DNA of 64,000 nt from Haloarcula salina (GCF_010119195.1 NZ_WRXL01000005.1:248001-312000), one strand, 5' to 3'; positions 1-64,000 are shown, counted from the first letter of the stretch. Program-made: numbers and translations. The notes: generated by a model from the sequence alone, not told the origin.

Positions 1-351
1 AAGCGCTACGTCGAGACAGTGCTCCACCCCGACGGCATCGACGACCTCGACGGGTGGCTGGCGGAGTGGCCGGTCTGGCCGGACTGCGTCGACCTCGCCG
101 AGGAGGTCGTCAGAATGAACCGGGCCGTCGAGCGGTATCGGCTCCCCGACCGCCTCGACGTGGACGCGCCGACGCTCGTCCTGACCGGGACCGCCGGCCC
201 CGACTTCCTTCGCGAGAGCGCCCGGAACGTCCACGGCGCGCTCCCGAACAGCCGCCTCGTGGAGTTCGACGGCGTGGGTCACAGCGGTCCGGCGGAGGCC
301 CCCGCCCTGGTCGCGGCGGAGGTCCGGGCCTTCATGCAACGGTCCGAGTAG
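1..351 (+). CDS. Alpha/beta hydrolase, C-terminal fragment
   Basis: The reading frame is open from the first base, so the true start lies outside the window and only the last 116 residues are visible. The segment APTLVLTGTAGPD followed later by VEFDGVGHSGPAEAP matches the end of an alpha/beta-hydrolase fold, where a beta strand leads to the acid residue and the late GHSGP segment supplies the catalytic His. The nucleophile elbow is not in view, so substrate and class (esterase, lipase, dehalogenase-like) cannot be set. It ends 77 bases before the next gene on the same strand. Confidence 0.7.
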   Translation, partial: KRYVETVLHPDGIDDLDGWLAEWPVWPDCVDLAEEVVRMNRAVERYRLPDRLDVDAPTLVLTGTAGPDFLRESARNVHGALPNSRLVEFDGVGHSGPAEAPALVAAEVRAFMQRSE

Positions 352-428
352 CGATCCCAGCCGCGACGAGCCATCCGAACGGCGGTCCGTATCGGTGTTC
401 CCATTAGCCGCCGTGGCAACGGTGACGT

Positions 429-1115
429 ATGGGACTCGTCGCCGAGTTCGATATCGACTGCGAGGCGCTCCCGCTCGTGACTGTCGCGAGCGCCGCGCCC
501 GAGGCGTCGCTGACGTTCGAGTTCCAGTACAACCACGGGCGACGGCCGCTGTTCCTCGTCACCACCAGCGGCGGGTCGAAGCACGCCATCGAGTCGGGGT
601 TCACGGACGCCTACGACGTGGCAGAGTGGACGCTGGTCGGTCGGGCCGGCGACACCCGGCGGTATCAGCTCCGGCCGGCGCTCAGCATGACGGCCCAGCT
701 CGGCGACCACCTCGACGACCTGACCGGCCTCAAAGCGCTCGCGACGGCCGACGCCATCATCGAACGGATCGAGGTCCGGCGGAACGGCTGGACCCAGACG
801 GGCTGGTTCGCCGACCGGGACGCGTTCGAGCAGTTCTCGTCGTTCTGGCTGCGAAACGGCGGCTTCCGCGTACACCGGCTCACGCACGACGGCGAGCCTG
901 AGCCGCCGGGAGACGGCCTCACGGACCGCCAGCAGGAGGCCCTTCGGACGGCGTACGAACTGGGGTACTTCGAGATTCCGCGGCGAGCGTCGCTCGAAGA
1001 CGTGGCGGCCGAACTCGACATCTCGGCATCGTCGGTGTCCGAGCGCCTCCGGCGCGCACAGACGCAACTCATAAGCGAGACGATGGCGACGACGTGGCCG
1101 CCGCTCCCGGACTGA
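429..1115 (+). CDS. HTH_10 (Bat-type) transcriptional regulator, short form
   Basis: A 228-residue regulator. The C-terminal 55 residues (LTDRQQEALRTAYELGYFEIP, then a helix-turn-helix ending SASSVSERLRRAQTQL) are the HTH_10 domain of the bacterio-opsin activator family. Residues 1-150 form the associated beta-rich sensing domain that precedes HTH_10 in Bat proteins. Unlike the two large Bat-type proteins elsewhere in this window it has no PAS or GAF domains, so its input is unknown. The ATG at 429 is the first in frame after the upstream gene. Function beyond transcriptional regulation is not visible. Confidence 0.85.
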   Translation: MGLVAEFDIDCEALPLVTVASAAPEASLTFEFQYNHGRRPLFLVTTSGGSKHAIESGFTDAYDVAEWTLVGRAGDTRRYQLRPALSMTAQLGDHLDDLTGLKALATADAIIERIEVRRNGWTQTGWFADRDAFEQFSSFWLRNGGFRVHRLTHDGEPEPPGDGLTDRQQEALRTAYELGYFEIPRRASLEDVAAELDISASSVSERLRRAQTQLISETMATTWPPLPD

Positions 1116-1157
1116 GACGGGCGATGGACCCCTCCGGACGCGGGCCGGACGGCGGCG

Positions 1158-2393
1158 TCACCGCCTGAATCCCCACTCGAAGACGAGGCCGGCGACGGCG
1201 CCGGCCGTGGCGGAGTAGACGAACTCCCACATCAGCCTGGACTCGATTTCGGCGTCTGTGAGCGTGGGGTCGAGCAACAGCTGGGTCCCGAGATAGAGGT
1301 CCGCGAGCCAGCGGCCGACGGCCCAGACGCCGGCGACGCCCATCGTCGTCACGACGACGAACAGCACCGCGAACCGCGGCGTCATCAGGACGGGCGTGAA
1401 CAGGTGGAGTTCGAGGGCGACGACGAGCGCGATGGTCGCGACCGCGACGTAGGTGACCAGTCCCGACGAGAGCCAGGGCCGCGCGAACACGGTCCCCAAC
1501 ACCGGAAGACTCGCAAGCAGTAAGAGCGGCCACGGCAGCATCGCCCCCAGGTCGCGGTAAGCTAGCGCGGGGACGAGCGCGAGGCCGAGGACCACCGCTA
1601 CCAGGAGCCACGGGAGCAGTTCACCAGCCGCGATTCCCGAGACGGACGCCACGGCGAGAAACGCGAGCAGAAGCCACGAGAGTCGGGCGTTCACCGAGTC
1701 CGTCCGGAGGAGACGCTCCAGACTGGCGACGGCGTTGCGGTCCTCCGGAGCACGGCCACCGCGCCGGTACTCGTCGAGTCGGTCGGTCAGCGTCTCGACG
1801 ACGTCCGAGAACAGGTCCGTGGCGAACGTCGCGACGATGACGGCACCGAGCGTGTCGAACAGGAGGTCGAGCAGCGAGTCTTCGAGGCCGTACTGGATGA
1901 GGACGGGTTCGAGTCCCAGCAGGTCTGCCCCGATGCGCGCGACGAACTCGAGCACCTCCCAGAAGACGCCGAGACCGAGCGTGAACAGCAACACGAAGAC
2001 GAACATGAACCGGGACGGCAGGTAGAGATCGTCGGTCCACTCGTCGACCGCCCGGGTGACGACGTAGCCGCCGGCGGCGACGATGGACGCCGAGAGGGTG
2101 TGCGTGACGTGGTCGAACCACCAGTACTCGTCGTAGAAGCCGAGCATCCCGAGCATGTGCAAGAAGAGCGCGAGCGTGATCCACAGCGTCACGCTCGCGT
2201 CCAGCTGGAGTCGGTAGTCGCGTTCGAGCACCGCGGGCACGAAGGTGAGACCGAGCGCGAGGGCGGCGTTCACCACCACGCTCAGATTCCGGGCGAACAG
2301 GCCGACGACGAGTATCGCGCCGATAGCGACCTGGAGCAGCCTGCTCGCCAGGCGCTTTCGCCGCGGGGACACGTCGAAGCGTCGAACTGCCAT
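1158..2393 (-). CDS. DUF2238-type integral membrane protein with internal duplication
   Basis: A 411-residue polytopic membrane protein with roughly ten or more hydrophobic segments. The first half carries the DUF2238 (YjdF-like) signature, with WWFDHVTHTLSAS around residue 97 and FWEVLEF later. The second half, from about residue 230, repeats the same helix pattern (FAVLFVVVTTMGVAGVWAVG and WEFVYSATAGAVAGL), but the His-containing motif is replaced by hydrophobic residues. The frame stays open 186 bases further upstream, but I chose the ATG at 2393 because a longer form would run into the divergent gene and because a TATA-like TTTTATAT (about 2423-2430, minus strand) sits about 34 bases upstream. 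Transport or enzymatic function is unknown. Confidence 0.75.
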   Translation of the reverse strand: MAVRRFDVSPRRKRLASRLLQVAIGAILVVGLFARNLSVVVNAALALGLTFVPAVLERDYRLQLDASVTLWITLALFLHMLGMLGFYDEYWWFDHVTHTLSASIVAAGGYVVTRAVDEWTDDLYLPSRFMFVFVLLFTLGLGVFWEVLEFVARIGADLLGLEPVLIQYGLEDSLLDLLFDTLGAVIVATFATDLFSDVVETLTDRLDEYRRGGRAPEDRNAVASLERLLRTDSVNARLSWLLLAFLAVASVSGIAAGELLPWLLVAVVLGLALVPALAYRDLGAMLPWPLLLLASLPVLGTVFARPWLSSGLVTYVAVATIALVVALELHLFTPVLMTPRFAVLFVVVTTMGVAGVWAVGRWLADLYLGTQLLLDPTLTDAEIESRLMWEFVYSATAGAVAGLVFEWGFRR

Positions 2394-2422
2394 CGCTCTA
2401 CCGGTCTCTGGGGCGTCCGTCG

Positions 2423-2430
2423 ATATAAAA
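2423..2430 (-). promoter_or_regulatory. TATA box for the DUF2238 gene
   Basis: On the minus strand this reads TTTTATAT, centred about 34 bases before the ATG at 2393. It lies in the short divergent region shared with the YdjM-type gene, whose own candidate box (ACATAAAG, 2475-2482) is about 28 bases before its start on the plus strand. Positions fit archaeal TATA boxes with little or no leader. Confidence 0.5.
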
Positions 2431-2505
2431 CGACGCACGGCGGACCTGTCTGGGCGACACAGGGCGCCGGAATCCACATAAAGCGCCGTCTCGTACTCGG
2501 GGGTG

Positions 2506-3120
2506 ATGATGGCGACAACACACGCGCTCGCGGGGATGGCCCTCGCGGGCGTGACGGCGCTCGTTGCGCCGGAGTACACGCCGATCGCCGTGAGCGCCGC
2601 CGCGGCCGGCGGCGTGTTCCCCGACCTCGACCTCTACGGCAACCATCGCCAGACCCTCCACTACCCGGTGTACTACTCGGTCGGCGCGGTCGCGGCGCTC
2701 GCGGTCGCGCTCCTCGCACCGGCTGTCGGGACCGTCGCGCTGGCGGCGTTCCTCGGCTCGGCGGCGCTGCACTCCGTGATGGACGCCTTCGGCGGCGGCC
2801 TCGAACTGAAGCCGTGGCTGGCCACCTCCGAGCGCGCGGTGTACGACCACTACCGGGAGCGCTGGATCCCTCCGCGGCGGTGGATCCGCTACGACGGCGC
2901 GCCGGAGGACGCGGCGCTCGCGGGCGCGCTCGCTCTCCCGACGCTCGCGCTCTCGACCGGGCGGCTTCAGACCGCGGTGTACGTCCTGGTGGCCGTCTCG
3001 GTCGTCTACGCCCTCGTCAGGAAGCCGATGGTCCACGTGACCGAGCGACTCGTCGACGCGCTCCCGCCGACCGTCATCGACCGCCTCCCGGCGCGGTTCA
3101 CCGAGGACTTCACCGGCTAA
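2506..3120 (+). CDS. Membrane-bound metal-dependent hydrolase, YdjM/DUF457 type
   Basis: A 204-residue membrane protein. The start TTHALAGMALAGV, followed by FPDLDLYGNHRQTLHYPVYY about 35 residues later and LHSVMDAFGGGLELKPW near residue 90, gives the spaced His and Asp residues typical of the YdjM/DUF457 family of LexA-regulated, membrane-bound metal-dependent hydrolases. The family is named for its motifs; its substrate is not established. A GTG at 2503, an ATG at 2506 and an ATG at 2509 are alternative starts. A TATA-like ACATAAAG at 2475-2482 fits a leaderless start at 2506 or 2509. It is divergent from the DUF2238 gene. Confidence 0.8.
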   Translation: MMATTHALAGMALAGVTALVAPEYTPIAVSAAAAGGVFPDLDLYGNHRQTLHYPVYYSVGAVAALAVALLAPAVGTVALAAFLGSAALHSVMDAFGGGLELKPWLATSERAVYDHYRERWIPPRRWIRYDGAPEDAALAGALALPTLALSTGRLQTAVYVLVAVSVVYALVRKPMVHVTERLVDALPPTVIDRLPARFTEDFTG

Positions 3121-3202
3121 ACCGACGGCCCAAGACGACGAATCGAACGCGCTCGCTCGTCTTCGAGGGACGGTCGGGTGTCGTTCTCGCCTCCGGTCCG
3201 AC

Positions 3203-3400
3203 TCAGGCGCTTGCGGTGTAGCCCGCGTCTTCGACGGCCTGAACGAGTGCGTCGGGATCGGCGTCACCGTCCACGCTCGCCTGTTCGGCCTCCCGGTCGG
3301 CAGTGGCGTCCGTGACACCGCCCACGCCTCGGAGCGCCTCCTCGACCGTCTGCTCGCAGTGTTCACAGCTCATTCCCTCGACGTTGATGGTGGTCGACAT
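3203..3400 (-). CDS. copZ: Heavy-metal-associated domain copper chaperone, CopZ-like
   Basis: A 65-residue protein made of a single HMA domain. GMSCEHCEQTV at residues 9-19 gives the CxxC metal site, and the fold ends with the usual AVEDAGYTASA. Small free HMA proteins pass Cu(I) to CopA-type ATPases in the cytoplasm, and the ATPase gene lies 296 bases away on the opposite strand, which supports that role. A TATA-like CATAAG on the minus strand at about 3424-3429 is centred about 27 bases before the ATG, implying a leaderless mRNA. Confidence 0.88.
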   Translation of the reverse strand: MSTTINVEGMSCEHCEQTVEEALRGVGGVTDATADREAEQASVDGDADPDALVQAVEDAGYTASA

Positions 3401-3614
3401 ACGGGTATCCCTACGGTCCTCGGTCTTATGCGGATTATCCTTTCGGCCGAGGGGGTCGATCCGCGACTGCGCTTTGGAAACGAAGGTCTATTGGCCGAGC
3501 CACGATGATCGGGCGGCGGCCTGAGACGAGGCGTCCGCGCCGTCTCTGTCGTGACGGGTGACGAATGTCGCGACTCGATCTGCAATCGTCTCGCGCTCGG
3601 CCCACACGGTCACT

Positions 3615-3625
3615 TTCGATTCGAA
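3615..3625. promoter_or_regulatory. Palindrome in the copA upstream region
   Basis: TTCGATTCGAA is a perfect inverted repeat around a central T. It sits 72-82 bases before the copA ATG in the divergent copZ-copA region, and a half-like TTCGAA occurs again about 25 bases closer to copA. It could bind a copper-responsive regulator, but no regulator gene is adjacent, and a short GC-rich palindrome can occur by chance. Confidence 0.3.
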
Positions 3626-3696
3626 GGTTTGCCCGCACTCACACGACGTATTCGAAGGGGAAAGCCGATTGAAGAAGGAACGCGTAGTCTCAGGTA

Positions 3697-6297
<2,601 letters not shown>

Positions 6298-6342
6298 TCG
6301 GCTCTCCGGGGCCGGACGCCGGAGCGCTCGGACGGGAGCCCG

Positions 6343-7230
6343 TCAGAACAGGCCGGTGACGAAGCCGGCCCCCATGAAAACGAGGACGGCGGCCGAGAAG
6401 GCCGGGAGGTACTGCGCGTACCGCTCGACCGTCTCTTCGTGGTGCTCGTAGCCGGCGATCAGTAGCACCGTCACGCTCACGATACCGACAACGACCGTGA
6501 GTGCGTACGCGCTCATCAGTTCCAGACAGTGCGTCGACCCGGCACAGAGCGCGATGATCTCGAACTCCTCCTCGTGGGCGAACCCGAGGAGGAAGGCGAA
6601 CCAGGCGATCCCCCAGAGCCCGCGTTCGGCGACTTCGTCCCGGTCGTCGTGGGCGTGCGAGTGAGGGTGGCCGCCGACGAACGGAACGATCCCCTTCAGA
6701 CGGGATCGAAGGCCAATGTCGCCGTGGCTCGCGGGACGAGCACCAGCGTCACCGTGACTCCGACCGCTGGTATGGGAGTGCTCCTCCGCCGAATCGTGCT
6801 CGTGGTGGTCGTGGGTGTGTCCGTGCTCGGCGTTCTTCTCGTGGACATGTTCCTCTTCATCGCCGTCGGCGTGGTCGCCGTGTGAGTGGCCGTGTCTGTA
6901 CTCCCGGACGCCGAGGGCGATGAGGAGGACGCCGGCCACGAGACTGACCGGGCCACCGATCTCGATTCCGCCGGCGATCGTGATCGGGCTGTTGACCTGC
7001 GTCAGATCGAAGTACGCCTTCGCGTAGAAGAACACGGCGACCATCGCGACGCTGCTGACGAGGTGACCGACGCCGAGCAGGAGGCTCGCGGCGAGGCCGT
7101 AGAGCCACGTGTTCGACTGGTCGAGCGCGTACGAGGCGGCGACGGGCCAGCCGTGGCCCGGTTCGACGCCGTGGACGGCCCCGAGGGCGACCGCGCCGAG
7201 CAACAGCCCGACCGCCTCTCCGTGTATCAT
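6343..7230 (-). CDS. NicO/RcnA-type nickel (cobalt) transporter
   Basis: A 295-residue membrane protein. The N-terminal GAVHGVEPGHGWP (residues 17-29, with His20 and His27) matches the His-x-x-x-PGH signature of the NicO/RcnA family. A long hydrophilic loop between about residues 110 and 215 is extremely rich in His, Asp and Glu (HGHSHGDHADG, HGHTHDHHEHD), as expected for metal loading or sensing. Membrane segments flank the loop. I chose the ATG at 7230; longer forms would overlap the divergent nikR. The family includes both importers and exporters. Pairing with NikR suggests nickel, and direction cannot be read from the sequence. Confidence 0.85.
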   Translation of the reverse strand: MIHGEAVGLLLGAVALGAVHGVEPGHGWPVAASYALDQSNTWLYGLAASLLLGVGHLVSSVAMVAVFFYAKAYFDLTQVNSPITIAGGIEIGGPVSLVAGVLLIALGVREYRHGHSHGDHADGDEEEHVHEKNAEHGHTHDHHEHDSAEEHSHTSGRSHGDAGARPASHGDIGLRSRLKGIVPFVGGHPHSHAHDDRDEVAERGLWGIAWFAFLLGFAHEEEFEIIALCAGSTHCLELMSAYALTVVVGIVSVTVLLIAGYEHHEETVERYAQYLPAFSAAVLVFMGAGFVTGLF

Positions 7231-7265
7231 CTCGTACCGCGACGCTTGGATAGACGCCGGAATAA

Positions 7266-7280
7266 CGGTTGTTACTACCG
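7266..7280. promoter_or_regulatory. Inverted repeat between nickel transporter and nikR
   Basis: CGGT and ACCG are separated by seven bases within the 106-base divergent promoter region. NikR proteins bind inverted repeats in front of nickel transporter genes, so this is a candidate operator. The half-sites are only four bases long and the match could be fortuitous. Confidence 0.25.
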
Positions 7281-7336
7281 AATCAGGGGAATCGTCATAC
7301 TCGGGACTCTTGTGCGGGCGTACCGAACGGGACCGT

Positions 7337-7750
7337 ATGCGGACGAGCTTCAACGTCCCGGACGACCTCGTCGCGGAGTTCGATCAGGTCTGGCAGGAAC
7401 AGGGCCTCGACAACCGCTCGCGGGCGGTCCGCGAAGCGATGCGCGAGTACGTCGAGTCCCACACGCGCCTCGAACGGCTTCGCGGGGACGCCGTCGCGCT
7501 CGTCGCCTTCGACTACCGCCACCACGACGTGATCGAGGCGCTCCACGGCGTCCAGCACGAGTACCAGGACGTGATTCTCAACACGAGTCACACCCACCAG
7601 GGCGAGTGGTGTCTCGAGTCCCTGTTCTGTCGTGGTTCAGTCGAGCGGGTGCGAGAGCTGAGCCACCGGCTCAGGGACTTCGACGGCGTGCGCCGAGTTC
7701 GAGTCATGGTCATCCGCGAGGATGGCACGGGACCACAGCGCGACCGCTGA
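7337..7750 (+). CDS. nikR: Nickel-responsive regulator NikR
   Basis: A 137-residue ribbon-helix-helix repressor. Residues 1-45 (RTSFNVPDDLVAEFD, then NRSRAVREAMREYV) are the DNA-binding ribbon and helices. The C-terminal ACT-like nickel domain carries His74, then SHTHQGEWC with His85, His87 and Cys92. The His-His spacing of 11 matches known NikR proteins, while the interval from the last His to Cys is five residues rather than the usual six. It is divergent from the NicO-type transporter and probably represses it when nickel is abundant. The in-frame region before 7337 gives a long unlikely extension, so the ATG at 7337 was chosen. Confidence 0.9.
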   Translation: MRTSFNVPDDLVAEFDQVWQEQGLDNRSRAVREAMREYVESHTRLERLRGDAVALVAFDYRHHDVIEALHGVQHEYQDVILNTSHTHQGEWCLESLFCRGSVERVRELSHRLRDFDGVRRVRVMVIREDGTGPQRDR

Positions 7751-7822
7751 CCCAGTCGAGTCGGCGGCCGCGAGCGACGGAGCGCTTTTTGCCGGTCCCG
7801 GTGAAGAGGCCGACTGTTCGCG

Positions 7823-8263
7823 ATGGTCCTCGAAATCGTTCGCATGGTCGGGTTCGGCGTCTGCGGGACGTTCACCGTTGCGCTGGGGCTGGTGCACTTC
7901 ACCATGCCGCGGCTGTTCGACTTCGACGGTGCGATCCCGATCGAGGGGGAGCCGCTACGCCCGCTCAGACTCCCACTCGTCACCTACCAGACGAAACGGT
8001 CGGACGTGCGCGGTATCGCACAGATCATGAACCACGCGGTGAGCTACGTGCTGGTGACGATCGGCGTCCTCGACCTCCTCGCGGGCCGGTGGCTCGCCGC
8101 GTGGTTCGCGCCCTACCTGCTCGTGTGGATCGCGGGGTGGTGGTTCCTCAGGGCGGCGACCCAGCGCCACATGGGCTCGCGCGTCGGAGATCGACTCGTC
8201 GCGGTCGGGTTCGCCGCCATCGGCATGTTCCACCTCGGCTTCGGGGCGCTCGCGTGGCCGTGA
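7823..8263 (+). CDS. Small integral membrane protein of unknown function
   Basis: A 146-residue protein with about four hydrophobic helices: residues 5-28, 68-88, 90-110 and 125-145. Between the first two is a polar stretch rich in Arg and Pro. I do not recognise the family. It stands 72 bases after nikR on the same strand and converges on the DUF2071 gene. A possible link to metal homeostasis rests only on that proximity. Confidence 0.6.
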   Translation: MVLEIVRMVGFGVCGTFTVALGLVHFTMPRLFDFDGAIPIEGEPLRPLRLPLVTYQTKRSDVRGIAQIMNHAVSYVLVTIGVLDLLAGRWLAAWFAPYLLVWIAGWWFLRAATQRHMGSRVGDRLVAVGFAAIGMFHLGFGALAWP

Positions 8264-8290
8264 GTTCGCGACCGGGGGCCGGCCAGCGCC

Positions 8291-8986
8291 TCAGTCCCCG
8301 GCGCGCTCGCTCCGCGACGCGACCACGTCGAGCCCCGGGCTGTAGTAGTACACCGGGTCGGCGTCGGGTCGCGCGAATCCGTGAGCCGCGAGCAGCGTGT
8401 CCGCCTCGATGTCGGCGGCGGCCGGGTACAGCGTCCAGGGGTCGTGGGACACGTCCGTGTACCGTATCGAGCCGTCCTGAGCCTCCGTGTAGAAGCGATA
8501 GCGCTCGACGAGGAATTCTCCGAACGGGTCGTCGGGGGCCGAGAACGGCTCGCCGCTTGGCCAGTACGTCCCCTCGTAGTGGACCGGGCGCGCGCCGGGA
8601 TGCCGGCGACGACTGCTGAACCTGACGCGGCCGTCGTCCAACTCCAGCGAGATGCGCGCGTAGTAGTACGGGAGGTGATGGAACAGGCGCGCGCCGACGA
8701 CGCTCGCGAGGCCCTGCGCGTCGAGGCTGAAGAAGTAGACGCTCGGGACGCCGTCGCGGGTGACGTACGTCCTGAGGTTGAGCTCCGGCAGACGAACGCC
8801 GAGGCGTTCGGGGAGGCCTTTCGGCCGGACGGCGACGTTGGTGAACGGCACGGTGGAGAGCCACGCGGACCCGTCGTACACGTCGGGTTCCAGCCCGTCC
8901 GGGAGATGGGCGTCCATCACTGCCGGGTCGACCGGCCAGTTCTCGAACAGCAGGTGCCGCCATCCCATCGAAAGCGGGAGGACCAT
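8291..8986 (-). CDS. DUF2071 (YqjF-like) protein
   Basis: A 231-residue soluble protein. The opening MGWRHLLFENWPVDPAVMDAH and the pattern PFTNVAVRPKGLP, LPELNLRTYV and YFFSLDAQG are the signature of DUF2071/YqjF proteins, a family related in fold to acetoacetate decarboxylase and lacking an assigned reaction. The length fits a complete protein. The neighbours (a membrane protein and a Yip1 protein) give no functional hint. Confidence 0.8.
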   Translation of the reverse strand: MVLPLSMGWRHLLFENWPVDPAVMDAHLPDGLEPDVYDGSAWLSTVPFTNVAVRPKGLPERLGVRLPELNLRTYVTRDGVPSVYFFSLDAQGLASVVGARLFHHLPYYYARISLELDDGRVRFSSRRRHPGARPVHYEGTYWPSGEPFSAPDDPFGEFLVERYRFYTEAQDGSIRYTDVSHDPWTLYPAAADIEADTLLAAHGFARPDADPVYYYSPGLDVVASRSERAGD

Positions 8987-9039
8987 GTTTTGACTCGGCG
9001 GCGAGCGCAGAAGTCAATTCCGGGTCCACAGAGCCACCG

Positions 9040-9771
9040 TCAGAGCAGGCCAATCAAGAAGAACACGCTCGCAGTGACCGCGGCGACCGCGGCCGCCTGC
9101 GCTCGTGACACGTCGCGGCCCCGTTCGAGTCCGAACGTCCAGACGACCGCGCCCCAGGCCGTGCTGGCGACGTTGAGCGCGGTGGCCACGGGAAGCCACG
9201 GTCGCAGGCTCCCGAGGACCGTCCGTTCGAGGACCGCCGGGGCGGTCTCGGGCGTGATCGTCACGGGATCCATCATGAACCAGAGGGCCACGAGGCCGAG
9301 GGGCATCGTCACCAGGATCGGGGCGAAGCCCCACGCCGTGACGGCGAAGGAGTTGCCGAACCCCCCACGGCCGCCACACACCGCCGTCCCGACGTGGAGG
9401 ACGACGGCGGTGCCGAGCAGGGCGATCGGCAGGCCGACGAGCATGGAGAGGTAGAACTGGCCGAGTGCGTCCCGGATGATCGGGTCGATGTCCCGCTCGA
9501 TCTCGGCGGGGGCGTCGCAGTCGAAGCTCACCTCGCTCATCTCGGTGAACATCGAGTTCTGGTCCGAGTCACAGAACGCCTCGGACGGGCGGTCCGGGTT
9601 GTCGATCATGACCGTGCCGTCGATTTTCTCGGTGAACACGACGCCGAGTCCGGCGACGAGCGCGACGGACGCGATCGTCACCAGCGCCGCGACGACGAGT
9701 CCGCGAGCCGCGTCTGGCTCGCGGCTCTTGAAGTATCTGTCCGGGCGGAGGAGGGGCGTTCGCGGGGACAT
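9040..9771 (-). CDS. Yip1-family membrane protein
   Basis: A 243-residue protein. The N-terminus RTPLLRPDRYFKSREPD leads into a first membrane helix (about 25-48), then an external acidic loop with two Cys residues (about 60-100), then four more hydrophobic helices. This arrangement is that of archaeal Yip1-domain proteins, whose role is not known. It is followed on the same strand by the DUF2071 gene after a 53-base gap. Confidence 0.7.
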   Translation of the reverse strand: MSPRTPLLRPDRYFKSREPDAARGLVVAALVTIASVALVAGLGVVFTEKIDGTVMIDNPDRPSEAFCDSDQNSMFTEMSEVSFDCDAPAEIERDIDPIIRDALGQFYLSMLVGLPIALLGTAVVLHVGTAVCGGRGGFGNSFAVTAWGFAPILVTMPLGLVALWFMMDPVTITPETAPAVLERTVLGSLRPWLPVATALNVASTAWGAVVWTFGLERGRDVSRAQAAAVAAVTASVFFLIGLL

Positions 9772-9860
9772 ACCTGTCAGACCGCACGGTGCGGATAAGT
9801 GCCTTACGCCGGTCGAATCGGCGACGGGGTCGGCGAGCGAAGGCCCGGTGGTAGGGGTCG

Positions 9861-10031
9861 TTATCCTCCCTCTACCGCTTCGTCACTCGGCGACAGCGGT
9901 TCGAAGGTCTCACCCCCGCACTGGCGGCACCGCCCCGCAGTGGTGCGGAAGCCCTCCGCGGTGGGCGTCGCGACGTAGACGGTCCCGCAGTTCCGGCACG
10001 CGACTGGACGGCGCTCGTTCCAGTTTCTCAC
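9861..10031 (-). CDS. Small zinc-ribbon protein
   Basis: An open frame of 56 codons starting at a GTG at 10031. It reads VRNWNERRPVACRNCGTVY, then about 13 residues, then GRCRQCGGETFEPL and an acidic tail, giving two CxxC knuckles about 20 residues apart. This is the organisation of the tiny zinc-ribbon proteins common in haloarchaea. No ATG is available in frame, and the start is the weakest part of the call. It lies between the Yip1 gene and the DUF7344 gene, all on the minus strand. Confidence 0.55.
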   Translation of the reverse strand: MRNWNERRPVACRNCGTVYVATPTAEGFRTTAGRCRQCGGETFEPLSPSDEAVEGG

Positions 10032-10118
10032 GCTCCGTCCCTCCGCAGTACCGTCGGTGTGCGGGGAGTCGGTGCGCCGACCCGCGCACGAGTCGGTGGC
10101 AGTGCTCTGTCCATCTCG

Positions 10119-10475
10119 TTATAACGGTGACAGATCGGTCTCATCGAGATCTATTTCGGCCGCCTGCTCCAGGTACGGGCGGATCTGTTCGGCGTTTGGG
10201 CCCAGTTCGATCAGTTCGTCGGACCGGTCGTACGCGACCACGTCGGCCTCCGCGAGCTTCGGGACGTGGATGTGGTACAGCGACGTGTAGATCGCGAGTC
10301 GCTCGTCGAGGCGCTCGTCCGCGGGCGCGTCGTATTCCCACTCGACGATCTGCCCGGCCACGTCGGACAGGCGGATCGGATTGGCGTACATGTAGAGGCA
10401 GTAGAGGGTGTACCGCCGTCGCCCTGCGGCGAGCAGGTCGTGGATCCTGTCGGCGGAGAGGTCGCTAGCGGTCAC
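10119..10475 (-). CDS. DUF7344-type winged-helix protein
   Basis: A 118-residue predicted DNA-binding protein. LSADRIHDLLAAGRRRYTLYCLYMY is the first helical part of the DUF7344 domain, and YTSLYHIHVPKLAEADVVAYD is the recognition helix and wing region. Haloarchaeal genomes carry many such putative regulators. I chose the GTG at 10475 because the sequence between the upstream ATG at 10535 and this point is Arg- and Gly-rich and unlike the family. It is divergent from the large Bat-type regulator. Confidence 0.75.
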   Translation of the reverse strand: MTASDLSADRIHDLLAAGRRRYTLYCLYMYANPIRLSDVAGQIVEWEYDAPADERLDERLAIYTSLYHIHVPKLAEADVVAYDRSDELIELGPNAEQIRPYLEQAAEIDLDETDLSPL

Positions 10476-10791
10476 GCGGCGTCCCTCCGTCGCGTTCCGC
10501 CGCGTCCCTCCAGCGACCGACCCCACCGGTGGCACAGCTACGGCGCGTCTCTGTCGTTGTCATCGGTGCGTCCGTCTGTGAGATGAGTGATAGCTACGGG
10601 AGACGGCAAAATAGTCACTCCCTCTAGACACGTAGAGAGGAGACGCCCAGTTCGGCGAGCCGAAGCCGACGGCGGTAGGGGGGCGAATACCGGGGCTCTC
10701 TGCGGAAACAGGCCGGGACACGGGGAGATCTCTCACGAGCGTTCGGCCGTGATGCTTTTCAGTAGCCACGAAGTTTTGGTAGTTATCCAAT
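10476..10791. other. Divergent intergenic region with a short inverted repeat
   Basis: This 316-base region separates the DUF7344 gene from the large Bat-type regulator. I find no convincing gene. CTCTA and TAGAG flank six bases at about 10622-10637, inside a run of CT- and GA-rich sequence next to AAAATAG, which could be an operator. No clear TATA box was found for either gene. Confidence 0.4.
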
Positions 10792-13700
10792 ATGTTGGGA
10801 GAGCGGGCCCGGGCGCTCTACGTCGGCCCCGACGAAGCCACGGCGGAGACGTACAGCGCCTCGCTGGAGCGGGCGGGATACGCGGTCGATACGGCGGTCT
10901 CGCCGGCCTCCTGCGTCGACAGCATCGCGCCGGACACGGAGTGCGTCGTCTGTTCGCTCGCCCTCGGTGACACGAGCGGCCTCGCGGTGCTCGGAGCGGT
11001 CCGCGAGTCGTATCCGGACCTCCCCTTCGTCCTCGTCGCGCGCGACGGGAGCGAGGCCGTCGCCAGTGACGCCATCGCGGCGGGCGTGACCGACTACCTC
11101 CCCGCGGACGGGGGCGGAGGCGTCCCGACCGATCTGATCGAACGGGTGGACGCCGCCGTTGAGGGTGGGCGAGAGCGGACGGCCAGCGGGACCGAGGGAC
11201 GAGTGCTACGAGACCTCGGTGAAACCGTGTCGTCCAGCGACCGCTCGCTCACCGAGGAAGTCGAGTCGCTCCTCGAAGTCGGACGAGAGGCGCTCGGCAT
11301 GGACTACGCGACGCTGTCGCGCGTCGAGGGCGAGGAGTTCGTGCTCGAAGCGGTCGATGGGGCCCCGGGAGTGGACATGACCACGGGCGACCGGTTCCCG
11401 ATCGACGCGACGAACTGCGAGCGCGTGGTCGAAGCCGACGAGACGGTCGTTCGCGCTGGCACCGAGACCGATGCGATCGGGGCGGACGACCCGCCGGTCC
11501 GCATCGACGGTGGTGTCTCGCGATACATCGGAACGCCGGTCACCGACGGGACCGACGTCTGCGGGACGCTCTGCTTTTACGCCGAGGAGTCGGAGGCGGT
11601 CTCGGTCTCGGAGCGGGACGTGGCGGTCGTCGAACTGCTCGGTCGCCTGGTCAGCGACTGCATCCAGCGGGATCGCTACGCCGACCGGCTCTCGTCGTTC
11701 GAGGCCGCGTTCCCCGACGTCGGGCTGGTCCTCGACGCGGACGGACGGTTCCGTGACTGCATCGCCGGAGCGACCGCGTCCGCGTTGCTCTACGACGACC
11801 CCGAGCACATGGTCGGCCAGACCGTTCACGAGGTCTTGCCCCAGGGGACGGCGGACGCCATTCAGGCGGCGGTCGACGAGGCGCTTGATACCGGACGGCT
11901 CCAGTCCGTCGAGTACGAACTGGACGTGCAAGCGGGGACGAGGTACTTCGAAGGGCGGGCCGCCGCGGTCGCCGGCGGCGAGTACGGCCCGGAGCGAGTC
12001 GTGTTCGTCGCACGTGACATCACCGAGCGGACGGAACGCGAGCGACGACTGGAGCGGGCCGAGACGAGCTTCCGGAACGCCCAAGACGGGATCTTCCTCG
12101 TCGACGTCGCGGACGGCGAGTTCGTCATCGAATGCGTCAATCCGGCCTACGAAGCGCTGACAGGCCTCGCGGCGGACGACGTCCGTGGTCGAACGCCGCG
12201 TGAAGTCCTCGGTGACGAGATCGGCGGCGAGGTCGTGGAGCGCTACCGCGAGTGCGTCGAGCACGGCGAGCCGATCGAGTACGTCGAGCAGGTCCCGCTG
12301 CCGTCCGAGGAGACGCACTGGAAAACGAAGGTCGCACCCATCGGCGAAGCCGGGGAGGTGAGAAAGCTCGTCGGCGCGACGCGCGACATCACCGAGCGAA
12401 CGGAACGCGAGGAGGAGCTGGCGTATCGCCGGGCGCTGCTCGAGGCCCAGGCGGAGACCGGTATCGACGGCCTGCTGGTGGTCGACTCGGGGCGGAACGT
12501 TCGCTACCACAACGACCGATTCCTCGATATCTGGAACATCCCCCGGTCCGTCGCTGACGCCCAGTCGGACCGGAAGCTGCTCGACGCCGTTCGCGACACC
12601 GTCGCCGACCCGGAGGCGTTCTTCGAGAAGGTCGAACACCTCTACGACAACCCCGAGGCGGTGAGCCGCGACACGATTCGTCTGGAGGACGGGCGCTACC
12701 TCGACAGGTACTCGGCCCCCGTCGTCGACGGCGAGACGCAGTACGGGCGCCTGTGGGTGTTCCGTGACGTCACCGACGAGAAGGAACGCGAGGTCGCGCT
12801 CAAACGGCAGCGCGACGAGCTGGCCGCGTTGCACCGCGTCGACACGCTCATCCGCGGGATCATGAAGCGCCTCCAGCACGCCTCGACTCGGGATGAGATG
12901 GAGACGGCGGTCTGTGCGCACCTCACCGAGACGGACCTGTATCAGACGGCCTGGATCGGCACGACGGAGAAACAGTCGGACGGTGACCCGACAGTCACAC
13001 CGCGGACGGCCTCCGGCGTCGACGACGCCTATCTGGAGGGGATTCCGCAGACGAACAATCCGGCGGCGAGGGCGGCTCGTACGGGGTCCGTAGAGGTCAT
13101 TCCCGACGTGGAGACAGACGACGGCTTCCCCGACTCGCGACGGGAGATCGCGCTCGACCACGGCCACCACGCGCTCGCGACGGTGCCGCTCACGACCGGC
13201 GACACGACCTACGGCGTCCTCGTCGTCTACGCCCCGCGAGAGCACGTGATCGACGACGAGGAGCGGGCGGTACTGGCCGACCTCGGTCGAATCGTCGCCT
13301 ACGCCATCCAGCGGGTGCAGAGTCAGCGCTCGCTCACCGCGGAGTCCGTCTTCGAGCTTCGGATGCGGGTCGAGGACACCGACCTCGCGTACGGTCGGGT
13401 GACCGCCGAACTGAACTGTGAACTCCGCTTCGAGCGGCAGGTCCCGACCAGCGGCGGCTCGGCAATCCAGTACTTCACGGTCCGGGGGGCAGAGCCGGAC
13501 CGCGTCGCAGACCGACTCGAAGCGGCTGCGTTCGTCGAGGCCTGTACCGTGGCCCGGCGCGGCGACGACGGCACGGGTCTCCTCGAAGTCGTCGTCGACG
13601 GCGGCGGCGCGAGTCCCTTCGACGTGGTGACCAACCACGGCGCGTCCCTCACCGAAGGGCGCGTGCGAGACGGCGACATCGCGCTCACGGCGGAGGCCGC

Positions 13701-14028
13701 ACCGGGAATCGACGTTCGCGGACTGGTCGGCGCGATACAGGCGGTCGCACCGGGAGCGACGCTCGCCAGCAAGCGCCTCCGCGACCGGCGGACCACGACG
13801 GTCCCGGAGGTCAAGGGGTGGATCAGCGACGAACTGACACAGAAACAGGAGGCGGCCCTGAGCGCGGCCTACACGCGCGGGTACTTCGAGTGGCCGCGCG
13901 AGAGCACCGCGGAGGAAGTCGCGGCTCCGATGGACGTGTCCTCGGCGACGCTGCACTACCACCTCCGGAACGGTCTCCAGACGCTCCTGAGCATGTACTT
14001 CGAACCGGACTGCCGACACGCGCTCTGA
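10792..14028 (+). CDS. Large Bat-type PAS/GAF sensor-transcription regulator
   Basis: A 1078-residue cytoplasmic regulator. Residues 5-120 form a receiver-like domain, but the acceptor Asp is missing: the strand reads CVVCSLALGDTSGL. A GAF domain (about 140-290) follows, then three PAS domains (about 300-425, 425-545 and 545-670; each of the first two ends in a VxDITER-type linker). A second GAF domain spans about 680-830, then the Bat-associated domain to about 1000. The C-terminal HTH_10 is LTQKQEAALSAAYTRGYFEW plus a helix-turn-helix. There is no kinase domain, so signals sensed by PAS and GAF probably act directly on DNA binding. The ligand is unknown. Confidence 0.9.
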   Translation: MLGERARALYVGPDEATAETYSASLERAGYAVDTAVSPASCVDSIAPDTECVVCSLALGDTSGLAVLGAVRESYPDLPFVLVARDGSEAVASDAIAAGVTDYLPADGGGGVPTDLIERVDAAVEGGRERTASGTEGRVLRDLGETVSSSDRSLTEEVESLLEVGREALGMDYATLSRVEGEEFVLEAVDGAPGVDMTTGDRFPIDATNCERVVEADETVVRAGTETDAIGADDPPVRIDGGVSRYIGTPVTDGTDVCGTLCFYAEESEAVSVSERDVAVVELLGRLVSDCIQRDRYADRLSSFEAAFPDVGLVLDADGRFRDCIAGATASALLYDDPEHMVGQTVHEVLPQGTADAIQAAVDEALDTGRLQSVEYELDVQAGTRYFEGRAAAVAGGEYGPERVVFVARDITERTERERRLERAETSFRNAQDGIFLVDVADGEFVIECVNPAYEALTGLAADDVRGRTPREVLGDEIGGEVVERYRECVEHGEPIEYVEQVPLPSEETHWKTKVAPIGEAGEVRKLVGATRDITERTEREEELAYRRALLEAQAETGIDGLLVVDSGRNVRYHNDRFLDIWNIPRSVADAQSDRKLLDAVRDTVADPEAFFEKVEHLYDNPEAVSRDTIRLEDGRYLDRYSAPVVDGETQYGRLWVFRDVTDEKEREVALKRQRDELAALHRVDTLIRGIMKRLQHASTRDEMETAVCAHLTETDLYQTAWIGTTEKQSDGDPTVTPRTASGVDDAYLEGIPQTNNPAARAARTGSVEVIPDVETDDGFPDSRREIALDHGHHALATVPLTTGDTTYGVLVVYAPREHVIDDEERAVLADLGRIVAYAIQRVQSQRSLTAESVFELRMRVEDTDLAYGRVTAELNCELRFERQVPTSGGSAIQYFTVRGAEPDRVADRLEAAAFVEACTVARRGDDGTGLLEVVVDGGGASPFDVVTNHGASLTEGRVRDGDIALTAEAAPGIDVRGLVGAIQAVAPGATLASKRLRDRRTTTVPEVKGWISDELTQKQEAALSAAYTRGYFEWPRESTAEEVAAPMDVSSATLHYHLRNGLQTLLSMYFEPDCRHAL

Positions 14029-14204
14029 GGGCGGGCGGCCCCGGGAAGTCGGCCGGCGGAGGATCGAAGCGAAGCGGCGGGCACCGTCGAACCGCGGATT
14101 CTCCGACGAGAGGAACTGTCGCTTCGCGTCTGCTCGCGACCGCTGGCGCACGCACGGTCCGACGGAGCGGAACTGTTCTGGTCCGGCAGGGCGAACGAAC
14201 GCCT

Positions 14205-15056
14205 ATGCAACGCTCCCGCCTCCGAACCGCCCTTCTCGGTGGAGCCGCCGCCCTACTCACCGCCGGGGTCCTGGGGACAGCCATCCGAAAGCGACGGACC
14301 GCGCGGCACGTCCGCGGCCTCCGACGATCGGCCGCCACGGGCCGCGACAGGACGTTCGCGACAGATGACCTCGCGGGGCTTCCCGAGCCGGTTCGCGAGT
14401 ACTTCGCGACCGTCCTCCGAGACGGCCAACCACACGTCGACGCGGTCCGCCTCGAACAGGCGGGTACGCTGCGCGCCGGTGACGCCTCGTCGCCCTGGAA
14501 GCCCTTCACCGCGACGCAGTACGTCACCGTCGACCCGCCGGGCTTTCTCTGGGACGCGGCCGTCGACATCGCGCCGCTGGTGTCGCTCCGCGTCCGCGAC
14601 AGCTATCGAGAGGGCGACGGGAGCGCGAGCGTCTCGCTTGGCGGCGTGGTCCCTATCGACGGAGCCGATCCGAGCCCGGAACTGAACGAGGGCGAACTGC
14701 TCCGGTACCTCGCGGAGGCGGTCTGGTACCCGACGGCGCTGCTGCCGAGCGAAGGTGTGGAGTGGGACGCAGTCGACGGCTCGACGGCGAACGCCACCGT
14801 CGAGTACGGCGGCGCGTCGGCCACCCTCACGTTCGCGTTCGACGACGGCGAAGTCACCGAGGTCCACGCGACGGACCGCCCGCGGCGCGTGGACGGTGGC
14901 TACGAGCCGACGCCGTGGACCGGTCGCTGGACGGACTACGAGACGCGCGACGGGATGCGCGTGCCGACGCGGGGCGAGGTCGTCTGGCACCTCCCCGACG
15001 GGGACCTGACGGCCTGGCGAGGGCGGCTCATGGACAGCAGCTACGACCCGTGGTGA
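14205..15056 (+). CDS. DUF6544/DUF6920-like protein with N-terminal membrane anchor
   Basis: A 283-residue protein. A hydrophobic segment at about residues 8-27 follows two Arg residues and can act as an anchor or signal. The rest is a beta-rich domain with QYVTVDPPGFLWDA, a second segment near LLRYLAEAVWYPTALLPS, and a late WTGRWTDYETRDGMRVP. This pattern is that of DUF6544/DUF6920 proteins, which resemble outer-envelope or lipid-binding beta proteins and have no assigned role. I chose the ATG at 14205 because the frame upstream lies inside the previous gene. Confidence 0.65.
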   Translation: MQRSRLRTALLGGAAALLTAGVLGTAIRKRRTARHVRGLRRSAATGRDRTFATDDLAGLPEPVREYFATVLRDGQPHVDAVRLEQAGTLRAGDASSPWKPFTATQYVTVDPPGFLWDAAVDIAPLVSLRVRDSYREGDGSASVSLGGVVPIDGADPSPELNEGELLRYLAEAVWYPTALLPSEGVEWDAVDGSTANATVEYGGASATLTFAFDDGEVTEVHATDRPRRVDGGYEPTPWTGRWTDYETRDGMRVPTRGEVVWHLPDGDLTAWRGRLMDSSYDPW

Positions 15057-15401
15057 GCGACGCAGAGCCGGGGCGTCTCGTGCGGTCGACCCTCGATTTT
15101 CACAAAAGCATCATATTGATGTGAATAAGAAAATTTTGACAAATTTACCTGGGGAACGAGCAAAATCTGTGACGACAGTCGCGCCGTCGCACTACCGGTG
15201 CGGTCACGGACACGGGTCGGCATCGCCGAGACGCCGACTGCGAGACAGCGTGAACCCGACCGAAGCGAGGTGATGGCCGCCCAGCGGGGCGAACCACCCG
15301 CTCTCGACGGCTTCCACGGGACCGGGCCGAATCGAACGAAGTTACAGTCGTCAGCGGTTATTACTCCAGGTTTTTCAAGTCCAGAGCCGAATAGTCGATG
15401 T
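15057..15401. other. Gene-free region upstream of maeB
   Basis: A 345-base region. The first part (about 15095-15150) is clearly AT-rich compared with its surroundings and contains CATCATATTGATG and AAAATTTT. The rest is GC-rich with no convincing gene. A T-rich stretch (TTTTTC) about 25-30 bases before the maeB ATG may be its TATA element. Confidence 0.5.
15109..15121. promoter_or_regulatory. Inverted repeat CATCA-TAT-TGATG upstream of maeB
   Basis: A perfect five-base inverted repeat around TAT inside an AT-rich patch. It is almost 280 bases before the maeB start and just 52 bases after the stop of the preceding gene, so it may be an operator for maeB or part of a terminator. The sequence alone does not decide. 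Confidence 0.3.
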
Positions 15402-17657
15402 ATGTCACTGGACGACGAGTCACTCGAGTACCATCGGCAGGACCCGCCCGGGAAGATCGAGATCGCCACGACCAAGCCGACGAACACGCAGCGCGACCTC
15501 TCGCTGGCGTACTCGCCGGGCGTCGCGGGGCCGTGTCGGGCCATTGCAGACGACCCTGACGCGGCCTACGAGTACACCGCGAAGGGGAACCTCGTCGGCG
15601 TCGTCTCGAACGGCTCGGCCGTCCTCGGCCTGGGCGACATCGGGCCCACGGCGTCGAAGCCTGTCATGGAAGGGAAAGGTGTTCTATTCAAACAGTTCGC
15701 TGACATAGACGTGTTCGACCTCGAACTGGACCAGACCGACGTGGACGCGTTCGTCCAGACGGTCGCGGCGATGGAACCCACCTTCGGCGGCATCAACTTA
15801 GAGGACATCGCGGCCCCAGAGTGCTTCGAGATCGAGGCGGGGCTGCGCGAGGAGATGTCGATCCCCGTGTTTCACGACGACCAGCACGGGACTGCCATCA
15901 TCTCCGGGGCCGGCCTCCTGAACGCGCTCGAACTGGTCGGGAAGGACGTCGAATCAATCGAAGTGGCCTTCGCCGGAGCCGGGGCGGCCGCGCTCGCCAC
16001 CGCGAAGTTCTACGTCTCCCTCGGCGTCCAGAAAGAGAACATCACGATGTGCGACATCGACGGCGTCCTGACGACCGAGCGGGCGGAGTCGGGCGACCTC
16101 GACCCGTACAGCAGCGAGTTCGCCCGGGACGTGCCGGCGGGCGACGTGTCCGACGCGATGGCCGGCGCGGACGTGTTCGTCGGGCTCTCCGCGGGCGGCA
16201 TCGTCGACGAGGAGATGGTGCGGTCGATGGCCGACGACCCGATCATCTTCGCGATGGCGAACCCCGACCCGGAGATCGACTACGAGACGGCCAAGAACGC
16301 CCGCGACGACACGGTGATCATGGCCACCGGTCGCTCGGACTATCCCAACCAGGTCAACAACGTACTCGGCTTCCCGTTCATCTTCCGCGGCGCGCTCGAC
16401 GTGCGCGCCACCGAGATCAACGAGGACATGAAGGTCGCGGCGGCCGACGCGCTCGCCGAACTCGCCAGACAGGACGTGCCCGACGCCGTGCGGAAGGCCT
16501 ACGAGGAGCGAACCCTCCAGTTCGGCCCCGAGTACATCCTGCCCAAGCCCCTCGACTCCCGGCTCATCACCGAGGTGTCGAGCGCCGTCGCCCGCGCCGC
16601 GATGGAGAGCGGCGTGGCACGGACCGAGATCGACCTCGACGCCTACCGCGAGCGGCTCGAAGCCCGCATCGACAGGTCGATGGAGCTGATGCGCATCGTC
16701 CTGAACGAGGCCCAGCGCGACCCCAAGCGCATCGCACTCGCCGAGGGCGACGACGAGAAGATCCTCCGGGCCGCCGTCAGACTGCAGGACGAGGCCATCG
16801 CCGAACCGGTCCTGGTCGGCGACCGGGACGCGATCAGCACGACGACCCGAGAGCTGGGAATCGAGGCGGACCTGGCGGTCGTCGACCCGGGCGACGTGGA
16901 CGACGAGCGCTACGCGGAGCGCCTCTACGAACTGCGCCAGCGCAACGGCATCACGCGTCGAGAGGCCGTCGAGCGCGTCCGCACCGACCCGAACTACCTC
17001 GCCAGCGTCATGGTCGAGATGGGCGAAGTCGACGGCATGCTGACCGGGCTCACCAACCACTATCCGTCTGCGTTGCGTCCGCCGCTGCAGGTCATCGGGA
17101 CGGCCCCCGACATCGACTACGCCGCCGGCGTGTACATGCTCACGTTCCGCAACCGCGTGCTGTTCGTCGCAGACGCGACGGTCAATCAGGACCCCGACGA
17201 GGACGTGCTGGAGGAAGTGGCTCGACAGACCGCGGCGCTCGCCCGTCGATTCGACGTGGACCCGCGCGTCGCGTTCCTCTCGTACTCCGACTTCGGAAGC
17301 GTCGACAACGAGGGGACTCGAAAGCCCCGGGAGGCCGCCCGCCGCCTCCGCGAAGACCCCGCGGTCGACTTCCCCGTCGACGGCGAGATGCAGGCCGACA
17401 CCGCCGTCGTCGAGTCGATGCTGACCGGGACCTACGAGTTCGCCGAGTTCGACGAGCCCGCGAACGTCCTCGTGTTCCCCAATCTGGAGGCCGGTAACGT
17501 CGGCTACAAGCTCCTCCAGCGTCTCGGCGGGGCGGACGCCGTCGGCCCGATGCTCGTCGGCATGGACGAGCCGGTCCACGTCCTCCAGCGCGACGACGAG
17601 GTCAAAGACATCGTCAACCTCGCCGCCGTCGCCGTCACCGACGCCCAGAACGAGTAG
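15402..17657 (+). CDS. maeB: NADP-type malic enzyme fused to phosphotransacetylase-like domain
   Basis: A 751-residue cytoplasmic enzyme of the MaeB type. Residues 1-420 are malic enzyme (oxidative decarboxylation of malate to pyruvate): [11 protein letters not shown] near 36, [16 protein letters not shown] near 92, a dinucleotide fold [16 protein letters not shown] near 190, and MANPDPEID near 285. From about 425 a phosphate acetyltransferase-like domain begins ([17 protein letters not shown], later [16 protein letters not shown] and [10 protein letters not shown]). In other MaeB proteins this domain is regulatory and binds acetyl-CoA; that is established knowledge for the family, not visible here. 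The ATG at 15402 gives the normal N-terminus; the longer frame upstream has no family resemblance. Confidence 0.95.
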
Positions 17658-17720
17658 CCACTCGCTCGGCCATCGACACAAGAGCTTTGCACCGCCCTTC
17701 GAAACGATCAGCCACTGACG

Positions 17721-18308
17721 ATGTTCCCCGTCGACGCGCGCTTCCGTCAGCTCTCCGCCCCGCTCTCCGTAGCCGCGGTCGTCGCCGGCGCGCTCCTCGT
17801 CGTTCCGCCGCTGGTACTGGGCGAACTGACCGCAAGAGCGTATCTGCTGACGACGGCCCCGGTCATCATCGCGATCGCGTCGGCGACTCCCTACGCCGTC
17901 CTGGTCGGGGTCGGGACGCTCCCCGTACTGTACGCTGGGCTGGGGAGCTACGCGTCTCCGCGCGGGATCCCGAGGGGAGGCGAGCGGCCCGACCTCGGAA
18001 CGGCCCTGCGACACGCCACCGCCGGCGTCGGGTACGCGCTGGCTGCTGCGATCCTCGGCGCGGTCGGCATCGGAATCGACATGGCGAGCCCCGCCGTGGC
18101 GTCCGTTCCCACCGCGCTGGAACCGTCGTTTTTCCATCTGGGCGGCGTCGTCGTGGGCGCGCTGTACGTCGGCTGCCAGCTGTGGCGATACGACGCGGCC
18201 GTCCGACAGCCAGATCCGCGAGTCATCGGGGCAACCGTCGTGCTCGGCGGCCTGTTGGCCGTCTCACCGGCCGTCGCCCTCTGGGTGTTCGGCGGCGGTG
18301 GGCTCTAG
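17721..18308 (+). CDS. Haloarchaeal integral membrane protein of unknown function
   Basis: A 195-residue protein with five or six hydrophobic segments (about 15-35, 40-60, 62-75, 100-122, 140-160 and 172-192). A loop of about 25 residues after the third segment is rich in Pro, Gly and Arg. I cannot assign a family or function. It lies 63 bases after maeB on the same strand and is convergent with a very small acidic gene. Confidence 0.65.
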   Translation: MFPVDARFRQLSAPLSVAAVVAGALLVVPPLVLGELTARAYLLTTAPVIIAIASATPYAVLVGVGTLPVLYAGLGSYASPRGIPRGGERPDLGTALRHATAGVGYALAAAILGAVGIGIDMASPAVASVPTALEPSFFHLGGVVVGALYVGCQLWRYDAAVRQPDPRVIGATVVLGGLLAVSPAVALWVFGGGGL

Positions 18309-18324
18309 GCGCTCGCTGTCGGCG

Positions 18325-18453
18325 TCACCACCTGCTATCGATGGCCGCTTTCAGGTAGTCCGCCGCGTCACCGTCGGCGTGGATCACGTGCCCGCCGTCC
18401 GGTTCGTGGTCGTCATCCGTTACCTCGGCCGATCCCGCCGTATTCTGAGCCAT
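18325..18453 (-). CDS. 42-residue acidic peptide
   Basis: An ATG-initiated frame that reads MAQNTAGSAEVTDDDHEPD, continues GGHVIHADGDAADYLK and ends AAIDSRW. It is strongly acidic, as expected for a real haloarchaeal protein, and all its codons end mostly in C or G. It is divergent from the histidine kinase gene and has no recognised domain. Alternative: a chance frame in high-GC DNA, but the composition and the ATG make a real gene more likely. Confidence 0.5.
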   Translation of the reverse strand: MAQNTAGSAEVTDDDHEPDGGHVIHADGDAADYLKAAIDSRW

Positions 18454-18556
18454 CTGCGAAGTAATTGGATAGTATGACGGGTATAACTATTTCAGTGTTC
18501 TCACGAGTCGGGAATAGCAAGGCTGAAATCACCATCTACACGAACCAATAGCAAAT

Positions 18557-21235
18557 ATGCATGATTTATCTGGCCATGTTCGCGTTCTCCACGTCGACGA
18601 CGAGGTCGACGTCGCGGACCTGACGGCGACATTCCTCGAACGGGACGAGCGCTTCAGCGTCGATATCGCTACGAGCGCAAGCGAGGGGCTGGATCGCCTC
18701 GCCGCCGAGTCCATCGACTGCGTCGTCTCGGACTACGAGATGCCAGAGATGGACGGGATCGAGTTTCTCGAAACCGTCCGCGACGAGTATCCGGATCTGC
18801 CGTTCATCCTCTTTACCGGCCAGGGAAACGAGGAGATCGCGAGCGAGGCCATCTCGGCCGGCGTTACGGACTACCTGCAGAAACAGACCGGATCGGAACA
18901 GTACGACCTCCTCGCAAACAGGATCCGAAACGCGGTCAGCCAGTATCGAGCCGCCAACCGAGCGACGAACCTTGACCGCATCCACCGCGTGTACAGCGGC
19001 GTGAACCAGGCTGTCATGGAGGCCGAAACGCGAGCGGAGATCGAACGTCGGGTCTGTGAGCGACTCAGCGAGTCCGATCCGTACCGATTCGCGTGGATCG
19101 GTGCGGCCGACGACGACGGACAGCGCATCGAACCGCGGGCGTCCGCCGGCGTCGAGAGCGGCTATCTCGACGCCATCGAGATCACGGTCGACGGGGACGA
19201 CCCGACGGGACCGACGGCGCGTGCGTACCGGACGCGCGAACTCGCGGTGTTGCAGGACATTCCGGCGGACCCGGCCTACGAGCAGTGGCGGGCGGACGCG
19301 ATCGAGCGCGGCTACCAGTCGAGCGCGGCGATACCGCTTCGTCACGGCGAGACACTCTACGGCGTCTTGAACGTCTACGCCGACCGCACGAACGCCTTCG
19401 ACGAGCGAGAGCGCGCGTTACTGGCGGAACTTGGCGACACGGTGGGACACGCCATCCGGCGAGTGGAACTGCGAACAGACTTAGAGCGCCGGCTCCGCCG
19501 GTTCGAGAGCGCCGTCGAACACGCCGGCCACGTCGTCCTCATCACGGACACCGACGCGACGATTCGCTACGTCAACGGCGCCTTCGAGTCGGTCACCGGC
19601 TACGCCGCGTCGGAGGCCGTCGGTCGGACGCCGGCGATGCTCCAGTCGGGGGAGCACGACGGGGAGTTCTATCAGGACCTCTGGGAGACGATCCTCGCGG
19701 GCGACGTCTGGCAGGGTGAGGTCATCAACGAGCGCAAGAGCGGCGAGCGCTACGTCGTCGACCAGACGATCGCACCCATCACCGACGGCGACGGCGGCAT
19801 CACCGGGTTCGTCGCCATCAACCGCGACGTGTCCGAGCGCAAACAGCGCGAGCAGAACCTCACGTTCCTCAAGCGCGCGATCGATCAGGCGGGCATCGGC
19901 ATCGCCACCCACAACGCCGACGGCTACCCGACCTACGTCAATCAGCACCTCGGGTCACTGCTCGGAACCGACCGAGCGTCGCTCCGAGACGCCCACATGA
20001 CGGACCACACGCCCGAGCTGGATCGCGACCAGTTCGAGACGTACTGGGACTCCTACGACGACGGCGAGCGGCGGGTCTACGACACTCGACTGGAGCGGAC
20101 CGACACCGGCGAGACGATCCCGGTCGAGATCATCGGGTCGAAGATAACCATCGGCGGCGAGGCGTACCAGGTGAGCACGGTCCGGGACATCACCGACCGC
20201 AAACAGCGCACCCAGGACCTGCGCCGGTTCCGAAGCGCCGTCGAGCACGCCGGCCACGGCGTCCTCATCACCGACGTGGACGGGACGATCGAGTACGTCA
20301 ACGACGCCTTCGAAACCATCAGCGGCTACACGGCGGCGGAAGCCGTCGGCGAGACGCCCGCGCTGCTCAAGTCCGGAGCACACGACCAGGCGTTCTACCG
20401 GGCCCTGTGGGAGACGGTCCTCGCGGGCGACGTCTGGCAGGGCGAGGTCGTCAACGAGCGAAAGGGCGGCGAGCGCTACGTCATCGACCAGACGATCGCA
20501 CCCATCACCGACAGCGACGGGGAGACCACCGGGTTCGTCGCCATCAACCGTGACATCACCGACATCAAGCAGTACGAGCGGGAGCTCGAAGCACAGAACG
20601 AGCGGCTCAAGCAGTACGGACAGACAGTCGCACACGACCTTCGGAACCCGCTGACACCGCTGTACGCTGAAGTCGATCGGCTCCGAGCCCTGATGGACGA
20701 CGACGAGGTCGACGCGGAGTCGGTCAGGGAGCGCTGTGACAGCATCGACGAGATCGTCCGTCGGATGGAGGCCCTCATCGACGACCTGCTGACGATGGCC
20801 GAGCAGGGACAGCTGGTGTTGCATCCCGAGGCGGTGTCTCTGGAGGAGGTCGCCACCGCCGCGTGGGCCCAGATCGAGACCCCGAACGCGTCGCTCGACG
20901 TCGATTCGACGCCGATACAGGCCGATCACGACCGCGTCATCGAGATGTTGTCCAACCTCTTTCGGAACGCGATCGAACACGGCGGTGACGCGGTCCACGT
21001 CCGCATCGGCCCGCTGGACTTCGAGGAGGGCTTCTTCGTCGCGGACGACGGCCCCGGAATCCCGGCGGCTGAGCGAGAGCGCGTCCTCGACAGGGGGTAC
21101 ACCACCGACGAGAGCGGCACCGGCTTCGGCCTGGCGATCGTCGACCAGATCGCCGACGCACACGGCTGGTCGGTATCGGTCACCGAGGGCCGGACCGGCG
21201 GTGCGCGCTTCGAGTTCCGCACCGGCGAGGACTGA
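18557..21235 (+). CDS. Receiver-GAF-PAS3 sensor histidine kinase
   Basis: An 892-residue hybrid sensor kinase without membrane segments. The N-terminal receiver domain (residues 8-120) keeps the acidic pair (HVDDE), the acceptor Asp59 in VVSDYEMPEMDG, and Lys109. A GAF domain spans about 145-310. Three PAS domains follow (about 320-435, 440-555 and 560-680); the first and third are near duplicates. The kinase core has His693 in TVAHDLRNPLTP, an N box at NLFRNAIEHGG, then VADDGPGIP and GTGFGLAIV. Signal and partner are unknown. A receiver at the N-terminus suggests it is itself a target of phosphorelay. Confidence 0.92.
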   Translation: MHDLSGHVRVLHVDDEVDVADLTATFLERDERFSVDIATSASEGLDRLAAESIDCVVSDYEMPEMDGIEFLETVRDEYPDLPFILFTGQGNEEIASEAISAGVTDYLQKQTGSEQYDLLANRIRNAVSQYRAANRATNLDRIHRVYSGVNQAVMEAETRAEIERRVCERLSESDPYRFAWIGAADDDGQRIEPRASAGVESGYLDAIEITVDGDDPTGPTARAYRTRELAVLQDIPADPAYEQWRADAIERGYQSSAAIPLRHGETLYGVLNVYADRTNAFDERERALLAELGDTVGHAIRRVELRTDLERRLRRFESAVEHAGHVVLITDTDATIRYVNGAFESVTGYAASEAVGRTPAMLQSGEHDGEFYQDLWETILAGDVWQGEVINERKSGERYVVDQTIAPITDGDGGITGFVAINRDVSERKQREQNLTFLKRAIDQAGIGIATHNADGYPTYVNQHLGSLLGTDRASLRDAHMTDHTPELDRDQFETYWDSYDDGERRVYDTRLERTDTGETIPVEIIGSKITIGGEAYQVSTVRDITDRKQRTQDLRRFRSAVEHAGHGVLITDVDGTIEYVNDAFETISGYTAAEAVGETPALLKSGAHDQAFYRALWETVLAGDVWQGEVVNERKGGERYVIDQTIAPITDSDGETTGFVAINRDITDIKQYERELEAQNERLKQYGQTVAHDLRNPLTPLYAEVDRLRALMDDDEVDAESVRERCDSIDEIVRRMEALIDDLLTMAEQGQLVLHPEAVSLEEVATAAWAQIETPNASLDVDSTPIQADHDRVIEMLSNLFRNAIEHGGDAVHVRIGPLDFEEGFFVADDGPGIPAAERERVLDRGYTTDESGTGFGLAIVDQIADAHGWSVSVTEGRTGGARFEFRTGED
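19499..19852 (+). repeat. Intragenic PAS repeat, copy 1
   Basis: This 118-codon segment encodes a PAS domain nearly identical to the one at 20225-20578, 726 bases downstream in the same frame. The match is visible at DNA level, for example the shared GCGGGCGACGTCTGGCAGGG and a run through AGACGATCGCACCCATCACC, and in protein (DVWQGEVxNERKxGERYV). It points to an internal duplication kept similar by recent origin or gene conversion. Confidence 0.8.
20225..20578 (+). repeat. Intragenic PAS repeat, copy 2
   Basis: Second copy of the PAS unit described at 19499-19852. A different, more divergent PAS domain lies between the two copies, so the unit duplicated was probably one or two PAS domains long rather than a simple adjacent duplication. 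Confidence 0.8.
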
Positions 21236-22006
21236 TCTGTCATACCGCGCGGCCCGGTAGAGACAGGCCCGGCGAACGACAGTGTGCGGTCCGCTGACAG
21301 CTGACCAGGGGCGACAAACTGATGTAATACTTAGATATCGTTTCTTTCGATAGGTAGTCCGCCTGTCTCGTGATTTGTCGGACCGAAGAAAATTGAAACA
21401 ATCTCTTAGAGGATTTCTCTCCTCGTTTTGGAGGTGTTTCGGTGCAAACGGTGTGGGAATCCGTCTTTCGACATCGCGGAGCCGACATTTCGACTGAAGC
21501 GGCTATTTTCGACGGATTATCTTCTCCTTCACTGGCGTTGACACAGTACCGTATGAATATCATACAGATAGCTGGACTAGCGACCTCTCGATCGAGTAGA
21601 AGTTCCGGTCGCACCGACCGTCGCTCGACACCTCGGTAGCTGTGGCAAACCGATCCGGCCAGGCGCGTCTCGGCGGATCACATAATAGGCGTACATCTGT
21701 TATTCTCATTGCGGACCGAGAACCCATCCACTGTCGATAGCTGGGTCGACGACCGGGGCTCGGCCGATGCCATCTTGGGCTGTTGTTCAGTATCACTGTC
21801 GCTCTCAGGTCTGATACCGGATATCAGTCCATAGATAGTGGATGACGGAGCACTTTGTTCGAGGTTTTTGTAGTTCTGAACGCTCGTCCAGATTTGCTGA
21901 CCCCCTGTCTGTGTTATCCTGGCACGGCCTGTCGTGTGACGTCGATCGATTCCGACGGCCCGATAGCCGCTCGTGACAGGCACCGACACACCGCATCGCG
22001 TCCCAC
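21236..22006. other. 771-base region without a supported gene
   Basis: Between the histidine kinase and the IclR regulator. Base composition is lower in GC than the neighbouring genes and stop codons are frequent in all frames. The longest frames have high Ser, Thr and Arg content and non-acidic composition and resemble no family I know. The part from 21690 to 21900 contains ACCGGATATC-type partial palindromes. It may be a decayed gene or mobile element, but no terminal repeats or transposase motifs were found. Confidence 0.5.
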
Positions 22007-22774
22007 TCACGTGTAGGTGATGTTCAGTTCGATCACGTTGGCGACGCTCTTGAGTTTCTCCGGCAGTTCCTCGCGGAAGCGCTCGTTCTGGAAGCGACTG
22101 GTCGGCCCGGAGACGCTGATCGCGCCCTCGACGGTGTCGTTGTTGTTGACGATGGGGACGGCGACACAGCGGAGGCCCTTGAGGCGGGCCTCGTCGTCGA
22201 ACGCCACGCCCTCCTCCCGGACCTGTTCCAGATGGGAGAACAGTTCGTCGCGGTCGGAGATCGTGTTCTCCGTCGTCGCGGGCATGCCGTGCTGGTCGAT
22301 GATCGCCTCCACCCGCGCACGCGGGAGGTGAGCGAGAATGGCGTTACCGAGAGCCGTGTTGTGGAGGTAGACCCGCTGGCCGATATAGGAGTCCGTCTTG
22401 ACCGCGTCATCGCCGTGGGCGCGGTGCAGGTAGACGCCCTTGCCGTGTTGTTCGACGAGCAGATTCGCGAGTTCCCCCGTCTCTGCGGCCAGTTCGTCCA
22501 CCTCGTCTTTCGCGATGTCGTAGAGCCGTTCCCGGTGGCGCGCGTGACCGCCGAGGTCGAGCAGTCGCAGTCCGACCTCGTAGGTGTTCCCGTCTTTCAT
22601 GACGTAGCCGTCGTCTTCGAGCGTCGTGAGGTAGTTGTGGATGCTGCTCTTCGAGAGGTCGAAGGCGTCGGTGAGGTCCGTGACGGTGGCCCCGTTTCGC
22701 TCTTTCAGTTCCTCGAGTATCGAGAACGTCGTCTGAGCGGTCTTGACCGCGTTCGGGTTCTGCTGGTCGGCCAT
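22007..22774 (-). CDS. IclR-family transcriptional regulator
   Basis: A 255-residue regulator. Residues 10-65 form the winged helix (TTFSILEELKERNGATVTDL, then SKSSIHNYLTTLEDDGYV). Residues 80-255 form the IclR effector domain, with LANLLVEQHGKGVYLHRAHG, LGNAILAHLP and a late AISVSGPTSRF. Such proteins control sugar-acid and aromatic catabolism in response to a small ligand. The ATG at 22774 is about 29 bases from a TATA-like ATTTATC on the minus strand, fitting a leaderless mRNA; a GTG at 22783 is the alternative. It is the likely regulator of the carbohydrate locus that follows. Confidence 0.92.
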   Translation of the reverse strand: MADQQNPNAVKTAQTTFSILEELKERNGATVTDLTDAFDLSKSSIHNYLTTLEDDGYVMKDGNTYEVGLRLLDLGGHARHRERLYDIAKDEVDELAAETGELANLLVEQHGKGVYLHRAHGDDAVKTDSYIGQRVYLHNTALGNAILAHLPRARVEAIIDQHGMPATTENTISDRDELFSHLEQVREEGVAFDDEARLKGLRCVAVPIVNNNDTVEGAISVSGPTSRFQNERFREELPEKLKSVANVIELNITYT

Positions 22775-22908
22775 AGTCGACACGAGAACGGCAACATTGA
22801 TAAATCTATTCCAGCGATGCCAACTTCGAGTTCAGTAATACTGGACCGCCGTGAACGACGACTGGGTGTTCGCTTCTGACCGGGACGACGGCGCGCCAGC
22901 ACGCGCCG

Positions 22909-24411
22909 CTACTCGTCGTCGACCTGTTCGGTGACGAGCGAGCCGTCGTTGTCGACGCGGACGCGGTACCGGGCGGACCCGTCGGGCGTCGTCAGCACGA
23001 CCCCGTCTCCGGCACCGGGAACACGAGCGTCCGCGCCGTCGACCACGAGCGACGCCTCGTCGTCGCCCGCGTGGAACGCGTGGGCCTCGTCGGTCCGGTG
23101 GCGCTCGACACCGTCGTCGAACCAGCGCGTCGACCCGTCGGCGTCGTCGCTCACGGCCGGTGCGGGGCGGACGTTCTGCTGGTCGAAGTGGGTGACGTAC
23201 TCCAGGTCGGTGCCGACCTCGGCGTTGTAGCAGTCGACGTTCTGGATGTACACGCCGTCGTGGCGGTCGCCCTCGCCGTCGGTCACGTCGGCCACGGTGA
23301 CGCCGCTGTGGTACTCCATCGCGTTGTGGCGCTCGCGGACGTTCTGGATCGAGACCTTCCGCACCGACGTGACGGAGTTCTCCAGTTTGACGATGCTCTC
23401 GCTGACGGACTGGAGCGGGTGACCGCCGCACTGGACGGAGTCCAGATTGATCGTCGCGCCGCCGTCGATGCGGATGCTGTGCTCGCCGCCGCCGCCCCGC
23501 CAGTTGTAGATGTCGAGGTCGAACGCCGGGCCGTAAGGCACGTCGTCGCTCCCGTGTTCCGCGAGGAACGCGTCGGTACAGCCCGTGACCTCCGTGTCGT
23601 GAACGGTCAGTTCGCTCGAACCGTGGTAGTCGGCCAATCGGACGCCGGCCGGGACGGTGTTGCGCCCTTCGAGGTTCTGGAGGTACATCCGCGAGAGGTG
23701 CCCGTGACCGAGGCCCTGGATGTCGACGAAGGACCGTTCGAGGTTCTCCTTCGCGTAGAACATCCCGCCGTTGAGCGTGATGTTCTCGGTCTTCTCGTCC
23801 GGGCCGATGACGAAGAAACTCTCGATGGTGTCGGTCGCGTAGATGAGCGTCCAGCCCATGTCGAAGACGAGCTTTCCAGTGTTGTTCCCGATCGTCATCG
23901 GCGACTCGACGCGCCAGGCCGGGAGCCCGTCGGCCGCGGCGGGGTCCTCGGGATCGGGAGCCGGAATCACGATCCGATGACCGGGCTGTTGGTTCGGGAT
24001 GTCGTCGCCCTCTGGCAGGGCCGCGAGTACGTTGTCGACCTTCTGATCGAGCGTCTCGCCGGGGTACTCCGTCACGACGTGTATCGAGCCGGGAGTACCG
24101 CCGCTCGCGTTGAGGGTCCCGTCCGTCACGGAGAGGTTCGTCCCGGTGAGCTCCGATATCGAGGCGTCGCCGCCCGCCATCGAGAGCGAGCCGAGGTTGG
24201 TCAGGGCGTTCTCGCCGGCGTCGACGTCGGCCCCCCAGTCGTACCACGGCTGGTTTCCGCTGCCGTTTGTTCCCTCTTGGGCGCTCGCGGCCCCCGTTCC
24301 CGCGAGGAGGCCGCCGAGTCCGGTCCCGAGCGCCGCGAGCGCCCCGCGGCGCGAGAGGGGGAGATTGGCTGCCGATTCGCTACTGTCGGATCGCGTATCG
24401 TCGTCACTCAT
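22909..24411 (-). CDS. Tat-exported right-handed beta-helix protein, probable polysaccharide-active
   Basis: A 500-residue secreted protein. The N-terminus has a twin-Arg signal SRRGALAALG (Arg21-Arg22) with a hydrophobic core ending near ASAQE, so export of the folded protein is expected. The mature region has repeated short beta segments with Asn and aromatic ladders (ENITLNGGMFYAKENLE, GLGHGHLSRMYLQNLEGRN, DLDIYNWRGGGGEHSIRI), typical of parallel beta-helix folds shared by pectate lyases, polygalacturonases and related proteins. Catalytic residues cannot be named. The acidic C-terminal 90 residues form a separate beta domain. Its place beside a sugar importer and a GH105 suggests extracellular polysaccharide binding or cleavage. 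Confidence 0.75.
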   Translation of the reverse strand: MSDDDTRSDSSESAANLPLSRRGALAALGTGLGGLLAGTGAASAQEGTNGSGNQPWYDWGADVDAGENALTNLGSLSMAGGDASISELTGTNLSVTDGTLNASGGTPGSIHVVTEYPGETLDQKVDNVLAALPEGDDIPNQQPGHRIVIPAPDPEDPAAADGLPAWRVESPMTIGNNTGKLVFDMGWTLIYATDTIESFFVIGPDEKTENITLNGGMFYAKENLERSFVDIQGLGHGHLSRMYLQNLEGRNTVPAGVRLADYHGSSELTVHDTEVTGCTDAFLAEHGSDDVPYGPAFDLDIYNWRGGGGEHSIRIDGGATINLDSVQCGGHPLQSVSESIVKLENSVTSVRKVSIQNVRERHNAMEYHSGVTVADVTDGEGDRHDGVYIQNVDCYNAEVGTDLEYVTHFDQQNVRPAPAVSDDADGSTRWFDDGVERHRTDEAHAFHAGDDEASLVVDGADARVPGAGDGVVLTTPDGSARYRVRVDNDGSLVTEQVDDE

Positions 24412-24570
24412 GGTAGTGCGTACTGTGTTGCCACAGCGCGTAGGAAATCAGACGTATCGTTCTTATAGCTTTGGGTGAACGGCCGCCAGAGCGCCAGAGG
24501 CCTTGCAATTCAGGCAATACGCGGTCGCCGAACGGTGTCAGCGAGCGCCGAGATATACGTGAACAATAAT

Positions 24571-24578
24571 TTTATATA
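24571..24578 (+). promoter_or_regulatory. TATA box of the sugar ABC operon
   Basis: TTTATATA within AATTTTATATACC lies about 27 bases before the ATG at 24601, matching archaeal TATA spacing and a leaderless transcript. It shares the 189-base divergent region with the beta-helix gene, whose candidate TATA (CTATAAGA on the minus strand, about 24462-24469) is about 55 bases from its start. The IclR regulator may act here. Confidence 0.7.
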
Positions 24579-24600
24579 CCGCGACCATGATAGCCAGCAT

Positions 24601-26124
24601 ATGGCACGCGACAGCAGCAATACCCATACGTCTAGTCACAGGAGCGGCCGCGCTCTCTCCCGACGGCAGTTCGTCACCGCAGTCGGTGCGTCCGGGCTGG
24701 CGGTCGGACTGGCCGGCTGTTCGGGCACAGGCGGCGGCGACGGCGGTGGCGGCGACGGGAGCAGCGGCGGCGACGTATCGACAGACGACCTCGAATACGG
24801 CGGCGAAGACGTCACCGTCGAGTACAGCACCGCGCCGCTGTTCGGAAACGTCGCCGACACGCTCAAGCAGGCGGCCTACGACGCCGGAATGCCCCAGAGC
24901 ATCGACATCGAGTTCTCGACGACGGTGTGGGGCGCGGACGACCTGCAGGACCGCTACAACCAGATCCTCTCCTCCGGGCGGACGACGCCGGACTTCATGC
25001 TGACGAACTTCGCGTACACGCCGTTTTTCGCTCCCCGAGAGTGGCTGCTCGACCTCACACAGGTCCTCGGCGAGGAGAAATTGAGCGCGCTCGAAAACGA
25101 CTACTCGCAGGTGATGGTCGACTCGATGCGCTGGGACGGCGGCCTCTACGGCATCCCCCAGTTCATCGACATCCCGACCATCCAGTACCGCAAGGACCTC
25201 GTCGAGGCCGCCGGCTACGACCCCGAGGGCGAGAACTGGGCGACGGAACCGCTCACGTGGGAGTACTTCGCAGAGGTCACGAAAGCGGCCCAGGAGGAGG
25301 CCGGGACGGATCACGGCTACACGACGGCGATGAACCAGCGCAACATCGGGAGCATCACCGGCTACGAGCACCTCGTCACCAACGGGGGCAACTACTTCGG
25401 AGACATGTCGAACCAGAACGGGCCCATCGGCGACCGGCCCGTCACCATCGACGAGGAACAGACCATCCAGACGCTCCGGCAGTTCAGGACGTTCCTCTAC
25501 GGGAGCGACGACGAGTACGCGATCGAGGGACTCACCGGCGGTATCACGCCGTCGGACGCGCTGGGCTGGGACACCTCCCCGTCGATGGAGTCATTCAACG
25601 CGGGCGAGGCGATCACCCACCGGAACTGGTCGTTCGCCATCGCCGAGTACGGGAGCGAGGACAGTTTCGGCGAGGACCTCGGCGTCATGCCCTACCCCTA
25701 CGGCGTCTCGGAGTCCGAGGCCCCACACGAGGGGGCCGGCGGCACGAACGCCAAACTGGGCGGCTGGCACCTCTCGATCAACCCCAACACCGAGAAGCTG
25801 GCAGCGACCGTCGAGGCGATCAAAGCGATGACCTCCGACGAGTTCTACCTCACCATCTTCGAGGAACTGGGATCGACGCCGCCGAAGCCCGGGCTGTTCG
25901 AGTCGGACCGAGCACAGGAGATCGACGTGATGGGCCGGTACCTCGACACGCTGCAGTTCCAGTCCCAGAACCAGTTCGCACCGCCGATCAACGCCGTCTG
26001 GGACCCCCAGAAGTCCGCGATCGGCCAGGAGTTCCACGCCTGCCTCAATCAGCAGAAGTCGCCCGAGGAAGCGGTCGCCGCCGCACAGAGCCAGGTCGAA
26101 CAGATCGAGGAACAGGAGTCCTGA
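24601..26124 (+). CDS. Sugar ABC transporter substrate-binding lipoprotein
   Basis: A 507-residue extracellular binding protein. The signal has a twin-Arg motif (SRRQF, residues 20-24), a hydrophobic stretch and a lipobox LAGC with the lipidated Cys at 40, followed by a Gly-, Asp- and Ser-rich linker. The mature part has the cluster B/D solute-binding fold of sugar importers, including YGIPQFIDIPTIQYRKDL and KLGGWHLSINPNTEK. The ATG at 24601 fits the TATA box; longer in-frame sequence upstream is not protein-like. The ligand is probably an oligosaccharide, given the GH105 and beta-helix genes nearby. Confidence 0.93.
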   Translation: MARDSSNTHTSSHRSGRALSRRQFVTAVGASGLAVGLAGCSGTGGGDGGGGDGSSGGDVSTDDLEYGGEDVTVEYSTAPLFGNVADTLKQAAYDAGMPQSIDIEFSTTVWGADDLQDRYNQILSSGRTTPDFMLTNFAYTPFFAPREWLLDLTQVLGEEKLSALENDYSQVMVDSMRWDGGLYGIPQFIDIPTIQYRKDLVEAAGYDPEGENWATEPLTWEYFAEVTKAAQEEAGTDHGYTTAMNQRNIGSITGYEHLVTNGGNYFGDMSNQNGPIGDRPVTIDEEQTIQTLRQFRTFLYGSDDEYAIEGLTGGITPSDALGWDTSPSMESFNAGEAITHRNWSFAIAEYGSEDSFGEDLGVMPYPYGVSESEAPHEGAGGTNAKLGGWHLSINPNTEKLAATVEAIKAMTSDEFYLTIFEELGSTPPKPGLFESDRAQEIDVMGRYLDTLQFQSQNQFAPPINAVWDPQKSAIGQEFHACLNQQKSPEEAVAAAQSQVEQIEEQES

Positions 26125-26193
26125 GCGTGACGCCAGCCACGACACCGCCCGCCGAAATCTACAAGCCACTGGGCGACGCCTGACACTAGCACG

Positions 26194-27147
26194 ATGAGAC
26201 AGAAAGTCCAGCAGGCGGTCTCACCGGTCTTCCTCAAGATCGAGCAGTTGGACGAGGACAAGTACGGGTACCTGCTCGTCGCGCCCGTGTTCCTCGTACT
26301 GGGGGTGCTGGCGTTCTACCCGCTGGTCAGGACGTTCTACTTCTCGCTACAGGACGACGACCTGACCGGGGTCCACCCCATCGGCGAGTTCGTCGGCATC
26401 GAGAACTACGTCCAGATACTCAGCGGCGACGCGAACGCCATCCTGACCTCGCCGTTCTTCGACCTGCAAGCGCCGTTCTCCAGCGCGCTCATCGTCACGT
26501 TGCTCATCACGGGCGTGAGCGTCGCGATCGGGACGGTCCTGGGCCTCGGGATGGCGATCATCCTCAACAAGGAGTTCAAGGGGCGACGGTACGCGCGGAC
26601 CATCGTCATCCTCCCGTGGTCGATCCCCATCGTCATCCAGGGGATGATGTTCTTCCTGCTGTTCCAGCCGTCGCTGAGCCCGTTCGTCGAGCCGCTGGCG
26701 AACCTCGGGATCTTCAGCGCCAATCCGCTGATCAGCAGCCAGGACTCGACGATCATCATCATCCTCATCGACATCTGGCGGAAGATCCCGTTCATCGCGC
26801 TCATCATCATGGCCGGCATCGCCAGCATCGACCAGAACCTCTACGACGTGGCGGAGGTCGCGGGCGCGACGAAGTGGCAGCAGTTCCGCCTGATCACCCT
26901 GCCACAGATCAAGCCGGTGCTGTTCATCGGGATGATCTTCTACACGATCAGTTCGATGAAGATCTACGGCATCGTCGAGGCGTCGGCGGGGTGTAGCACC
27001 GTCCCCACGCTGACGTGTCTGGTCGTCCAGACGTTCAGACAGCAGCGCTGGGCTACCGCGTCCGCCATCGCGTTCCTCACCGCCGTCGTCATCGGCGTGA
27101 TAATCATGGTGTACGTCGTGCGGTTCCGGGAGGCCGATGCGTCATGA
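26194..27147 (+). CDS. Sugar ABC transporter permease, MalF/UgpA type
   Basis: A 317-residue inner component with about six membrane helices. The cytoplasmic coupling EAA loop is DVAEVAGATKWQQFRLITLP, at about residues 220-240. It starts 69 bases after the binding protein and ends in an ATGA overlap with the second permease, so the two are translationally coupled. Together they form the channel of a heterodimeric carbohydrate importer. Confidence 0.93.
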   Translation: MRQKVQQAVSPVFLKIEQLDEDKYGYLLVAPVFLVLGVLAFYPLVRTFYFSLQDDDLTGVHPIGEFVGIENYVQILSGDANAILTSPFFDLQAPFSSALIVTLLITGVSVAIGTVLGLGMAIILNKEFKGRRYARTIVILPWSIPIVIQGMMFFLLFQPSLSPFVEPLANLGIFSANPLISSQDSTIIIILIDIWRKIPFIALIIMAGIASIDQNLYDVAEVAGATKWQQFRLITLPQIKPVLFIGMIFYTISSMKIYGIVEASAGCSTVPTLTCLVVQTFRQQRWATASAIAFLTAVVIGVIIMVYVVRFREADAS

Positions 27148-28055
27148 GCGAACAGCAATACAGCGGCCTGACCGGCCGCATCGTCAAGTACGCCATCCAC
27201 AACTCCACCGACGTGTACCGGTTGGGGTTCTGGGTCGGCCTGGTATCGTTCATCATGATCACCCTGTTCCCGTTCTACTGGCTGCTGGTGCTCGCGGTGA
27301 CGCCGGACAACCAGCTCTACCAGATGGGGATCGTGCCGGAGAACTTCAACGTCGGCGTGTTCCTCACCGTCGTCCAGGAGTACCCGCTGCACCACTACAT
27401 CTTCAACAGCATCCTGATCGCGACGATCACGGTGATCGTCTGCATCACGCTCGGGAGCCTCGCGGGCTACGCCTTCGGGCGGGTGGACTTCCCCGGGAAG
27501 GGGCCGCTACTCCTGCTGTTGCTGGTGATCTCGTACTTCCCGGGCATCGCGTTCCTCATCCCGCTGTTCGAGCTACTGACCGGCTCGCTGAGCATCCTCG
27601 GGACGCCGACGCCGGACCTCTACAACACGCCGTGGGGGATGGTGTTCCCCTTCACGATGCTCAGCCTGCCGATCACCATCTTCATCCTGACGACGTTCTA
27701 CAGCCAGATTCCCGACGGGCTGGAGGACGCCGCCAGGGTGGAGGGGACGACGCGGCTGGGCGCGCTGTTCCGGGTCATCATGCCGCTGTCGGCGCCCGGG
27801 GTCGTGACCGCCGCGATCATCGTCTTCATCGGCGTCTACCGGGAGTTCTTCTTCTCGTTCATCATGACCGACGGCTCGCCGGAGAACTGGGCCGTCCTGG
27901 TGTACGGGATCCTGAACTTCCAGCAGCAACACACGCAGATGTACAACATGATGGCGGCCGCGAGCCTCATCGGGATCATCCCGATCGCCGTGCTCGTCAT
28001 CCTCGCGCAAGAACACATCGTCCGCGGCCTGACCGCGGGCGGCCTCAAGGAGTAA
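27144..28055 (+). CDS. Sugar ABC transporter permease, MalG/UgpE type
   Basis: A 303-residue permease with six membrane helices. The EAA loop is LEDAARVEGTTRLGALFRVI, about residues 193-212. The start ATG at 27144 overlaps the stop of the first permease by four bases. An in-frame extension upstream lies within the previous gene and is not real. It is followed four bases later by the ATPase gene. Confidence 0.94.
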   Translation: MSEQQYSGLTGRIVKYAIHNSTDVYRLGFWVGLVSFIMITLFPFYWLLVLAVTPDNQLYQMGIVPENFNVGVFLTVVQEYPLHHYIFNSILIATITVIVCITLGSLAGYAFGRVDFPGKGPLLLLLLVISYFPGIAFLIPLFELLTGSLSILGTPTPDLYNTPWGMVFPFTMLSLPITIFILTTFYSQIPDGLEDAARVEGTTRLGALFRVIMPLSAPGVVTAAIIVFIGVYREFFFSFIMTDGSPENWAVLVYGILNFQQQHTQMYNMMAAASLIGIIPIAVLVILAQEHIVRGLTAGGLKE

Positions 28056-28059
28056 CACA

Positions 28060-29208
28060 ATGGGAGAAGTCAACCTCACGGACGTTCGCAAAGAGTACGA
28101 AGACGTCGTCGCCGTCGAAGGGATGGACCTGACCATCGAGGACGGAGAGTTCGTCACGCTGGTCGGGCCATCCGGCTGTGGGAAGTCGACCACCCTGGAG
28201 ACCATCTCCGGGCTGACGACGCCCACGAGCGGCACGATCGAGATCGCCGGCAGAGACGTGACCACCAAGCCGCCGAAGGACCGCAACATCGCGATGGTGT
28301 TCCAGAACATCGCGCTGTTCCCGCACATGACCGTCTACGAGAACATCAGCTTCGGGCTGCGACTGCGGAACTTCGACAAGGAGGAGATCGACCGCCGGGT
28401 CGAGAACGCCGTCGAGATCGTCCAGCTGGAGGGGATGCTCGACCGCAGCCCCGACGAGCTCTCGGGCGGCCAGCAACAGCGCGTCGGCATCGCCCGCGCC
28501 ATCGTGCGCGAGCCGGACGTGTTCCTGATGGACGAGCCGCTGGCGAATCTGGACGCCAAGCTCCGCGTCGCGATGCGGACCGAGATCCAGCGCCTCCAGA
28601 AGGAACTGGGCATCACTTCGGTGTACGTCACGCACGATCAGGAGGAGGCGATGACGATGTCCGACCGCATCGCCATCATCAACGACGGCCAACTCCAGCA
28701 GTGCTCGCCGCCGCTCGAGTGTTACAACCGCCCGGTCAACACCTTCGTCGCACAGTTCATCGGAAGCCCCTCGATGAACCTCTTCGACGGCCAAGTGGCC
28801 GGCGAGGCCCTCGACGTGGGCGACTTCAGCGTCGCGTACGACACGACAGGGACGCCGCTCGTGGACGGCGACCGGGTGACCCTGGGCGTCCGCCCCGAGG
28901 ACATCTACCTCGCCGACGACGCCGGCGACATCGCGCATCCGAGCACGCCGGTCGCGGTGACCGTCGACGTGCTGGAGCCCGTCGGCGACCAGACCTACGC
29001 CTACCTGCTGGCCGAGACCGACGGCGAAACGACGGAGCTGCTGATGAGCATCGACCCGGACAAGGAGATCAGCGAGGACGACACGATCGAGGTCGTGTTC
29101 TCCAGAGACGACGTACACGTCTTCGACGGCGCGGGCGACGCGGTCGTCCACAGCCTCGTCGACCCCAGCGCCGCGGCCGACGACGTCACCGTCGAGGGGG
29201 AGGCCTGA
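28060..29208 (+). CDS. Sugar ABC transporter ATPase, MalK/UgpC type
   Basis: A 382-residue ATP-binding subunit. Walker A GPSGCGKST is at residues 36-44, the Q-loop at VFQNIALFPHM, the signature LSGGQQQR at 134-141, and Walker B FLMDEPLANLD around 155-165, followed by the switch His in YVTHDQEE. Residues from about 240 onward form the OB-fold regulatory domain typical of MalK-type ATPases (LGVRPEDIYLADD). Such ATPases can serve several importers, but the operon position ties this one to the preceding permeases. Confidence 0.95.
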   Translation: MGEVNLTDVRKEYEDVVAVEGMDLTIEDGEFVTLVGPSGCGKSTTLETISGLTTPTSGTIEIAGRDVTTKPPKDRNIAMVFQNIALFPHMTVYENISFGLRLRNFDKEEIDRRVENAVEIVQLEGMLDRSPDELSGGQQQRVGIARAIVREPDVFLMDEPLANLDAKLRVAMRTEIQRLQKELGITSVYVTHDQEEAMTMSDRIAIINDGQLQQCSPPLECYNRPVNTFVAQFIGSPSMNLFDGQVAGEALDVGDFSVAYDTTGTPLVDGDRVTLGVRPEDIYLADDAGDIAHPSTPVAVTVDVLEPVGDQTYAYLLAETDGETTELLMSIDPDKEISEDDTIEVVFSRDDVHVFDGAGDAVVHSLVDPSAAADDVTVEGEA

Positions 29209-29209
29209 G

Positions 29210-29377
29210 ATGCCGACGCTCACGGGGCTGGCGTACCTCGTCGCGATGACGCTGCTGTTTGGCCTCTGGATCTACGGCGCGGTGTCGCTGTACTTCGACC
29301 TGCGCCACCGGTTCCTCCCTCGACTGCTGGGCTGGCTCCGGGAGCGGCGCAACACCGATCGACGCCAGCTCGTGTAG
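29210..29377 (+). CDS. 55-residue single-span membrane protein in the ABC operon
   Basis: A small frame starting one base after the ATPase stop. It begins MPTLTGLAYLVAMTLLFGLW, with one hydrophobic helix at about residues 5-28. A very basic tail follows, with RHRFLPRLLGWLRERRNTDR, unusual in this acidic proteome. One helix plus a positive tail suggests an N-out, C-in topology. The tight spacing says it is co-transcribed with the importer. It could be an accessory subunit or assembly factor; no family is recognised. Confidence 0.65.
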   Translation: MPTLTGLAYLVAMTLLFGLWIYGAVSLYFDLRHRFLPRLLGWLRERRNTDRRQLV

Positions 29378-29420
29378 CACCGGGCGGCCACCGCCCTGCT
29401 TCTCGGGCCCGTCATATCAG

Positions 29421-29437
29421 TTTTCCAGCTAGTTTTC
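29421..29437 (+). terminator. T-rich terminator after the ABC operon
   Basis: Two T4 tracts (TTTT at 29421-29424 and 29433-29436) follow the last gene of the operon by about 45-60 bases. Archaeal transcription ends at T-rich tracts without needing a hairpin, so this is the likely end of the importer mRNA. Confidence 0.4.
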
Positions 29438-29519
29438 ACTGCACGACACCGAAAGGATTCGTCCTGACGTATCAGCGAGAACCGAAAGAAATAACCGCTC
29501 CGGCGGTGATCGAGTACTC

Positions 29520-30329
29520 ATGAGCGACGTACCAGCCATCGGTCTCGGCACCTGGCAGAACACCGACCCGGAAACGTGCGCGGAGAGCGTCCGAACCGCC
29601 CTGGAAGTGGGCTACCGACACATCGACACGGCGCAGTACTACGGGAACGAAGAAGCCGTCGGCGAGGGCATCGCCCGGGCCGACGTCCCCCGCGAAGAGG
29701 TGTTCGTCGGCTCGAAGGTCCACGCGGAGAAGTTCGGACTCGCCCACGACGAGGTCATCGAGGGCCTCGAAGTGACGCTCGACCGCCTGGGGCTAGATAG
29801 ACTCGACCTGCTGTACGTCCACTGGCCGGTCGGGAACTACGACGCCGCCGAGACGCTGCCGGCCTTCGACGAACTTCGGGAGCAAGGCCGTATCGACCAC
29901 GTCGGCGTCTGTAACTTCAGCACGGAACTGCTGAACGAGGCGATGGATCACCTCGATTCGCCGCTGGTGGCCCACCAGGCCGAGACCCATCCCCTGCTCC
30001 AGCAGGACGACCTCGTCGCCCACGCCCAGGAACACGGCTACACCCACATCGCGTACTCGCCGCTCGCGCGCGGCGACGTCTTCGACGTGCCCGAGATCAC
30101 CGACATCGCCGAGAAGCACGGCGTCAGCGCGTCACAGGTCAGCCTCGCGTGGCTCCTCGCGCGCGAGAACGTCAGCGTCGTCCCGAAGGCCACCGGCGAG
30201 GCCCACATCCGCGACAACTTCGGCGCGCTCGACCTCGAACTCGACGGCGAAGACGTCGATCGGATTCGAGGTATCGAGCGCGAGGAGCGCTTCGTCTCGC
30301 GCGACGGCGCGCCGTGGCTCGACGCCTGA
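29520..30329 (+). CDS. Aldo/keto reductase
   Basis: A 269-residue NAD(P)H-dependent oxidoreductase. The catalytic tetrad is visible: Asp36 and Tyr41 in GYRHIDTAQYYGNE, Lys66 in VGSKVHAE, and His101 in LLYVHWPVG. The cofactor-binding end carries VVPKATGEAHIRDNFGA. AKRs of this size reduce sugar aldehydes or ketones. It sits between the sugar importer and the Gfo/Idh oxidoreductase, so a step in uronic-acid or keto-sugar reduction is plausible. Confidence 0.92.
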   Translation: MSDVPAIGLGTWQNTDPETCAESVRTALEVGYRHIDTAQYYGNEEAVGEGIARADVPREEVFVGSKVHAEKFGLAHDEVIEGLEVTLDRLGLDRLDLLYVHWPVGNYDAAETLPAFDELREQGRIDHVGVCNFSTELLNEAMDHLDSPLVAHQAETHPLLQQDDLVAHAQEHGYTHIAYSPLARGDVFDVPEITDIAEKHGVSASQVSLAWLLARENVSVVPKATGEAHIRDNFGALDLELDGEDVDRIRGIEREERFVSRDGAPWLDA

Positions 30330-30463
30330 ACAGCGGTCGCAACGCAGCGGCGGTCCGTTTTCGAAACGACGACTCCGTTCGGTAGCGCTCGCACTGTTCG
30401 GGCGGGAAGGCGCTGTCGAGGCGAGCGGTCACCAGACGCGGTCGAACGCCGAAAACCAGTCCG

Positions 30464-31561
30464 TTACCAGGACGTGATGGAGATCTCGCGAAGCGGCTGG
30501 GCCAGCGGGATGTCCACCGACGCGCCGGTGTAGTGCGAGAGGTAGAAGCCGACGATGATCTCGAGCGACCGGGCGGCCTCCGTCCCGGGCGAGTAGTTCT
30601 CCTCCTCGCCGTTGAGGAGGTCTTCGACGTGAGTCGCCGCGTTCGCGAACGACCGCTCGTAGTCGTCCTCCCACGTCCACGCGCCGTCGATGCCGGGCAG
30701 CGACTGCTCGACGTGCTCGCCGTCTTCGAGCGACCAGTAGCGCCACTCGCCGTCGTCGTTGTTCATGTACAGCTTCCCCTCGGTCCCGATGAAGTTCAGC
30801 GTCATCGAGGACACGTCGCGAGGGATCGTACAGTCGACGGTGACGAACGAGCCGTCGTCCATCACGACGTGGCCGCCGCCGCCGGCGTCGACCACGTCCT
30901 GGGCCGCGTCGAGGGACTCGACGGCCTCGTTCTCGCCGTTGATGTACCCGCTGACCTCCGAGGCCCGGGCGTCGAGCAGGTAGATCAGCGTATCGAGCAC
31001 GTGCGTGGAGTTGCGCATCAGTTCCATGCGGTACTGCGTGCTGACGGACACGACCTCGCCGAGGATGTCCCGGTCGTGGATGAGGTCGTAGAGGCGCTGG
31101 AGCTTGTCCGTGAACCGAAACGAGTGATTGACGACCAGTTCGGTGTCCGTCTCCTCGCAGACGTCGACCATCTCCTCTGCGGCGGTGACCTGCGAGGCGA
31201 TGGGCTTCTCGCACCAGATAACGTCGGGATCGGCCGCCGACTGCGCGGCGTCGACCGTGTGCTCGTGGTGGAGAAACGACGGCGTGCAGACCGAGACCAC
31301 GTCTAAGTCCTCCGCGGCGAGCATCGCCTCGTGGCCGACGTACTGGCGCTCGGCCGGGATGTCCCACGCGCTGCCGAACGTCGCCAGTTTCTCCTCGTCC
31401 ACGTCTGCCACCGCGACGAGTTCGATGTCGTCGGTGCTCGCGTAGCCGCCGGCGTGGCTCGCGTCGATCTTCTCCGTGCCGATCGCGTCCTCGTCGTGCA
31501 TCCCGAGGATACCCATTCCCGCGATTCCGCCCGTTCCGATTACGCCTGCTCGATATGTCAT
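30464..31561 (-). CDS. Gfo/Idh/MocA-family oxidoreductase
   Basis: A 365-residue NAD(P)-dependent sugar dehydrogenase. The N-terminal Rossmann motif is GVIGTGGIAGMG at residues 6-17, and the family's catalytic Lys is in CEKPIA (Lys119). The C-terminal beta-sheet domain follows (LNFIGTEGKLYMNNDD). I chose the ATG at 31561, giving the motif at the expected distance from the N-terminus; an ATG at 31588 is possible. The substrate is probably a sugar or sugar acid derived from the imported oligosaccharide. Confidence 0.92.
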   Translation of the reverse strand: MTYRAGVIGTGGIAGMGILGMHDEDAIGTEKIDASHAGGYASTDDIELVAVADVDEEKLATFGSAWDIPAERQYVGHEAMLAAEDLDVVSVCTPSFLHHEHTVDAAQSAADPDVIWCEKPIASQVTAAEEMVDVCEETDTELVVNHSFRFTDKLQRLYDLIHDRDILGEVVSVSTQYRMELMRNSTHVLDTLIYLLDARASEVSGYINGENEAVESLDAAQDVVDAGGGGHVVMDDGSFVTVDCTIPRDVSSMTLNFIGTEGKLYMNNDDGEWRYWSLEDGEHVEQSLPGIDGAWTWEDDYERSFANAATHVEDLLNGEEENYSPGTEAARSLEIIVGFYLSHYTGASVDIPLAQPLREISITSW

Positions 31562-31679
31562 GGCTGTGTGAGTGCCGCCGCTGGGCACAGACGCGGCTCG
31601 GTCGATAGCCGCTCCGCTGCCGAGACGGTCCGCTGCCCGTGACGGTCGGTCTCCGTGGATAACACATCACTAGCAATCC

Positions 31680-31687
31680 TTATAAAT
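31680..31687 (-). promoter_or_regulatory. TATA-like box upstream of the Gfo/Idh gene
   Basis: ATTTATAA on the minus strand, in the low-GC patch between two minus-strand genes. It lies about 120 bases before the Gfo/Idh ATG at 31561, so if used it implies a leader of roughly 95 bases, long for this organism. No nearer box is evident. Confidence 0.4.
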
Positions 31688-31754
31688 CTTTGAGTGTGCC
31701 GGCGATTCCCGACGGACAATCGGCCCTGTGCGACGGGGAGAAACGACCGGGGGG

Positions 31755-33104
31755 CTACTCCCGAAGGGACGGCGCGGCGAACTGGCCGTCGTCGAACTCG
31801 ATAGGGGACGGGTCCTCGACGACGCGGAGGTCGTCGCGGTCGCGGGCGGCGTCGACCAGCGCCGGCGAGGCGTACAACTGCTGGAGATGCATCGTGTCGG
31901 CGGCGCGCAGCACCCGGACGGTGTCGGTGTCGACGACGCCGATGGTCGAGAGCGCGGCGACCAGGCCGGCGCGGTCGGTCTCGACCACCGGCGGGAGCTT
32001 CACGCCGCGAATCGTGCTGGCGGTGAGCGCGTTGATGAGCGAGGTCTGGGCGTCGAGTTCGGCGGCGACGGCCTCGTGGACGATGTCCGCCGACCCCATC
32101 CCCATGGCGTTGCCGTGGGTCGCCTCGGTCAGCCCGCGGGTGTAGATGCGTTTGATATCCGGTTTTTCCGGGGCGGGCTCGTTGATCGAGAACGGACGGC
32201 GCCCGATGACGTTCGTGTCCAGCCCCTGCCCGCTGATCTCCTTGCCCTGGCGGTCGAACACCACGAGGTCGAGTTCCTCGAAGGGGAGTTTGGGCATCAG
32301 GTCGTAGGCCAGTTCCAGCAGTTCGCGCTCGCGGTCGAGAAAGCCCGACGGCGGAACGCCCTCGATGAGCGTGGTCTCGTCGCGCTGGTCCTCGACGAGC
32401 GCGACGCCGCCGACGACCGGCAGTTCGTCGAGCAACTGTCCGGTTATCTCGGGGATCATCTTCCGGAACGACCAGTCGACGGCCCACTTGTGGGCGATCT
32501 GTGCGCCGCGCTGCTTGCCCATCCCGATGACGAGCATCTTCGAGAGCCCGCTCTCGACGGAGCCGTCGAAGTCCGTGTGGGGCTTGACGCGGTTGATCGG
32601 CACGATGGCGTCGGCCTCGACGGCGTTGGCGTCGGCGACGACCGGCACGTCCCGGTCCGGGGTCCGCCCGACCTCGACGACCTCCATGCTCGATCGGATC
32701 TCACAGTCGATGGTCGACTCCGTCACGCCGAGTTCGTTCAGCATCTCGCGCTGGCCCTCGCCGGTCGCGCCGCCGTGGCTCCCCATCGCGGGGAACACGA
32801 ACGGCTCGTAGCCGGCGTCTCTGACCGCCTCGACGACGCCGCCGACGATGGTCGAGAGATTCGCGATGCCGCGGCTGCCGACGCCCAGCGCGACCTCCCC
32901 GCCGTCGGGCACGTCGGCGAACGACAGGGACTCGACGGCCCGCGCAGCGTGGGCCGCGACCTCCCCGGGCGGAATCGGGTCGGTCTCCCAGACCTGTTCG
33001 ATGACCCCCAGTTCCGGGAGCGGCGGGTCGCCGCAGGCCTCGACGATGGTGTCTTCCGGGACGGACAGCGCTCGCGCCGCTCTCTCCTGTTCGCTTGCGT
33101 CCAT
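31755..33104 (-). CDS. LarA-type nickel-dependent 2-hydroxyacid racemase/epimerase homologue
   Basis: A 449-residue protein of the lactate racemase (LarA) superfamily. His110 in AMGSHGGATGEGQ, His176 in NRVKPHTDFDG, Lys189 in GLSKMLVIGMGK and His205 in AQIAHKW are the best candidates for the LarA catalytic His pair, the Lys that carries the nickel-pincer cofactor and the nickel-ligand His; the His110-His176 and Lys189-His205 spacings equal those in lactate racemase (66 and 16). Known homologues include lactate, malate and other hydroxyacid racemases and a gluconate 2-epimerase. Its carbohydrate setting favours an aldonic or uronic acid epimerase. Confidence 0.85.
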   Translation of the reverse strand: MDASEQERAARALSVPEDTIVEACGDPPLPELGVIEQVWETDPIPPGEVAAHAARAVESLSFADVPDGGEVALGVGSRGIANLSTIVGGVVEAVRDAGYEPFVFPAMGSHGGATGEGQREMLNELGVTESTIDCEIRSSMEVVEVGRTPDRDVPVVADANAVEADAIVPINRVKPHTDFDGSVESGLSKMLVIGMGKQRGAQIAHKWAVDWSFRKMIPEITGQLLDELPVVGGVALVEDQRDETTLIEGVPPSGFLDRERELLELAYDLMPKLPFEELDLVVFDRQGKEISGQGLDTNVIGRRPFSINEPAPEKPDIKRIYTRGLTEATHGNAMGMGSADIVHEAVAAELDAQTSLINALTASTIRGVKLPPVVETDRAGLVAALSTIGVVDTDTVRVLRAADTMHLQQLYASPALVDAARDRDDLRVVEDPSPIEFDDGQFAAPSLRE

Positions 33105-33127
33105 ACACGTCGTATCGGTTCGTCGGC

Positions 33128-33136
33128 CTATAAAAC
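33128..33136 (-). promoter_or_regulatory. TATA box of the LarA-type gene
   Basis: GTTTTATAG on the minus strand, centred about 28 bases before the ATG at 33104. This fits a leaderless transcript and makes it likely that the LarA-type gene has its own promoter even though the GH105 gene lies just upstream on the same strand. Confidence 0.6.
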
Positions 33137-33183
33137 GTGGTCCTCGTCGGTCGAGCGCCCCGGAGCCGCTCGCGACCGATCCC

Positions 33184-34257
33184 TCACTGCCGGTCGCTGT
33201 CCGCCGCCATGAGGTACCAGCCCTGCCCGTAGGGCGTCACGGTCAGCGGCGCTTCAGGGCCGCCGGGGGGACCGGCCACGCGATTGACGTTGCCCTCGTC
33301 GTCGACGACGCGCGTCACGGCGTCGAGCGCGTCGGCCGCCGCCTCGCCGTAGGTCGCCTCGTCGAGGTGTCCGAGGTCGATGCCGCGGTTGAACGCGTAC
33401 GCGAACATCAGCGTCCCGGAGGATTCGAGCGGCGTGTCCGGGTCGTCCACGAGGTTGTGCCAGAAGCCGCTGCCGTCCTGAAGCGGGAGCAGCGACGCGC
33501 AGTGGTCGCTGAACTGCTCGGCGAGGTCGTCGCGGCGCGCGTGCTCGTCGGGCAGTCGGTCGAGGATCTCGACGGCCGCCGCGGCGGCCCAGCCGTTCCC
33601 CCGGGCCCAGAAGGTCCCCTGGGGGTAGTGGTCCGGCCGTTCGACCCAGATGTGGCGGAACAGGCCGGTCCGCGGGTCCCGGAGGTGCTCGGCGTGGACC
33701 TCGTACTGTTCGACGGCCTCGTCGTGGGCCGCCGGCTCGTCGGCGGCCTCGGCGTAGCGGCTGAAGAAGGGACACATCATGTACGCCGAGTCGATCCACA
33801 GCGACTTGATGCCGGCCACCTCGGGGTCGTGGTGGGGGATGCCGCCCGTCTCCGTCCGGTCGACGGACAGGAGCCACTCGTACTCGTTTCGGGCCGCGTC
33901 GAGGTAGCGCTCGTCGCCCGTCCGCTCGTAGAAGTCGAGCACGCCGTGGCCGATGGCGGTCGTGTTGTTCGTGTTCATGCACTTCTTGACCGTCAGGTCC
34001 CAGCTGGCCTCGTACTCCCGGCCGTGGCTGAACACCTCGATGGGATAGCTCGGGCCGTAGCCCAGCTGACCGTCGTCGTCCTGCGTCGCGACGGCCGTGT
34101 CGACGAGTGTTCGGGCTGTCTGGACCGACGGCTCGCTTCCCTCGGACAACAGTCCGTTGATGGCGACGCCGGTGATCCACGACTTGCCGTCGAGGTCGAG
34201 CGACCGGAGTTGCGATGCGACGCGTGCCGCTGAAGGTGTGGGTTCGTCTATCGACAT
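33184..34257 (-). CDS. GH105/GH88-type unsaturated glycuronyl hydrolase
   Basis: A 357-residue enzyme of the (alpha/alpha)6-barrel families GH105/GH88, which remove the unsaturated uronic acid left at the end of oligosaccharides by polysaccharide lyases. Key motifs: WIDSAYM with Asp156 (the presumed catalytic Asp of YteR-type enzymes), TFWARGNGWAAAA at about 215-227, DGSGFWHNLVDD, and the C-terminal TPYGQGWYLMA. There is no signal peptide, so it acts on imported oligosaccharides. Start at 34257 chosen; a TATA-like TTTTAG lies about 33 bases upstream. It strongly suggests that the neighbouring importer takes up pectin- or rhamnogalacturonan-type fragments. Confidence 0.9.
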   Translation of the reverse strand: MSIDEPTPSAARVASQLRSLDLDGKSWITGVAINGLLSEGSEPSVQTARTLVDTAVATQDDDGQLGYGPSYPIEVFSHGREYEASWDLTVKKCMNTNNTTAIGHGVLDFYERTGDERYLDAARNEYEWLLSVDRTETGGIPHHDPEVAGIKSLWIDSAYMMCPFFSRYAEAADEPAAHDEAVEQYEVHAEHLRDPRTGLFRHIWVERPDHYPQGTFWARGNGWAAAAAVEILDRLPDEHARRDDLAEQFSDHCASLLPLQDGSGFWHNLVDDPDTPLESSGTLMFAYAFNRGIDLGHLDEATYGEAAADALDAVTRVVDDEGNVNRVAGPPGGPEAPLTVTPYGQGWYLMAADSDRQ

Positions 34258-34824
34258 CTGCTCGGTGTCTGTGCTTGCCACCCAGCCGACTAAAAGGTAT
34301 GCGTACGACTCTCGCGCCTGTGGTCTCCTCATCTTTCAGAGACTCCGAGAGATCCGAGGAAAGCTGGATCGATTTTGATTTTTCTCTCTAATTTATATAC
34401 GTGAATTCTAATATATGTATGCAAAATTGGATATATCGTAATGATTAGGCTCAATAGAGATAGATCTCGGGGCGATATCGAAGTAAGTACCATTGTATTC
34501 GACTATTCTGAATCTACCAAACGGGGTAAAGAGCGGTTCTGATACAGCGAGTACGCGGCCCGAGACGCAGTCTCAAACGAGCGATCCGCGTGACTGCCAG
34601 CGGTTTCACAAAATTTTTGCCGATCGGCTCTCGACGTTCTGAGTGGGTTCTGGTCCCCGCTTCGCTCCCCTTCGAGCCGCTCCACACATCGATTGCCCCC
34701 GGGCCCAGAACCCGGCGTTCGGATTCCGAGCGTCAGACGGTCTGGGACACGCCACGTTCGGCTGTCCCGCCGTTTTCTCTGAGTGCGACCGTCGAGTGTT
34801 CCGACCGGACCGGCGCGTCGGTGC
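34258..34824. other. 567-base intergenic region with an AT-rich block
   Basis: Between the GH105 start and the trkH stop. Bases 34370-34480 are much richer in A and T than the rest of the window (AATTTATATACGTG, ATATATGTATGC). The remaining 340 bases are GC-normal, with no convincing gene: the available frames are Arg- and Ser-rich, unlike real haloarchaeal proteins. It contains the GH105 promoter at its low-coordinate end. Confidence 0.5.
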
Positions 34825-36366
34825 TCAGGACTGCCAGTACGAGCGGGTGAGCAAGACGAGCACGGGGATGATCTCCAGCCGGCCGATCCACATCAGGAAG
34901 AACAGCAGGAGCTTCGTGCTCCGCGGGAACGGCAGGAAATTGTTCATCGGACCGACGAGACCGACGCCAGGCCCGACGTTGCCCAGCGTGGCGGCGACCG
35001 CGCTCGTCGCTTCGAAGGCGGTCAGGTCCCCGCCCGGAACGCCGACGACGACCACGGCCAGCGTCGCGACGGCGAAGATGAGGATGTAGAGAGCGGTGAA
35101 CGCGTGGATTCCGCGAACCGCAGTCTCGTCGATGACCTGGTCACCGAGGCGCACCGGTCTGACGGCCTCGGGGTGTATCGTCGTGAAGAGCTCCCGGCGG
35201 AGCGATTTCAGGATCACGATCCACCTGACGACCTTTATGCTGCCGCCGGTGCTGCCGGCGGACCCGCCGACGAACATGCCGAAGAGCAGGACGTACTGCG
35301 CGTGGTTCCCCCAGTTGTTGAAGTCCATGCTCGCGTACCCGGTCGTCGTCACGATGGACGCGACCTGGAAGGCGGCGTGCCTGAGCGACGGTTCGAGCGC
35401 GCCCGTGAGCGCCGCGAATCCGGGCGTCGCGTAGAGGAGGCCGGTGACGAGCGCCGTGAGGATGCCGATCGCGCCCAGATAGCCCCTGATCTCCACGTCC
35501 TCGAGCACCGTTCGGAAGTCGCGGTTCCAGAAGTGCCAGAACAGCGCGAAGTTCGTCCCGGCGGCGATCATGAACGGGATGACGAACCACTGGACGACCG
35601 CGGTGAACGCTTCGAGCGAGCGCGCCTCCGGCGAAAAGCCGCCGGTTGGCATCGTCGTGAAGCCGTGGGCGACGGCGTTGTAGAGCGTCATCTCGGGGGC
35701 CATCCCGACGGAGTGAAACACGTAGAGCCCGGCGATCTCGACGGCGGTGAGCCCGACGTACAGGCCCCAGAGGGCGCGCGCCGTCTCGGCGATCCGCGGC
35801 GTGAGCTTCTCGATTCCCGGTCCGGGCGCTTCCGCGTCCATGAGCTGTGCGCCGCCCACCGAAAGTTCGGGGAGGATTGCGATCGCCAGGACGACGATTC
35901 CCATCCCACCGAGCCACTGCGTCTCCTGTCGCCACATCAGTAGCGCCCGCGAGTGGTGCTCGAAGGAGATGGTCCCCATGACGGTCGACCCCGTCGTCGT
36001 GAACCCGCTCATCGTCTCGAAGAGCGCGTTCACCGGGAATCGAAGCGTCGACTCCGCCCCGTACGCCGTCATCCAGCCCTCGACGAGGTACGGGACGGCA
36101 CCGACCACGCTGACGAGGAGCCACGTCAGGGCGACCATAAGAAACCCCTCGCGGGCACCGAGAGCCTTCGCGGGGTCACCGTGGAGCCGTTCGAGTGCCC
36201 AGCCGACCGCGAACGCGACCGCGACGCTGACGAGGAACGTCACGAGCCCTCGTCCGTAGTAGGCCGCGAGCGCGACGGGGAACAGCATCGGCACTGTGAG
36301 CCACTTCACGACGCTGCCAGCGAGACTGAAGCTCGCGCGCCAGTCGACACGTACCATCGTATTCAT
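34825..36366 (-). CDS. trkH: TrkH-type potassium uptake channel subunit
   Basis: A 513-residue membrane protein of the Trk/Ktr family. Four pore-loop repeats are visible: GFTTTGSTVMG (121-131), TMPTGGFSPE, TTTGYASMDF and ATLGNVGPGVG, each with the filter Gly. The protein starts with RVDWRASFSLAGSVVKWL; a second ATG three codons in is an alternative. Potassium is the main compatible solute in haloarchaea. TrkH needs a cytoplasmic TrkA-type gating partner; the nearby Lrp-TrkA_C protein may be one of the linked components. It follows the zinc-finger gene by 37 bases on the same strand. Confidence 0.94.
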   Translation of the reverse strand: MNTMVRVDWRASFSLAGSVVKWLTVPMLFPVALAAYYGRGLVTFLVSVAVAFAVGWALERLHGDPAKALGAREGFLMVALTWLLVSVVGAVPYLVEGWMTAYGAESTLRFPVNALFETMSGFTTTGSTVMGTISFEHHSRALLMWRQETQWLGGMGIVVLAIAILPELSVGGAQLMDAEAPGPGIEKLTPRIAETARALWGLYVGLTAVEIAGLYVFHSVGMAPEMTLYNAVAHGFTTMPTGGFSPEARSLEAFTAVVQWFVIPFMIAAGTNFALFWHFWNRDFRTVLEDVEIRGYLGAIGILTALVTGLLYATPGFAALTGALEPSLRHAAFQVASIVTTTGYASMDFNNWGNHAQYVLLFGMFVGGSAGSTGGSIKVVRWIVILKSLRRELFTTIHPEAVRPVRLGDQVIDETAVRGIHAFTALYILIFAVATLAVVVVGVPGGDLTAFEATSAVAATLGNVGPGVGLVGPMNNFLPFPRSTKLLLFFLMWIGRLEIIPVLVLLTRSYWQS

Positions 36367-36403
36367 CGGTTCCTGCGAGAGTCGTCAGCGCTCGGGACGG
36401 CCG

Positions 36404-36607
36404 TCACTCCTCGTGGACGTCGAGCGTGTGGGACCTGACCGCCCCGCACTGCGGACACTCGTGGGAGTACTCTACCACGTCGCCGTTCGTCTCGCTCCGC
36501 CAGCCTCCGTCGGCGTCCTCGTACCCGCAGTCCGGACAGACCAGCTCTTCGTGATCGTAGTACTCTCGCAGGCGTTCCAGCGCCGACCGACTGTGTTCTG
36601 TCGTCAT
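36404..36607 (-). CDS. HVO_0649-type small zinc-finger protein
   Basis: A 67-residue protein. LVCPDCGYEDADGGW and SHECPQCGAVRSH give two CxxC pairs about 27 residues apart, matching the HVO_0649 family of haloarchaeal zinc-finger proteins, which bear no assigned role. The ATG at 36607 follows an AT-rich promoter-like stretch (36650-36720). It precedes trkH in an apparent two-gene operon. Confidence 0.85.
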   Translation of the reverse strand: MTTEHSRSALERLREYYDHEELVCPDCGYEDADGGWRSETNGDVVEYSHECPQCGAVRSHTLDVHEE

Positions 36608-36812
36608 GTTCCCCCGTAACGAGAGGGAGGATAAAAATCCATCGCCACAGATTATCGAATTGCCCATCTGAATTACAATTCACTATCGAGACGGTAATAT
36701 TAGATATATTCATTTTTGTTTCGGAAACAGAAGGCACGTGGCGAGAACGACGGTGATACGGGATCGATCGCGGGGCAAGCGAGCGAGACAGGCACCGACA
36801 TTCGATCGCCGC

Positions 36813-37565
36813 TCACTGAATCCCTTCGGCTGCGAAAGCGCGTTTGATAGTTTCGGGCGCGGACTCCCGGCAGAAGATCGAGACCACGTCGCCCGCTTCG
36901 ATGTGCGTCGCCCCCTTCGGCGTGAGTCGGTCGTCGCCGCGTTCGATACCCACGACGAGCACCTCGTCCGGCAACAGTCCGGCCCGGTTGGCCTCCTCCA
37001 GCGACAGCCCCGTGATTTCGGCGTCAGCCGAGACGGTAAATTCGAGTATTTCGGCCCCGCCAGCGAGCGACTGGAAGTCGGTGAGCGCCGTGTGCGAGCG
37101 TCCGTTTTCGGGGTTGAACGGCTGGTAGGGGTGGAACTGCTCGTCCCGGACGATGTCCTCGCGCTCGACGACGAGGCCGAGGTCCGAGAGCATCTGCGTG
37201 ATTCGGCTGATGTCGTCGGTGTCCTCGCCGACTGCCATGACGACGACGTTCTCCTGGCCGGCCATCAGCTCCCTGACGTTTACCACGCCGGGAATCGTGG
37301 TCGCCTCGGAGACCAGCGCCGAGAGATCGCTCGGCGGCGCGGTACACGTGAACTGCGTCGTGATCTTTCCGCCGATGCGCTCGTAGTCGATGTCGGCGTG
37401 ATACCCCTCGATGATCCCGTTGTCCTCCAGTTGGCGGACCCGATTGCGAATCGTGGCCGGCGTCACGTCCACTTCCTCGGCGATCATCGGTGCCGACGTT
37501 CGCCTCGCGTCGGCCGCCAGGTGATAGAGGATACGCCGGTCGATTTCGTCGACTCTGTAGCTCAT
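36813..37565 (-). CDS. Lrp/AsnC-type regulator fused to a TrkA_C domain
   Basis: A 250-residue protein. Residues 1-60 are the Lrp winged helix (VDEIDRRILYHLAADARRTS, then TPATIRNRVRQLEDNGII). Residues 70-145 form the AsnC-type ligand domain. Residues 165-250 carry a TrkA_C/RCK-C domain (FTVSADAEITGLSLEEANRA and HIEAGDVVSIFCRESA). TrkA_C domains bind small ligands and gate potassium transporters, so the fusion suggests a regulator that reports potassium or nucleotide status to transcription, in line with trkH nearby. A TATA-like AGTATATTG (minus strand, about 37590) fits a leaderless start. Confidence 0.88.
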   Translation of the reverse strand: MSYRVDEIDRRILYHLAADARRTSAPMIAEEVDVTPATIRNRVRQLEDNGIIEGYHADIDYERIGGKITTQFTCTAPPSDLSALVSEATTIPGVVNVRELMAGQENVVVMAVGEDTDDISRITQMLSDLGLVVEREDIVRDEQFHPYQPFNPENGRSHTALTDFQSLAGGAEILEFTVSADAEITGLSLEEANRAGLLPDEVLVVGIERGDDRLTPKGATHIEAGDVVSIFCRESAPETIKRAFAAEGIQ

Positions 37566-37684
37566 AGTCTTCGTATTTTCGTATCGGTGAAGTATATTGC
37601 GGCCCGTTTTCGAATCGGAAACGAGCCCGGTAGTGGGCGCGATAGTCACGCCGAAATCGGCAGCCGCCGCGGGTCAGCGGACGC

Positions 37685-39013
37685 TCAGTCGGCCGTCTGG
37701 GCGTGTTCGCCCGGTCCGCTCTCGCCGACGGACTCCGTGCGGTGGAGCCAGTAGAGGAACAGGAAGAAACCGGTCGCGAGCACGTTCAGCACCAACTTGT
37801 AGTTCATCTCGATCTGGACCTCGGCGATCTGGACGCTCTCCGGGTCGGGGATGAGCCCGAATCCAAGGAAGACGAAGTGGATGACGAACCCGGTGACGAC
37901 GGCGGCGACGAAGATCATCGCCGAGAGGATGGCGGCGAACGTCGTACCGTAGTACTCGCGGTAGGCGTCCACGATCGGCGGGACGATGAGGTCAGCGTAG
38001 ATGTAGCTCAGGACGGCACCGAATGGCAGTCCGTTCGAGAACAGCACCGCTCCGAACGGGACGTTCCCCACCGAGCAGACGAACGTGGCGACGCCGATGA
38101 CGGTCCCGAGCACCGCGGTCCAGAAGACGTACACCGGCAGGCCGAACGTCGCGCCAGAGAACACGCTCGTCCAGACCTGTTCGGGAATGAAGCCGGCGAT
38201 GAGACCGGCGAAGACGAATCCGATGGCGATTTCGTCCCACAGCATGCCCCACTCCTTCCACTGCTTGTCGGCCAGCGCCTTCCATCCCGAGAGAGACGTG
38301 GCCTGCTCGCGGATCGTGGTGTCGGCCTCCTCGGGGTCGAAGCTCTCCTTGCAGGACGCCGAACAGAAGTAGTACGTTCGGCCGTCGGTGTCGACGGAGT
38401 AGTCGGTCTCGTCGGGGTCGACCTCCATCCCGCAGACCGGGTCTCGGGCGGTCCGGTCGCCGTCGTCCTGAATGTTGTCTCTGGCCTCCTCGATGACTTC
38501 CTGTGGCGTCAGGTAGACGAACCCGAACGCCATCATGCCGATGAGCATGAAGCCGCCGACTACGTCGGCGAGCAGGAACTGCCAGCCGAGCAGTATCCAG
38601 ATGACGGCTCCGATCTCGATGACGAGGTTCGTCGAGGCGAACATGAACGCCCCGAGCGTCGCGGCGGCCGATCCGCCCTTCTTGAAGAGGTTCTTCGCGG
38701 TTGCGATGGCGCTGTAGGAACACGACGAGGAGACGAAGCCGAACAGCGACCCGTAGCCGATCTCGCGGGCGCCGTGGCCCTCCAGGAGTTCCGAGACCGT
38801 CTCGTCCGAGGTCCACGCCTCGACGCCGCCTGCGATGGCGAATCCGATCACGAGCGCCCACCACGTGATCCACGCCATCGCCGCCGTCGTCGTCACGAAC
38901 TGCCGAGTGCTCTCGACGAGAAACGCCGACAGCGGCTCGGTGGTGGTGACCACGCCGATACCGACCGTCGCGGCTGCGATGACAGCCAGGATCGCGTATT
39001 CGTTGCGCTCCAT
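37685..39013 (-). CDS. DUF318/ArsP-type permease with an internal YHS metal domain
   Basis: A 442-residue membrane protein. The two membrane halves are of the DUF318 permease type, with GSLFGFVSSSCSYSAIATAK (about 91-110) and the mirrored TFVCSVGNVPFGAVLFSNG in the second half. Between them, at about residues 203-242, is a YHS domain (DPVCGMEVDPDETDYSV, then YYFCSASCKESF) with metal-binding Cys residues. Related permeases move arsenicals or other soft-metal species. The in-frame extension beyond 39013 is not protein-like. The substrate is unknown; the YHS domain suggests a soft metal such as copper. Confidence 0.82.
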   Translation of the reverse strand: MERNEYAILAVIAAATVGIGVVTTTEPLSAFLVESTRQFVTTTAAMAWITWWALVIGFAIAGGVEAWTSDETVSELLEGHGAREIGYGSLFGFVSSSCSYSAIATAKNLFKKGGSAAATLGAFMFASTNLVIEIGAVIWILLGWQFLLADVVGGFMLIGMMAFGFVYLTPQEVIEEARDNIQDDGDRTARDPVCGMEVDPDETDYSVDTDGRTYYFCSASCKESFDPEEADTTIREQATSLSGWKALADKQWKEWGMLWDEIAIGFVFAGLIAGFIPEQVWTSVFSGATFGLPVYVFWTAVLGTVIGVATFVCSVGNVPFGAVLFSNGLPFGAVLSYIYADLIVPPIVDAYREYYGTTFAAILSAMIFVAAVVTGFVIHFVFLGFGLIPDPESVQIAEVQIEMNYKLVLNVLATGFFLFLYWLHRTESVGESGPGEHAQTAD

Positions 39014-39326
39014 GTGTACAGAACGTGGGGCTCTTTGCCTAACGGGATTGTGACTAGGAAACTGAACGTCTCCCACCTGTGTCTCTTTGGTTTCCAAGCC
39101 CTCCGGGCCGGGCTGCATTGGTGTCTCAATCCCCGGAGCGGACTCCGAGCACCACCGCCGAGAGCGATATCCTTCACCGTCCGGTTCCAACGCCAGAATC
39201 GCGTGCAGTCGCTCGGGGACCAGCCGAACACTGTTACTGTGCTCCCAACTGATGCCTGCCGGAACACGCCACACTGCCCTCGCTCAAGCGGTCTCACGCT
39301 CGCAGAGCGGAGAATGTGACATCTGA
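39014..39326. other. 313-base region with no supported gene
   Basis: Lies between the permease start and the glutamate dehydrogenase stop, both on the minus strand. It must contain the permease promoter, but no clear TATA box is seen. Open frames across it have no protein-like composition. Confidence 0.4.
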
Positions 39327-40634
39327 CTACGGCCACAACCCACGTGCTTCGTGCGCCTCAGCGATGCGGGATAGTGCGACGATGTAGGCCGCATCACGCC
39401 AGCTACCGTCGCGTTGCTCGAACTCCGATTGAACCGCATCCCAGGCGGCCTGCATTTCCGCTTCAAGTTCGTCGTTCACCCGTTCGAGCGACCAGGCCCG
39501 CCGGTTGATGTCCTGGAGCCACTCGAAATAACTCACCGTGACACCGCCTGCGTTGGCGAGAATATCGGGAATCACAGCGACACCCCGGGCAGCGAGAATC
39601 GAATCAGCCGCCGACGTCGTCGGACCGTTCGCCCCCTCGATGACGAGGTCTGCAGCAATCGCCTCCGCGTTCCCTTCGGTGATCACGTTCCCCAGGGCAG
39701 CCGGAATGAGAACGTCGACGTCGAGGGTAAGCAATTCGTCGTTCGAAATCACGGTGTCCGCGTATGTGGTCACGGCTTCTGGCTCTTCGTCGTGCGACGG
39801 AACTGCCGCCGTCTCGATCCCCTCCGGCTCGTACATCGCTCCATTCACGTCGCTGATCGCGACGATAGTTGCGCCCCACTCGTCGAGGAGTCGGGCTGCA
39901 TTTGCGCCGACGCTCCCGTATCCTTGGACTGCGACAGTGGCGTCCTCGAGCGGCTGGTCGTAGTACTCGCAAGCCAGCTGTGTGATGAGCGCGACACTCC
40001 GTCCAGGGGCTTCCTCGCGGCCTTCGCTCCCGCCGACCACCGGTGGCTTCCCGGTGACGACACCCGGCGTCGTCTCACCTTCCTGCATCGAATAGGCGTC
40101 CATCAGCCACGCCATCGTCTGGGGGTCCGTGCCCATGTCGGGGGCGGGGATGTCCTGGTTTGGTCCGATATTGTCACGCAGTTCCTGTGCGAATCGTCGT
40201 GTGAGCCGCTCCTTCTCTTTCGCACTCAGCTCCTTCGGGTTGACAGCGACGCCACCCTTGGCTCCGCCGAAGGGGAGATCCATGACCGCACACTTCCAGG
40301 TCATCCACATGCCCAGGCCGACACACTCGTCTCTGGTCACGTCGGGGTGGTATCGTAGCCCGCCCTTGTATGGCCCTCTGACGCTGTCGTGCTGAGCACG
40401 ATAGCCCGTGAACACTTCGACCGTCCCGTCGTCCCGCTCGATAGGCACCGTAACCTCGTGGACCTTTTTGGGATATTTGAGTCGTTCGACGATATTCGGG
40501 TCGATATCGAGGTCGTTAGCGGCGTGGTACAGTTGGCGGCGAGCGGTTTCGAGTGCCGATTCGGGTTCGGTCGTGTCGACCGTGCCGTCGCCTGTCTCCT
40601 CGCGGGCGTTCTCAGATCTCGATGCCATGGTCAT
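39327..40634 (-). CDS. gdhB: Glutamate dehydrogenase
   Basis: A 435-residue enzyme interconverting glutamate and 2-oxoglutarate plus ammonia. The active-site segment [13 protein letters not shown] (Lys126) follows [13 protein letters not shown]. The Rossmann domain begins [17 protein letters not shown]. The end [17 protein letters not shown] matches the conserved region [14 protein letters not shown] of archaeal GDH. NAD versus NADP use cannot be read with confidence. The ATG at 40634 overlaps the stop of the rubrerythrin-like gene by four bases, so the two are co-expressed. The gene symbol follows common haloarchaeal usage. Confidence 0.95.
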
Positions 40635-40774
40635 TCGAGCGGCATTTGTCGGTTTCTCATCGGGCCGCTACAATCGGGGCACTGATTGGGGCTGTTCTCG
40701 GCGATGATGATATTGCCACACTCGAAGCACTCGTAGGGGGTTTCTCCGGTTGGTTCAGGGTCGACATCTCTCAT
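40631..40774 (-). CDS. Rubrerythrin-like domain mini-protein
   Basis: A 47-residue protein: [20 protein letters not shown], then [19 protein letters not shown] and a short tail. Two CxxC pairs match the rubredoxin-like half of rubrerythrin, the pattern found in small haloarchaeal proteins that NCBI-style names call rubrerythrin-like. It probably binds iron or zinc. It is translationally coupled to the glutamate dehydrogenase gene through an ATGA overlap, which suggests a shared redox or nitrogen response. Confidence 0.8.
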
Positions 40775-40852
40775 TGTACGTTCCCGAGTGCCGCCAGTTG
40801 GAGTGGCGCACTCTAGAAGGGGATAATAAGTGTATAAGGGAATATTCGGCTA

Positions 40853-40867
40853 TTGACTATCAAATAG
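40853..40867 (-). promoter_or_regulatory. Shared promoter motif upstream of the rubrerythrin-like/gdhB operon
   Basis: On the minus strand this reads CTATTTGATAGTCAA. Nearly the same sequence (CTAGTTTGATAGTTAA) occurs upstream of the neighbouring Bat-type regulator. The motif lies about 80 bases before the mini-protein start and about 15 bases upstream of a TATA-like CTTATACA (about 40832-40839), an apt site for an upstream activator sequence. Confidence 0.4.
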
Positions 40868-40887
40868 CAGTGAGACAAATAGGTTTG

Positions 40888-43770
40888 TTATTGAACCGTG
40901 CTGACAGTCGAAGTGACAGGGACCGCGTTCTCCTCAAATAGCGCGCGAAACAGTTTTCGCTGGACGGTTCGAGCGTGCTGATAGAACGCCGGTGGGGAGA
41001 TGCCGAGCGTCTCCGCCACGTCCTCGCCCGTGCTCTCGCGCGGCGACTCGAAGTAGCCACTGTAGTACGCCGTCTGGAGCACCTCCAGTTGCCGGTCGGT
41101 CACTGAATCGAGGAATTTCGAGTAAAGGGTGTGTTCTGCGGTCTGATCGAGTGTCTTCTTCGCACGGAGTTCGACGCCAGCGAACGTGTCCTGGACGAGC
41201 TGTGTGATCGTTCGGACATCCATGCTGACCGGGATATCGATGACGAGCGTCGTCGTGGTCGGATCAGCGATGGCTTCACGGAAGACGGCGCCATGATCAG
41301 CCAGTTCCAGGGCGAGAAACGGCTGTGTGAGTCGGAGCCGAAGGACGCCCCCTTCACCGTCCGCACTGATTTGTTGTACTTCGTCGACCCCGACCAACTC
41401 CGAGGCGGCGGCAGCGACATCACCGACTGTCCCGTCGTCGACGGTCACAAACACGTAGTTGCCTTCCGTCGATTGTTGGATGCCACCCTGGTAGGAAAGG
41501 CTACACTCCGCGTTCTGTGCGAGCCGTGAGAGGACGAACGATGGATCGTCGACGGTGAACTCGACGCGCGTCATCGACGTCGTGAGAAGGGCATTCTTCC
41601 GCTCGATCGCGCTGAGTGCGGACGCGATCGTTTCACCGAGTTCAGCCAGGACGGCTTTCGTTGTCTCGTCGAACGCATCCTGAGTCGGTGCGTACACCGT
41701 CAACACGCCGTGGGTGAGGTCGCTGTACACGAGCGGGATGCTCAGGACAGAGAGGTAGTCCCGAGCGAGCGCGTCCTTCCGCCACGCTTCGTCGCGGAGC
41801 CCGGCAGCGACGTTCGTGACCATCGTTACATCGCCGGTGGCGGCGGCTTCTCCGGCTGGCTCCGTACCTGAGGCTTGGACGGCGAACGGCTGGCTATCCA
41901 AGTACCCCTGTTCGGTGCCTCCCCAGGCACGCGGCTCGAGGGTGTTGGTCGCTGGATCGACCGTCCCAACCCAGGCGAATCGGAACCGATCATCGGCGGT
42001 CAATAGCTCACAGACCGTATGATTGATCTCCTCGCGCGTCTCCGCCTGAACGAGGGCTTGATCGATCTCTCGAATTGTCTCGTTGATGCGGTTCAGGGCG
42101 GTCAACTGCTCGTTTTGCGCTTGAAGCGTTCGATCTTGTTCGCGGAGTCGTGATTCACGCGTGACGCGGTCGAGAGCCGCTTCGGCAGTGGCCGCGAGCA
42201 GGTCGGCCAGTTCTCGCGTCACGTCGTCGAACGCGCCGACTTGATCCGACCCCGCGATGAACACGCCGTGGTTACCGAGCGGGATGTAGGCCGCACATCG
42301 GAGATCGGTGGCACGGTTGTCAAGCCGATCTGCATCGTGGATGTCGTCGAAGAACAGTACTTCGTCCTCGACGAAACTGTAACTCGGAAGGGTTTCCCCG
42401 TCTACGGGGACGGTCGGGAGCGGGCCGTTTAGATCGGTCATTGTCGCCGAGTGCGCTGTGGGGCGGAGAGTGTTAGCATCGGCGTCGAAGAGATAGACCG
42501 CACTCGCGTGGAGATTGAGGACGCCGGGGGTATCGTCGACGATGTGCTGGGCGATCTCCTGGTGGGTCTCGGCGTAGAGGAAATCACGGGCGGTCTCGTG
42601 GAGCGTCGCGAGCGCCTCCTCGCGCTGTTTGCGTTTCGTAATATCCCGACAACTGAAGAGGAGCGTCCCGTCCTGAATCGAGACCTCGCGAACGTTGACC
42701 AGAAGCGTGTGCTCGCGACCGGCTTTGTCCGTTGCCGTGGTTTCGATGTTCTTGAGGACACCGTTCTCTGCGAGTTCCTCCCGATCAAAGAGATCCTCGC
42801 CGAGAAGATCATCTATGGTTCCGACCTCCTGAATCTCCTCGGCCGTGTAGCCAAAGATGAAATGGACGTTGGGACAGACGTAGGTGTACGTCCCGTCTTC
42901 GCCCGTAATGAGGACGGTGTCGGTCATGTTGTTGAGTGTGACCCGATGGAGTTCTTCGGATTGTCGGAGATTCCGTTCGAGGTCGACTCGCTCGGTGATA
43001 TCGACGCCTTCGACGACGACCGAGACGAGGTCCCCGCGTTCGTTCTCGACGGGACGAACGGAGAGATCGATGACGCGCGGCTCGTCGATGTGCGACGGCT
43101 GTGTGACGACCGCATTGCCGAACGATCCGTCGAGTGCCTTCTCCACGAGCTGTTGGACGTCCCTGTTGGTTGCATCCGCTTTTGACCACCACGGAAGCGC
43201 CCAGAAGGGTTCTCCAATGATCATTTCGATGTCGTCATCGATCATCTCCCGTGCCGTCTCATTCACGCGGGTGAGTAGGCCATCCGGATCGAGTACCCAC
43301 GTCGCGGTTCGCGAGTCATTGAATATTGCGTCGAACTGTCTGGCCCGCTCTCGTTGCGTGGCGGATCGCTGTGCGGATCGGATCGCCCGTTCGGTTCGTT
43401 CGATGAGTTCGTCGGTCATCTGTGCTGGCGAGTCTGTGAGCGCGATGTAATCCGTGACGCCGGCTTCGATAGCCTCGCTAGCGAGGGCTTCACTTCCAGC
43501 GGTAGTGGCGAGTAGGACGGGAAGCGAAGTCGTTTCCGCTCGGATCTCTCTTAGGAGTTCGAGGGCGGTTGTCTCTTTGAGCGCATACTCGCTGACGAGA
43601 CAGTCCGTCGGCCGCCTCCGGACGATTTCGATGGCCGCTGTCTGGGTTCGAACGTGTTGCACACTCGCATTGGTCCGCTTTTTCAGCGCCGTGGCGAATT
43701 CCGCCAGCCAGTCGTCAGTCCCGACGAGCAACACCGTTGACGAATTAAGAACGGGCTGGGAAGAAACCAT
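40888..43770 (-). CDS. Large Bat-type PAS/GAF regulator adjacent to gdhB
   Basis: A 960-residue regulator. Residues 10-125 are receiver-like but lack the acceptor Asp (DCLVSEYALKE). Two PAS domains (about 140-265 and 275-390) are followed by two GAF domains (about 400-560 and 580-720), then the Bat-associated domain to about 890. The C-terminal HTH_10 is VTDRQLEVLQTAYYSGYFE plus the recognition part SPPAFYQHARTVQRKLF. The ATG at 43770 is chosen; a TTTGATAGTTAA motif is centred 27 bases upstream. It is transcribed in the same direction as the rubrerythrin-like/gdhB operon and is its likely regulator. Confidence 0.9.
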   Translation of the reverse strand: MVSSQPVLNSSTVLLVGTDDWLAEFATALKKRTNASVQHVRTQTAAIEIVRRRPTDCLVSEYALKETTALELLREIRAETTSLPVLLATTAGSEALASEAIEAGVTDYIALTDSPAQMTDELIERTERAIRSAQRSATQRERARQFDAIFNDSRTATWVLDPDGLLTRVNETAREMIDDDIEMIIGEPFWALPWWSKADATNRDVQQLVEKALDGSFGNAVVTQPSHIDEPRVIDLSVRPVENERGDLVSVVVEGVDITERVDLERNLRQSEELHRVTLNNMTDTVLITGEDGTYTYVCPNVHFIFGYTAEEIQEVGTIDDLLGEDLFDREELAENGVLKNIETTATDKAGREHTLLVNVREVSIQDGTLLFSCRDITKRKQREEALATLHETARDFLYAETHQEIAQHIVDDTPGVLNLHASAVYLFDADANTLRPTAHSATMTDLNGPLPTVPVDGETLPSYSFVEDEVLFFDDIHDADRLDNRATDLRCAAYIPLGNHGVFIAGSDQVGAFDDVTRELADLLAATAEAALDRVTRESRLREQDRTLQAQNEQLTALNRINETIREIDQALVQAETREEINHTVCELLTADDRFRFAWVGTVDPATNTLEPRAWGGTEQGYLDSQPFAVQASGTEPAGEAAATGDVTMVTNVAAGLRDEAWRKDALARDYLSVLSIPLVYSDLTHGVLTVYAPTQDAFDETTKAVLAELGETIASALSAIERKNALLTTSMTRVEFTVDDPSFVLSRLAQNAECSLSYQGGIQQSTEGNYVFVTVDDGTVGDVAAAASELVGVDEVQQISADGEGGVLRLRLTQPFLALELADHGAVFREAIADPTTTTLVIDIPVSMDVRTITQLVQDTFAGVELRAKKTLDQTAEHTLYSKFLDSVTDRQLEVLQTAYYSGYFESPRESTGEDVAETLGISPPAFYQHARTVQRKLFRALFEENAVPVTSTVSTVQ

Positions 43771-44050
43771 GATTCGAACACGGGGCTGGTTAACTATCAA
43801 ACTAGTCCGTAATATCGGTACTTGTTATCGAACTCTCACTGGCATGGGAAGCACTGTACAATAACAGGTATCAACAAATATCCGAGAAAAGACGTATATT
43901 ATGACTATTTAATACACATAGTGCATTACTACGACCATACAATACAAAAACGCAATGAAAATCGCATTCATAATTGTAGAAGCGAGCATCCATCTACATA
44001 TATTGCCGATCCCCTACTATTAATTGTTAATCTAGTAGGAGAGCAAGATC
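43771..44050. other. AT-rich promoter and terminator region
   Basis: 280 bases between the formate dehydrogenase-like operon end and the Bat-type gene. Bases 43865-44040 are strongly AT-rich (AATACACATAG, TATTAATTGTTAATC), unlike any coding part of the window. It should hold the terminator of the upstream operon and the promoter of the Bat-type gene. No reading frame in it resembles a protein. Confidence 0.5.
43790..43805 (-). promoter_or_regulatory. Shared promoter motif upstream of the Bat-type regulator
   Basis: On the minus strand CTAGTTTGATAGTTAA, matching the copy at 40853-40867. Here it is centred about 27 bases before the ATG at 43770, so it may serve as the TATA element itself or be an operator overlapping it. 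Sharing with the gdhB operon suggests autoregulation and common control. Confidence 0.4.
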
Positions 44051-46015
44051 TCAGCCATCGGTCGTCATCGGTGATGCTGCCGGACTGACCGTAACAGAAG
44101 AGCCGTCGTCTCGCAGGATCGGGTCAGCGACCGAAGCGTGGAGGTACACCGTTCCCCGACGTGTATCGGCATCTAGGTCTGCAGTCGTCTCGACTGCGGC
44201 AGTATCAGTCGAGACGACAACTGTGTCACCCGATTCGATACTCCGCTCATTCGCGTCAACCGGGTGGATTCGGAGCAGGTGGTGGTCGGGTCGCGGGTTG
44301 CCGTAGAACTCGCTCGTACGGCCGCCGGTAACCAGTTCGAGGCCGCCTTGCCGATTGGATTCCCCAATCGGCTGTGTGGTTCCGAACGCAGCGAGTCCGT
44401 CGGCGGTTGCGAAGGTATCGCGATACAGAACGCTGTCGTCGTCGGTCGGCCACTGTCGTCCCTCGTCGCCGACCGCTGCGAACGATAGTCCTTCGAGCGT
44501 GGGTGCGACCCGGGTCAGTTCGTCGAACACCTCGTCGATGCCCGCGTACTCGAAGTGGCCTTTTCCCTCGAAGAACCGCTGTCCGAGGCCCGCGAGAATA
44601 GCGGCGTCTGACCGGGACGAACCCGGCGGTGTCGCGCCGGGACGCAGTCGTTGGACCCGGCGTTCGAGGTTGGTAACGGTCCCGGCCTTCTCGACGCCGG
44701 CCGCGACCGGGAGCACCACGTCAGCGTGCCGCGTCGTCGCGCTCGGCGCGAGATCGAGCACGACGAGCACGTCGAGTGCGTCGAGCCGCTGGCGAATCCA
44801 CTCTCGGTCCCGCTTCGAGATGGCTGGGTTCTCACCGACGATCAGCGCGCCGCGGATATCGTCACCGAACGAAGAGAGCAGTTCGGACCCACTCCTTCCC
44901 GGCGTCGAGGGCGGTTCGACTCCCCACTCCGCGGCGATTCGAGCCCGTGCCCCGTCGTCGGTCACCGACTGGTGACCGGGGAGTCGGTCGGGCACGCATC
45001 CGACATCGGTGGCCCCCTGCTCGTTGACGAGCCCTCGGAGAACGTACAGTCCGGTCCCGCGGCGACCGATGTTCCCTGTCAGCAACAACAGATTGAGGAG
45101 CGCCGCCGGCGCGTTCGGTCGTCCCTCTGTCCCTTCGACACCGGTCCCCACGAGGGCCGCGACGCGGTCGGCACTCGCGACCGCCTCGCCGACGCGCTGG
45201 ACCCGCTCGCTGTCGACGCCGGCGACGGTCGCCGCGCGCTCTTGGTCAAACTCTCCCAGCGCGGCCGCGAACTCCTCGAAGCCCCGCGTCCGGGTACTGA
45301 CGAACGAGTCGTCGACGCCGCCGCGCTCGAGGACGGACGTACTCAACAGATCGAACACGATCGCGTCCGTATCCGGCCGTGGCGCGAGATGCACGTCGGC
45401 CAAGCGCGTCGTCCGGTTTCCGACCGGGTCGACGTGGACGAGCGTCGCTCCGTCGTTGACGGCGGGCCTGACGAAGCTATTGAAGGCGACCGGCTGGCGC
45501 TCGGCGGGGTTCGCTCCGGCCGCGATGATGACATCCGCCTCGAGGAGGTCTTCGAGGGCGTTCGTCGTCGCCGGATACCCGACCCGTTCGGAGAGCGCTC
45601 GCGCGGTCGTACTGTGGCAGTGCCGGGCGCGGTTGTCGACGTTGTTCGTCCCGAGCGTCCGCGCGAGCTTCTGTAGCAGGTAGTTCTCCTCGTTGGTACA
45701 GTGTGGCGCACCGAGGAAGGCGAGCGCGTCGGGGCCGTGTGCGTCGACGACCGCCTCGAACTGCTCGACGACGCGATCGTACGCCGTCTCCCACGAGACG
45801 ACGTGCCGATCGCCGCCGCGACGGACGATCGGCTCCGTGAGTCGCTCGTCGGCCACGTCGAAGGCGCCCGCACCGCTCTCACAGAGCCGCCCGTTCGGAT
45901 TCGCCGGTGCGGCGACGCCCCGTGCGCGCGTCTCGTCGGACCCCGTCCGCAGGCGACAGCCGACGCCACAGAGCGGGCACACCGTTCCCGTTTCAGCGGA
46001 CGTGTCGTCGGTCAT
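44051..46015 (-). CDS. Second molybdopterin oxidoreductase of the FDH-like operon
   Basis: A 654-residue molybdenum/tungsten bis-MGD enzyme. A 4Fe-4S ligand set lies at Cys13, 16, 20 and 45 (CPLCGVGC, then LCESG). The metal-ligand Cys133 with adjacent His134 is in RARHCHSTTA. The C-terminal dinucleotide domain has VTGGRTSEFYGNPRP and LLRIHPVDANE. It is about 100 residues shorter than the FdhA of the same operon. Cys followed by His is typical of formate dehydrogenases but also of related reductases, so the substrate is not fixed. It is the last gene of the operon, one base after the DUF1641 gene. Confidence 0.85.
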   Translation of the reverse strand: MTDDTSAETGTVCPLCGVGCRLRTGSDETRARGVAAPANPNGRLCESGAGAFDVADERLTEPIVRRGGDRHVVSWETAYDRVVEQFEAVVDAHGPDALAFLGAPHCTNEENYLLQKLARTLGTNNVDNRARHCHSTTARALSERVGYPATTNALEDLLEADVIIAAGANPAERQPVAFNSFVRPAVNDGATLVHVDPVGNRTTRLADVHLAPRPDTDAIVFDLLSTSVLERGGVDDSFVSTRTRGFEEFAAALGEFDQERAATVAGVDSERVQRVGEAVASADRVAALVGTGVEGTEGRPNAPAALLNLLLLTGNIGRRGTGLYVLRGLVNEQGATDVGCVPDRLPGHQSVTDDGARARIAAEWGVEPPSTPGRSGSELLSSFGDDIRGALIVGENPAISKRDREWIRQRLDALDVLVVLDLAPSATTRHADVVLPVAAGVEKAGTVTNLERRVQRLRPGATPPGSSRSDAAILAGLGQRFFEGKGHFEYAGIDEVFDELTRVAPTLEGLSFAAVGDEGRQWPTDDDSVLYRDTFATADGLAAFGTTQPIGESNRQGGLELVTGGRTSEFYGNPRPDHHLLRIHPVDANERSIESGDTVVVSTDTAAVETTADLDADTRRGTVYLHASVADPILRDDGSSVTVSPAASPMTTDG

Positions 46016-46016
46016 C

Positions 46017-46760
46017 CTAGCTGTCGTCGTTCCTCAGTCGGCGACCCTGTGCCTTCAGGACAGTGATGACGAAGCCGAGGCCGGCACGAGCGTCGCGGCC
46101 GCCGAGTCGCCTGAGCGCGCCGAGCAGCCCGACCGGCTCGGATTCGCGTCTCGCCTCGCCGACTGCGCCGAGGAGGTCGTTCAGCCCCCGGGCCGCGTCC
46201 TCGTCGATTTCGAGCGTCGAGAGCGTTTTCGCGAGGTCGACGAGCGATTCGAGATGGCCCTCGCGCTGAAGCTCGAGGATCAGGTCCATCGCCTCGACGA
46301 TTTCGGTCCCGTTCGATTCGAGCATCGTGGACAGTTCCTCGACCTCCGCGGGGGAGAGCGACTCCGAGAAGGCGGCGGCGACGGTCACTAGGTCGTCGAG
46401 CTGCCCCTCGCGCTGGAGTTCGAGGACCGAATCCAGCGAGGCCGATAGGTCGTCCGCGTTCTCGCCGACGGCGGTGGCCAGCGCGGCCGCGTCTTCAGTC
46501 GAGAGCCCGTCGACCGCCTCCACGAGGTTCGTCGTCGAGGCCGTGATGTGGTCGAGCTCGTCCTCGTCGGCCGCGGCGGCGATCAGTATCGCCGTCGTGA
46601 GCGCGTCGTCTAGCTCGTCGGTGCGCTCGACGATGTCAGCGATGTCCGAGCCGTGTGCCGCGAGGGCTTCACGGAGCGCCGCCTCGCCGTCTTCGTCCGT
46701 TGTTTGCTCGCGGCCGCCGTGCGTGGCCGACTCCGGGTACCTCTCCTGTGGTTCGGCCAT
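46017..46760 (-). CDS. DUF1641 protein, FDH accessory
   Basis: A 247-residue, mainly helical and very acidic protein. Three to four helical repeats share a pattern of the type LVxVAxxxSxxLSPAEVEELS and ILELQREGHLESLVDLAK, followed by the conserved Gly-rich ending LLGALRRLGGRDARAGLGF, the hallmark of DUF1641. In Bacillus the DUF1641 protein YrhD is encoded next to the formate dehydrogenase-like YrhE. Its location between two molybdopterin subunits supports an assembly or linker role. Confidence 0.85.
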   Translation of the reverse strand: MAEPQERYPESATHGGREQTTDEDGEAALREALAAHGSDIADIVERTDELDDALTTAILIAAAADEDELDHITASTTNLVEAVDGLSTEDAAALATAVGENADDLSASLDSVLELQREGQLDDLVTVAAAFSESLSPAEVEELSTMLESNGTEIVEAMDLILELQREGHLESLVDLAKTLSTLEIDEDAARGLNDLLGAVGEARRESEPVGLLGALRRLGGRDARAGLGFVITVLKAQGRRLRNDDS

Positions 46761-46761
46761 C

Positions 46762-49032
46762 TCAGTCGGCCCCCCCGGCGACTTCGCCGTCGAATGACGC
46801 CATCGTCTCTGCCTTTCCCTCGTAGGGTCTGACGCGCACGGCCGACACCTTGAACTCCGGCGTCGCCGCGGCCGGGTCGAGGTGCTCCTCGTCGGTCAGT
46901 CGGTTGACGGCGCTATCGGCGAAGTGGATCGGGACGAAGAGGTTCTCCGGCCCGACGCGGTCGGTGACCTGCGCGGGAACGGCTATCTCCCCGTTTCGGG
47001 ACTCGATCGTGACCAGCTCGCCGCTCTCGACGCCGAGCTCTGCGGCCGTCTCGGGGTGGATCTCGACGAAGTTGTTCGGCGAGTACTGTCGGATACCCGC
47101 TTCGCGGTTGGTCATCGTCCCCGTGTGGTACTGGTAGAGGACGCGCCCGGTCGTGAGCGTGAACGGGTACCGCTCGTCGGGGATCTCCGCCGGTTCGCTG
47201 TACCCGACGGCCTGGAGGTCCGCCTTCCCGTTCTCGGTGTTGAACGCCTCGGTGTAGAGGCGCTCAGTCCCCGGGTGGTCCTCGTCCCAGCAGGGCCACT
47301 GGAGTCCGCCTTCTCCGTCGACGCGCTCGTGGCTCACACCGCCGTACAGCGGCGTGAGCGAACTCACTTCCTCCATGATCTCGGCACTCGAATCGTAGTC
47401 CCACTCCCGCCCCATCCGGTTGGCGAGGTCCTGCAAAATCTTCCAGTCGGGCCGGGAGTCGCCCTTGGGTTCCATGACCTGTTTGACCATCTGGACCGTT
47501 CGGTCGGTGTTGGTGAACGTCCCCGTCTTCTCGACGAACGAACACGCCGGCAGAACCACGTCGGCGTACTGAGCCGTCTCGTTGACGAAGAGGTCCTGGA
47601 CGACGAGGAACTCGAGGTCTCGCAGCACGTCTTCGGCGTGGTTGACGCCCGGTTCCGAGAGCGCGGCGTTCTCCCCGATGATGTACATCCCGCGAACGTC
47701 GTCGTCGTCGGCCGCGAGGAACATCTGGGTCGTGTAGTAGCCGTACTCGGGAGAGATGTCGCAGTCCCAGGCGTCCTCGAACTTCGCGCGGATCTCGTCG
47801 TCGGCGATGTCCTGATAGCCGGGGAAGTTGTCGGGAAGCGGTCCCATGTCGCCGCCACCGCCCTGGACGTTGTTCTGGCCGCGGAACGGCGAGACGCCCG
47901 CGCCCGGCTTGCCGAGGTTGCCGGTGATCGCCGCGAGGTTCGCCATCGCCATGACGTTCTCGGTCCCGTGGGAGTGCTCGGTCAGCCCGAGCGTCCAGCC
48001 GAACACGCAGGCGTCGGCCGCTGCGACGGTCTCCGCCGCGGCGGCGATCTCCTCCGGCGGAACGCCGGTCACTTCCTCCACTCGCTCCGGCGTGAACTCC
48101 TGGACGGCTTCCTTCACGTCCTCGAATCCGGTCGTCCGCTCGGCGACGAACGACTCGTCGTGGAGGTCGTTATTGACGATGTAGCGGGTGATGCCGTTTA
48201 TCCAGACCGCGTCGTAGCCGGGCTTGACTCGGCTGTACTGCGTCGCGTACTCGGCGATCTGCACCTCACGGGGGTCGAACACCAGCAGGTCGGCCCCGTC
48301 GCGGACGTTCTGCTTGATTCGCGTCGCGAGCACCGGGTGGGCCTCCGTCGTGTTCGACCCCGTCAAGAGGATGCAGTCGGCGAGTTCGAGGTCTTCGGTG
48401 GTGATCGACGCGGCGCCGTAGCCGTAGGTCCGGGCGAGGCCGGCGACCGTCGAGGAGTGACACAGCCGGTTGCAGTTGTCGACGCTGTTGGTTCCGAGCA
48501 CCTGTCGGGCGAACTTCCCCATCAGGTAGTTGTCCTCGTTGGTCGCCTTCGACGAGGCGATCACCGACAGCGCCTCTCCGCCGTGTTCGTCCTTGATCGC
48601 ACCGAGGCCCTCGGCGACGCGTGAGAGCGCCTCGTCCCACGTCGCTTCGCGGAACGCCCCGTTTTCGTCGCGGACCAAGGGCGATGTCAGCCGGTCGTCC
48701 GAGTTGACGAAATCGTAGCTGAACTTCCCCTTCACGCAGGTCGAGATGCCGTTGACCGGGGCGTCCTCCTCGGCCGTCGGTCGGGCCGCAAGTATCTCCT
48801 CGCCGTCGGAGTAGAGGTCGAACCGACACCCGACGGCGCAGTACCCGCAGGTGGTGTCCTCGACGTTCAGCTCCTCCAGGCGCTTGTCGCCGATGGACTG
48901 GGCGATCTCGAACAGTTTCCCCTCGGGCAGCGTCTCGGCGGCCACGCCCTCGGCGACGTGCTCGACGTTCTTGAGCGCCTGCTGCTTGGCTCGCTGCATG
49001 TAGCCCGCGACCCCGTCGAGGTCGTCGCTCAC
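46762..49032 (-). CDS. fdhA: Formate dehydrogenase-like catalytic subunit (FdhA)
   Basis: A 756-residue bis-MGD oxidoreductase. The 4Fe-4S cluster ligands are Cys62, 65, 69 and 99 (CGYCAVGC, then ISTCVKG). The metal ligand is Cys191 with neighbouring His192 in NRLCHSSTV; the family alternative is selenocysteine, not used here. Other landmarks are TGSNTTEAHPV, FRGQNNVQGGGDMG-like QNNVQGGGGDMGP and the C-terminal LTTGRVLYQYHTGTMTNRE. There is no Tat signal, so it works in the cytoplasm. The start overlaps the iron-sulfur subunit stop by four bases. Formate oxidation or CO2 reduction is the best prediction. Confidence 0.9.
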   Translation of the reverse strand: MSDDLDGVAGYMQRAKQQALKNVEHVAEGVAAETLPEGKLFEIAQSIGDKRLEELNVEDTTCGYCAVGCRFDLYSDGEEILAARPTAEEDAPVNGISTCVKGKFSYDFVNSDDRLTSPLVRDENGAFREATWDEALSRVAEGLGAIKDEHGGEALSVIASSKATNEDNYLMGKFARQVLGTNSVDNCNRLCHSSTVAGLARTYGYGAASITTEDLELADCILLTGSNTTEAHPVLATRIKQNVRDGADLLVFDPREVQIAEYATQYSRVKPGYDAVWINGITRYIVNNDLHDESFVAERTTGFEDVKEAVQEFTPERVEEVTGVPPEEIAAAAETVAAADACVFGWTLGLTEHSHGTENVMAMANLAAITGNLGKPGAGVSPFRGQNNVQGGGGDMGPLPDNFPGYQDIADDEIRAKFEDAWDCDISPEYGYYTTQMFLAADDDDVRGMYIIGENAALSEPGVNHAEDVLRDLEFLVVQDLFVNETAQYADVVLPACSFVEKTGTFTNTDRTVQMVKQVMEPKGDSRPDWKILQDLANRMGREWDYDSSAEIMEEVSSLTPLYGGVSHERVDGEGGLQWPCWDEDHPGTERLYTEAFNTENGKADLQAVGYSEPAEIPDERYPFTLTTGRVLYQYHTGTMTNREAGIRQYSPNNFVEIHPETAAELGVESGELVTIESRNGEIAVPAQVTDRVGPENLFVPIHFADSAVNRLTDEEHLDPAAATPEFKVSAVRVRPYEGKAETMASFDGEVAGGAD

Positions 49033-49976
49033 GGCCAGTCACCCCCGCTGGCCCCGTCGTCGTCCCAGACGCCGGTCTCGGTCGCGTCGTCACTCGGCGA
49101 CGGGTCGGTCGTCGCTCGCTTCTCGCGTTTCTTCGGCGTCATCGGCCCTTTGCTCTTCCCCGAACTCTCGTAGGCCGTCCCGACGCTGTTCTTCTGATTG
49201 AAGCCCGGGAGCGGGATCGTCGTGGCGTCCTCGATGCCCTTCTCGACGAGCGACCCGGTGGGACAGACGGTCGCGCAGTGACCGCAGGAGACGCAGGTCG
49301 AGTCCTCCATCGTGTCGACGTCGCTCTGGAACCCGATCCGGGTGTCCTGTCCCGACCCCTCCATCCGGAGGACGCCCTCGACCTGCACGTCGTTACAGGC
49401 GTCGACACAGCGGTTACAGAGGATGCACTTGTTGCGGTCGATCTGGATGAACGACGAGGTGTCGTCGAGCGGTTCGTACTCGCCGCGGTCGTCGAGGACG
49501 CCGTAGCGCGGCTCCTCGACCTCCTGTTCGATGGCGGCGTCCTGTAGCTCACAGCGGCCGTTCTTCCCGCAGGTCGTACACCGGAGATTGTGGTCCGACA
49601 GGACCAGATCGAGGTTCACGTCCCGGGCTTCCGACGCGGCTCCGGCGTCGGTCCGAACGGTCAGCCCGTCCTCGGCGGGGAAGCTACAGGCCGGCACGAC
49701 GCCGTGGGCGTCGGTCTCGACCATGCAGGTGCGGCACTCGCTCCGGGGGCCGATGTCCTCGCGCCCGTAGTGACACAGGGCGGGGACCGACTCCTCGGTC
49801 TCGACGCCCTCGATGGCGTCGATGAGCGTCGCGTCCGCTCCGACCGATACCTCGGTGCCGTCGACCGTCACGGTCGCGGGTCCGTCGCCCCCGACGGGCG
49901 GGTCGGAGGCCGTCCCCGGTGCGATCTCTTCTGTCAGCGGCGGTGCCTCTGCGGTCTCGTGTGGTTCCGAACTCAT
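49029..49976 (-). CDS. NuoG-N/HoxU-like iron-sulfur subunit
   Basis: A 315-residue electron-transfer protein. A 2Fe-2S ferredoxin domain has Cys68, 81, 84 and 97. A NuoG-type His-Cys3 cluster follows with His129, Cys133, Cys136 and Cys142. Two 4Fe-4S clusters are at Cys184/187/190/194 and Cys228/231/234/238. The C-terminal 60 residues are hydrophilic and probably disordered. In NAD-linked formate dehydrogenases these domains are fused to the catalytic subunit; here they are a separate protein, coupled by ATGA overlap with fdhA. Confidence 0.92.
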   Translation of the reverse strand: MSSEPHETAEAPPLTEEIAPGTASDPPVGGDGPATVTVDGTEVSVGADATLIDAIEGVETEESVPALCHYGREDIGPRSECRTCMVETDAHGVVPACSFPAEDGLTVRTDAGAASEARDVNLDLVLSDHNLRCTTCGKNGRCELQDAAIEQEVEEPRYGVLDDRGEYEPLDDTSSFIQIDRNKCILCNRCVDACNDVQVEGVLRMEGSGQDTRIGFQSDVDTMEDSTCVSCGHCATVCPTGSLVEKGIEDATTIPLPGFNQKNSVGTAYESSGKSKGPMTPKKREKRATTDPSPSDDATETGVWDDDGASGGDWP

Positions 49977-49977
49977 G

Positions 49978-51453
49978 TTATGACGCCTCCAGTGCTTCGA
50001 TACAGCTTCCCGCCGGACACCGTCCGTCGGCGTGGGCCTCGAACTCGGACCCGAACGCCGACATCGCGGTTCGCGTCGGCCGGCCGGCCCGGACCCCGAA
50101 CGCGCAGATGCTCGACGTGTCCATGACGCGGATCAGTTCCTCGATGCCGTCGCGGTCGTAGTCCCCGCCGTAGATGTCTCGAAGGAGTTCCGCGAGCTGC
50201 GTCGTTCCCTCGCGACACGGCACGCAGCGGCCGCAGTTCTCCTCGGACGCGAACCGGGCCTGGCGACCCACGAACTCGACGATACAGCGGTCGTCAGCGA
50301 GGACGCGAACGGACCCCTCGGTCCCCAGGTCCGCGTCCGCGAGCGCGGCGGGATCGAGTGTGACGTCCGTCTCGCGGGTCACGCCGCCGAACTGCCCGCC
50401 GACACAGGCGGCCTTGAAATCCCCGGTCAGGTCGGCCGCGTCGACGGCCTCGGACAGGGTGGCTGTCTCGGAGAGTTCGACCGTCACGGGCGCGGCAACG
50501 TCGCCCGCCACGGTCAGCACGCGCGTCCCGGGAGACTCGTCCCGCCTGAGCGCCACCGCGAGGTGGGCGAGCGTTCGGGGGGTGTGGACGAGCGTCGGCC
50601 GTCCGTGGAGTCCCGCTTCCTCCGGCCCGGGCGGCCGGAGTCGAGCCTCCAGACGGTGGTTCCCCTCGATGGCCTCGATGCTCATCGTCGGCTCGGCGGC
50701 CCTGTACTCCGCGGGGCCAGTGACCACGTCGATGGCGGCCGGCGGCTCGGGGTACGTCTCGGCGGCTTCGCGGACAGTCTCGACCGCGTGCTCGTCGTCG
50801 TCAGACGCGTACACGACGATTCGGTCGGCATCGACGGTCCGGGCGACGGCGGCGGCGCCGTCGAGAACCTCGAAGGGCGCGCTCGCGAGTAAGAGCGCGT
50901 CCGAAGCGGTTCCGTGACCGTTCACGACGACAGCGGCGTCTCCGTCCGTGTCGCGGACCGCCTCCCACGTGTCGGCGACCGACTCGTCCTGACACAGGTC
51001 GCCCCAGCCTCGCCCGCGGAGGGACTCCCCGGCTTCGAGAACCGCCGTCGGGCCCGGGGCTCCGAACCCGCCCGCGGCTTCGTGGTCCGCTACGCTCGTC
51101 GGTCGTCGCCAGCCGCAGGCTCCGAGCACGGTGCGCTCGCCCGCGCCGAGGCCTGGTAACTCCGGTACCGGAAGCCGGGCCGTCTCGGGGTCGTGGTCGA
51201 CGACGGCGTCGGACCCGCCGGACTGCGCCGCTTCGGGGCTGTCGGCGCGCGCACAGAGTTCGGCGACGCGCTCGGGCGAGCACCGCGCGTGGAACGCGGT
51301 CCGGCCCTCGCGGGTCACCGCGACGAGTGGTTCGAGTGCCTGCGCGCCCGTCGATCCGACGACGAAGACGCCGTCGGGTGCCGCGTTCGTTTCAGAGAGG
51401 GCCCGTTCCGGATCCGTCGCCGAGATCCGGACGGTCGGCCCATCGCCTGTCAT
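49978..51453 (-). CDS. NuoF/HoxF-like subunit with degenerate NADH/FMN site
   Basis: A 491-residue protein (495 if the ATG at 51465 is used). The C-terminal third keeps the NuoF 4Fe-4S ligands NCGRCVPCREGT and SICAFG (Cys411, 414, 417 and 454 counted from 51465). The FMN and NADH motifs are eroded: the canonical GRGGAGFP is replaced by GRGWGDLCQ (from 151), and the NADEGEPG segment by VNGHGTASDA. It therefore may not react with NAD(H). A TATA box 27 bases upstream favours the start at 51453. It is the first gene of the five-gene operon. Confidence 0.8.
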   Translation of the reverse strand: MTGDGPTVRISATDPERALSETNAAPDGVFVVGSTGAQALEPLVAVTREGRTAFHARCSPERVAELCARADSPEAAQSGGSDAVVDHDPETARLPVPELPGLGAGERTVLGACGWRRPTSVADHEAAGGFGAPGPTAVLEAGESLRGRGWGDLCQDESVADTWEAVRDTDGDAAVVVNGHGTASDALLLASAPFEVLDGAAAVARTVDADRIVVYASDDDEHAVETVREAAETYPEPPAAIDVVTGPAEYRAAEPTMSIEAIEGNHRLEARLRPPGPEEAGLHGRPTLVHTPRTLAHLAVALRRDESPGTRVLTVAGDVAAPVTVELSETATLSEAVDAADLTGDFKAACVGGQFGGVTRETDVTLDPAALADADLGTEGSVRVLADDRCIVEFVGRQARFASEENCGRCVPCREGTTQLAELLRDIYGGDYDRDGIEELIRVMDTSSICAFGVRAGRPTRTAMSAFGSEFEAHADGRCPAGSCIEALEAS

Positions 51454-51465
51454 GATGGCTGTCAT

Positions 51466-51835
51466 TTACTACCGTCTTTATAAGAGATGCGGACACACCA
51501 TCATAAATCATCGGGACGCGGAGATCCGATGGGACGGATCCGACCGCGACGCGTCACAGCCCTCGGGAATCAGGAACGGTAGGACCGTACTGGGACAGAG
51601 GCACGATACGGTACCAGCGTATCGGGGTGTGGCGATTACTCCAGAGCTGGGCTCGACTCTTTCCGAGGGGGCTGATTTACTTGGCAGATGGTACGTATAC
51701 CGTTCCTGTAGCTTATGCATGAGTGAATTACCATATAAAATTGTCGTATTTTGCTACGGACGCTGTCAGTTTGGTACGACCTGTGTCACAAGTCAATTCC
51801 ACTCGGTATCGAACTGCACGACGCTTTCACACGAC
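51466..51835. other. 370-base intergenic region upstream of the FDH-like operon
   Basis: Contains the operon promoter at its low end and an AT-rich portion at about 51715-51760 (TTACCATATAAAATTG). The rest is average in composition. No reading frame looks like a protein; the best, about 70 residues on the minus strand, is basic and Ser- and Arg-rich. It also holds the end of the enoyl-CoA hydratase transcript. Confidence 0.45.
51477..51484 (-). promoter_or_regulatory. TATA box of the FDH-like operon
   Basis: CTTATAAA on the minus strand, centred about 27 bases before the ATG at 51453 and only about 15 bases before the ATG at 51465. Because haloarchaeal transcription starts about 25-27 bases from the box, the downstream ATG at 51453 is favoured as the translation start of a leaderless message. 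Confidence 0.6.
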
Positions 51836-52648
51836 TTAGCGGCCATTCCACTTCGGTTCTCTCTCCTCGAAGAATGCGTCGATGCCCTCGTTTTTGTCCT
51901 CCGTCGCGAACAGCTGTGCGAACAGTTCCGCCTCGTAGTCGATGCCGCTCTCGAGGTCCATTCGCGACGCCGCACGGACGCTCTCTTTCGCGTACTGGAG
52001 TGCGACGGGGCTCTTTGCGGCGATGGACTCGGTGATGGTCGCAACCGCCTCGTCGAGGTCGTCCGGGTCGCTCACCTCGTCGACGAGTCCGATGTCGCGG
52101 GCCTCCTCGGCACCGATGAGGTCGCCGGTGAGGATCAGCTTCATCGCCTGGCCCTCGCCGACGAGTCGCGGGAGCCGCTGGGTCCCGCCGCCGCCCGGGA
52201 TGATGCCGAGATTGATCTCCGGCTGCCCGAGTTTGCCCCCGCGCTGGGCCACTCGGATGTCACACGCCATCGCCAGTTCGAGGCCGCCGCCGAGCGCGTG
52301 TCCGTTGATACGGGCGACGACCGGCGTCCCGAGGTCCGCCACGGTCTCGTACACGCGCGGTCGCTCGCTCGCTCGCCGCTGTTCGAGCATGTCCCGCTCG
52401 CGGAGTTCGCTCACGTCGGCGCCGGCGACGAAGGCGTTACACTCCGCCGATCCCGTGAGGACGGCCACGCGGGCGTCTGACTCCTCGATCGCGTGCAGGA
52501 CCGTCGTCAGCTCATCCCGGACGGCGGCGTTCAAGGCGTTCCGCGCGTCCGGTCGGTCGATGGCGACCGTGGCGATGCCGTCGCCGTCGCGCTCGACGCG
52601 GACCGTCTCGTACTCGTCGTCCAGGGCCGCCGCCGTCACCTCGGTCAT
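51836..52648 (-). CDS. Enoyl-CoA hydratase/isomerase family protein
   Basis: A 270-residue crotonase-fold enzyme. The oxyanion-hole segments are FVAGADVSELRE (about 73-84) and NGHALGGGLELAMACDI (about 114-130), followed by the catalytic-loop region LGQPEINLGIIPGGGGTQRL, which includes a Glu suited to hydration. The predicted role is hydration of trans-2-enoyl-CoA. Its start overlaps the stop of the 3-hydroxyacyl-CoA dehydrogenase gene by four bases, so two consecutive steps of beta-oxidation are co-expressed. Confidence 0.93.
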   Translation of the reverse strand: MTEVTAAALDDEYETVRVERDGDGIATVAIDRPDARNALNAAVRDELTTVLHAIEESDARVAVLTGSAECNAFVAGADVSELRERDMLEQRRASERPRVYETVADLGTPVVARINGHALGGGLELAMACDIRVAQRGGKLGQPEINLGIIPGGGGTQRLPRLVGEGQAMKLILTGDLIGAEEARDIGLVDEVSDPDDLDEAVATITESIAAKSPVALQYAKESVRAASRMDLESGIDYEAELFAQLFATEDKNEGIDAFFEEREPKWNGR

Positions 52649-53529
52649 CGGTCACCCCACTCGCCGCTCGTCGCGACGGCTTCGCCGTCCTCCCAGACGT
52701 AGAACCCCTCGCCGGACTTCTGCCCGGTCTTGCCGGCGCGGACTTTCCGCTTCAGCAACTGCGGTGGCTTGAACCGCTCGCCGAGTTCCTCGCGCAGGTA
52801 CTCGAGGATGTCGAGGCGCACGTCCAGTCCCACCATGTCCGTGAGTTCGAGCGGGCCGACGGGGTGATTGTAGCCCAGTTCCATCGCCGCGTCGATGTCC
52901 TCCGGCGAGGCGACGCCCTCCTCGACCATCCGGATCGCCTCGACGCCGAGGGCGACGCCGAGCCGCGAGGAGGCGAACCCCGGCGTGTCGCGGACGACGA
53001 CCGGCGTCTTGTCGATGCTGGCGACGTAGTCCTCCGCGAACTCGCGGGTCCGGTCGCTCGTCCGCTCCGCGACGACTGTCTCGACGAGCGACATGATGTG
53101 GACCGGATTGAAGAAGTGGAGCCCGACGAACCGCTCGGGATGTTCGAGCGCGCTCGCCAGTTCGGTCACCGAGAGCGACGAGGTGTTCGTCGCGAGGACG
53201 ACGCCCTCGTCGACGGCCGCCTCGGCCTCCGAGAGGACGCTTTTCTTGAGATCGACCTTCTCCGGGACCGCTTCGACGAGCAGTTCCGCTCCCTCGACCG
53301 CGGCGTTGAGGTCTGTCTCGCCGGTGATCCGGTCGAGCGTCTCGCGTCTCTCGGTCTCGGTGACCTTTCCGCGTTCGATGCCGCCGTCCAGATTGGACCG
53401 GATGGAGTCGATCCCGTTCTCGATCTGTTCGTCGTCGACGTCACGAAGCGTCACGTCGTGTCCGGCCATCGCGCTCACCTGTGTGATACCATGGCCCATG
53501 GTTCCAGCGCCTAGTACGGTTACCCGCAT
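52645..53529 (-). CDS. 3-hydroxyacyl-CoA dehydrogenase
   Basis: A 294-residue NAD-dependent enzyme. The Rossmann motif VLGAGTMGHGITQ lies at residues 5-17, with ATNTSSLSVTELA and the catalytic-His region LHFFNPVHIMSLVE further on, then DTPGFASSRLG and the second-domain end NHPVGPLELTDMVGLD. It oxidises 3-hydroxyacyl-CoA to 3-ketoacyl-CoA in the cytoplasm. The ATG at 53529 puts the nucleotide motif at the expected place. A TATA-like region with ACTTATG lies about 25-30 bases upstream on the minus strand. Confidence 0.94.
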   Translation of the reverse strand: MRVTVLGAGTMGHGITQVSAMAGHDVTLRDVDDEQIENGIDSIRSNLDGGIERGKVTETERRETLDRITGETDLNAAVEGAELLVEAVPEKVDLKKSVLSEAEAAVDEGVVLATNTSSLSVTELASALEHPERFVGLHFFNPVHIMSLVETVVAERTSDRTREFAEDYVASIDKTPVVVRDTPGFASSRLGVALGVEAIRMVEEGVASPEDIDAAMELGYNHPVGPLELTDMVGLDVRLDILEYLREELGERFKPPQLLKRKVRAGKTGQKSGEGFYVWEDGEAVATSGEWGDR

Positions 53530-53659
53530 ATGTATCGACGGTACAGGCGACGACATAAGTGTTAATACTCCGGGGGGTCCGTCGCTCGCCGCAGCGAACC
53601 CCGGACCTGCCGGCACTATCGACGGAAGAGCAATGTGGCTGGCCCGTTAGAGTCGACTT

Positions 53660-54166
53660 GTGCAGGAACCAATCTACGGGAAGTCACCTGCGGTAGCGGA
53701 ATCCGCGTTCGTCTCGAAGCAGTCTGCGCTCATCGGCGACGTGACGGTCGGAGAACGGAGCAGCGTCTGGCCGTTCACCTGCCTCCGGGGCGACGACGAC
53801 GAAATGCCGACGTCCGTCGGTGACGAGTGTAACGTCCAGGAGTTCTCGATGCTCCACGGGGCGACCCTCGAAGACCGGGTGTCGATCGGCCACAGCGTGA
53901 CCGTCGACTACGCGACCGTCGGCGAACACTCGCTCGTCGGCATCAACAGCGCGGTGCTGCGCGGCGCGACGGTCGGTTCGAACTGCCTCGTGGCGGCGGG
54001 CAGCCTCGTGAGACAGGGACAGACGGTTCCCGACGGTCATCTGGCCTACGGCGTTCCCGCCGAGACCCGCCCGCTGAGCGATACACAGCGCGAGGAGATC
54101 GCCATGGTCCACGAACACTACGTCGAACTCGGCCGCGACTACAGGGAGACGGACCGCTTCGAGTGA
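53660..54166 (+). CDS. Gamma-carbonic-anhydrase-like protein with altered metal site
   Basis: A 168-residue left-handed beta-helix protein (hexapeptide repeats) of the gamma-carbonic anhydrase or YrdA type, starting with GTG. Trimers of the family bind a metal at subunit interfaces through three His. His66 (MLHGAT) and His78 (IGHSVTVDY) are present, but the third His, normally five residues after the second, is Asp83. Carbonic anhydrase activity is therefore doubtful; a different metal, substrate or a structural role is possible. A long C-terminal helix follows (RETDRFE end). Confidence 0.85.
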   Translation: MQEPIYGKSPAVAESAFVSKQSALIGDVTVGERSSVWPFTCLRGDDDEMPTSVGDECNVQEFSMLHGATLEDRVSIGHSVTVDYATVGEHSLVGINSAVLRGATVGSNCLVAAGSLVRQGQTVPDGHLAYGVPAETRPLSDTQREEIAMVHEHYVELGRDYRETDRFE

Positions 54167-54205
54167 CCGCAGAGCCGGTGGTTTATTGGACCCCCGCCCG
54201 TTATC

Positions 54206-54418
54206 GTGAGCGACGCGATGACGTTCGATACCCCACAGTGCCCGGTATGCAGCGACCCGCTCGAAGACGACGACGGCCTGCCCGACAGCATCGAGGACGG
54301 GGCCCTCCGCGTCGCGATCGACTGCCCCTCGTGTGACACGCCGCTCAGCGTCGAGTTCGACGATCTCGACCCGCGGACGGGCGACGTCGCGATCTCGATC
54401 CACGTACGAGAACCGTAA
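54206..54418 (+). CDS. Small acidic zinc-ribbon protein
   Basis: A 70-residue protein starting at GTG, or 66 residues from the ATG at 54218. QCPVCSDPLEDDDG and DCPSCDTPLSVEFDD give two CxxC pairs about 27 residues apart, a likely zinc ribbon. The rest is acidic. There is no known function. It sits 39 bases after the gamma-carbonic-anhydrase-like gene and 61 bases before the amidohydrolase gene on the same strand. Confidence 0.65.
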   Translation: MSDAMTFDTPQCPVCSDPLEDDDGLPDSIEDGALRVAIDCPSCDTPLSVEFDDLDPRTGDVAISIHVREP

Positions 54419-54448
54419 TCCGAACGACGCTGTCGATCGGACCAGCAG

Positions 54449-54456
54449 GTATAAGG
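54449..54456 (+). promoter_or_regulatory. TATA box of the amidohydrolase operon
   Basis: GTATAAGG is centred about 28 bases before the ATG at 54480, which fits archaeal promoter spacing and leaderless translation. It supports 54480 rather than the earlier ATG at 54333, which lies inside the previous gene. Confidence 0.6.
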
Positions 54457-54479
54457 CGATTTCCACCCACCTGAAAACC

Positions 54480-55376
54480 ATGACCGATAGCTCGGCTGCT
54501 ACCACCGGAGACGGTCGCGTCATCGACGCGCACGTCCACATGAATCCGTTCTGGCGGCTGGACGACGACGCGCTGGCGCTCCTGCGCGAACACGGCCACG
54601 GCTTCGAGAAGAAGGTCGACCTGGCGAGACACCCGGAGAAGTTCGTCTCGTACCTCGACGAGCAGGGCATCGAGCGCGCGGCGATCATCAACTACGTGAC
54701 GCCGATTCTGGGCTACACGCACGACGTGAACGAGTGGGCGGCCTCGTTCCGCGACGCCGCGCCCGACCGCGTCCTCGCTTTCGGCGGCTTCGACCCGAAC
54801 GAGGCGGACGACCCGGACGCGGTCCTCGACCGCGCGATCGACGACCTCGACCTCGACGGTATCAAGATCCACCCGCCGCATCAGAACGTGCAGGCGAACG
54901 ACTACCTCGACGAGCCCGGCTATCGAGGGCTCGACGGCCTCCGCAGCCTCTACGAGCGCTGTGCCGCGGCCGACATTCCGGTGATGGTCCACACGGGAAC
55001 GAGCATCTTCCCCGGTGCGCGCTCTCGCCTCGCCGACCCGATGCCGCTCGACGACGTGGCGGTCGACTTCCCCGACCTGGACATCGTCATGGCTCACGGC
55101 GGCCGGCCGATGTACACCGACGAGGCGTGGTTTCTGCTCCGCCGTCACGACAACGTCTACTTCGACGTGTCGTCCATCCCGCCGTCGAACCTCCCGGAGC
55201 ACTTCCCGCGACTGGAAGCGGTCGCGGACCAGACGCTGTTCGGAAGCGACTGGCCGGGACCGATGGTCCCCGACATCGGTGAGAACGTGGCCGAGGTCCG
55301 ATCGCTCGACCTCCCGGACGAGGCCATCGACCGAATCCTCTACGGGACCGCAGCGGAGCTGTTCGGCCTCGAATGA
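54480..55376 (+). CDS. Amidohydrolase_2 family metal-dependent hydrolase or decarboxylase
   Basis: A 298-residue TIM-barrel enzyme. Metal-ligand candidates are His18 and His20 in DAHVHMN, His171 in MVHTGTS, His206 in MAHGGRP and Asp257 in FGSDWPG. This is the layout of the amidohydrolase_2 family, which includes ACMSD, gamma-resorcylate decarboxylase and hydrolases of cyclic or lactone compounds. No substrate can be deduced. The start overlaps nothing, and the stop overlaps the MBL gene by four bases, so the two enzymes probably act on the same pathway. Confidence 0.88.
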   Translation: MTDSSAATTGDGRVIDAHVHMNPFWRLDDDALALLREHGHGFEKKVDLARHPEKFVSYLDEQGIERAAIINYVTPILGYTHDVNEWAASFRDAAPDRVLAFGGFDPNEADDPDAVLDRAIDDLDLDGIKIHPPHQNVQANDYLDEPGYRGLDGLRSLYERCAAADIPVMVHTGTSIFPGARSRLADPMPLDDVAVDFPDLDIVMAHGGRPMYTDEAWFLLRRHDNVYFDVSSIPPSNLPEHFPRLEAVADQTLFGSDWPGPMVPDIGENVAEVRSLDLPDEAIDRILYGTAAELFGLE

Positions 55377-56296
55377 ACGCGTTTCGCATCGCACACCCAC
55401 ACGGCAGCCCGGAAGGCGAGAACAGCACGTACGTCTTTCAGGACCGCGGCGTCGTCGTCGATCCCGGTCCGCCGGGCGAGGACGCGTGGGGCACGCTCCG
55501 GAGCGGGCTGGAAGCCAACGGTCTCGATCTCGGCGACGTCGAGGACGTCGTTCTCACGCACTGGCACGCGGACCACGCCGGCAACGCGCCGAGATTGGCC
55601 GCAGCCGCCGACGCCGACCTGCACATGCACGAGCGGGACGCCCCGCTGATCCGAGACTACGGCGCGGAGCGACACCGCCGCGTCGAGCGCGACGCCGAGA
55701 TGCTCGACCGGTGGGGCGCGCCCGAGTCCGTGGTCAGCGAGGTGCGCGAGAGCGACACCCCGTCGCCGATACCGGATACCGTGCCCGTGATCGGGCACGC
55801 CGACGGGGACCGCGTCGCCGGCCTCGAACTCCTGCACACGCCCGGCCACACGTGCGGCCATCTCGCGGTCCGGGACGAACGGACGCTGTACGTCGGTGAC
55901 GCGGTCCTGCCGATGTACACGCCGAACGTCGGGGGAAGCGATACCCGAACCGCCGCGGAGAACCCGCTCGACCAGTATCTCCGGATGCTCGACCGACTCA
56001 GCGGCCTGGACGTAGACCGCGAAGCGCGCCCGGGACACGGCTCGACCGTCTCGCTCGACGACCGTATCGAGGTCATCCGTCGCCACCACCGAGAGCGCGT
56101 CGACGCCGCAGTCGAGGCGTTACCGGCGACCGGGACGGCGACCCCGTGGTCGGTCGCACGGACGCTGTTCGGCGAGATGTCCGGAATCCACGCGAAGATG
56201 GGCGCGGGCGAGGCCGCCGCACACCTCGCTCACGCCGAACACTCGGGGCGCGTGACTCGGGTCGCAGACCGGCCCATCACCTACCGACGGTCGTGA
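55373..56296 (+). CDS. Metallo-beta-lactamase-fold hydrolase
   Basis: A 307-residue protein. LTHWHADHAGN gives the binuclear zinc motif (His63, His65, Asp67, His68). LHTPGHTCGHLA and LYVGDAVLP supply the later His and Asp ligands. Residues 240-307 form a C-terminal helical region with ALPATGTATPWSVARTLFGE, as in glyoxalase II-like and LACTB2-like proteins. Thioester or ester hydrolysis is likely. Translational coupling (ATGA) to the amidohydrolase suggests consecutive steps. Confidence 0.88.
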   Translation: MNAFRIAHPHGSPEGENSTYVFQDRGVVVDPGPPGEDAWGTLRSGLEANGLDLGDVEDVVLTHWHADHAGNAPRLAAAADADLHMHERDAPLIRDYGAERHRRVERDAEMLDRWGAPESVVSEVRESDTPSPIPDTVPVIGHADGDRVAGLELLHTPGHTCGHLAVRDERTLYVGDAVLPMYTPNVGGSDTRTAAENPLDQYLRMLDRLSGLDVDREARPGHGSTVSLDDRIEVIRRHHRERVDAAVEALPATGTATPWSVARTLFGEMSGIHAKMGAGEAAAHLAHAEHSGRVTRVADRPITYRRS

Positions 56297-56443
56297 GGTG
56301 ACGACCGTCCGTGCGGCGCAGACCGGTTCTCGGCGGGCGTAAACGCCGGTGGCGGCGATCATAAACGATTGAACATTAATTATATATACTACCGTTGTTT
56401 ACACCGTTTTAGACCCAGAGACTCGGTTCCATGGCCTTTCACT
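56297..56443. promoter_or_regulatory. Promoter region of the UbiD operon
   Basis: 147 bases between the MBL gene and the UbiD-operon gene. ATTATATATACTACC at about 56377-56391 is an AT-rich TATA-like block, roughly 60 bases before the ATG at 56444, implying a leader of about 30-35 bases. No other signal is distinguished. Confidence 0.45.
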
Positions 56444-56938
56444 ATGACACAATACAGTACTGCCGAAGAAAACCTGCCGGAAGACACCGACGGTGAGATC
56501 CGTCTGCAAGTGACAGATACGAACACCAAGGAAATCTTCGTGACGCGGGCACGCGTGTCCCGGTCCGCGACCGACCTCGACGACCCGGAGCCCCTGACCG
56601 TGGTCCGCGGGCCACACGAGAACATCAAGGAAGACTGGCACATCGAGATCCTGGAATCGAACCCGGATCTCAACGACATCGACGACGAGATACTCCGCGA
56701 CTGTATCGAGTACAGCCGCAGAGAATCGAACGTCATCAACGCCCGGTCGGAGGACGCTCGCGCGCTGTTGCAGTATCTCGTCGCGGTCGGGGAGTTCGAG
56801 TCGGTTTCGGACGCCGTCCGGACCATCATCAACGCGTACATGCAGGACACCTACCCCGAACTCCTGGACGCCTATCTGGACGCGAAGGCCGAGCAGCTCC
56901 GCGACGAGATGTCGACCTCGTTCGGTGAGAACCGATGA
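56444..56938 (+). CDS. 18-kDa protein encoded with two UbiD proteins
   Basis: A 164-residue acidic protein. The N-terminal part has beta-type sequence (EIRLQVTDTNTKEIFVTRAR); the C-terminal part, from about residue 105, resembles a ribbon-helix-helix segment (ALLQYLVAVGEFESVSDAVR) followed by a helix. I cannot decide between a small DNA-binding regulator and an enzyme subunit. The stop overlaps the first UbiD start by four bases, and the UbiD pair is likewise coupled, so it is probably made in proportion to them. Confidence 0.7.
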   Translation: MTQYSTAEENLPEDTDGEIRLQVTDTNTKEIFVTRARVSRSATDLDDPEPLTVVRGPHENIKEDWHIEILESNPDLNDIDDEILRDCIEYSRRESNVINARSEDARALLQYLVAVGEFESVSDAVRTIINAYMQDTYPELLDAYLDAKAEQLRDEMSTSFGENR

Positions 56939-58470
56939 CCGCCGGGGCGACGGAAGCCGTCGACAGTTTCCGTGACTACCTCGACCGACTCGAGGAACGA
57001 GACGCGTGCAATCGGATCGACGAGCGCATCTCGTGGAACCTCGAAGCCGGTGCAGTCACGATGCGTGCCAACGAACGGGACGCCCAGATTCCGGTGTTCG
57101 AGGACGTGAGCGACGGCACGGACGCTCGGCTCGTCGGGGACCCGTACCGCGGACCGCGCCGCCAGCCCTGGGAGCGCATCGCGATGGCGCTCGGGGTGAC
57201 CGACGCCCGGACGACCGACGACTACTACGAGGAGATCATCGACCGCGTTCGGTCGCCCATCGAGCCGACGGTCGTCGACGGCGACGACGCGCCGTGTAAA
57301 GAGGTCGTCAGAACGGGCGGCGACGTCGACCTCCTCTCGTTCCCGTGGCCGTTCCTCCACGTCGGCGACGGCGGCCGCTATTCGAATCTCCACACGCTCA
57401 TCGCCGACGACCGGGACACGGAGTGGACCGACTGGTCTTCACACCGGGCGATGCTCCACGACAACACGCGCGCGAGCGTCCTCCTGCTCGCGGGCGAGCA
57501 GACCCCGAACATCTACTACTACAAGTACGAGCGCCACGACGAACCGATGCCGGTCGCCATCACGATCGGCGCGGAACCGGCCGTCGAGTGCGTTTCGATA
57601 ATGTGGATCCCGACGGGACGGAACGAGGCGGAGTTCGCGGGCGGCCTCAAGCGCGCACCGGTCGAGCTCGTCGAGTGCGAGACGAACGATCTCCTCGTGC
57701 CGGCGACCGCGGAGATCGTCCTGGAGGGACGCATCCTGCCGAACAGTCGCCTCGACGAGGGCCCGTACGGCGATTACTTCGGCTACATGCACGGGCCGCG
57801 TCGGTCGATGCCGGTGCTGGAGATCGACGCGGTGAGCCACCGCGAGCGGCCGTTCATCCCCTTCCGCGTCGAGTGGTCCGAGGTCGGGTACGCCCACAAC
57901 ACCACCTCGTCCATGGAGGTCGCGTGCGTCGGCCCCGACGCGACGCTCGGGCTCCGCGCGGCCGGGTTCGACGTGGAGAAGCTCGCCCCCTGGCCCTTCA
58001 CGCCGCGGACCGTCTACGTCGTCTCGACGGAGACGACGCGGCCCGATTCCCTCCACGAACTCGCGAACTTCATCTTCACGACGTGGGGGATGCTCCACGT
58101 GGACTTCTTCGTCTTCGTCGACGCGGACGTCGACCCGTTCGACCAGCGCGCCGTGCTCGAAGCGGTGTCGCTGTACGCCGACCCCGACACGGACTTCCAC
58201 CAGTTCGGGGCGGAGTCGATGCCGAAAGTCCCGCTCAACATCTACCAGACGCCCGAGGAGAAGGGGGACGTGCAGATGGGGACCTCGAAGGCGAAGACCG
58301 CGAAGACGTACATCGACGCGACCCGGCCCGAGGGAGAACCGCTCCGGAGCGGGTCGCGGGTCGGCGACAGCGAGCGTCGCGAACGCGCACGGGAGCTTCT
58401 CAGAGACGCCGGACTGTCCGACGCGACGCTCGACACGGCCCCGGTCGACCCGAGTGGTGAGCGCCGATGA
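56935..58470 (+). CDS. UbiD-family decarboxylase, catalytic form
   Basis: A 511-residue protein of the UbiD family, which uses prenylated FMN for (de)carboxylation of aromatic or unsaturated acids. The active-site motif DEGPYGDYFGYMHG (Asp274, Glu275, Gly276, Asp280) matches the EGPxGE/D signature. VLEGRILPNSR just before, and the conserved stretch SSHRAMLHDNTRAS near 168-181, fit the cofactor domain. The reaction direction and substrate are unknown. It lies between the 18-kDa protein and the second UbiD, coupled to both by ATGA overlaps. Confidence 0.9.
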   Translation: MTAGATEAVDSFRDYLDRLEERDACNRIDERISWNLEAGAVTMRANERDAQIPVFEDVSDGTDARLVGDPYRGPRRQPWERIAMALGVTDARTTDDYYEEIIDRVRSPIEPTVVDGDDAPCKEVVRTGGDVDLLSFPWPFLHVGDGGRYSNLHTLIADDRDTEWTDWSSHRAMLHDNTRASVLLLAGEQTPNIYYYKYERHDEPMPVAITIGAEPAVECVSIMWIPTGRNEAEFAGGLKRAPVELVECETNDLLVPATAEIVLEGRILPNSRLDEGPYGDYFGYMHGPRRSMPVLEIDAVSHRERPFIPFRVEWSEVGYAHNTTSSMEVACVGPDATLGLRAAGFDVEKLAPWPFTPRTVYVVSTETTRPDSLHELANFIFTTWGMLHVDFFVFVDADVDPFDQRAVLEAVSLYADPDTDFHQFGAESMPKVPLNIYQTPEEKGDVQMGTSKAKTAKTYIDATRPEGEPLRSGSRVGDSERRERARELLRDAGLSDATLDTAPVDPSGERR

Positions 58471-59843
58471 CCGACGCGCGCTCGTTTCGTGACAGTGTGG
58501 CGGCGCTCGACGACGCGGACGACCTCCTGACGGTCGAGGAGCGCGTCAGGAACGAGGACGTCGCTGCAGTGGCGGCCGAGGCGCTGCGCTGTAACGGGCC
58601 GGCGGTGCGCTTTCGCGACACCGACGGTCTCCTGACGCCCGTGTCCGGGACGCTCGCCGGCCCCGAACAGGCGACACAGTATCGGGAGAAGCCGTGGAAA
58701 CGACTTGCGCTCGCTCGCGGGCTGGACGCCGATTCGACGTACGGACGCGTGGTCGACCACGTCGCCGGTCCCCTCGCAGCGACCACCGACCCGACGACAG
58801 ACGAACTGCACGCAGACGAGACGGCGGCGAACTGCTACGACCTGGGTCTGCCCCCGCTGGAACCCGGGGCGCCACCGGCGTTCACGCTCGGACTGCTCGC
58901 GGTCGACGACGGCGAGGCGACGCAGTGGCTCCCGGCCCGCGGGACCGTCCGTGGTCCGAATCGGCTCCGGGCCGTCGTTCCGGCGGACGGTCTCGCTCCC
59001 TCGGCGGAGACGGCGTCGCTCTGTCTCGGCGTCCCGGCGGCCGCGACGACGAACACGCTACTGCACTGGCTCGACCGGACCCAGACCGGGAGCATGCGCC
59101 CGAGCACTCGATCGGCGGCCGTCCCGGTCGCGACGCGCGACGGGCGGATCGTTCCGGCGACCTCGGAGGTGGTGGTGACCGGGACCGTCTCGGAAGCGGG
59201 ATCCGAGGAGGAGGCACCCGAGTCGGAGTCGATGTGGGAGCGGGCGATGGAGACGGCGGTCGTCGACCTCGTCGTTGACACCGTCGCTCACCGCGAGGAC
59301 CCGCGAGTCCCGGTCGTGCCCCTCGGCGCGCCGTTCGCTGACGACATCCACCTCGTCGGCATCGCCGAAGCGGCGCGGCTGAGCTACCGCGTGAACAACT
59401 ACTGGGGCATCGAACCCGCCGAATGGATTCGGCTCCCGGCCGAGACGTGTCTGGGCATGTGCGTCGTCGCGTCGGAGATCCTGTACGCGGGGTTCGAGTG
59501 GCAGTTGGCGAACACGCTGTTCTCGTTCTCGAACCTCTTCGATAAGGTGCTCATCCTGGACGAAAACACGTCGGCGGCCGACCTCTCGCGGCCGCTCGAC
59601 GACATCTGGGTGAAAGCGCATCCCTCACAGGACTGGGTGTTCAGCGAACCGAGCGCGCCCGCGGCGACGGCCCCGCGGTACCGAACCGACGGGACGCCCG
59701 GGTCGCGGCTCTTCATCAACGCGTCGTGGGACCCGCGCTGGGACGAGGAGTACATCGCTCCCCGCGTCACGTACGAGACCTCCTATCCAGAAGCCGTCCG
59801 GCAAACCGTCGCGGAGATGTGGGACAGCTTCGGCTTCGAGTGA
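58467..59843 (+). CDS. UbiD-like protein lacking the catalytic motif
   Basis: A 458-residue paralogue of the upstream UbiD protein. Matching parts include YREKPWKRLALARGLDADST near the start and the second half (FADDIHLVGIAEAARLSYRV, then LSRPLDDIWVKAHPS). Where UbiD enzymes have EGPxGE/D this protein reads TGTVSEAGSEEEAPESESMW, so the catalytic Glu/Asp pair is absent. A noncatalytic partner subunit, as in the two-UbiD-chain phenylphosphate carboxylases, is the most economical explanation. It converges on the ketoacyl synthase-like gene 13 bases on. Confidence 0.8.
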   Translation: MTDARSFRDSVAALDDADDLLTVEERVRNEDVAAVAAEALRCNGPAVRFRDTDGLLTPVSGTLAGPEQATQYREKPWKRLALARGLDADSTYGRVVDHVAGPLAATTDPTTDELHADETAANCYDLGLPPLEPGAPPAFTLGLLAVDDGEATQWLPARGTVRGPNRLRAVVPADGLAPSAETASLCLGVPAAATTNTLLHWLDRTQTGSMRPSTRSAAVPVATRDGRIVPATSEVVVTGTVSEAGSEEEAPESESMWERAMETAVVDLVVDTVAHREDPRVPVVPLGAPFADDIHLVGIAEAARLSYRVNNYWGIEPAEWIRLPAETCLGMCVVASEILYAGFEWQLANTLFSFSNLFDKVLILDENTSAADLSRPLDDIWVKAHPSQDWVFSEPSAPAATAPRYRTDGTPGSRLFINASWDPRWDEEYIAPRVTYETSYPEAVRQTVAEMWDSFGFE

Positions 59844-59856
59844 GCGGCTCTCCCGG

Positions 59857-61275
59857 TCATTCGGGGGCGAACTTCAGCCCGTACCGCGTGACGCCCTCGA
59901 CGCTGTAGATTCTGCGGAACCGCGCTTCGACGCGGTCACCGACGGACACCTCGTCCAGGTCGCAGTCTGTCAGCTGGACGGGGAACCGCGCCGAGTCGCC
60001 CGCCGCCGACGCTTCGACGATGGCGACACCGAAGGGACCGTCACGGCGCTGCTGGGGGACGAACTCCGGCGGCGCGCCGCCCTGTCCGATGACGGTCGCG
60101 GCGACGATCTCGCCGGAGCGCGGGAGCGAGACGGACTCGAACGTCACCCGTTCGTGACAGTCCGGACAGGCCCCCTCGGGCGGGAACGCGACCGCGCCGC
60201 AGTCGGGACACCGGCCGGCTTCCAGGCGGTACCGCTGCGGGATCGACCGCTGCCACGAGGGGAGGCTCACGTGTGCGCCGCCGCCGGCGACTTCGGTTTC
60301 ACCGATCGTACCGCGCTCGCGTAGCGCCTGCGCGTACGGGACGTCGACGCCCCCGTCGAGCGCCGCGGAGAGGCCTGTCCGGATGGGGTCTCGAACCTCG
60401 AAGGCCAGCGCCGTCGCGGACGCCCCGCTGCCGAAGCATCCGGCGACGACGTGTGACGAGGGGTCACTCGCGTCGAGCGCAGCCAGCAGGCCGAGCGCCG
60501 ACGTCGCCGCGCCGGCGTCGCCGACCTCGTCGACCAGCGTCCCGCGCGTGACGGCCTCGGCGTCGTAGGGCAACGCTTTGGCGATGCGATGGGGGATGTC
60601 GGCCGTGGGCTGGTGGAGCGCCACAGCGGCGACGGCGTCCGCGGGCACATCGAGCGCGTCGACGGCCCCCGCGACGAGGTCCCTGATCGTCTCTCGCTCG
60701 TAGGTCGTGATATCCAGGCCGTCGACGGTCTCGGACCCGGACTCGCGGAACCGGATTCCCGGTGCGTCACGGGAGCGGGTCGCCGCGTCGGTCAGGACGA
60801 CGGCACCGTCAGCCGCGAACAGGAACGCGGCGGCTCCCGCGCCGACCCGCTGGCCCGCCTCGCCGGGGTCGCCGGCGGGCGCGTCGGCCACGACAGCGAG
60901 GGCCGGACCGTCCGCACGGGCAGCCGAGAGGACCGCGTCCGCCCCGGCCACGGTGCTCTGGGTCGCCGTCGCGAGCGTGCTGTCCGATTCGAGTCCGAGG
61001 GCCGCGAGGGCGCGGGGACCGAACTCCTCCTCTTCGAGCGGCGGCGTCGTGGTCCCGATGGCGAGGTGATCGACCGCGCTCGCTTCGAAGCGGCTCGACG
61101 CGATGGCGTCGCGTCCCGCCGCGACCGCCATGGTGAGCGCGTCTTCGTCGGCCGCCGGCACGGCCGCTCGCGCGACCGGTGCGGACGTGCCCCACGCGGC
61201 TTCGATTTCGTCGCCGTCGAGGCGCAGACGCGGGACGAACGCACCGGTGGCGACGATACCGCGGTCCGAACTCAT
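59857..61275 (-). CDS. HMG-CoA synthase/KAS III-like protein fused to DUF35 OB-fold
   Basis: A 472-residue fusion. Residues 1-335 follow the archaeal HMG-CoA synthase or KAS III fold (His221 in ALHQPTADIPHRIA; SSHVVAGCFGSGASATALAF). Residues 345-472 are a DUF35 domain: a zinc ribbon CPDCGAVAFPPEGACPDC (Cys356, 359, 370 and 373) plus an OB fold. The position of the catalytic Cys is occupied by ATATQSTVAG (about 102-111) without any Cys, so condensation activity is unlikely. Archaeal DUF35 proteins bridge HMG-CoA synthase and thiolase, and here the partner thiolase is the next gene, coupled by ATGA overlap. Confidence 0.82.
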   Translation of the reverse strand: MSSDRGIVATGAFVPRLRLDGDEIEAAWGTSAPVARAAVPAADEDALTMAVAAGRDAIASSRFEASAVDHLAIGTTTPPLEEEEFGPRALAALGLESDSTLATATQSTVAGADAVLSAARADGPALAVVADAPAGDPGEAGQRVGAGAAAFLFAADGAVVLTDAATRSRDAPGIRFRESGSETVDGLDITTYERETIRDLVAGAVDALDVPADAVAAVALHQPTADIPHRIAKALPYDAEAVTRGTLVDEVGDAGAATSALGLLAALDASDPSSHVVAGCFGSGASATALAFEVRDPIRTGLSAALDGGVDVPYAQALRERGTIGETEVAGGGAHVSLPSWQRSIPQRYRLEAGRCPDCGAVAFPPEGACPDCHERVTFESVSLPRSGEIVAATVIGQGGAPPEFVPQQRRDGPFGVAIVEASAAGDSARFPVQLTDCDLDEVSVGDRVEARFRRIYSVEGVTRYGLKFAPE

Positions 61276-62447
61276 CGCGCACCTCCGTCGGCCCGCTCGA
61301 AGACGTGGACCGTCACGCCGCCGCCCGAGCCGCCGACGTTGTGCGTGAGCCCGACGTTCGCCCCGTCGACCTGCACGTGGGCGTCGCCCCGGAGCTGCGA
61401 GAACGCCTCGACGGCCTGTCCGGTCCCCGTCGCGCCGATGGGATGTCCCTTCGACTTCAGGCCGCCGGACGTGTTCACGGGGAGGTCACCGTCCGGGTCG
61501 GTGACGCCCTCGCGGAGGAGGCGGGGCGCCTCGCCGCGGTCGCAGAGTCCGAGGTCCTCGTAGGCGGCGAGTTCGGCGATGGCGAAGCAGTCGTGGACCT
61601 CCGCGAAGTCGAGGTCGTCCGGCTCGATGCCGGCCTCGTCGTACGCGCGCTGGGCGGCCGTCTCCGACGCGGGAATGCCCGTCAGGGACTCGCGCTGGAA
61701 CAGGCCCACCCGACCGCTCGCCGCGCCGGCACCCGCGACGCGGACCGGCGCGTCCGAGAGTTCGCGTGCGACCTCCTCGCTCGCGACGAGCGCGGCGCTC
61801 GCGCCGTCCGTCGTCGGACAGCAGTGATAGAGGTTCAGCGGCGCGGCCACGTCTGGCGCGTTCATCGCGTCCTCCAGCGAGCACTCGAAACCGAGCTGGG
61901 CGTGGGGGTTCTGCGCCCCGTTGGCGTGGTTCTTGACCGCGACCCGCGAGATATCCTCCTTCGTCGCCCCGTACTCGCGCATGTAGGCGCTCGCCATCTG
62001 CGCGTAGACGCCGGCGAACGTCGTCCCGGAGAGGCGTTCCCACTCCGTCTCGCCGCTGACGCCGAGCCACCACTTCGTGTGGTCGCCGCTCATGTCGGTC
62101 ATCACCTCGTAGCCGCCGGCGAGGGCGACGTCCGCCATGCCGGAGCGAACCGCCATCACGGCCTGTCGGAGCGCGTATCCGGAGGCCGCACACGCGTTCT
62201 CGACGCGCGTCGTCGGTATCCCGTGAAGGCCGAGGTGTTCTGTTACGGCCGGACCGCTCAGTCCCAGTTGTCGCCCGCCGACGCCGAGCGTCCCGAGGAA
62301 CGCCTCGTCGATGCTGTCGGTGTCGAAGTCGCCGTCGACGCTCGCGACCGCTTCGTCGAACGCGTCGTCGAACAGCGACCGGTACGACTCATCGGGGAAC
62401 GATCCGAAGTCTGACTGTCCAGCGCCCATGATGTACGCATCGGTCAT
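61272..62447 (-). CDS. Thiolase family protein (acetyl-CoA acetyltransferase type)
   Basis: A 391-residue thiolase of the archaeal or SCP-x subgroup. The active-site Cys86 is in ENACAASGYALRQ, the second motif is EVHDCFAIAELAAYED, and the C-terminal SGGLKSKGHPIGATGTGQ carries the catalytic His. Thiolytic cleavage or Claisen condensation of acyl-CoA is expected. In archaea this enzyme is often in a complex with a DUF35 protein; the following gene is fused to DUF35. The ATG at 62447 gives the family N-terminus; the frame upstream overlaps another gene. Confidence 0.92.
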   Translation of the reverse strand: MTDAYIMGAGQSDFGSFPDESYRSLFDDAFDEAVASVDGDFDTDSIDEAFLGTLGVGGRQLGLSGPAVTEHLGLHGIPTTRVENACAASGYALRQAVMAVRSGMADVALAGGYEVMTDMSGDHTKWWLGVSGETEWERLSGTTFAGVYAQMASAYMREYGATKEDISRVAVKNHANGAQNPHAQLGFECSLEDAMNAPDVAAPLNLYHCCPTTDGASAALVASEEVARELSDAPVRVAGAGAASGRVGLFQRESLTGIPASETAAQRAYDEAGIEPDDLDFAEVHDCFAIAELAAYEDLGLCDRGEAPRLLREGVTDPDGDLPVNTSGGLKSKGHPIGATGTGQAVEAFSQLRGDAHVQVDGANVGLTHNVGGSGGGVTVHVFERADGGAR

Positions 62448-62499
62448 ACACAGTAGATGATGATGAGCGACTATAAGGTGCGGGGGTACGGCTGCCGAC

Positions 62500-63342
62500 T
62501 CACTCGCCGGTGAACAGCGAGCGCAGTTGTGGCGCGATCGAAGTCGGGGCTCCCGACTCGTCGAAACACCCGTACTCGGTGACGCCCTCGATGCGGACGC
62601 TGCCGTCACTCTCGAACCGGTGTCCGATTCGGAGCGTCTCCTCGGTGACGGCCCGAACGTCCGACTCGACGGTGAGCGTCGACTCGTACTCCACGGGGGA
62701 GACGAACTCCCAGCGCCAGTCGCGCAGGCGGAACGGGTTGCAGCCCCCGCTCGTCGCGTCGGGACTCGCCTCCCTCGATTCGAGGAAGCGTTCGAGGGCG
62801 ACGTCGGCGAAGCGCGGATACTCCTCGAAGTACGCGAGCTCGGAGCACTCGATGTGGGGGCTGCGGACGTCGAACGACGCCGAGAAGTTCGGCAACTCAC
62901 CGCCGCCGTCCGCTCCGCGCGGCCCGACCTCGGGAGCGGTCTCGTCGAGCGCCTCGCGAAATCGCATCCTGGTGTCCTCGGGGAGAGGCCCCGCCCCGCC
63001 CTCCGGCGCGATTGTGACGTGCGTCAGTCGTCCCGTCGCGAGACGGTCACCGTCGTCGTCCGTCATCTCGTAGCACAGTTCGACGCTGCTCTCGCCGACA
63101 GATGTCGGCGTCGTTTCGACGGTCACCGTATCCCGGAACCCTGGATAGCGATACACCGTCGTCGCGGCGACGACGGGCGCGTAGGGGATGCCGCCGGCGT
63201 CGACGATGTCTTCGAACGCGTGGCCGAACGCCTCGGTGACGACCTGCGTCGAGATCAGCTCCCAGTCGAAGAACCGCGCTCCGTGGACCAGCGGCCCCGC
63301 GAGTTCACCGAACCGTACGTCGTGTGACTCGATAGTTCGCAC
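62500..63342 (-). CDS. Double-hotdog acyl-CoA thioesterase/dehydratase-like protein
   Basis: A 280-residue protein starting at GTG. The two halves each look like a hotdog fold: ARFFDWELISTQVVTEAFGH (about 20-39) with PGFRDTVTVETTP, and SELAYFEEYPRFADVALERF (about 175-194) with PVEYESTLTVESDV. Tandem hotdogs act as acyl-CoA thioesterases or enoyl hydratases. It precedes the thiolase by 52 bases on the same strand and may be the first gene of the three-gene minus-strand operon. The substrate is unknown. Confidence 0.75.
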   Translation of the reverse strand: MRTIESHDVRFGELAGPLVHGARFFDWELISTQVVTEAFGHAFEDIVDAGGIPYAPVVAATTVYRYPGFRDTVTVETTPTSVGESSVELCYEMTDDDGDRLATGRLTHVTIAPEGGAGPLPEDTRMRFREALDETAPEVGPRGADGGGELPNFSASFDVRSPHIECSELAYFEEYPRFADVALERFLESREASPDATSGGCNPFRLRDWRWEFVSPVEYESTLTVESDVRAVTEETLRIGHRFESDGSVRIEGVTEYGCFDESGAPTSIAPQLRSLFTGE

Positions 63343-63420
63343 ACTACGGAGCGTGCGCGACTGGGCTATTAAACGTCTCGGCCCGACTGGTTTTATGTCG
63401 CTCCGGGAATCACGTCGGAT

Positions 63421-64000
63421 ATGGTTCGAGTCGAGACAGCCGACCGCGTCCACACGATTTCCTTCGACCGTCCGGAGACGAAGAACTCCTTTACCGTCGC
63501 TGCGGCACACGAACTCGTCGACGCCCTGGAGACGGCCGAGCGCGAGGACGCCCGGGCGGCGGTCATTACCGGCGACGGCGACGCGTTCTGTGCTGGCGGG
63601 GACATCGACGCGATGGCCGAGCGCGACGAGACCCCCGGCGAGGCCTACGAACGCGTGCAGTCGACGCTCAACGCCGTCGTCGAAACGCTGCTGACAGCCC
63701 CCTTCCCGGTGATCGCGAAGGTCAACGGCGACGCCGTCGGGGCCGGGACGAACATCGCCGCGGCGTGCGACTTCGCGTACGCCGAGGCCGAGGCCCGGTT
63801 CGGCGAAGTGTTCGCCAACGTCGGCCTGATTCCGGACTCGGGCGGGACGGTCCTCCTGCCCGCGCTGGTGGGGCTTCGGACGGCGAAGGAACTGACGATG
63901 ACGGGACGCCTCTTCGACGCCGAGGAGGCCGCGGAGATGGACCTGATCAACCGCGCCGTCCCCGGCGCCGACCTCGACGAGTCGGTCGACGAACTGCTGA
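63421..64000 (+). CDS. Enoyl-CoA hydratase/isomerase family protein, truncated by window end
   Basis: The frame runs from the ATG at 63421 to the last base, so about 193 residues are visible and the C-terminus is missing. DAFCAGGDIDAMAERDE and NGDAVGAGTNIAAACDFAY are the crotonase oxyanion-hole segments, and the catalytic loop reads VFANVGLIPDSGGT, less canonical than in the hydratase at 51.8 kb. It is divergent from the hotdog gene. Predicted role: enoyl-CoA hydration or isomerisation within the local CoA-ester pathway. Confidence 0.9.
   Translation, partial: MVRVETADRVHTISFDRPETKNSFTVAAAHELVDALETAEREDARAAVITGDGDAFCAGGDIDAMAERDETPGEAYERVQSTLNAVVETLLTAPFPVIAKVNGDAVGAGTNIAAACDFAYAEAEARFGEVFANVGLIPDSGGTVLLPALVGLRTAKELTMTGRLFDAEEAAEMDLINRAVPGADLDESVDELL

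Follow-up and report, generated by a model that had tools for sequence, protein, structure and literature searches.

A conserved haloarchaeal operon with two UbiD-type genes and a small-protein gene, in genomes that nearly all lack UbiX

UbiX is the flavin prenyltransferase that makes prFMN. UbiDs, which are prized for reversible carboxylation, are described as sharing an obligate requirement for UbiX (PMC8379154). Phenylphosphate carboxylase consists of alpha, beta, gamma and delta subunits of 54, 53, 10 and 18 kDa, respectively, the delta subunit being of a phosphatase family (PMC6114531). Small partners of UbiD chains are VdcD, an allosteric activator (PMC8379154), and LpdD, a prFMNH2-binding chaperone (PMC10865409). 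A search of the open-licence literature yielded no description of the three-gene system presented here, and nothing relevant on UbiDs in haloarchaea or on UbiX-independent UbiDs.

The window is a stretch of 64,000 nucleotides of Haloarcula salina DNA, with positions counted from its first letter. It contains three consecutive genes, P0001, P0002 and P0003, in the following surroundings:

51836-52648, minus strand: enoyl-CoA hydratase
52645-53547, minus strand: 3-hydroxyacyl-CoA dehydrogenase
53660-54166, plus strand: gamma carbonic anhydrase / PaaY-like hexapeptide protein
54480-55376, plus strand: amidohydrolase 2 family protein, a neighbour in the closest relatives only
55373-56296, plus strand: metallo-beta-lactamase-fold hydrolase
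56381-56415, plus strand: candidate promoter/operator (TATA-like element and 17-bp imperfect palindrome), kept in two close relatives
56444-56938, plus strand: P0001, small acidic protein of 164 aa and 18.8 kDa, exact ORF
56935-58470, plus strand: P0002, UbiD-family chain of 511 aa, Fdc1/HudA/TtnD-like, exact ORF
58467-59843, plus strand: P0003, degenerate UbiD-fold chain of 458 aa, exact ORF
59857-61275, minus strand: HMG-CoA-synthase-like/OB-zinc-ribbon protein
61272-62450, minus strand: thiolase
Beyond the window, 4134-11199 of locus L204 (G000:C10:312001-331900): aryl-CoA epoxidase catabolic cluster, from PaaA to a CoA transferase pair, with an ABC transporter after it

Reading of the ORFs gave exactly the three genes, coordinates and two ATGA overlaps (P0001/P0002 and P0002/P0003) described in an earlier note on this DNA. 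There, the overlaps had been taken to mean that the genes are made together. The overlaps are real but provide weak evidence by themselves, because such overlaps are common in the window, comparable ones being found between other neighbouring pairs at 55373/55376, 52645/52648 and 61272/61275. The case is carried by conservation instead.

The main sample comprised 292 near-complete Halobacteria genomes (at least 95% complete). When the sets obtained by profile searches were compared, the matches to P0001 and P0003 fell in the same 67 genomes. Among 60 relatives, both were found in the same 19 genomes, P0003 giving weak matches only elsewhere. Outside the Halobacteria, the phylum sample gave no full-length match to P0001. 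The order small protein, UbiD, UbiD-like was kept at 37/37 loci examined, from many genera, with a tight intergenic spacing of -29 to +42 nt, mostly -4, -1, 0 or +3; it was fixed in all but one of the genomes read from the set of 67. The conserved triplet that the earlier note had proposed to look for across Halobacteria is therefore present. In phylogenetic trees, the P0002 and P0003 sequences each formed a monophyletic group, with matching subclades, and the three proteins show correlations of 0.91-0.93 between their pairwise distances. The common order and spacing at the 37 loci and the co-occurrence of both outer genes in the same 67 genomes are strong evidence that the three genes form one conserved operon unit, and the conservation in 67 genomes rules out a chance overlap or a spurious ORF. 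Public annotation labels both P0002 and P0003 merely as 'UbiD family decarboxylase'.

Two genomes (G255 and G321) contain two triplets each. One UbiD pair of G255 has no adjacent P0001, a P0001 match being located elsewhere on the contig (C1:470486-470971). Some triplet copies are carried on large plasmids.

P0002 matches the Pfam UbiD family (PF01977) with an E-value of 6e-62 and 209 bits, for a cut-off of 23.3. By profile, it aligns to HudA at E 1e-62 over about 400 residues, and its closest relatives are the prFMN enzymes HudA, Fdc1 and TtnD. The EGPYGD motif pointed out previously is indeed kept, as DEGPYGD at 274-280. No variation is seen at R171, E231, E275 or D280 across the 52 P0002 sequences, which share about 60-85% identity. 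The Glu-Arg-Glu/Asp catalytic network of the UbiD family (R171-E275-D280) is thus intact.

The metal site is altered. In A. niger Fdc1, the Mn ligands of the prFMN site are Asn168, His191 and Glu233. Only the Glu of this set is kept in P0002 (52/52 sequences). According to an alignment to Fdc1, TtnD and HudA, which is somewhat ambiguous near a gap, the position of His191 is occupied by T190, and by T, V, I or A in 52/52 sequences. The position of Asn168 is occupied by D166, and by D, T, R, S or H, never Asn, across the 52 sequences, with Asn present in 24/26 UbiX-linked haloarchaeal UbiDs. HudA apparently has a Ser at this position in the alignment made here, yet it binds Mn (PMC7976604), so that the Asn substitution alone proves little and the change of the His is more telling. 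An Arg at position 229 was considered as a metal stand-in and dropped, as it is found in only 44/52 sequences.

UbiX (TIGR00421) is found in 22/292 and PF01977 in 89/292 of the Halobacteria genomes. Of the control genomes, that of Haloferax volcanii gives no match to either model. The 89 genomes are split without remainder: by a search that detects sequence homologues only, and which an unrelated prenyltransferase would escape, UbiX turns up in none of the 67 triplet genomes and in all 22 non-triplet genomes. The probability of such a split is 2.5e-21 under naive independence, a figure without independent-sample value, as the 67 genomes are related. In the 22 genomes, UbiX is near a UbiD gene. 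Throughout the sample, it accompanies non-triplet UbiDs only, and the UbiD is often of a 441-442-aa form encoded some 2.6 kb from it. The broader flavoprotein model PF02441 gives a single match, in a CoaBC-sized frame, in 36 of the 37 triplet genomes searched; the match in the H. salina genome was identified as CoaBC. The exception, Halobellus rufus, has both the triplet and UbiX, with a non-triplet UbiD near UbiX. That UbiX was missed through incomplete assembly is ruled out, as the genomes are at least 95% complete, UbiX is absent from all 67, and a CoaBC-sized PF02441 match is found in every genome searched. UbiX, whose availability in the genome is expected for a UbiD-family enzyme, is lacking in all 67 triplet genomes of this sample. 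This absence had been missed in the earlier note, where P0002 was called an active UbiD; the description is apt for the Glu-Arg-Asp network, but too simple for a chain with one metal ligand replaced in a genome without UbiX.

As nearly all triplet hosts lack UbiX, which makes the cofactor of every studied UbiD, P0002 probably works in an unfamiliar way and not through the usual UbiX-made cofactor. Considered together, the absence of UbiX and the loss of the metal-ligand His indicate that P0002 probably functions without UbiX-made prFMN in the usual Mn site. Its cofactor may come from an unrecognised enzyme or be another flavin, or there may be none. Alternatively, P0002 could be an ordinary prFMN-dependent decarboxylase served by a divergent or unrelated flavin prenyltransferase encoded elsewhere, P0003 and P0001 only helping maturation in the manner of LpdD. 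The intact network and the kinship with HudA, Fdc1 and TtnD agree with this view, as does the existence of UbiD maturation chaperones that have no sequence similarity to one another (PMC10865409, PMC8379154). It is nevertheless considered unlikely, though worth keeping in mind, since the search that found no UbiX homologue in the 67 triplet genomes did find one in every other UbiD-bearing haloarchaeon sampled, and since the metal-ligand His is replaced in all P0002 sequences.

P0003 matches Pfam UbiD_C above the cut-off (4e-8, 33.6 bits), and UbiD_N and UbiD below it. The structure predicted for P0003, with a pLDDT of 76.6 and a weak stretch at 381-434, matches those of UbiD decarboxylases, the best Foldseek E-value being 3.8e-23 to HudA. 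In agreement with the earlier reading, a Glu-x4-Glu/Asp pair is missing where the motif would lie. The Glu-Gly-Pro motif gives way to a variable acidic stretch followed by an invariant Trp-Glu pair (W257-E258), and the position of the catalytic Arg is occupied, as judged by eye, by Arg, His or Ala, so that P0003 does not have the Glu-Arg-Glu/Asp network of the family. Invariant columns amount to 6% in the N-terminal domain, 7% in the middle and 34% in the C-terminal domain, as expected for a chain kept for its interface. P0003 is thus a chain of UbiD fold that has lost the catalytic network, constraint having shifted to its C-terminal oligomerisation domain. A duplication of P0002 was considered as the origin of P0003 but set aside: the tree shows P0002 and P0003 each as one group, with long branches that meet.

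The best reading of these data would be a P0002-P0003 heteromer, in which P0003 is a derived, non-catalytic scaffold chain, its conserved C-terminal domain being the most likely site of pairing with P0002. The multi-subunit complex with a noncatalytic scaffold that had been proposed earlier is consistent with the operon and with a UbiD-fold chain devoid of the network; we infer the heteromer itself from these features. It could also be that P0002 is no longer a decarboxylase, and that both UbiD chains take part in ligand binding or in the regulation of an acyl-CoA pathway. Such a role would fit the lack of UbiX, the altered metal site and a partner with a lost active site. It is judged improbable, as the catalytic triad and E231 are invariant in all 52 sequences at their level of identity, which would be unexpected without catalysis.

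P0001 consists of an N-terminal beta domain (about residues 1-75) with an invariant GPHE motif, followed by helices. The C-terminal half comprises ribbon-helix-helix-like helices (100-136) and a long helix. In the structural model (pLDDT 81, pTM 0.47), helices are found at 100-114 and 121-136. No Pfam family matches P0001 above the cut-off, and no convincing structural relative of the model was found (best Foldseek E-value of 0.29; no VIA-align Z of at least 5), nor any significant match to the Pba3/4-like fold of the LpdD chaperone. The beta domain is novel, without recognised relative. The presence of a single Cys precludes a zinc ribbon.

P0001 would be a dedicated accessory protein, and the two roles considered, a subunit or assembly factor of the enzyme or a regulator of the operon, are about equally likely. 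The earlier note had offered a ribbon-helix-helix regulator as an alternative, which finds some support in the C-terminal half only. In its full form, this alternative makes P0001 a ribbon-helix-helix repressor that acts on the operon and stands outside the enzyme, the complex being P0002 and P0003 alone; we place it slightly below an even chance. Weak matches of P0001 to ribbon-helix-helix proteins are confined to residues 102-150: its profile hits ParD antitoxins at E 0.57 and, over residues 103-150, ribbon-helix-helix-type proteins of 58-74 aa from other archaea. Moreover, P0001 opens the operon, and upstream of it are a TATA element and, at 56391-56407, an imperfect palindrome of 17 bp (ACCGTTGTTTACACCGT), both kept in two close relatives. 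However, the better conserved half of P0001 is the beta domain (23% versus 11% invariant columns), and the ribbon strand, examined by eye, departs from the usual alternating pattern. No operator shared across the clades was seen upstream of the operon, and the overlap or abutment of the P0001 gene with the UbiD gene nearly everywhere argues against a role as repressor only. In loci L051-L061, a leader lies some 75 nt ahead of the start of P0001; in it, CATATATG and TTGCTAAGAACATCAGCAA make up a short inverted repeat. This leader is kept within one genus, the sequence farther upstream being not, and may be an operator or an RNA element.

The operon sits in acyl-CoA and aryl-CoA catabolic clusters. 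One group of genomes has, after the triplet and on the same strand, genes for an acyl-CoA ligase, an acyl-CoA dehydrogenase, a biotin carboxylase, a carboxyltransferase and a MaoC dehydratase (12397-19341 of L055 and its counterparts within the genus; MaoC was called by reading and from annotated relatives). This arrangement suggests a carboxylating acid pathway. In L055, the last part of the ligase frame, around 14000-14091, has an ambiguous base; its reading, CLLYTS, resembles sequencing-adapter read-through in the assembly. In another set, the triplet is near the PaaA-PaaD phenylacetyl-CoA-epoxidase genes. The H. salina genome encodes, beyond the window, an aldehyde dehydrogenase, an acyl-CoA dehydrogenase, PaaA/B/C/D and a 2Fe-2S protein (ferredoxin), and further on a benzoate-CoA-ligase-type ligase (384.5 bits for a cut-off of 375.25), a CoA transferase pair and a branched-chain-type ABC transporter; PaaB and the transporter were called by reading and from annotated relatives. 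The metallo-beta-lactamase-fold hydrolase adjoins the triplet, before or after it, in 16/37 loci. Given this catabolic context, an aromatic or unsaturated acid, as such or as its CoA ester, is the most likely substrate.

Altogether, the operon would encode a haloarchaeal UbiD-family (de)carboxylase system acting within acyl-CoA catabolism, with P0002 as the catalytic chain, P0003 as its non-catalytic partner, P0001 as an accessory protein, and no usual UbiX-made prFMN in the Mn site. This whole picture is the explanation we favour, with somewhat better than even confidence. The chances are evenly balanced that the triplet contains a UbiD-fold enzyme with its triad kept, working without UbiX-made prFMN, with its cofactor site rebuilt and a pseudo-UbiD as obligatory partner, through either a cofactor switch or an unrelated prenylated-flavin route. 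The rule of obligate UbiX becomes directly testable with a widespread clade that has kept the catalytic residues in hosts devoid of UbiX. The triplet could bring to light a new cofactor or prenyltransferase, or a form of catalysis aided by a pseudo-UbiD partner, and also how aerobic halophiles run an aromatic or branched-acid pathway.

Phenylphosphate carboxylase (PpcABCD), to which the locus had been likened at the outset, also has two UbiD-type chains and small protein(s) encoded in one operon. Its 18-kDa chain is not the gamma subunit, as had been stated, but delta, gamma being of 10 kDa (PMC6114531). The presence of two UbiD-type chains, an 18-kDa protein and aromatic catabolism nearby would suit an enzyme of this kind. 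However, P0002 scores 168.7 bits with the alpha model and 98.2 bits with the beta model, for cut-offs of 564.6 and 469; P0003 scores 28.2 and 17.0 bits, and P0001 matches neither the gamma nor the delta model. The delta subunit has no match in the genome, in a search whose controls did match relatives; a genome search for the 10-kDa gamma gave no match, but no control matched either. In addition, the neighbourhood is that of an oxygen-dependent epoxidase pathway. Orthology is rejected on all conclusive subunit models, and a phenylphosphate-carboxylase-like enzyme is considered very improbable.

The VdcBCD and LpdBCD hydroxyarylic acid decarboxylases also have a small partner gene beside the UbiD chain, but the triplet operon has no UbiX (VdcB) gene, and P0001, with its one Cys and no zinc ribbon, is roughly double VdcD in size. 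The VdcC model gave 178 bits for a cut-off of 650, and the combination of VdcC with a zinc-ribbon VdcD was not found. The Fdc1/HudA (PA0254)/TtnD clade shares its Arg-Glu-Glu/Asp network with P0002 and its fold with P0003. These enzymes are homo-oligomers that need UbiX-made prFMN with Mn and K, whereas the triplet has a second, degenerate chain, altered metal ligands and no UbiX. The naphthalene and benzene carboxylases likewise have several UbiD-like subunits per cluster (PMC12016498); they are anaerobic and believed to use prFMN, whereas the triplet occurs in Halobacteria, in an oxygen-dependent aryl-CoA context.
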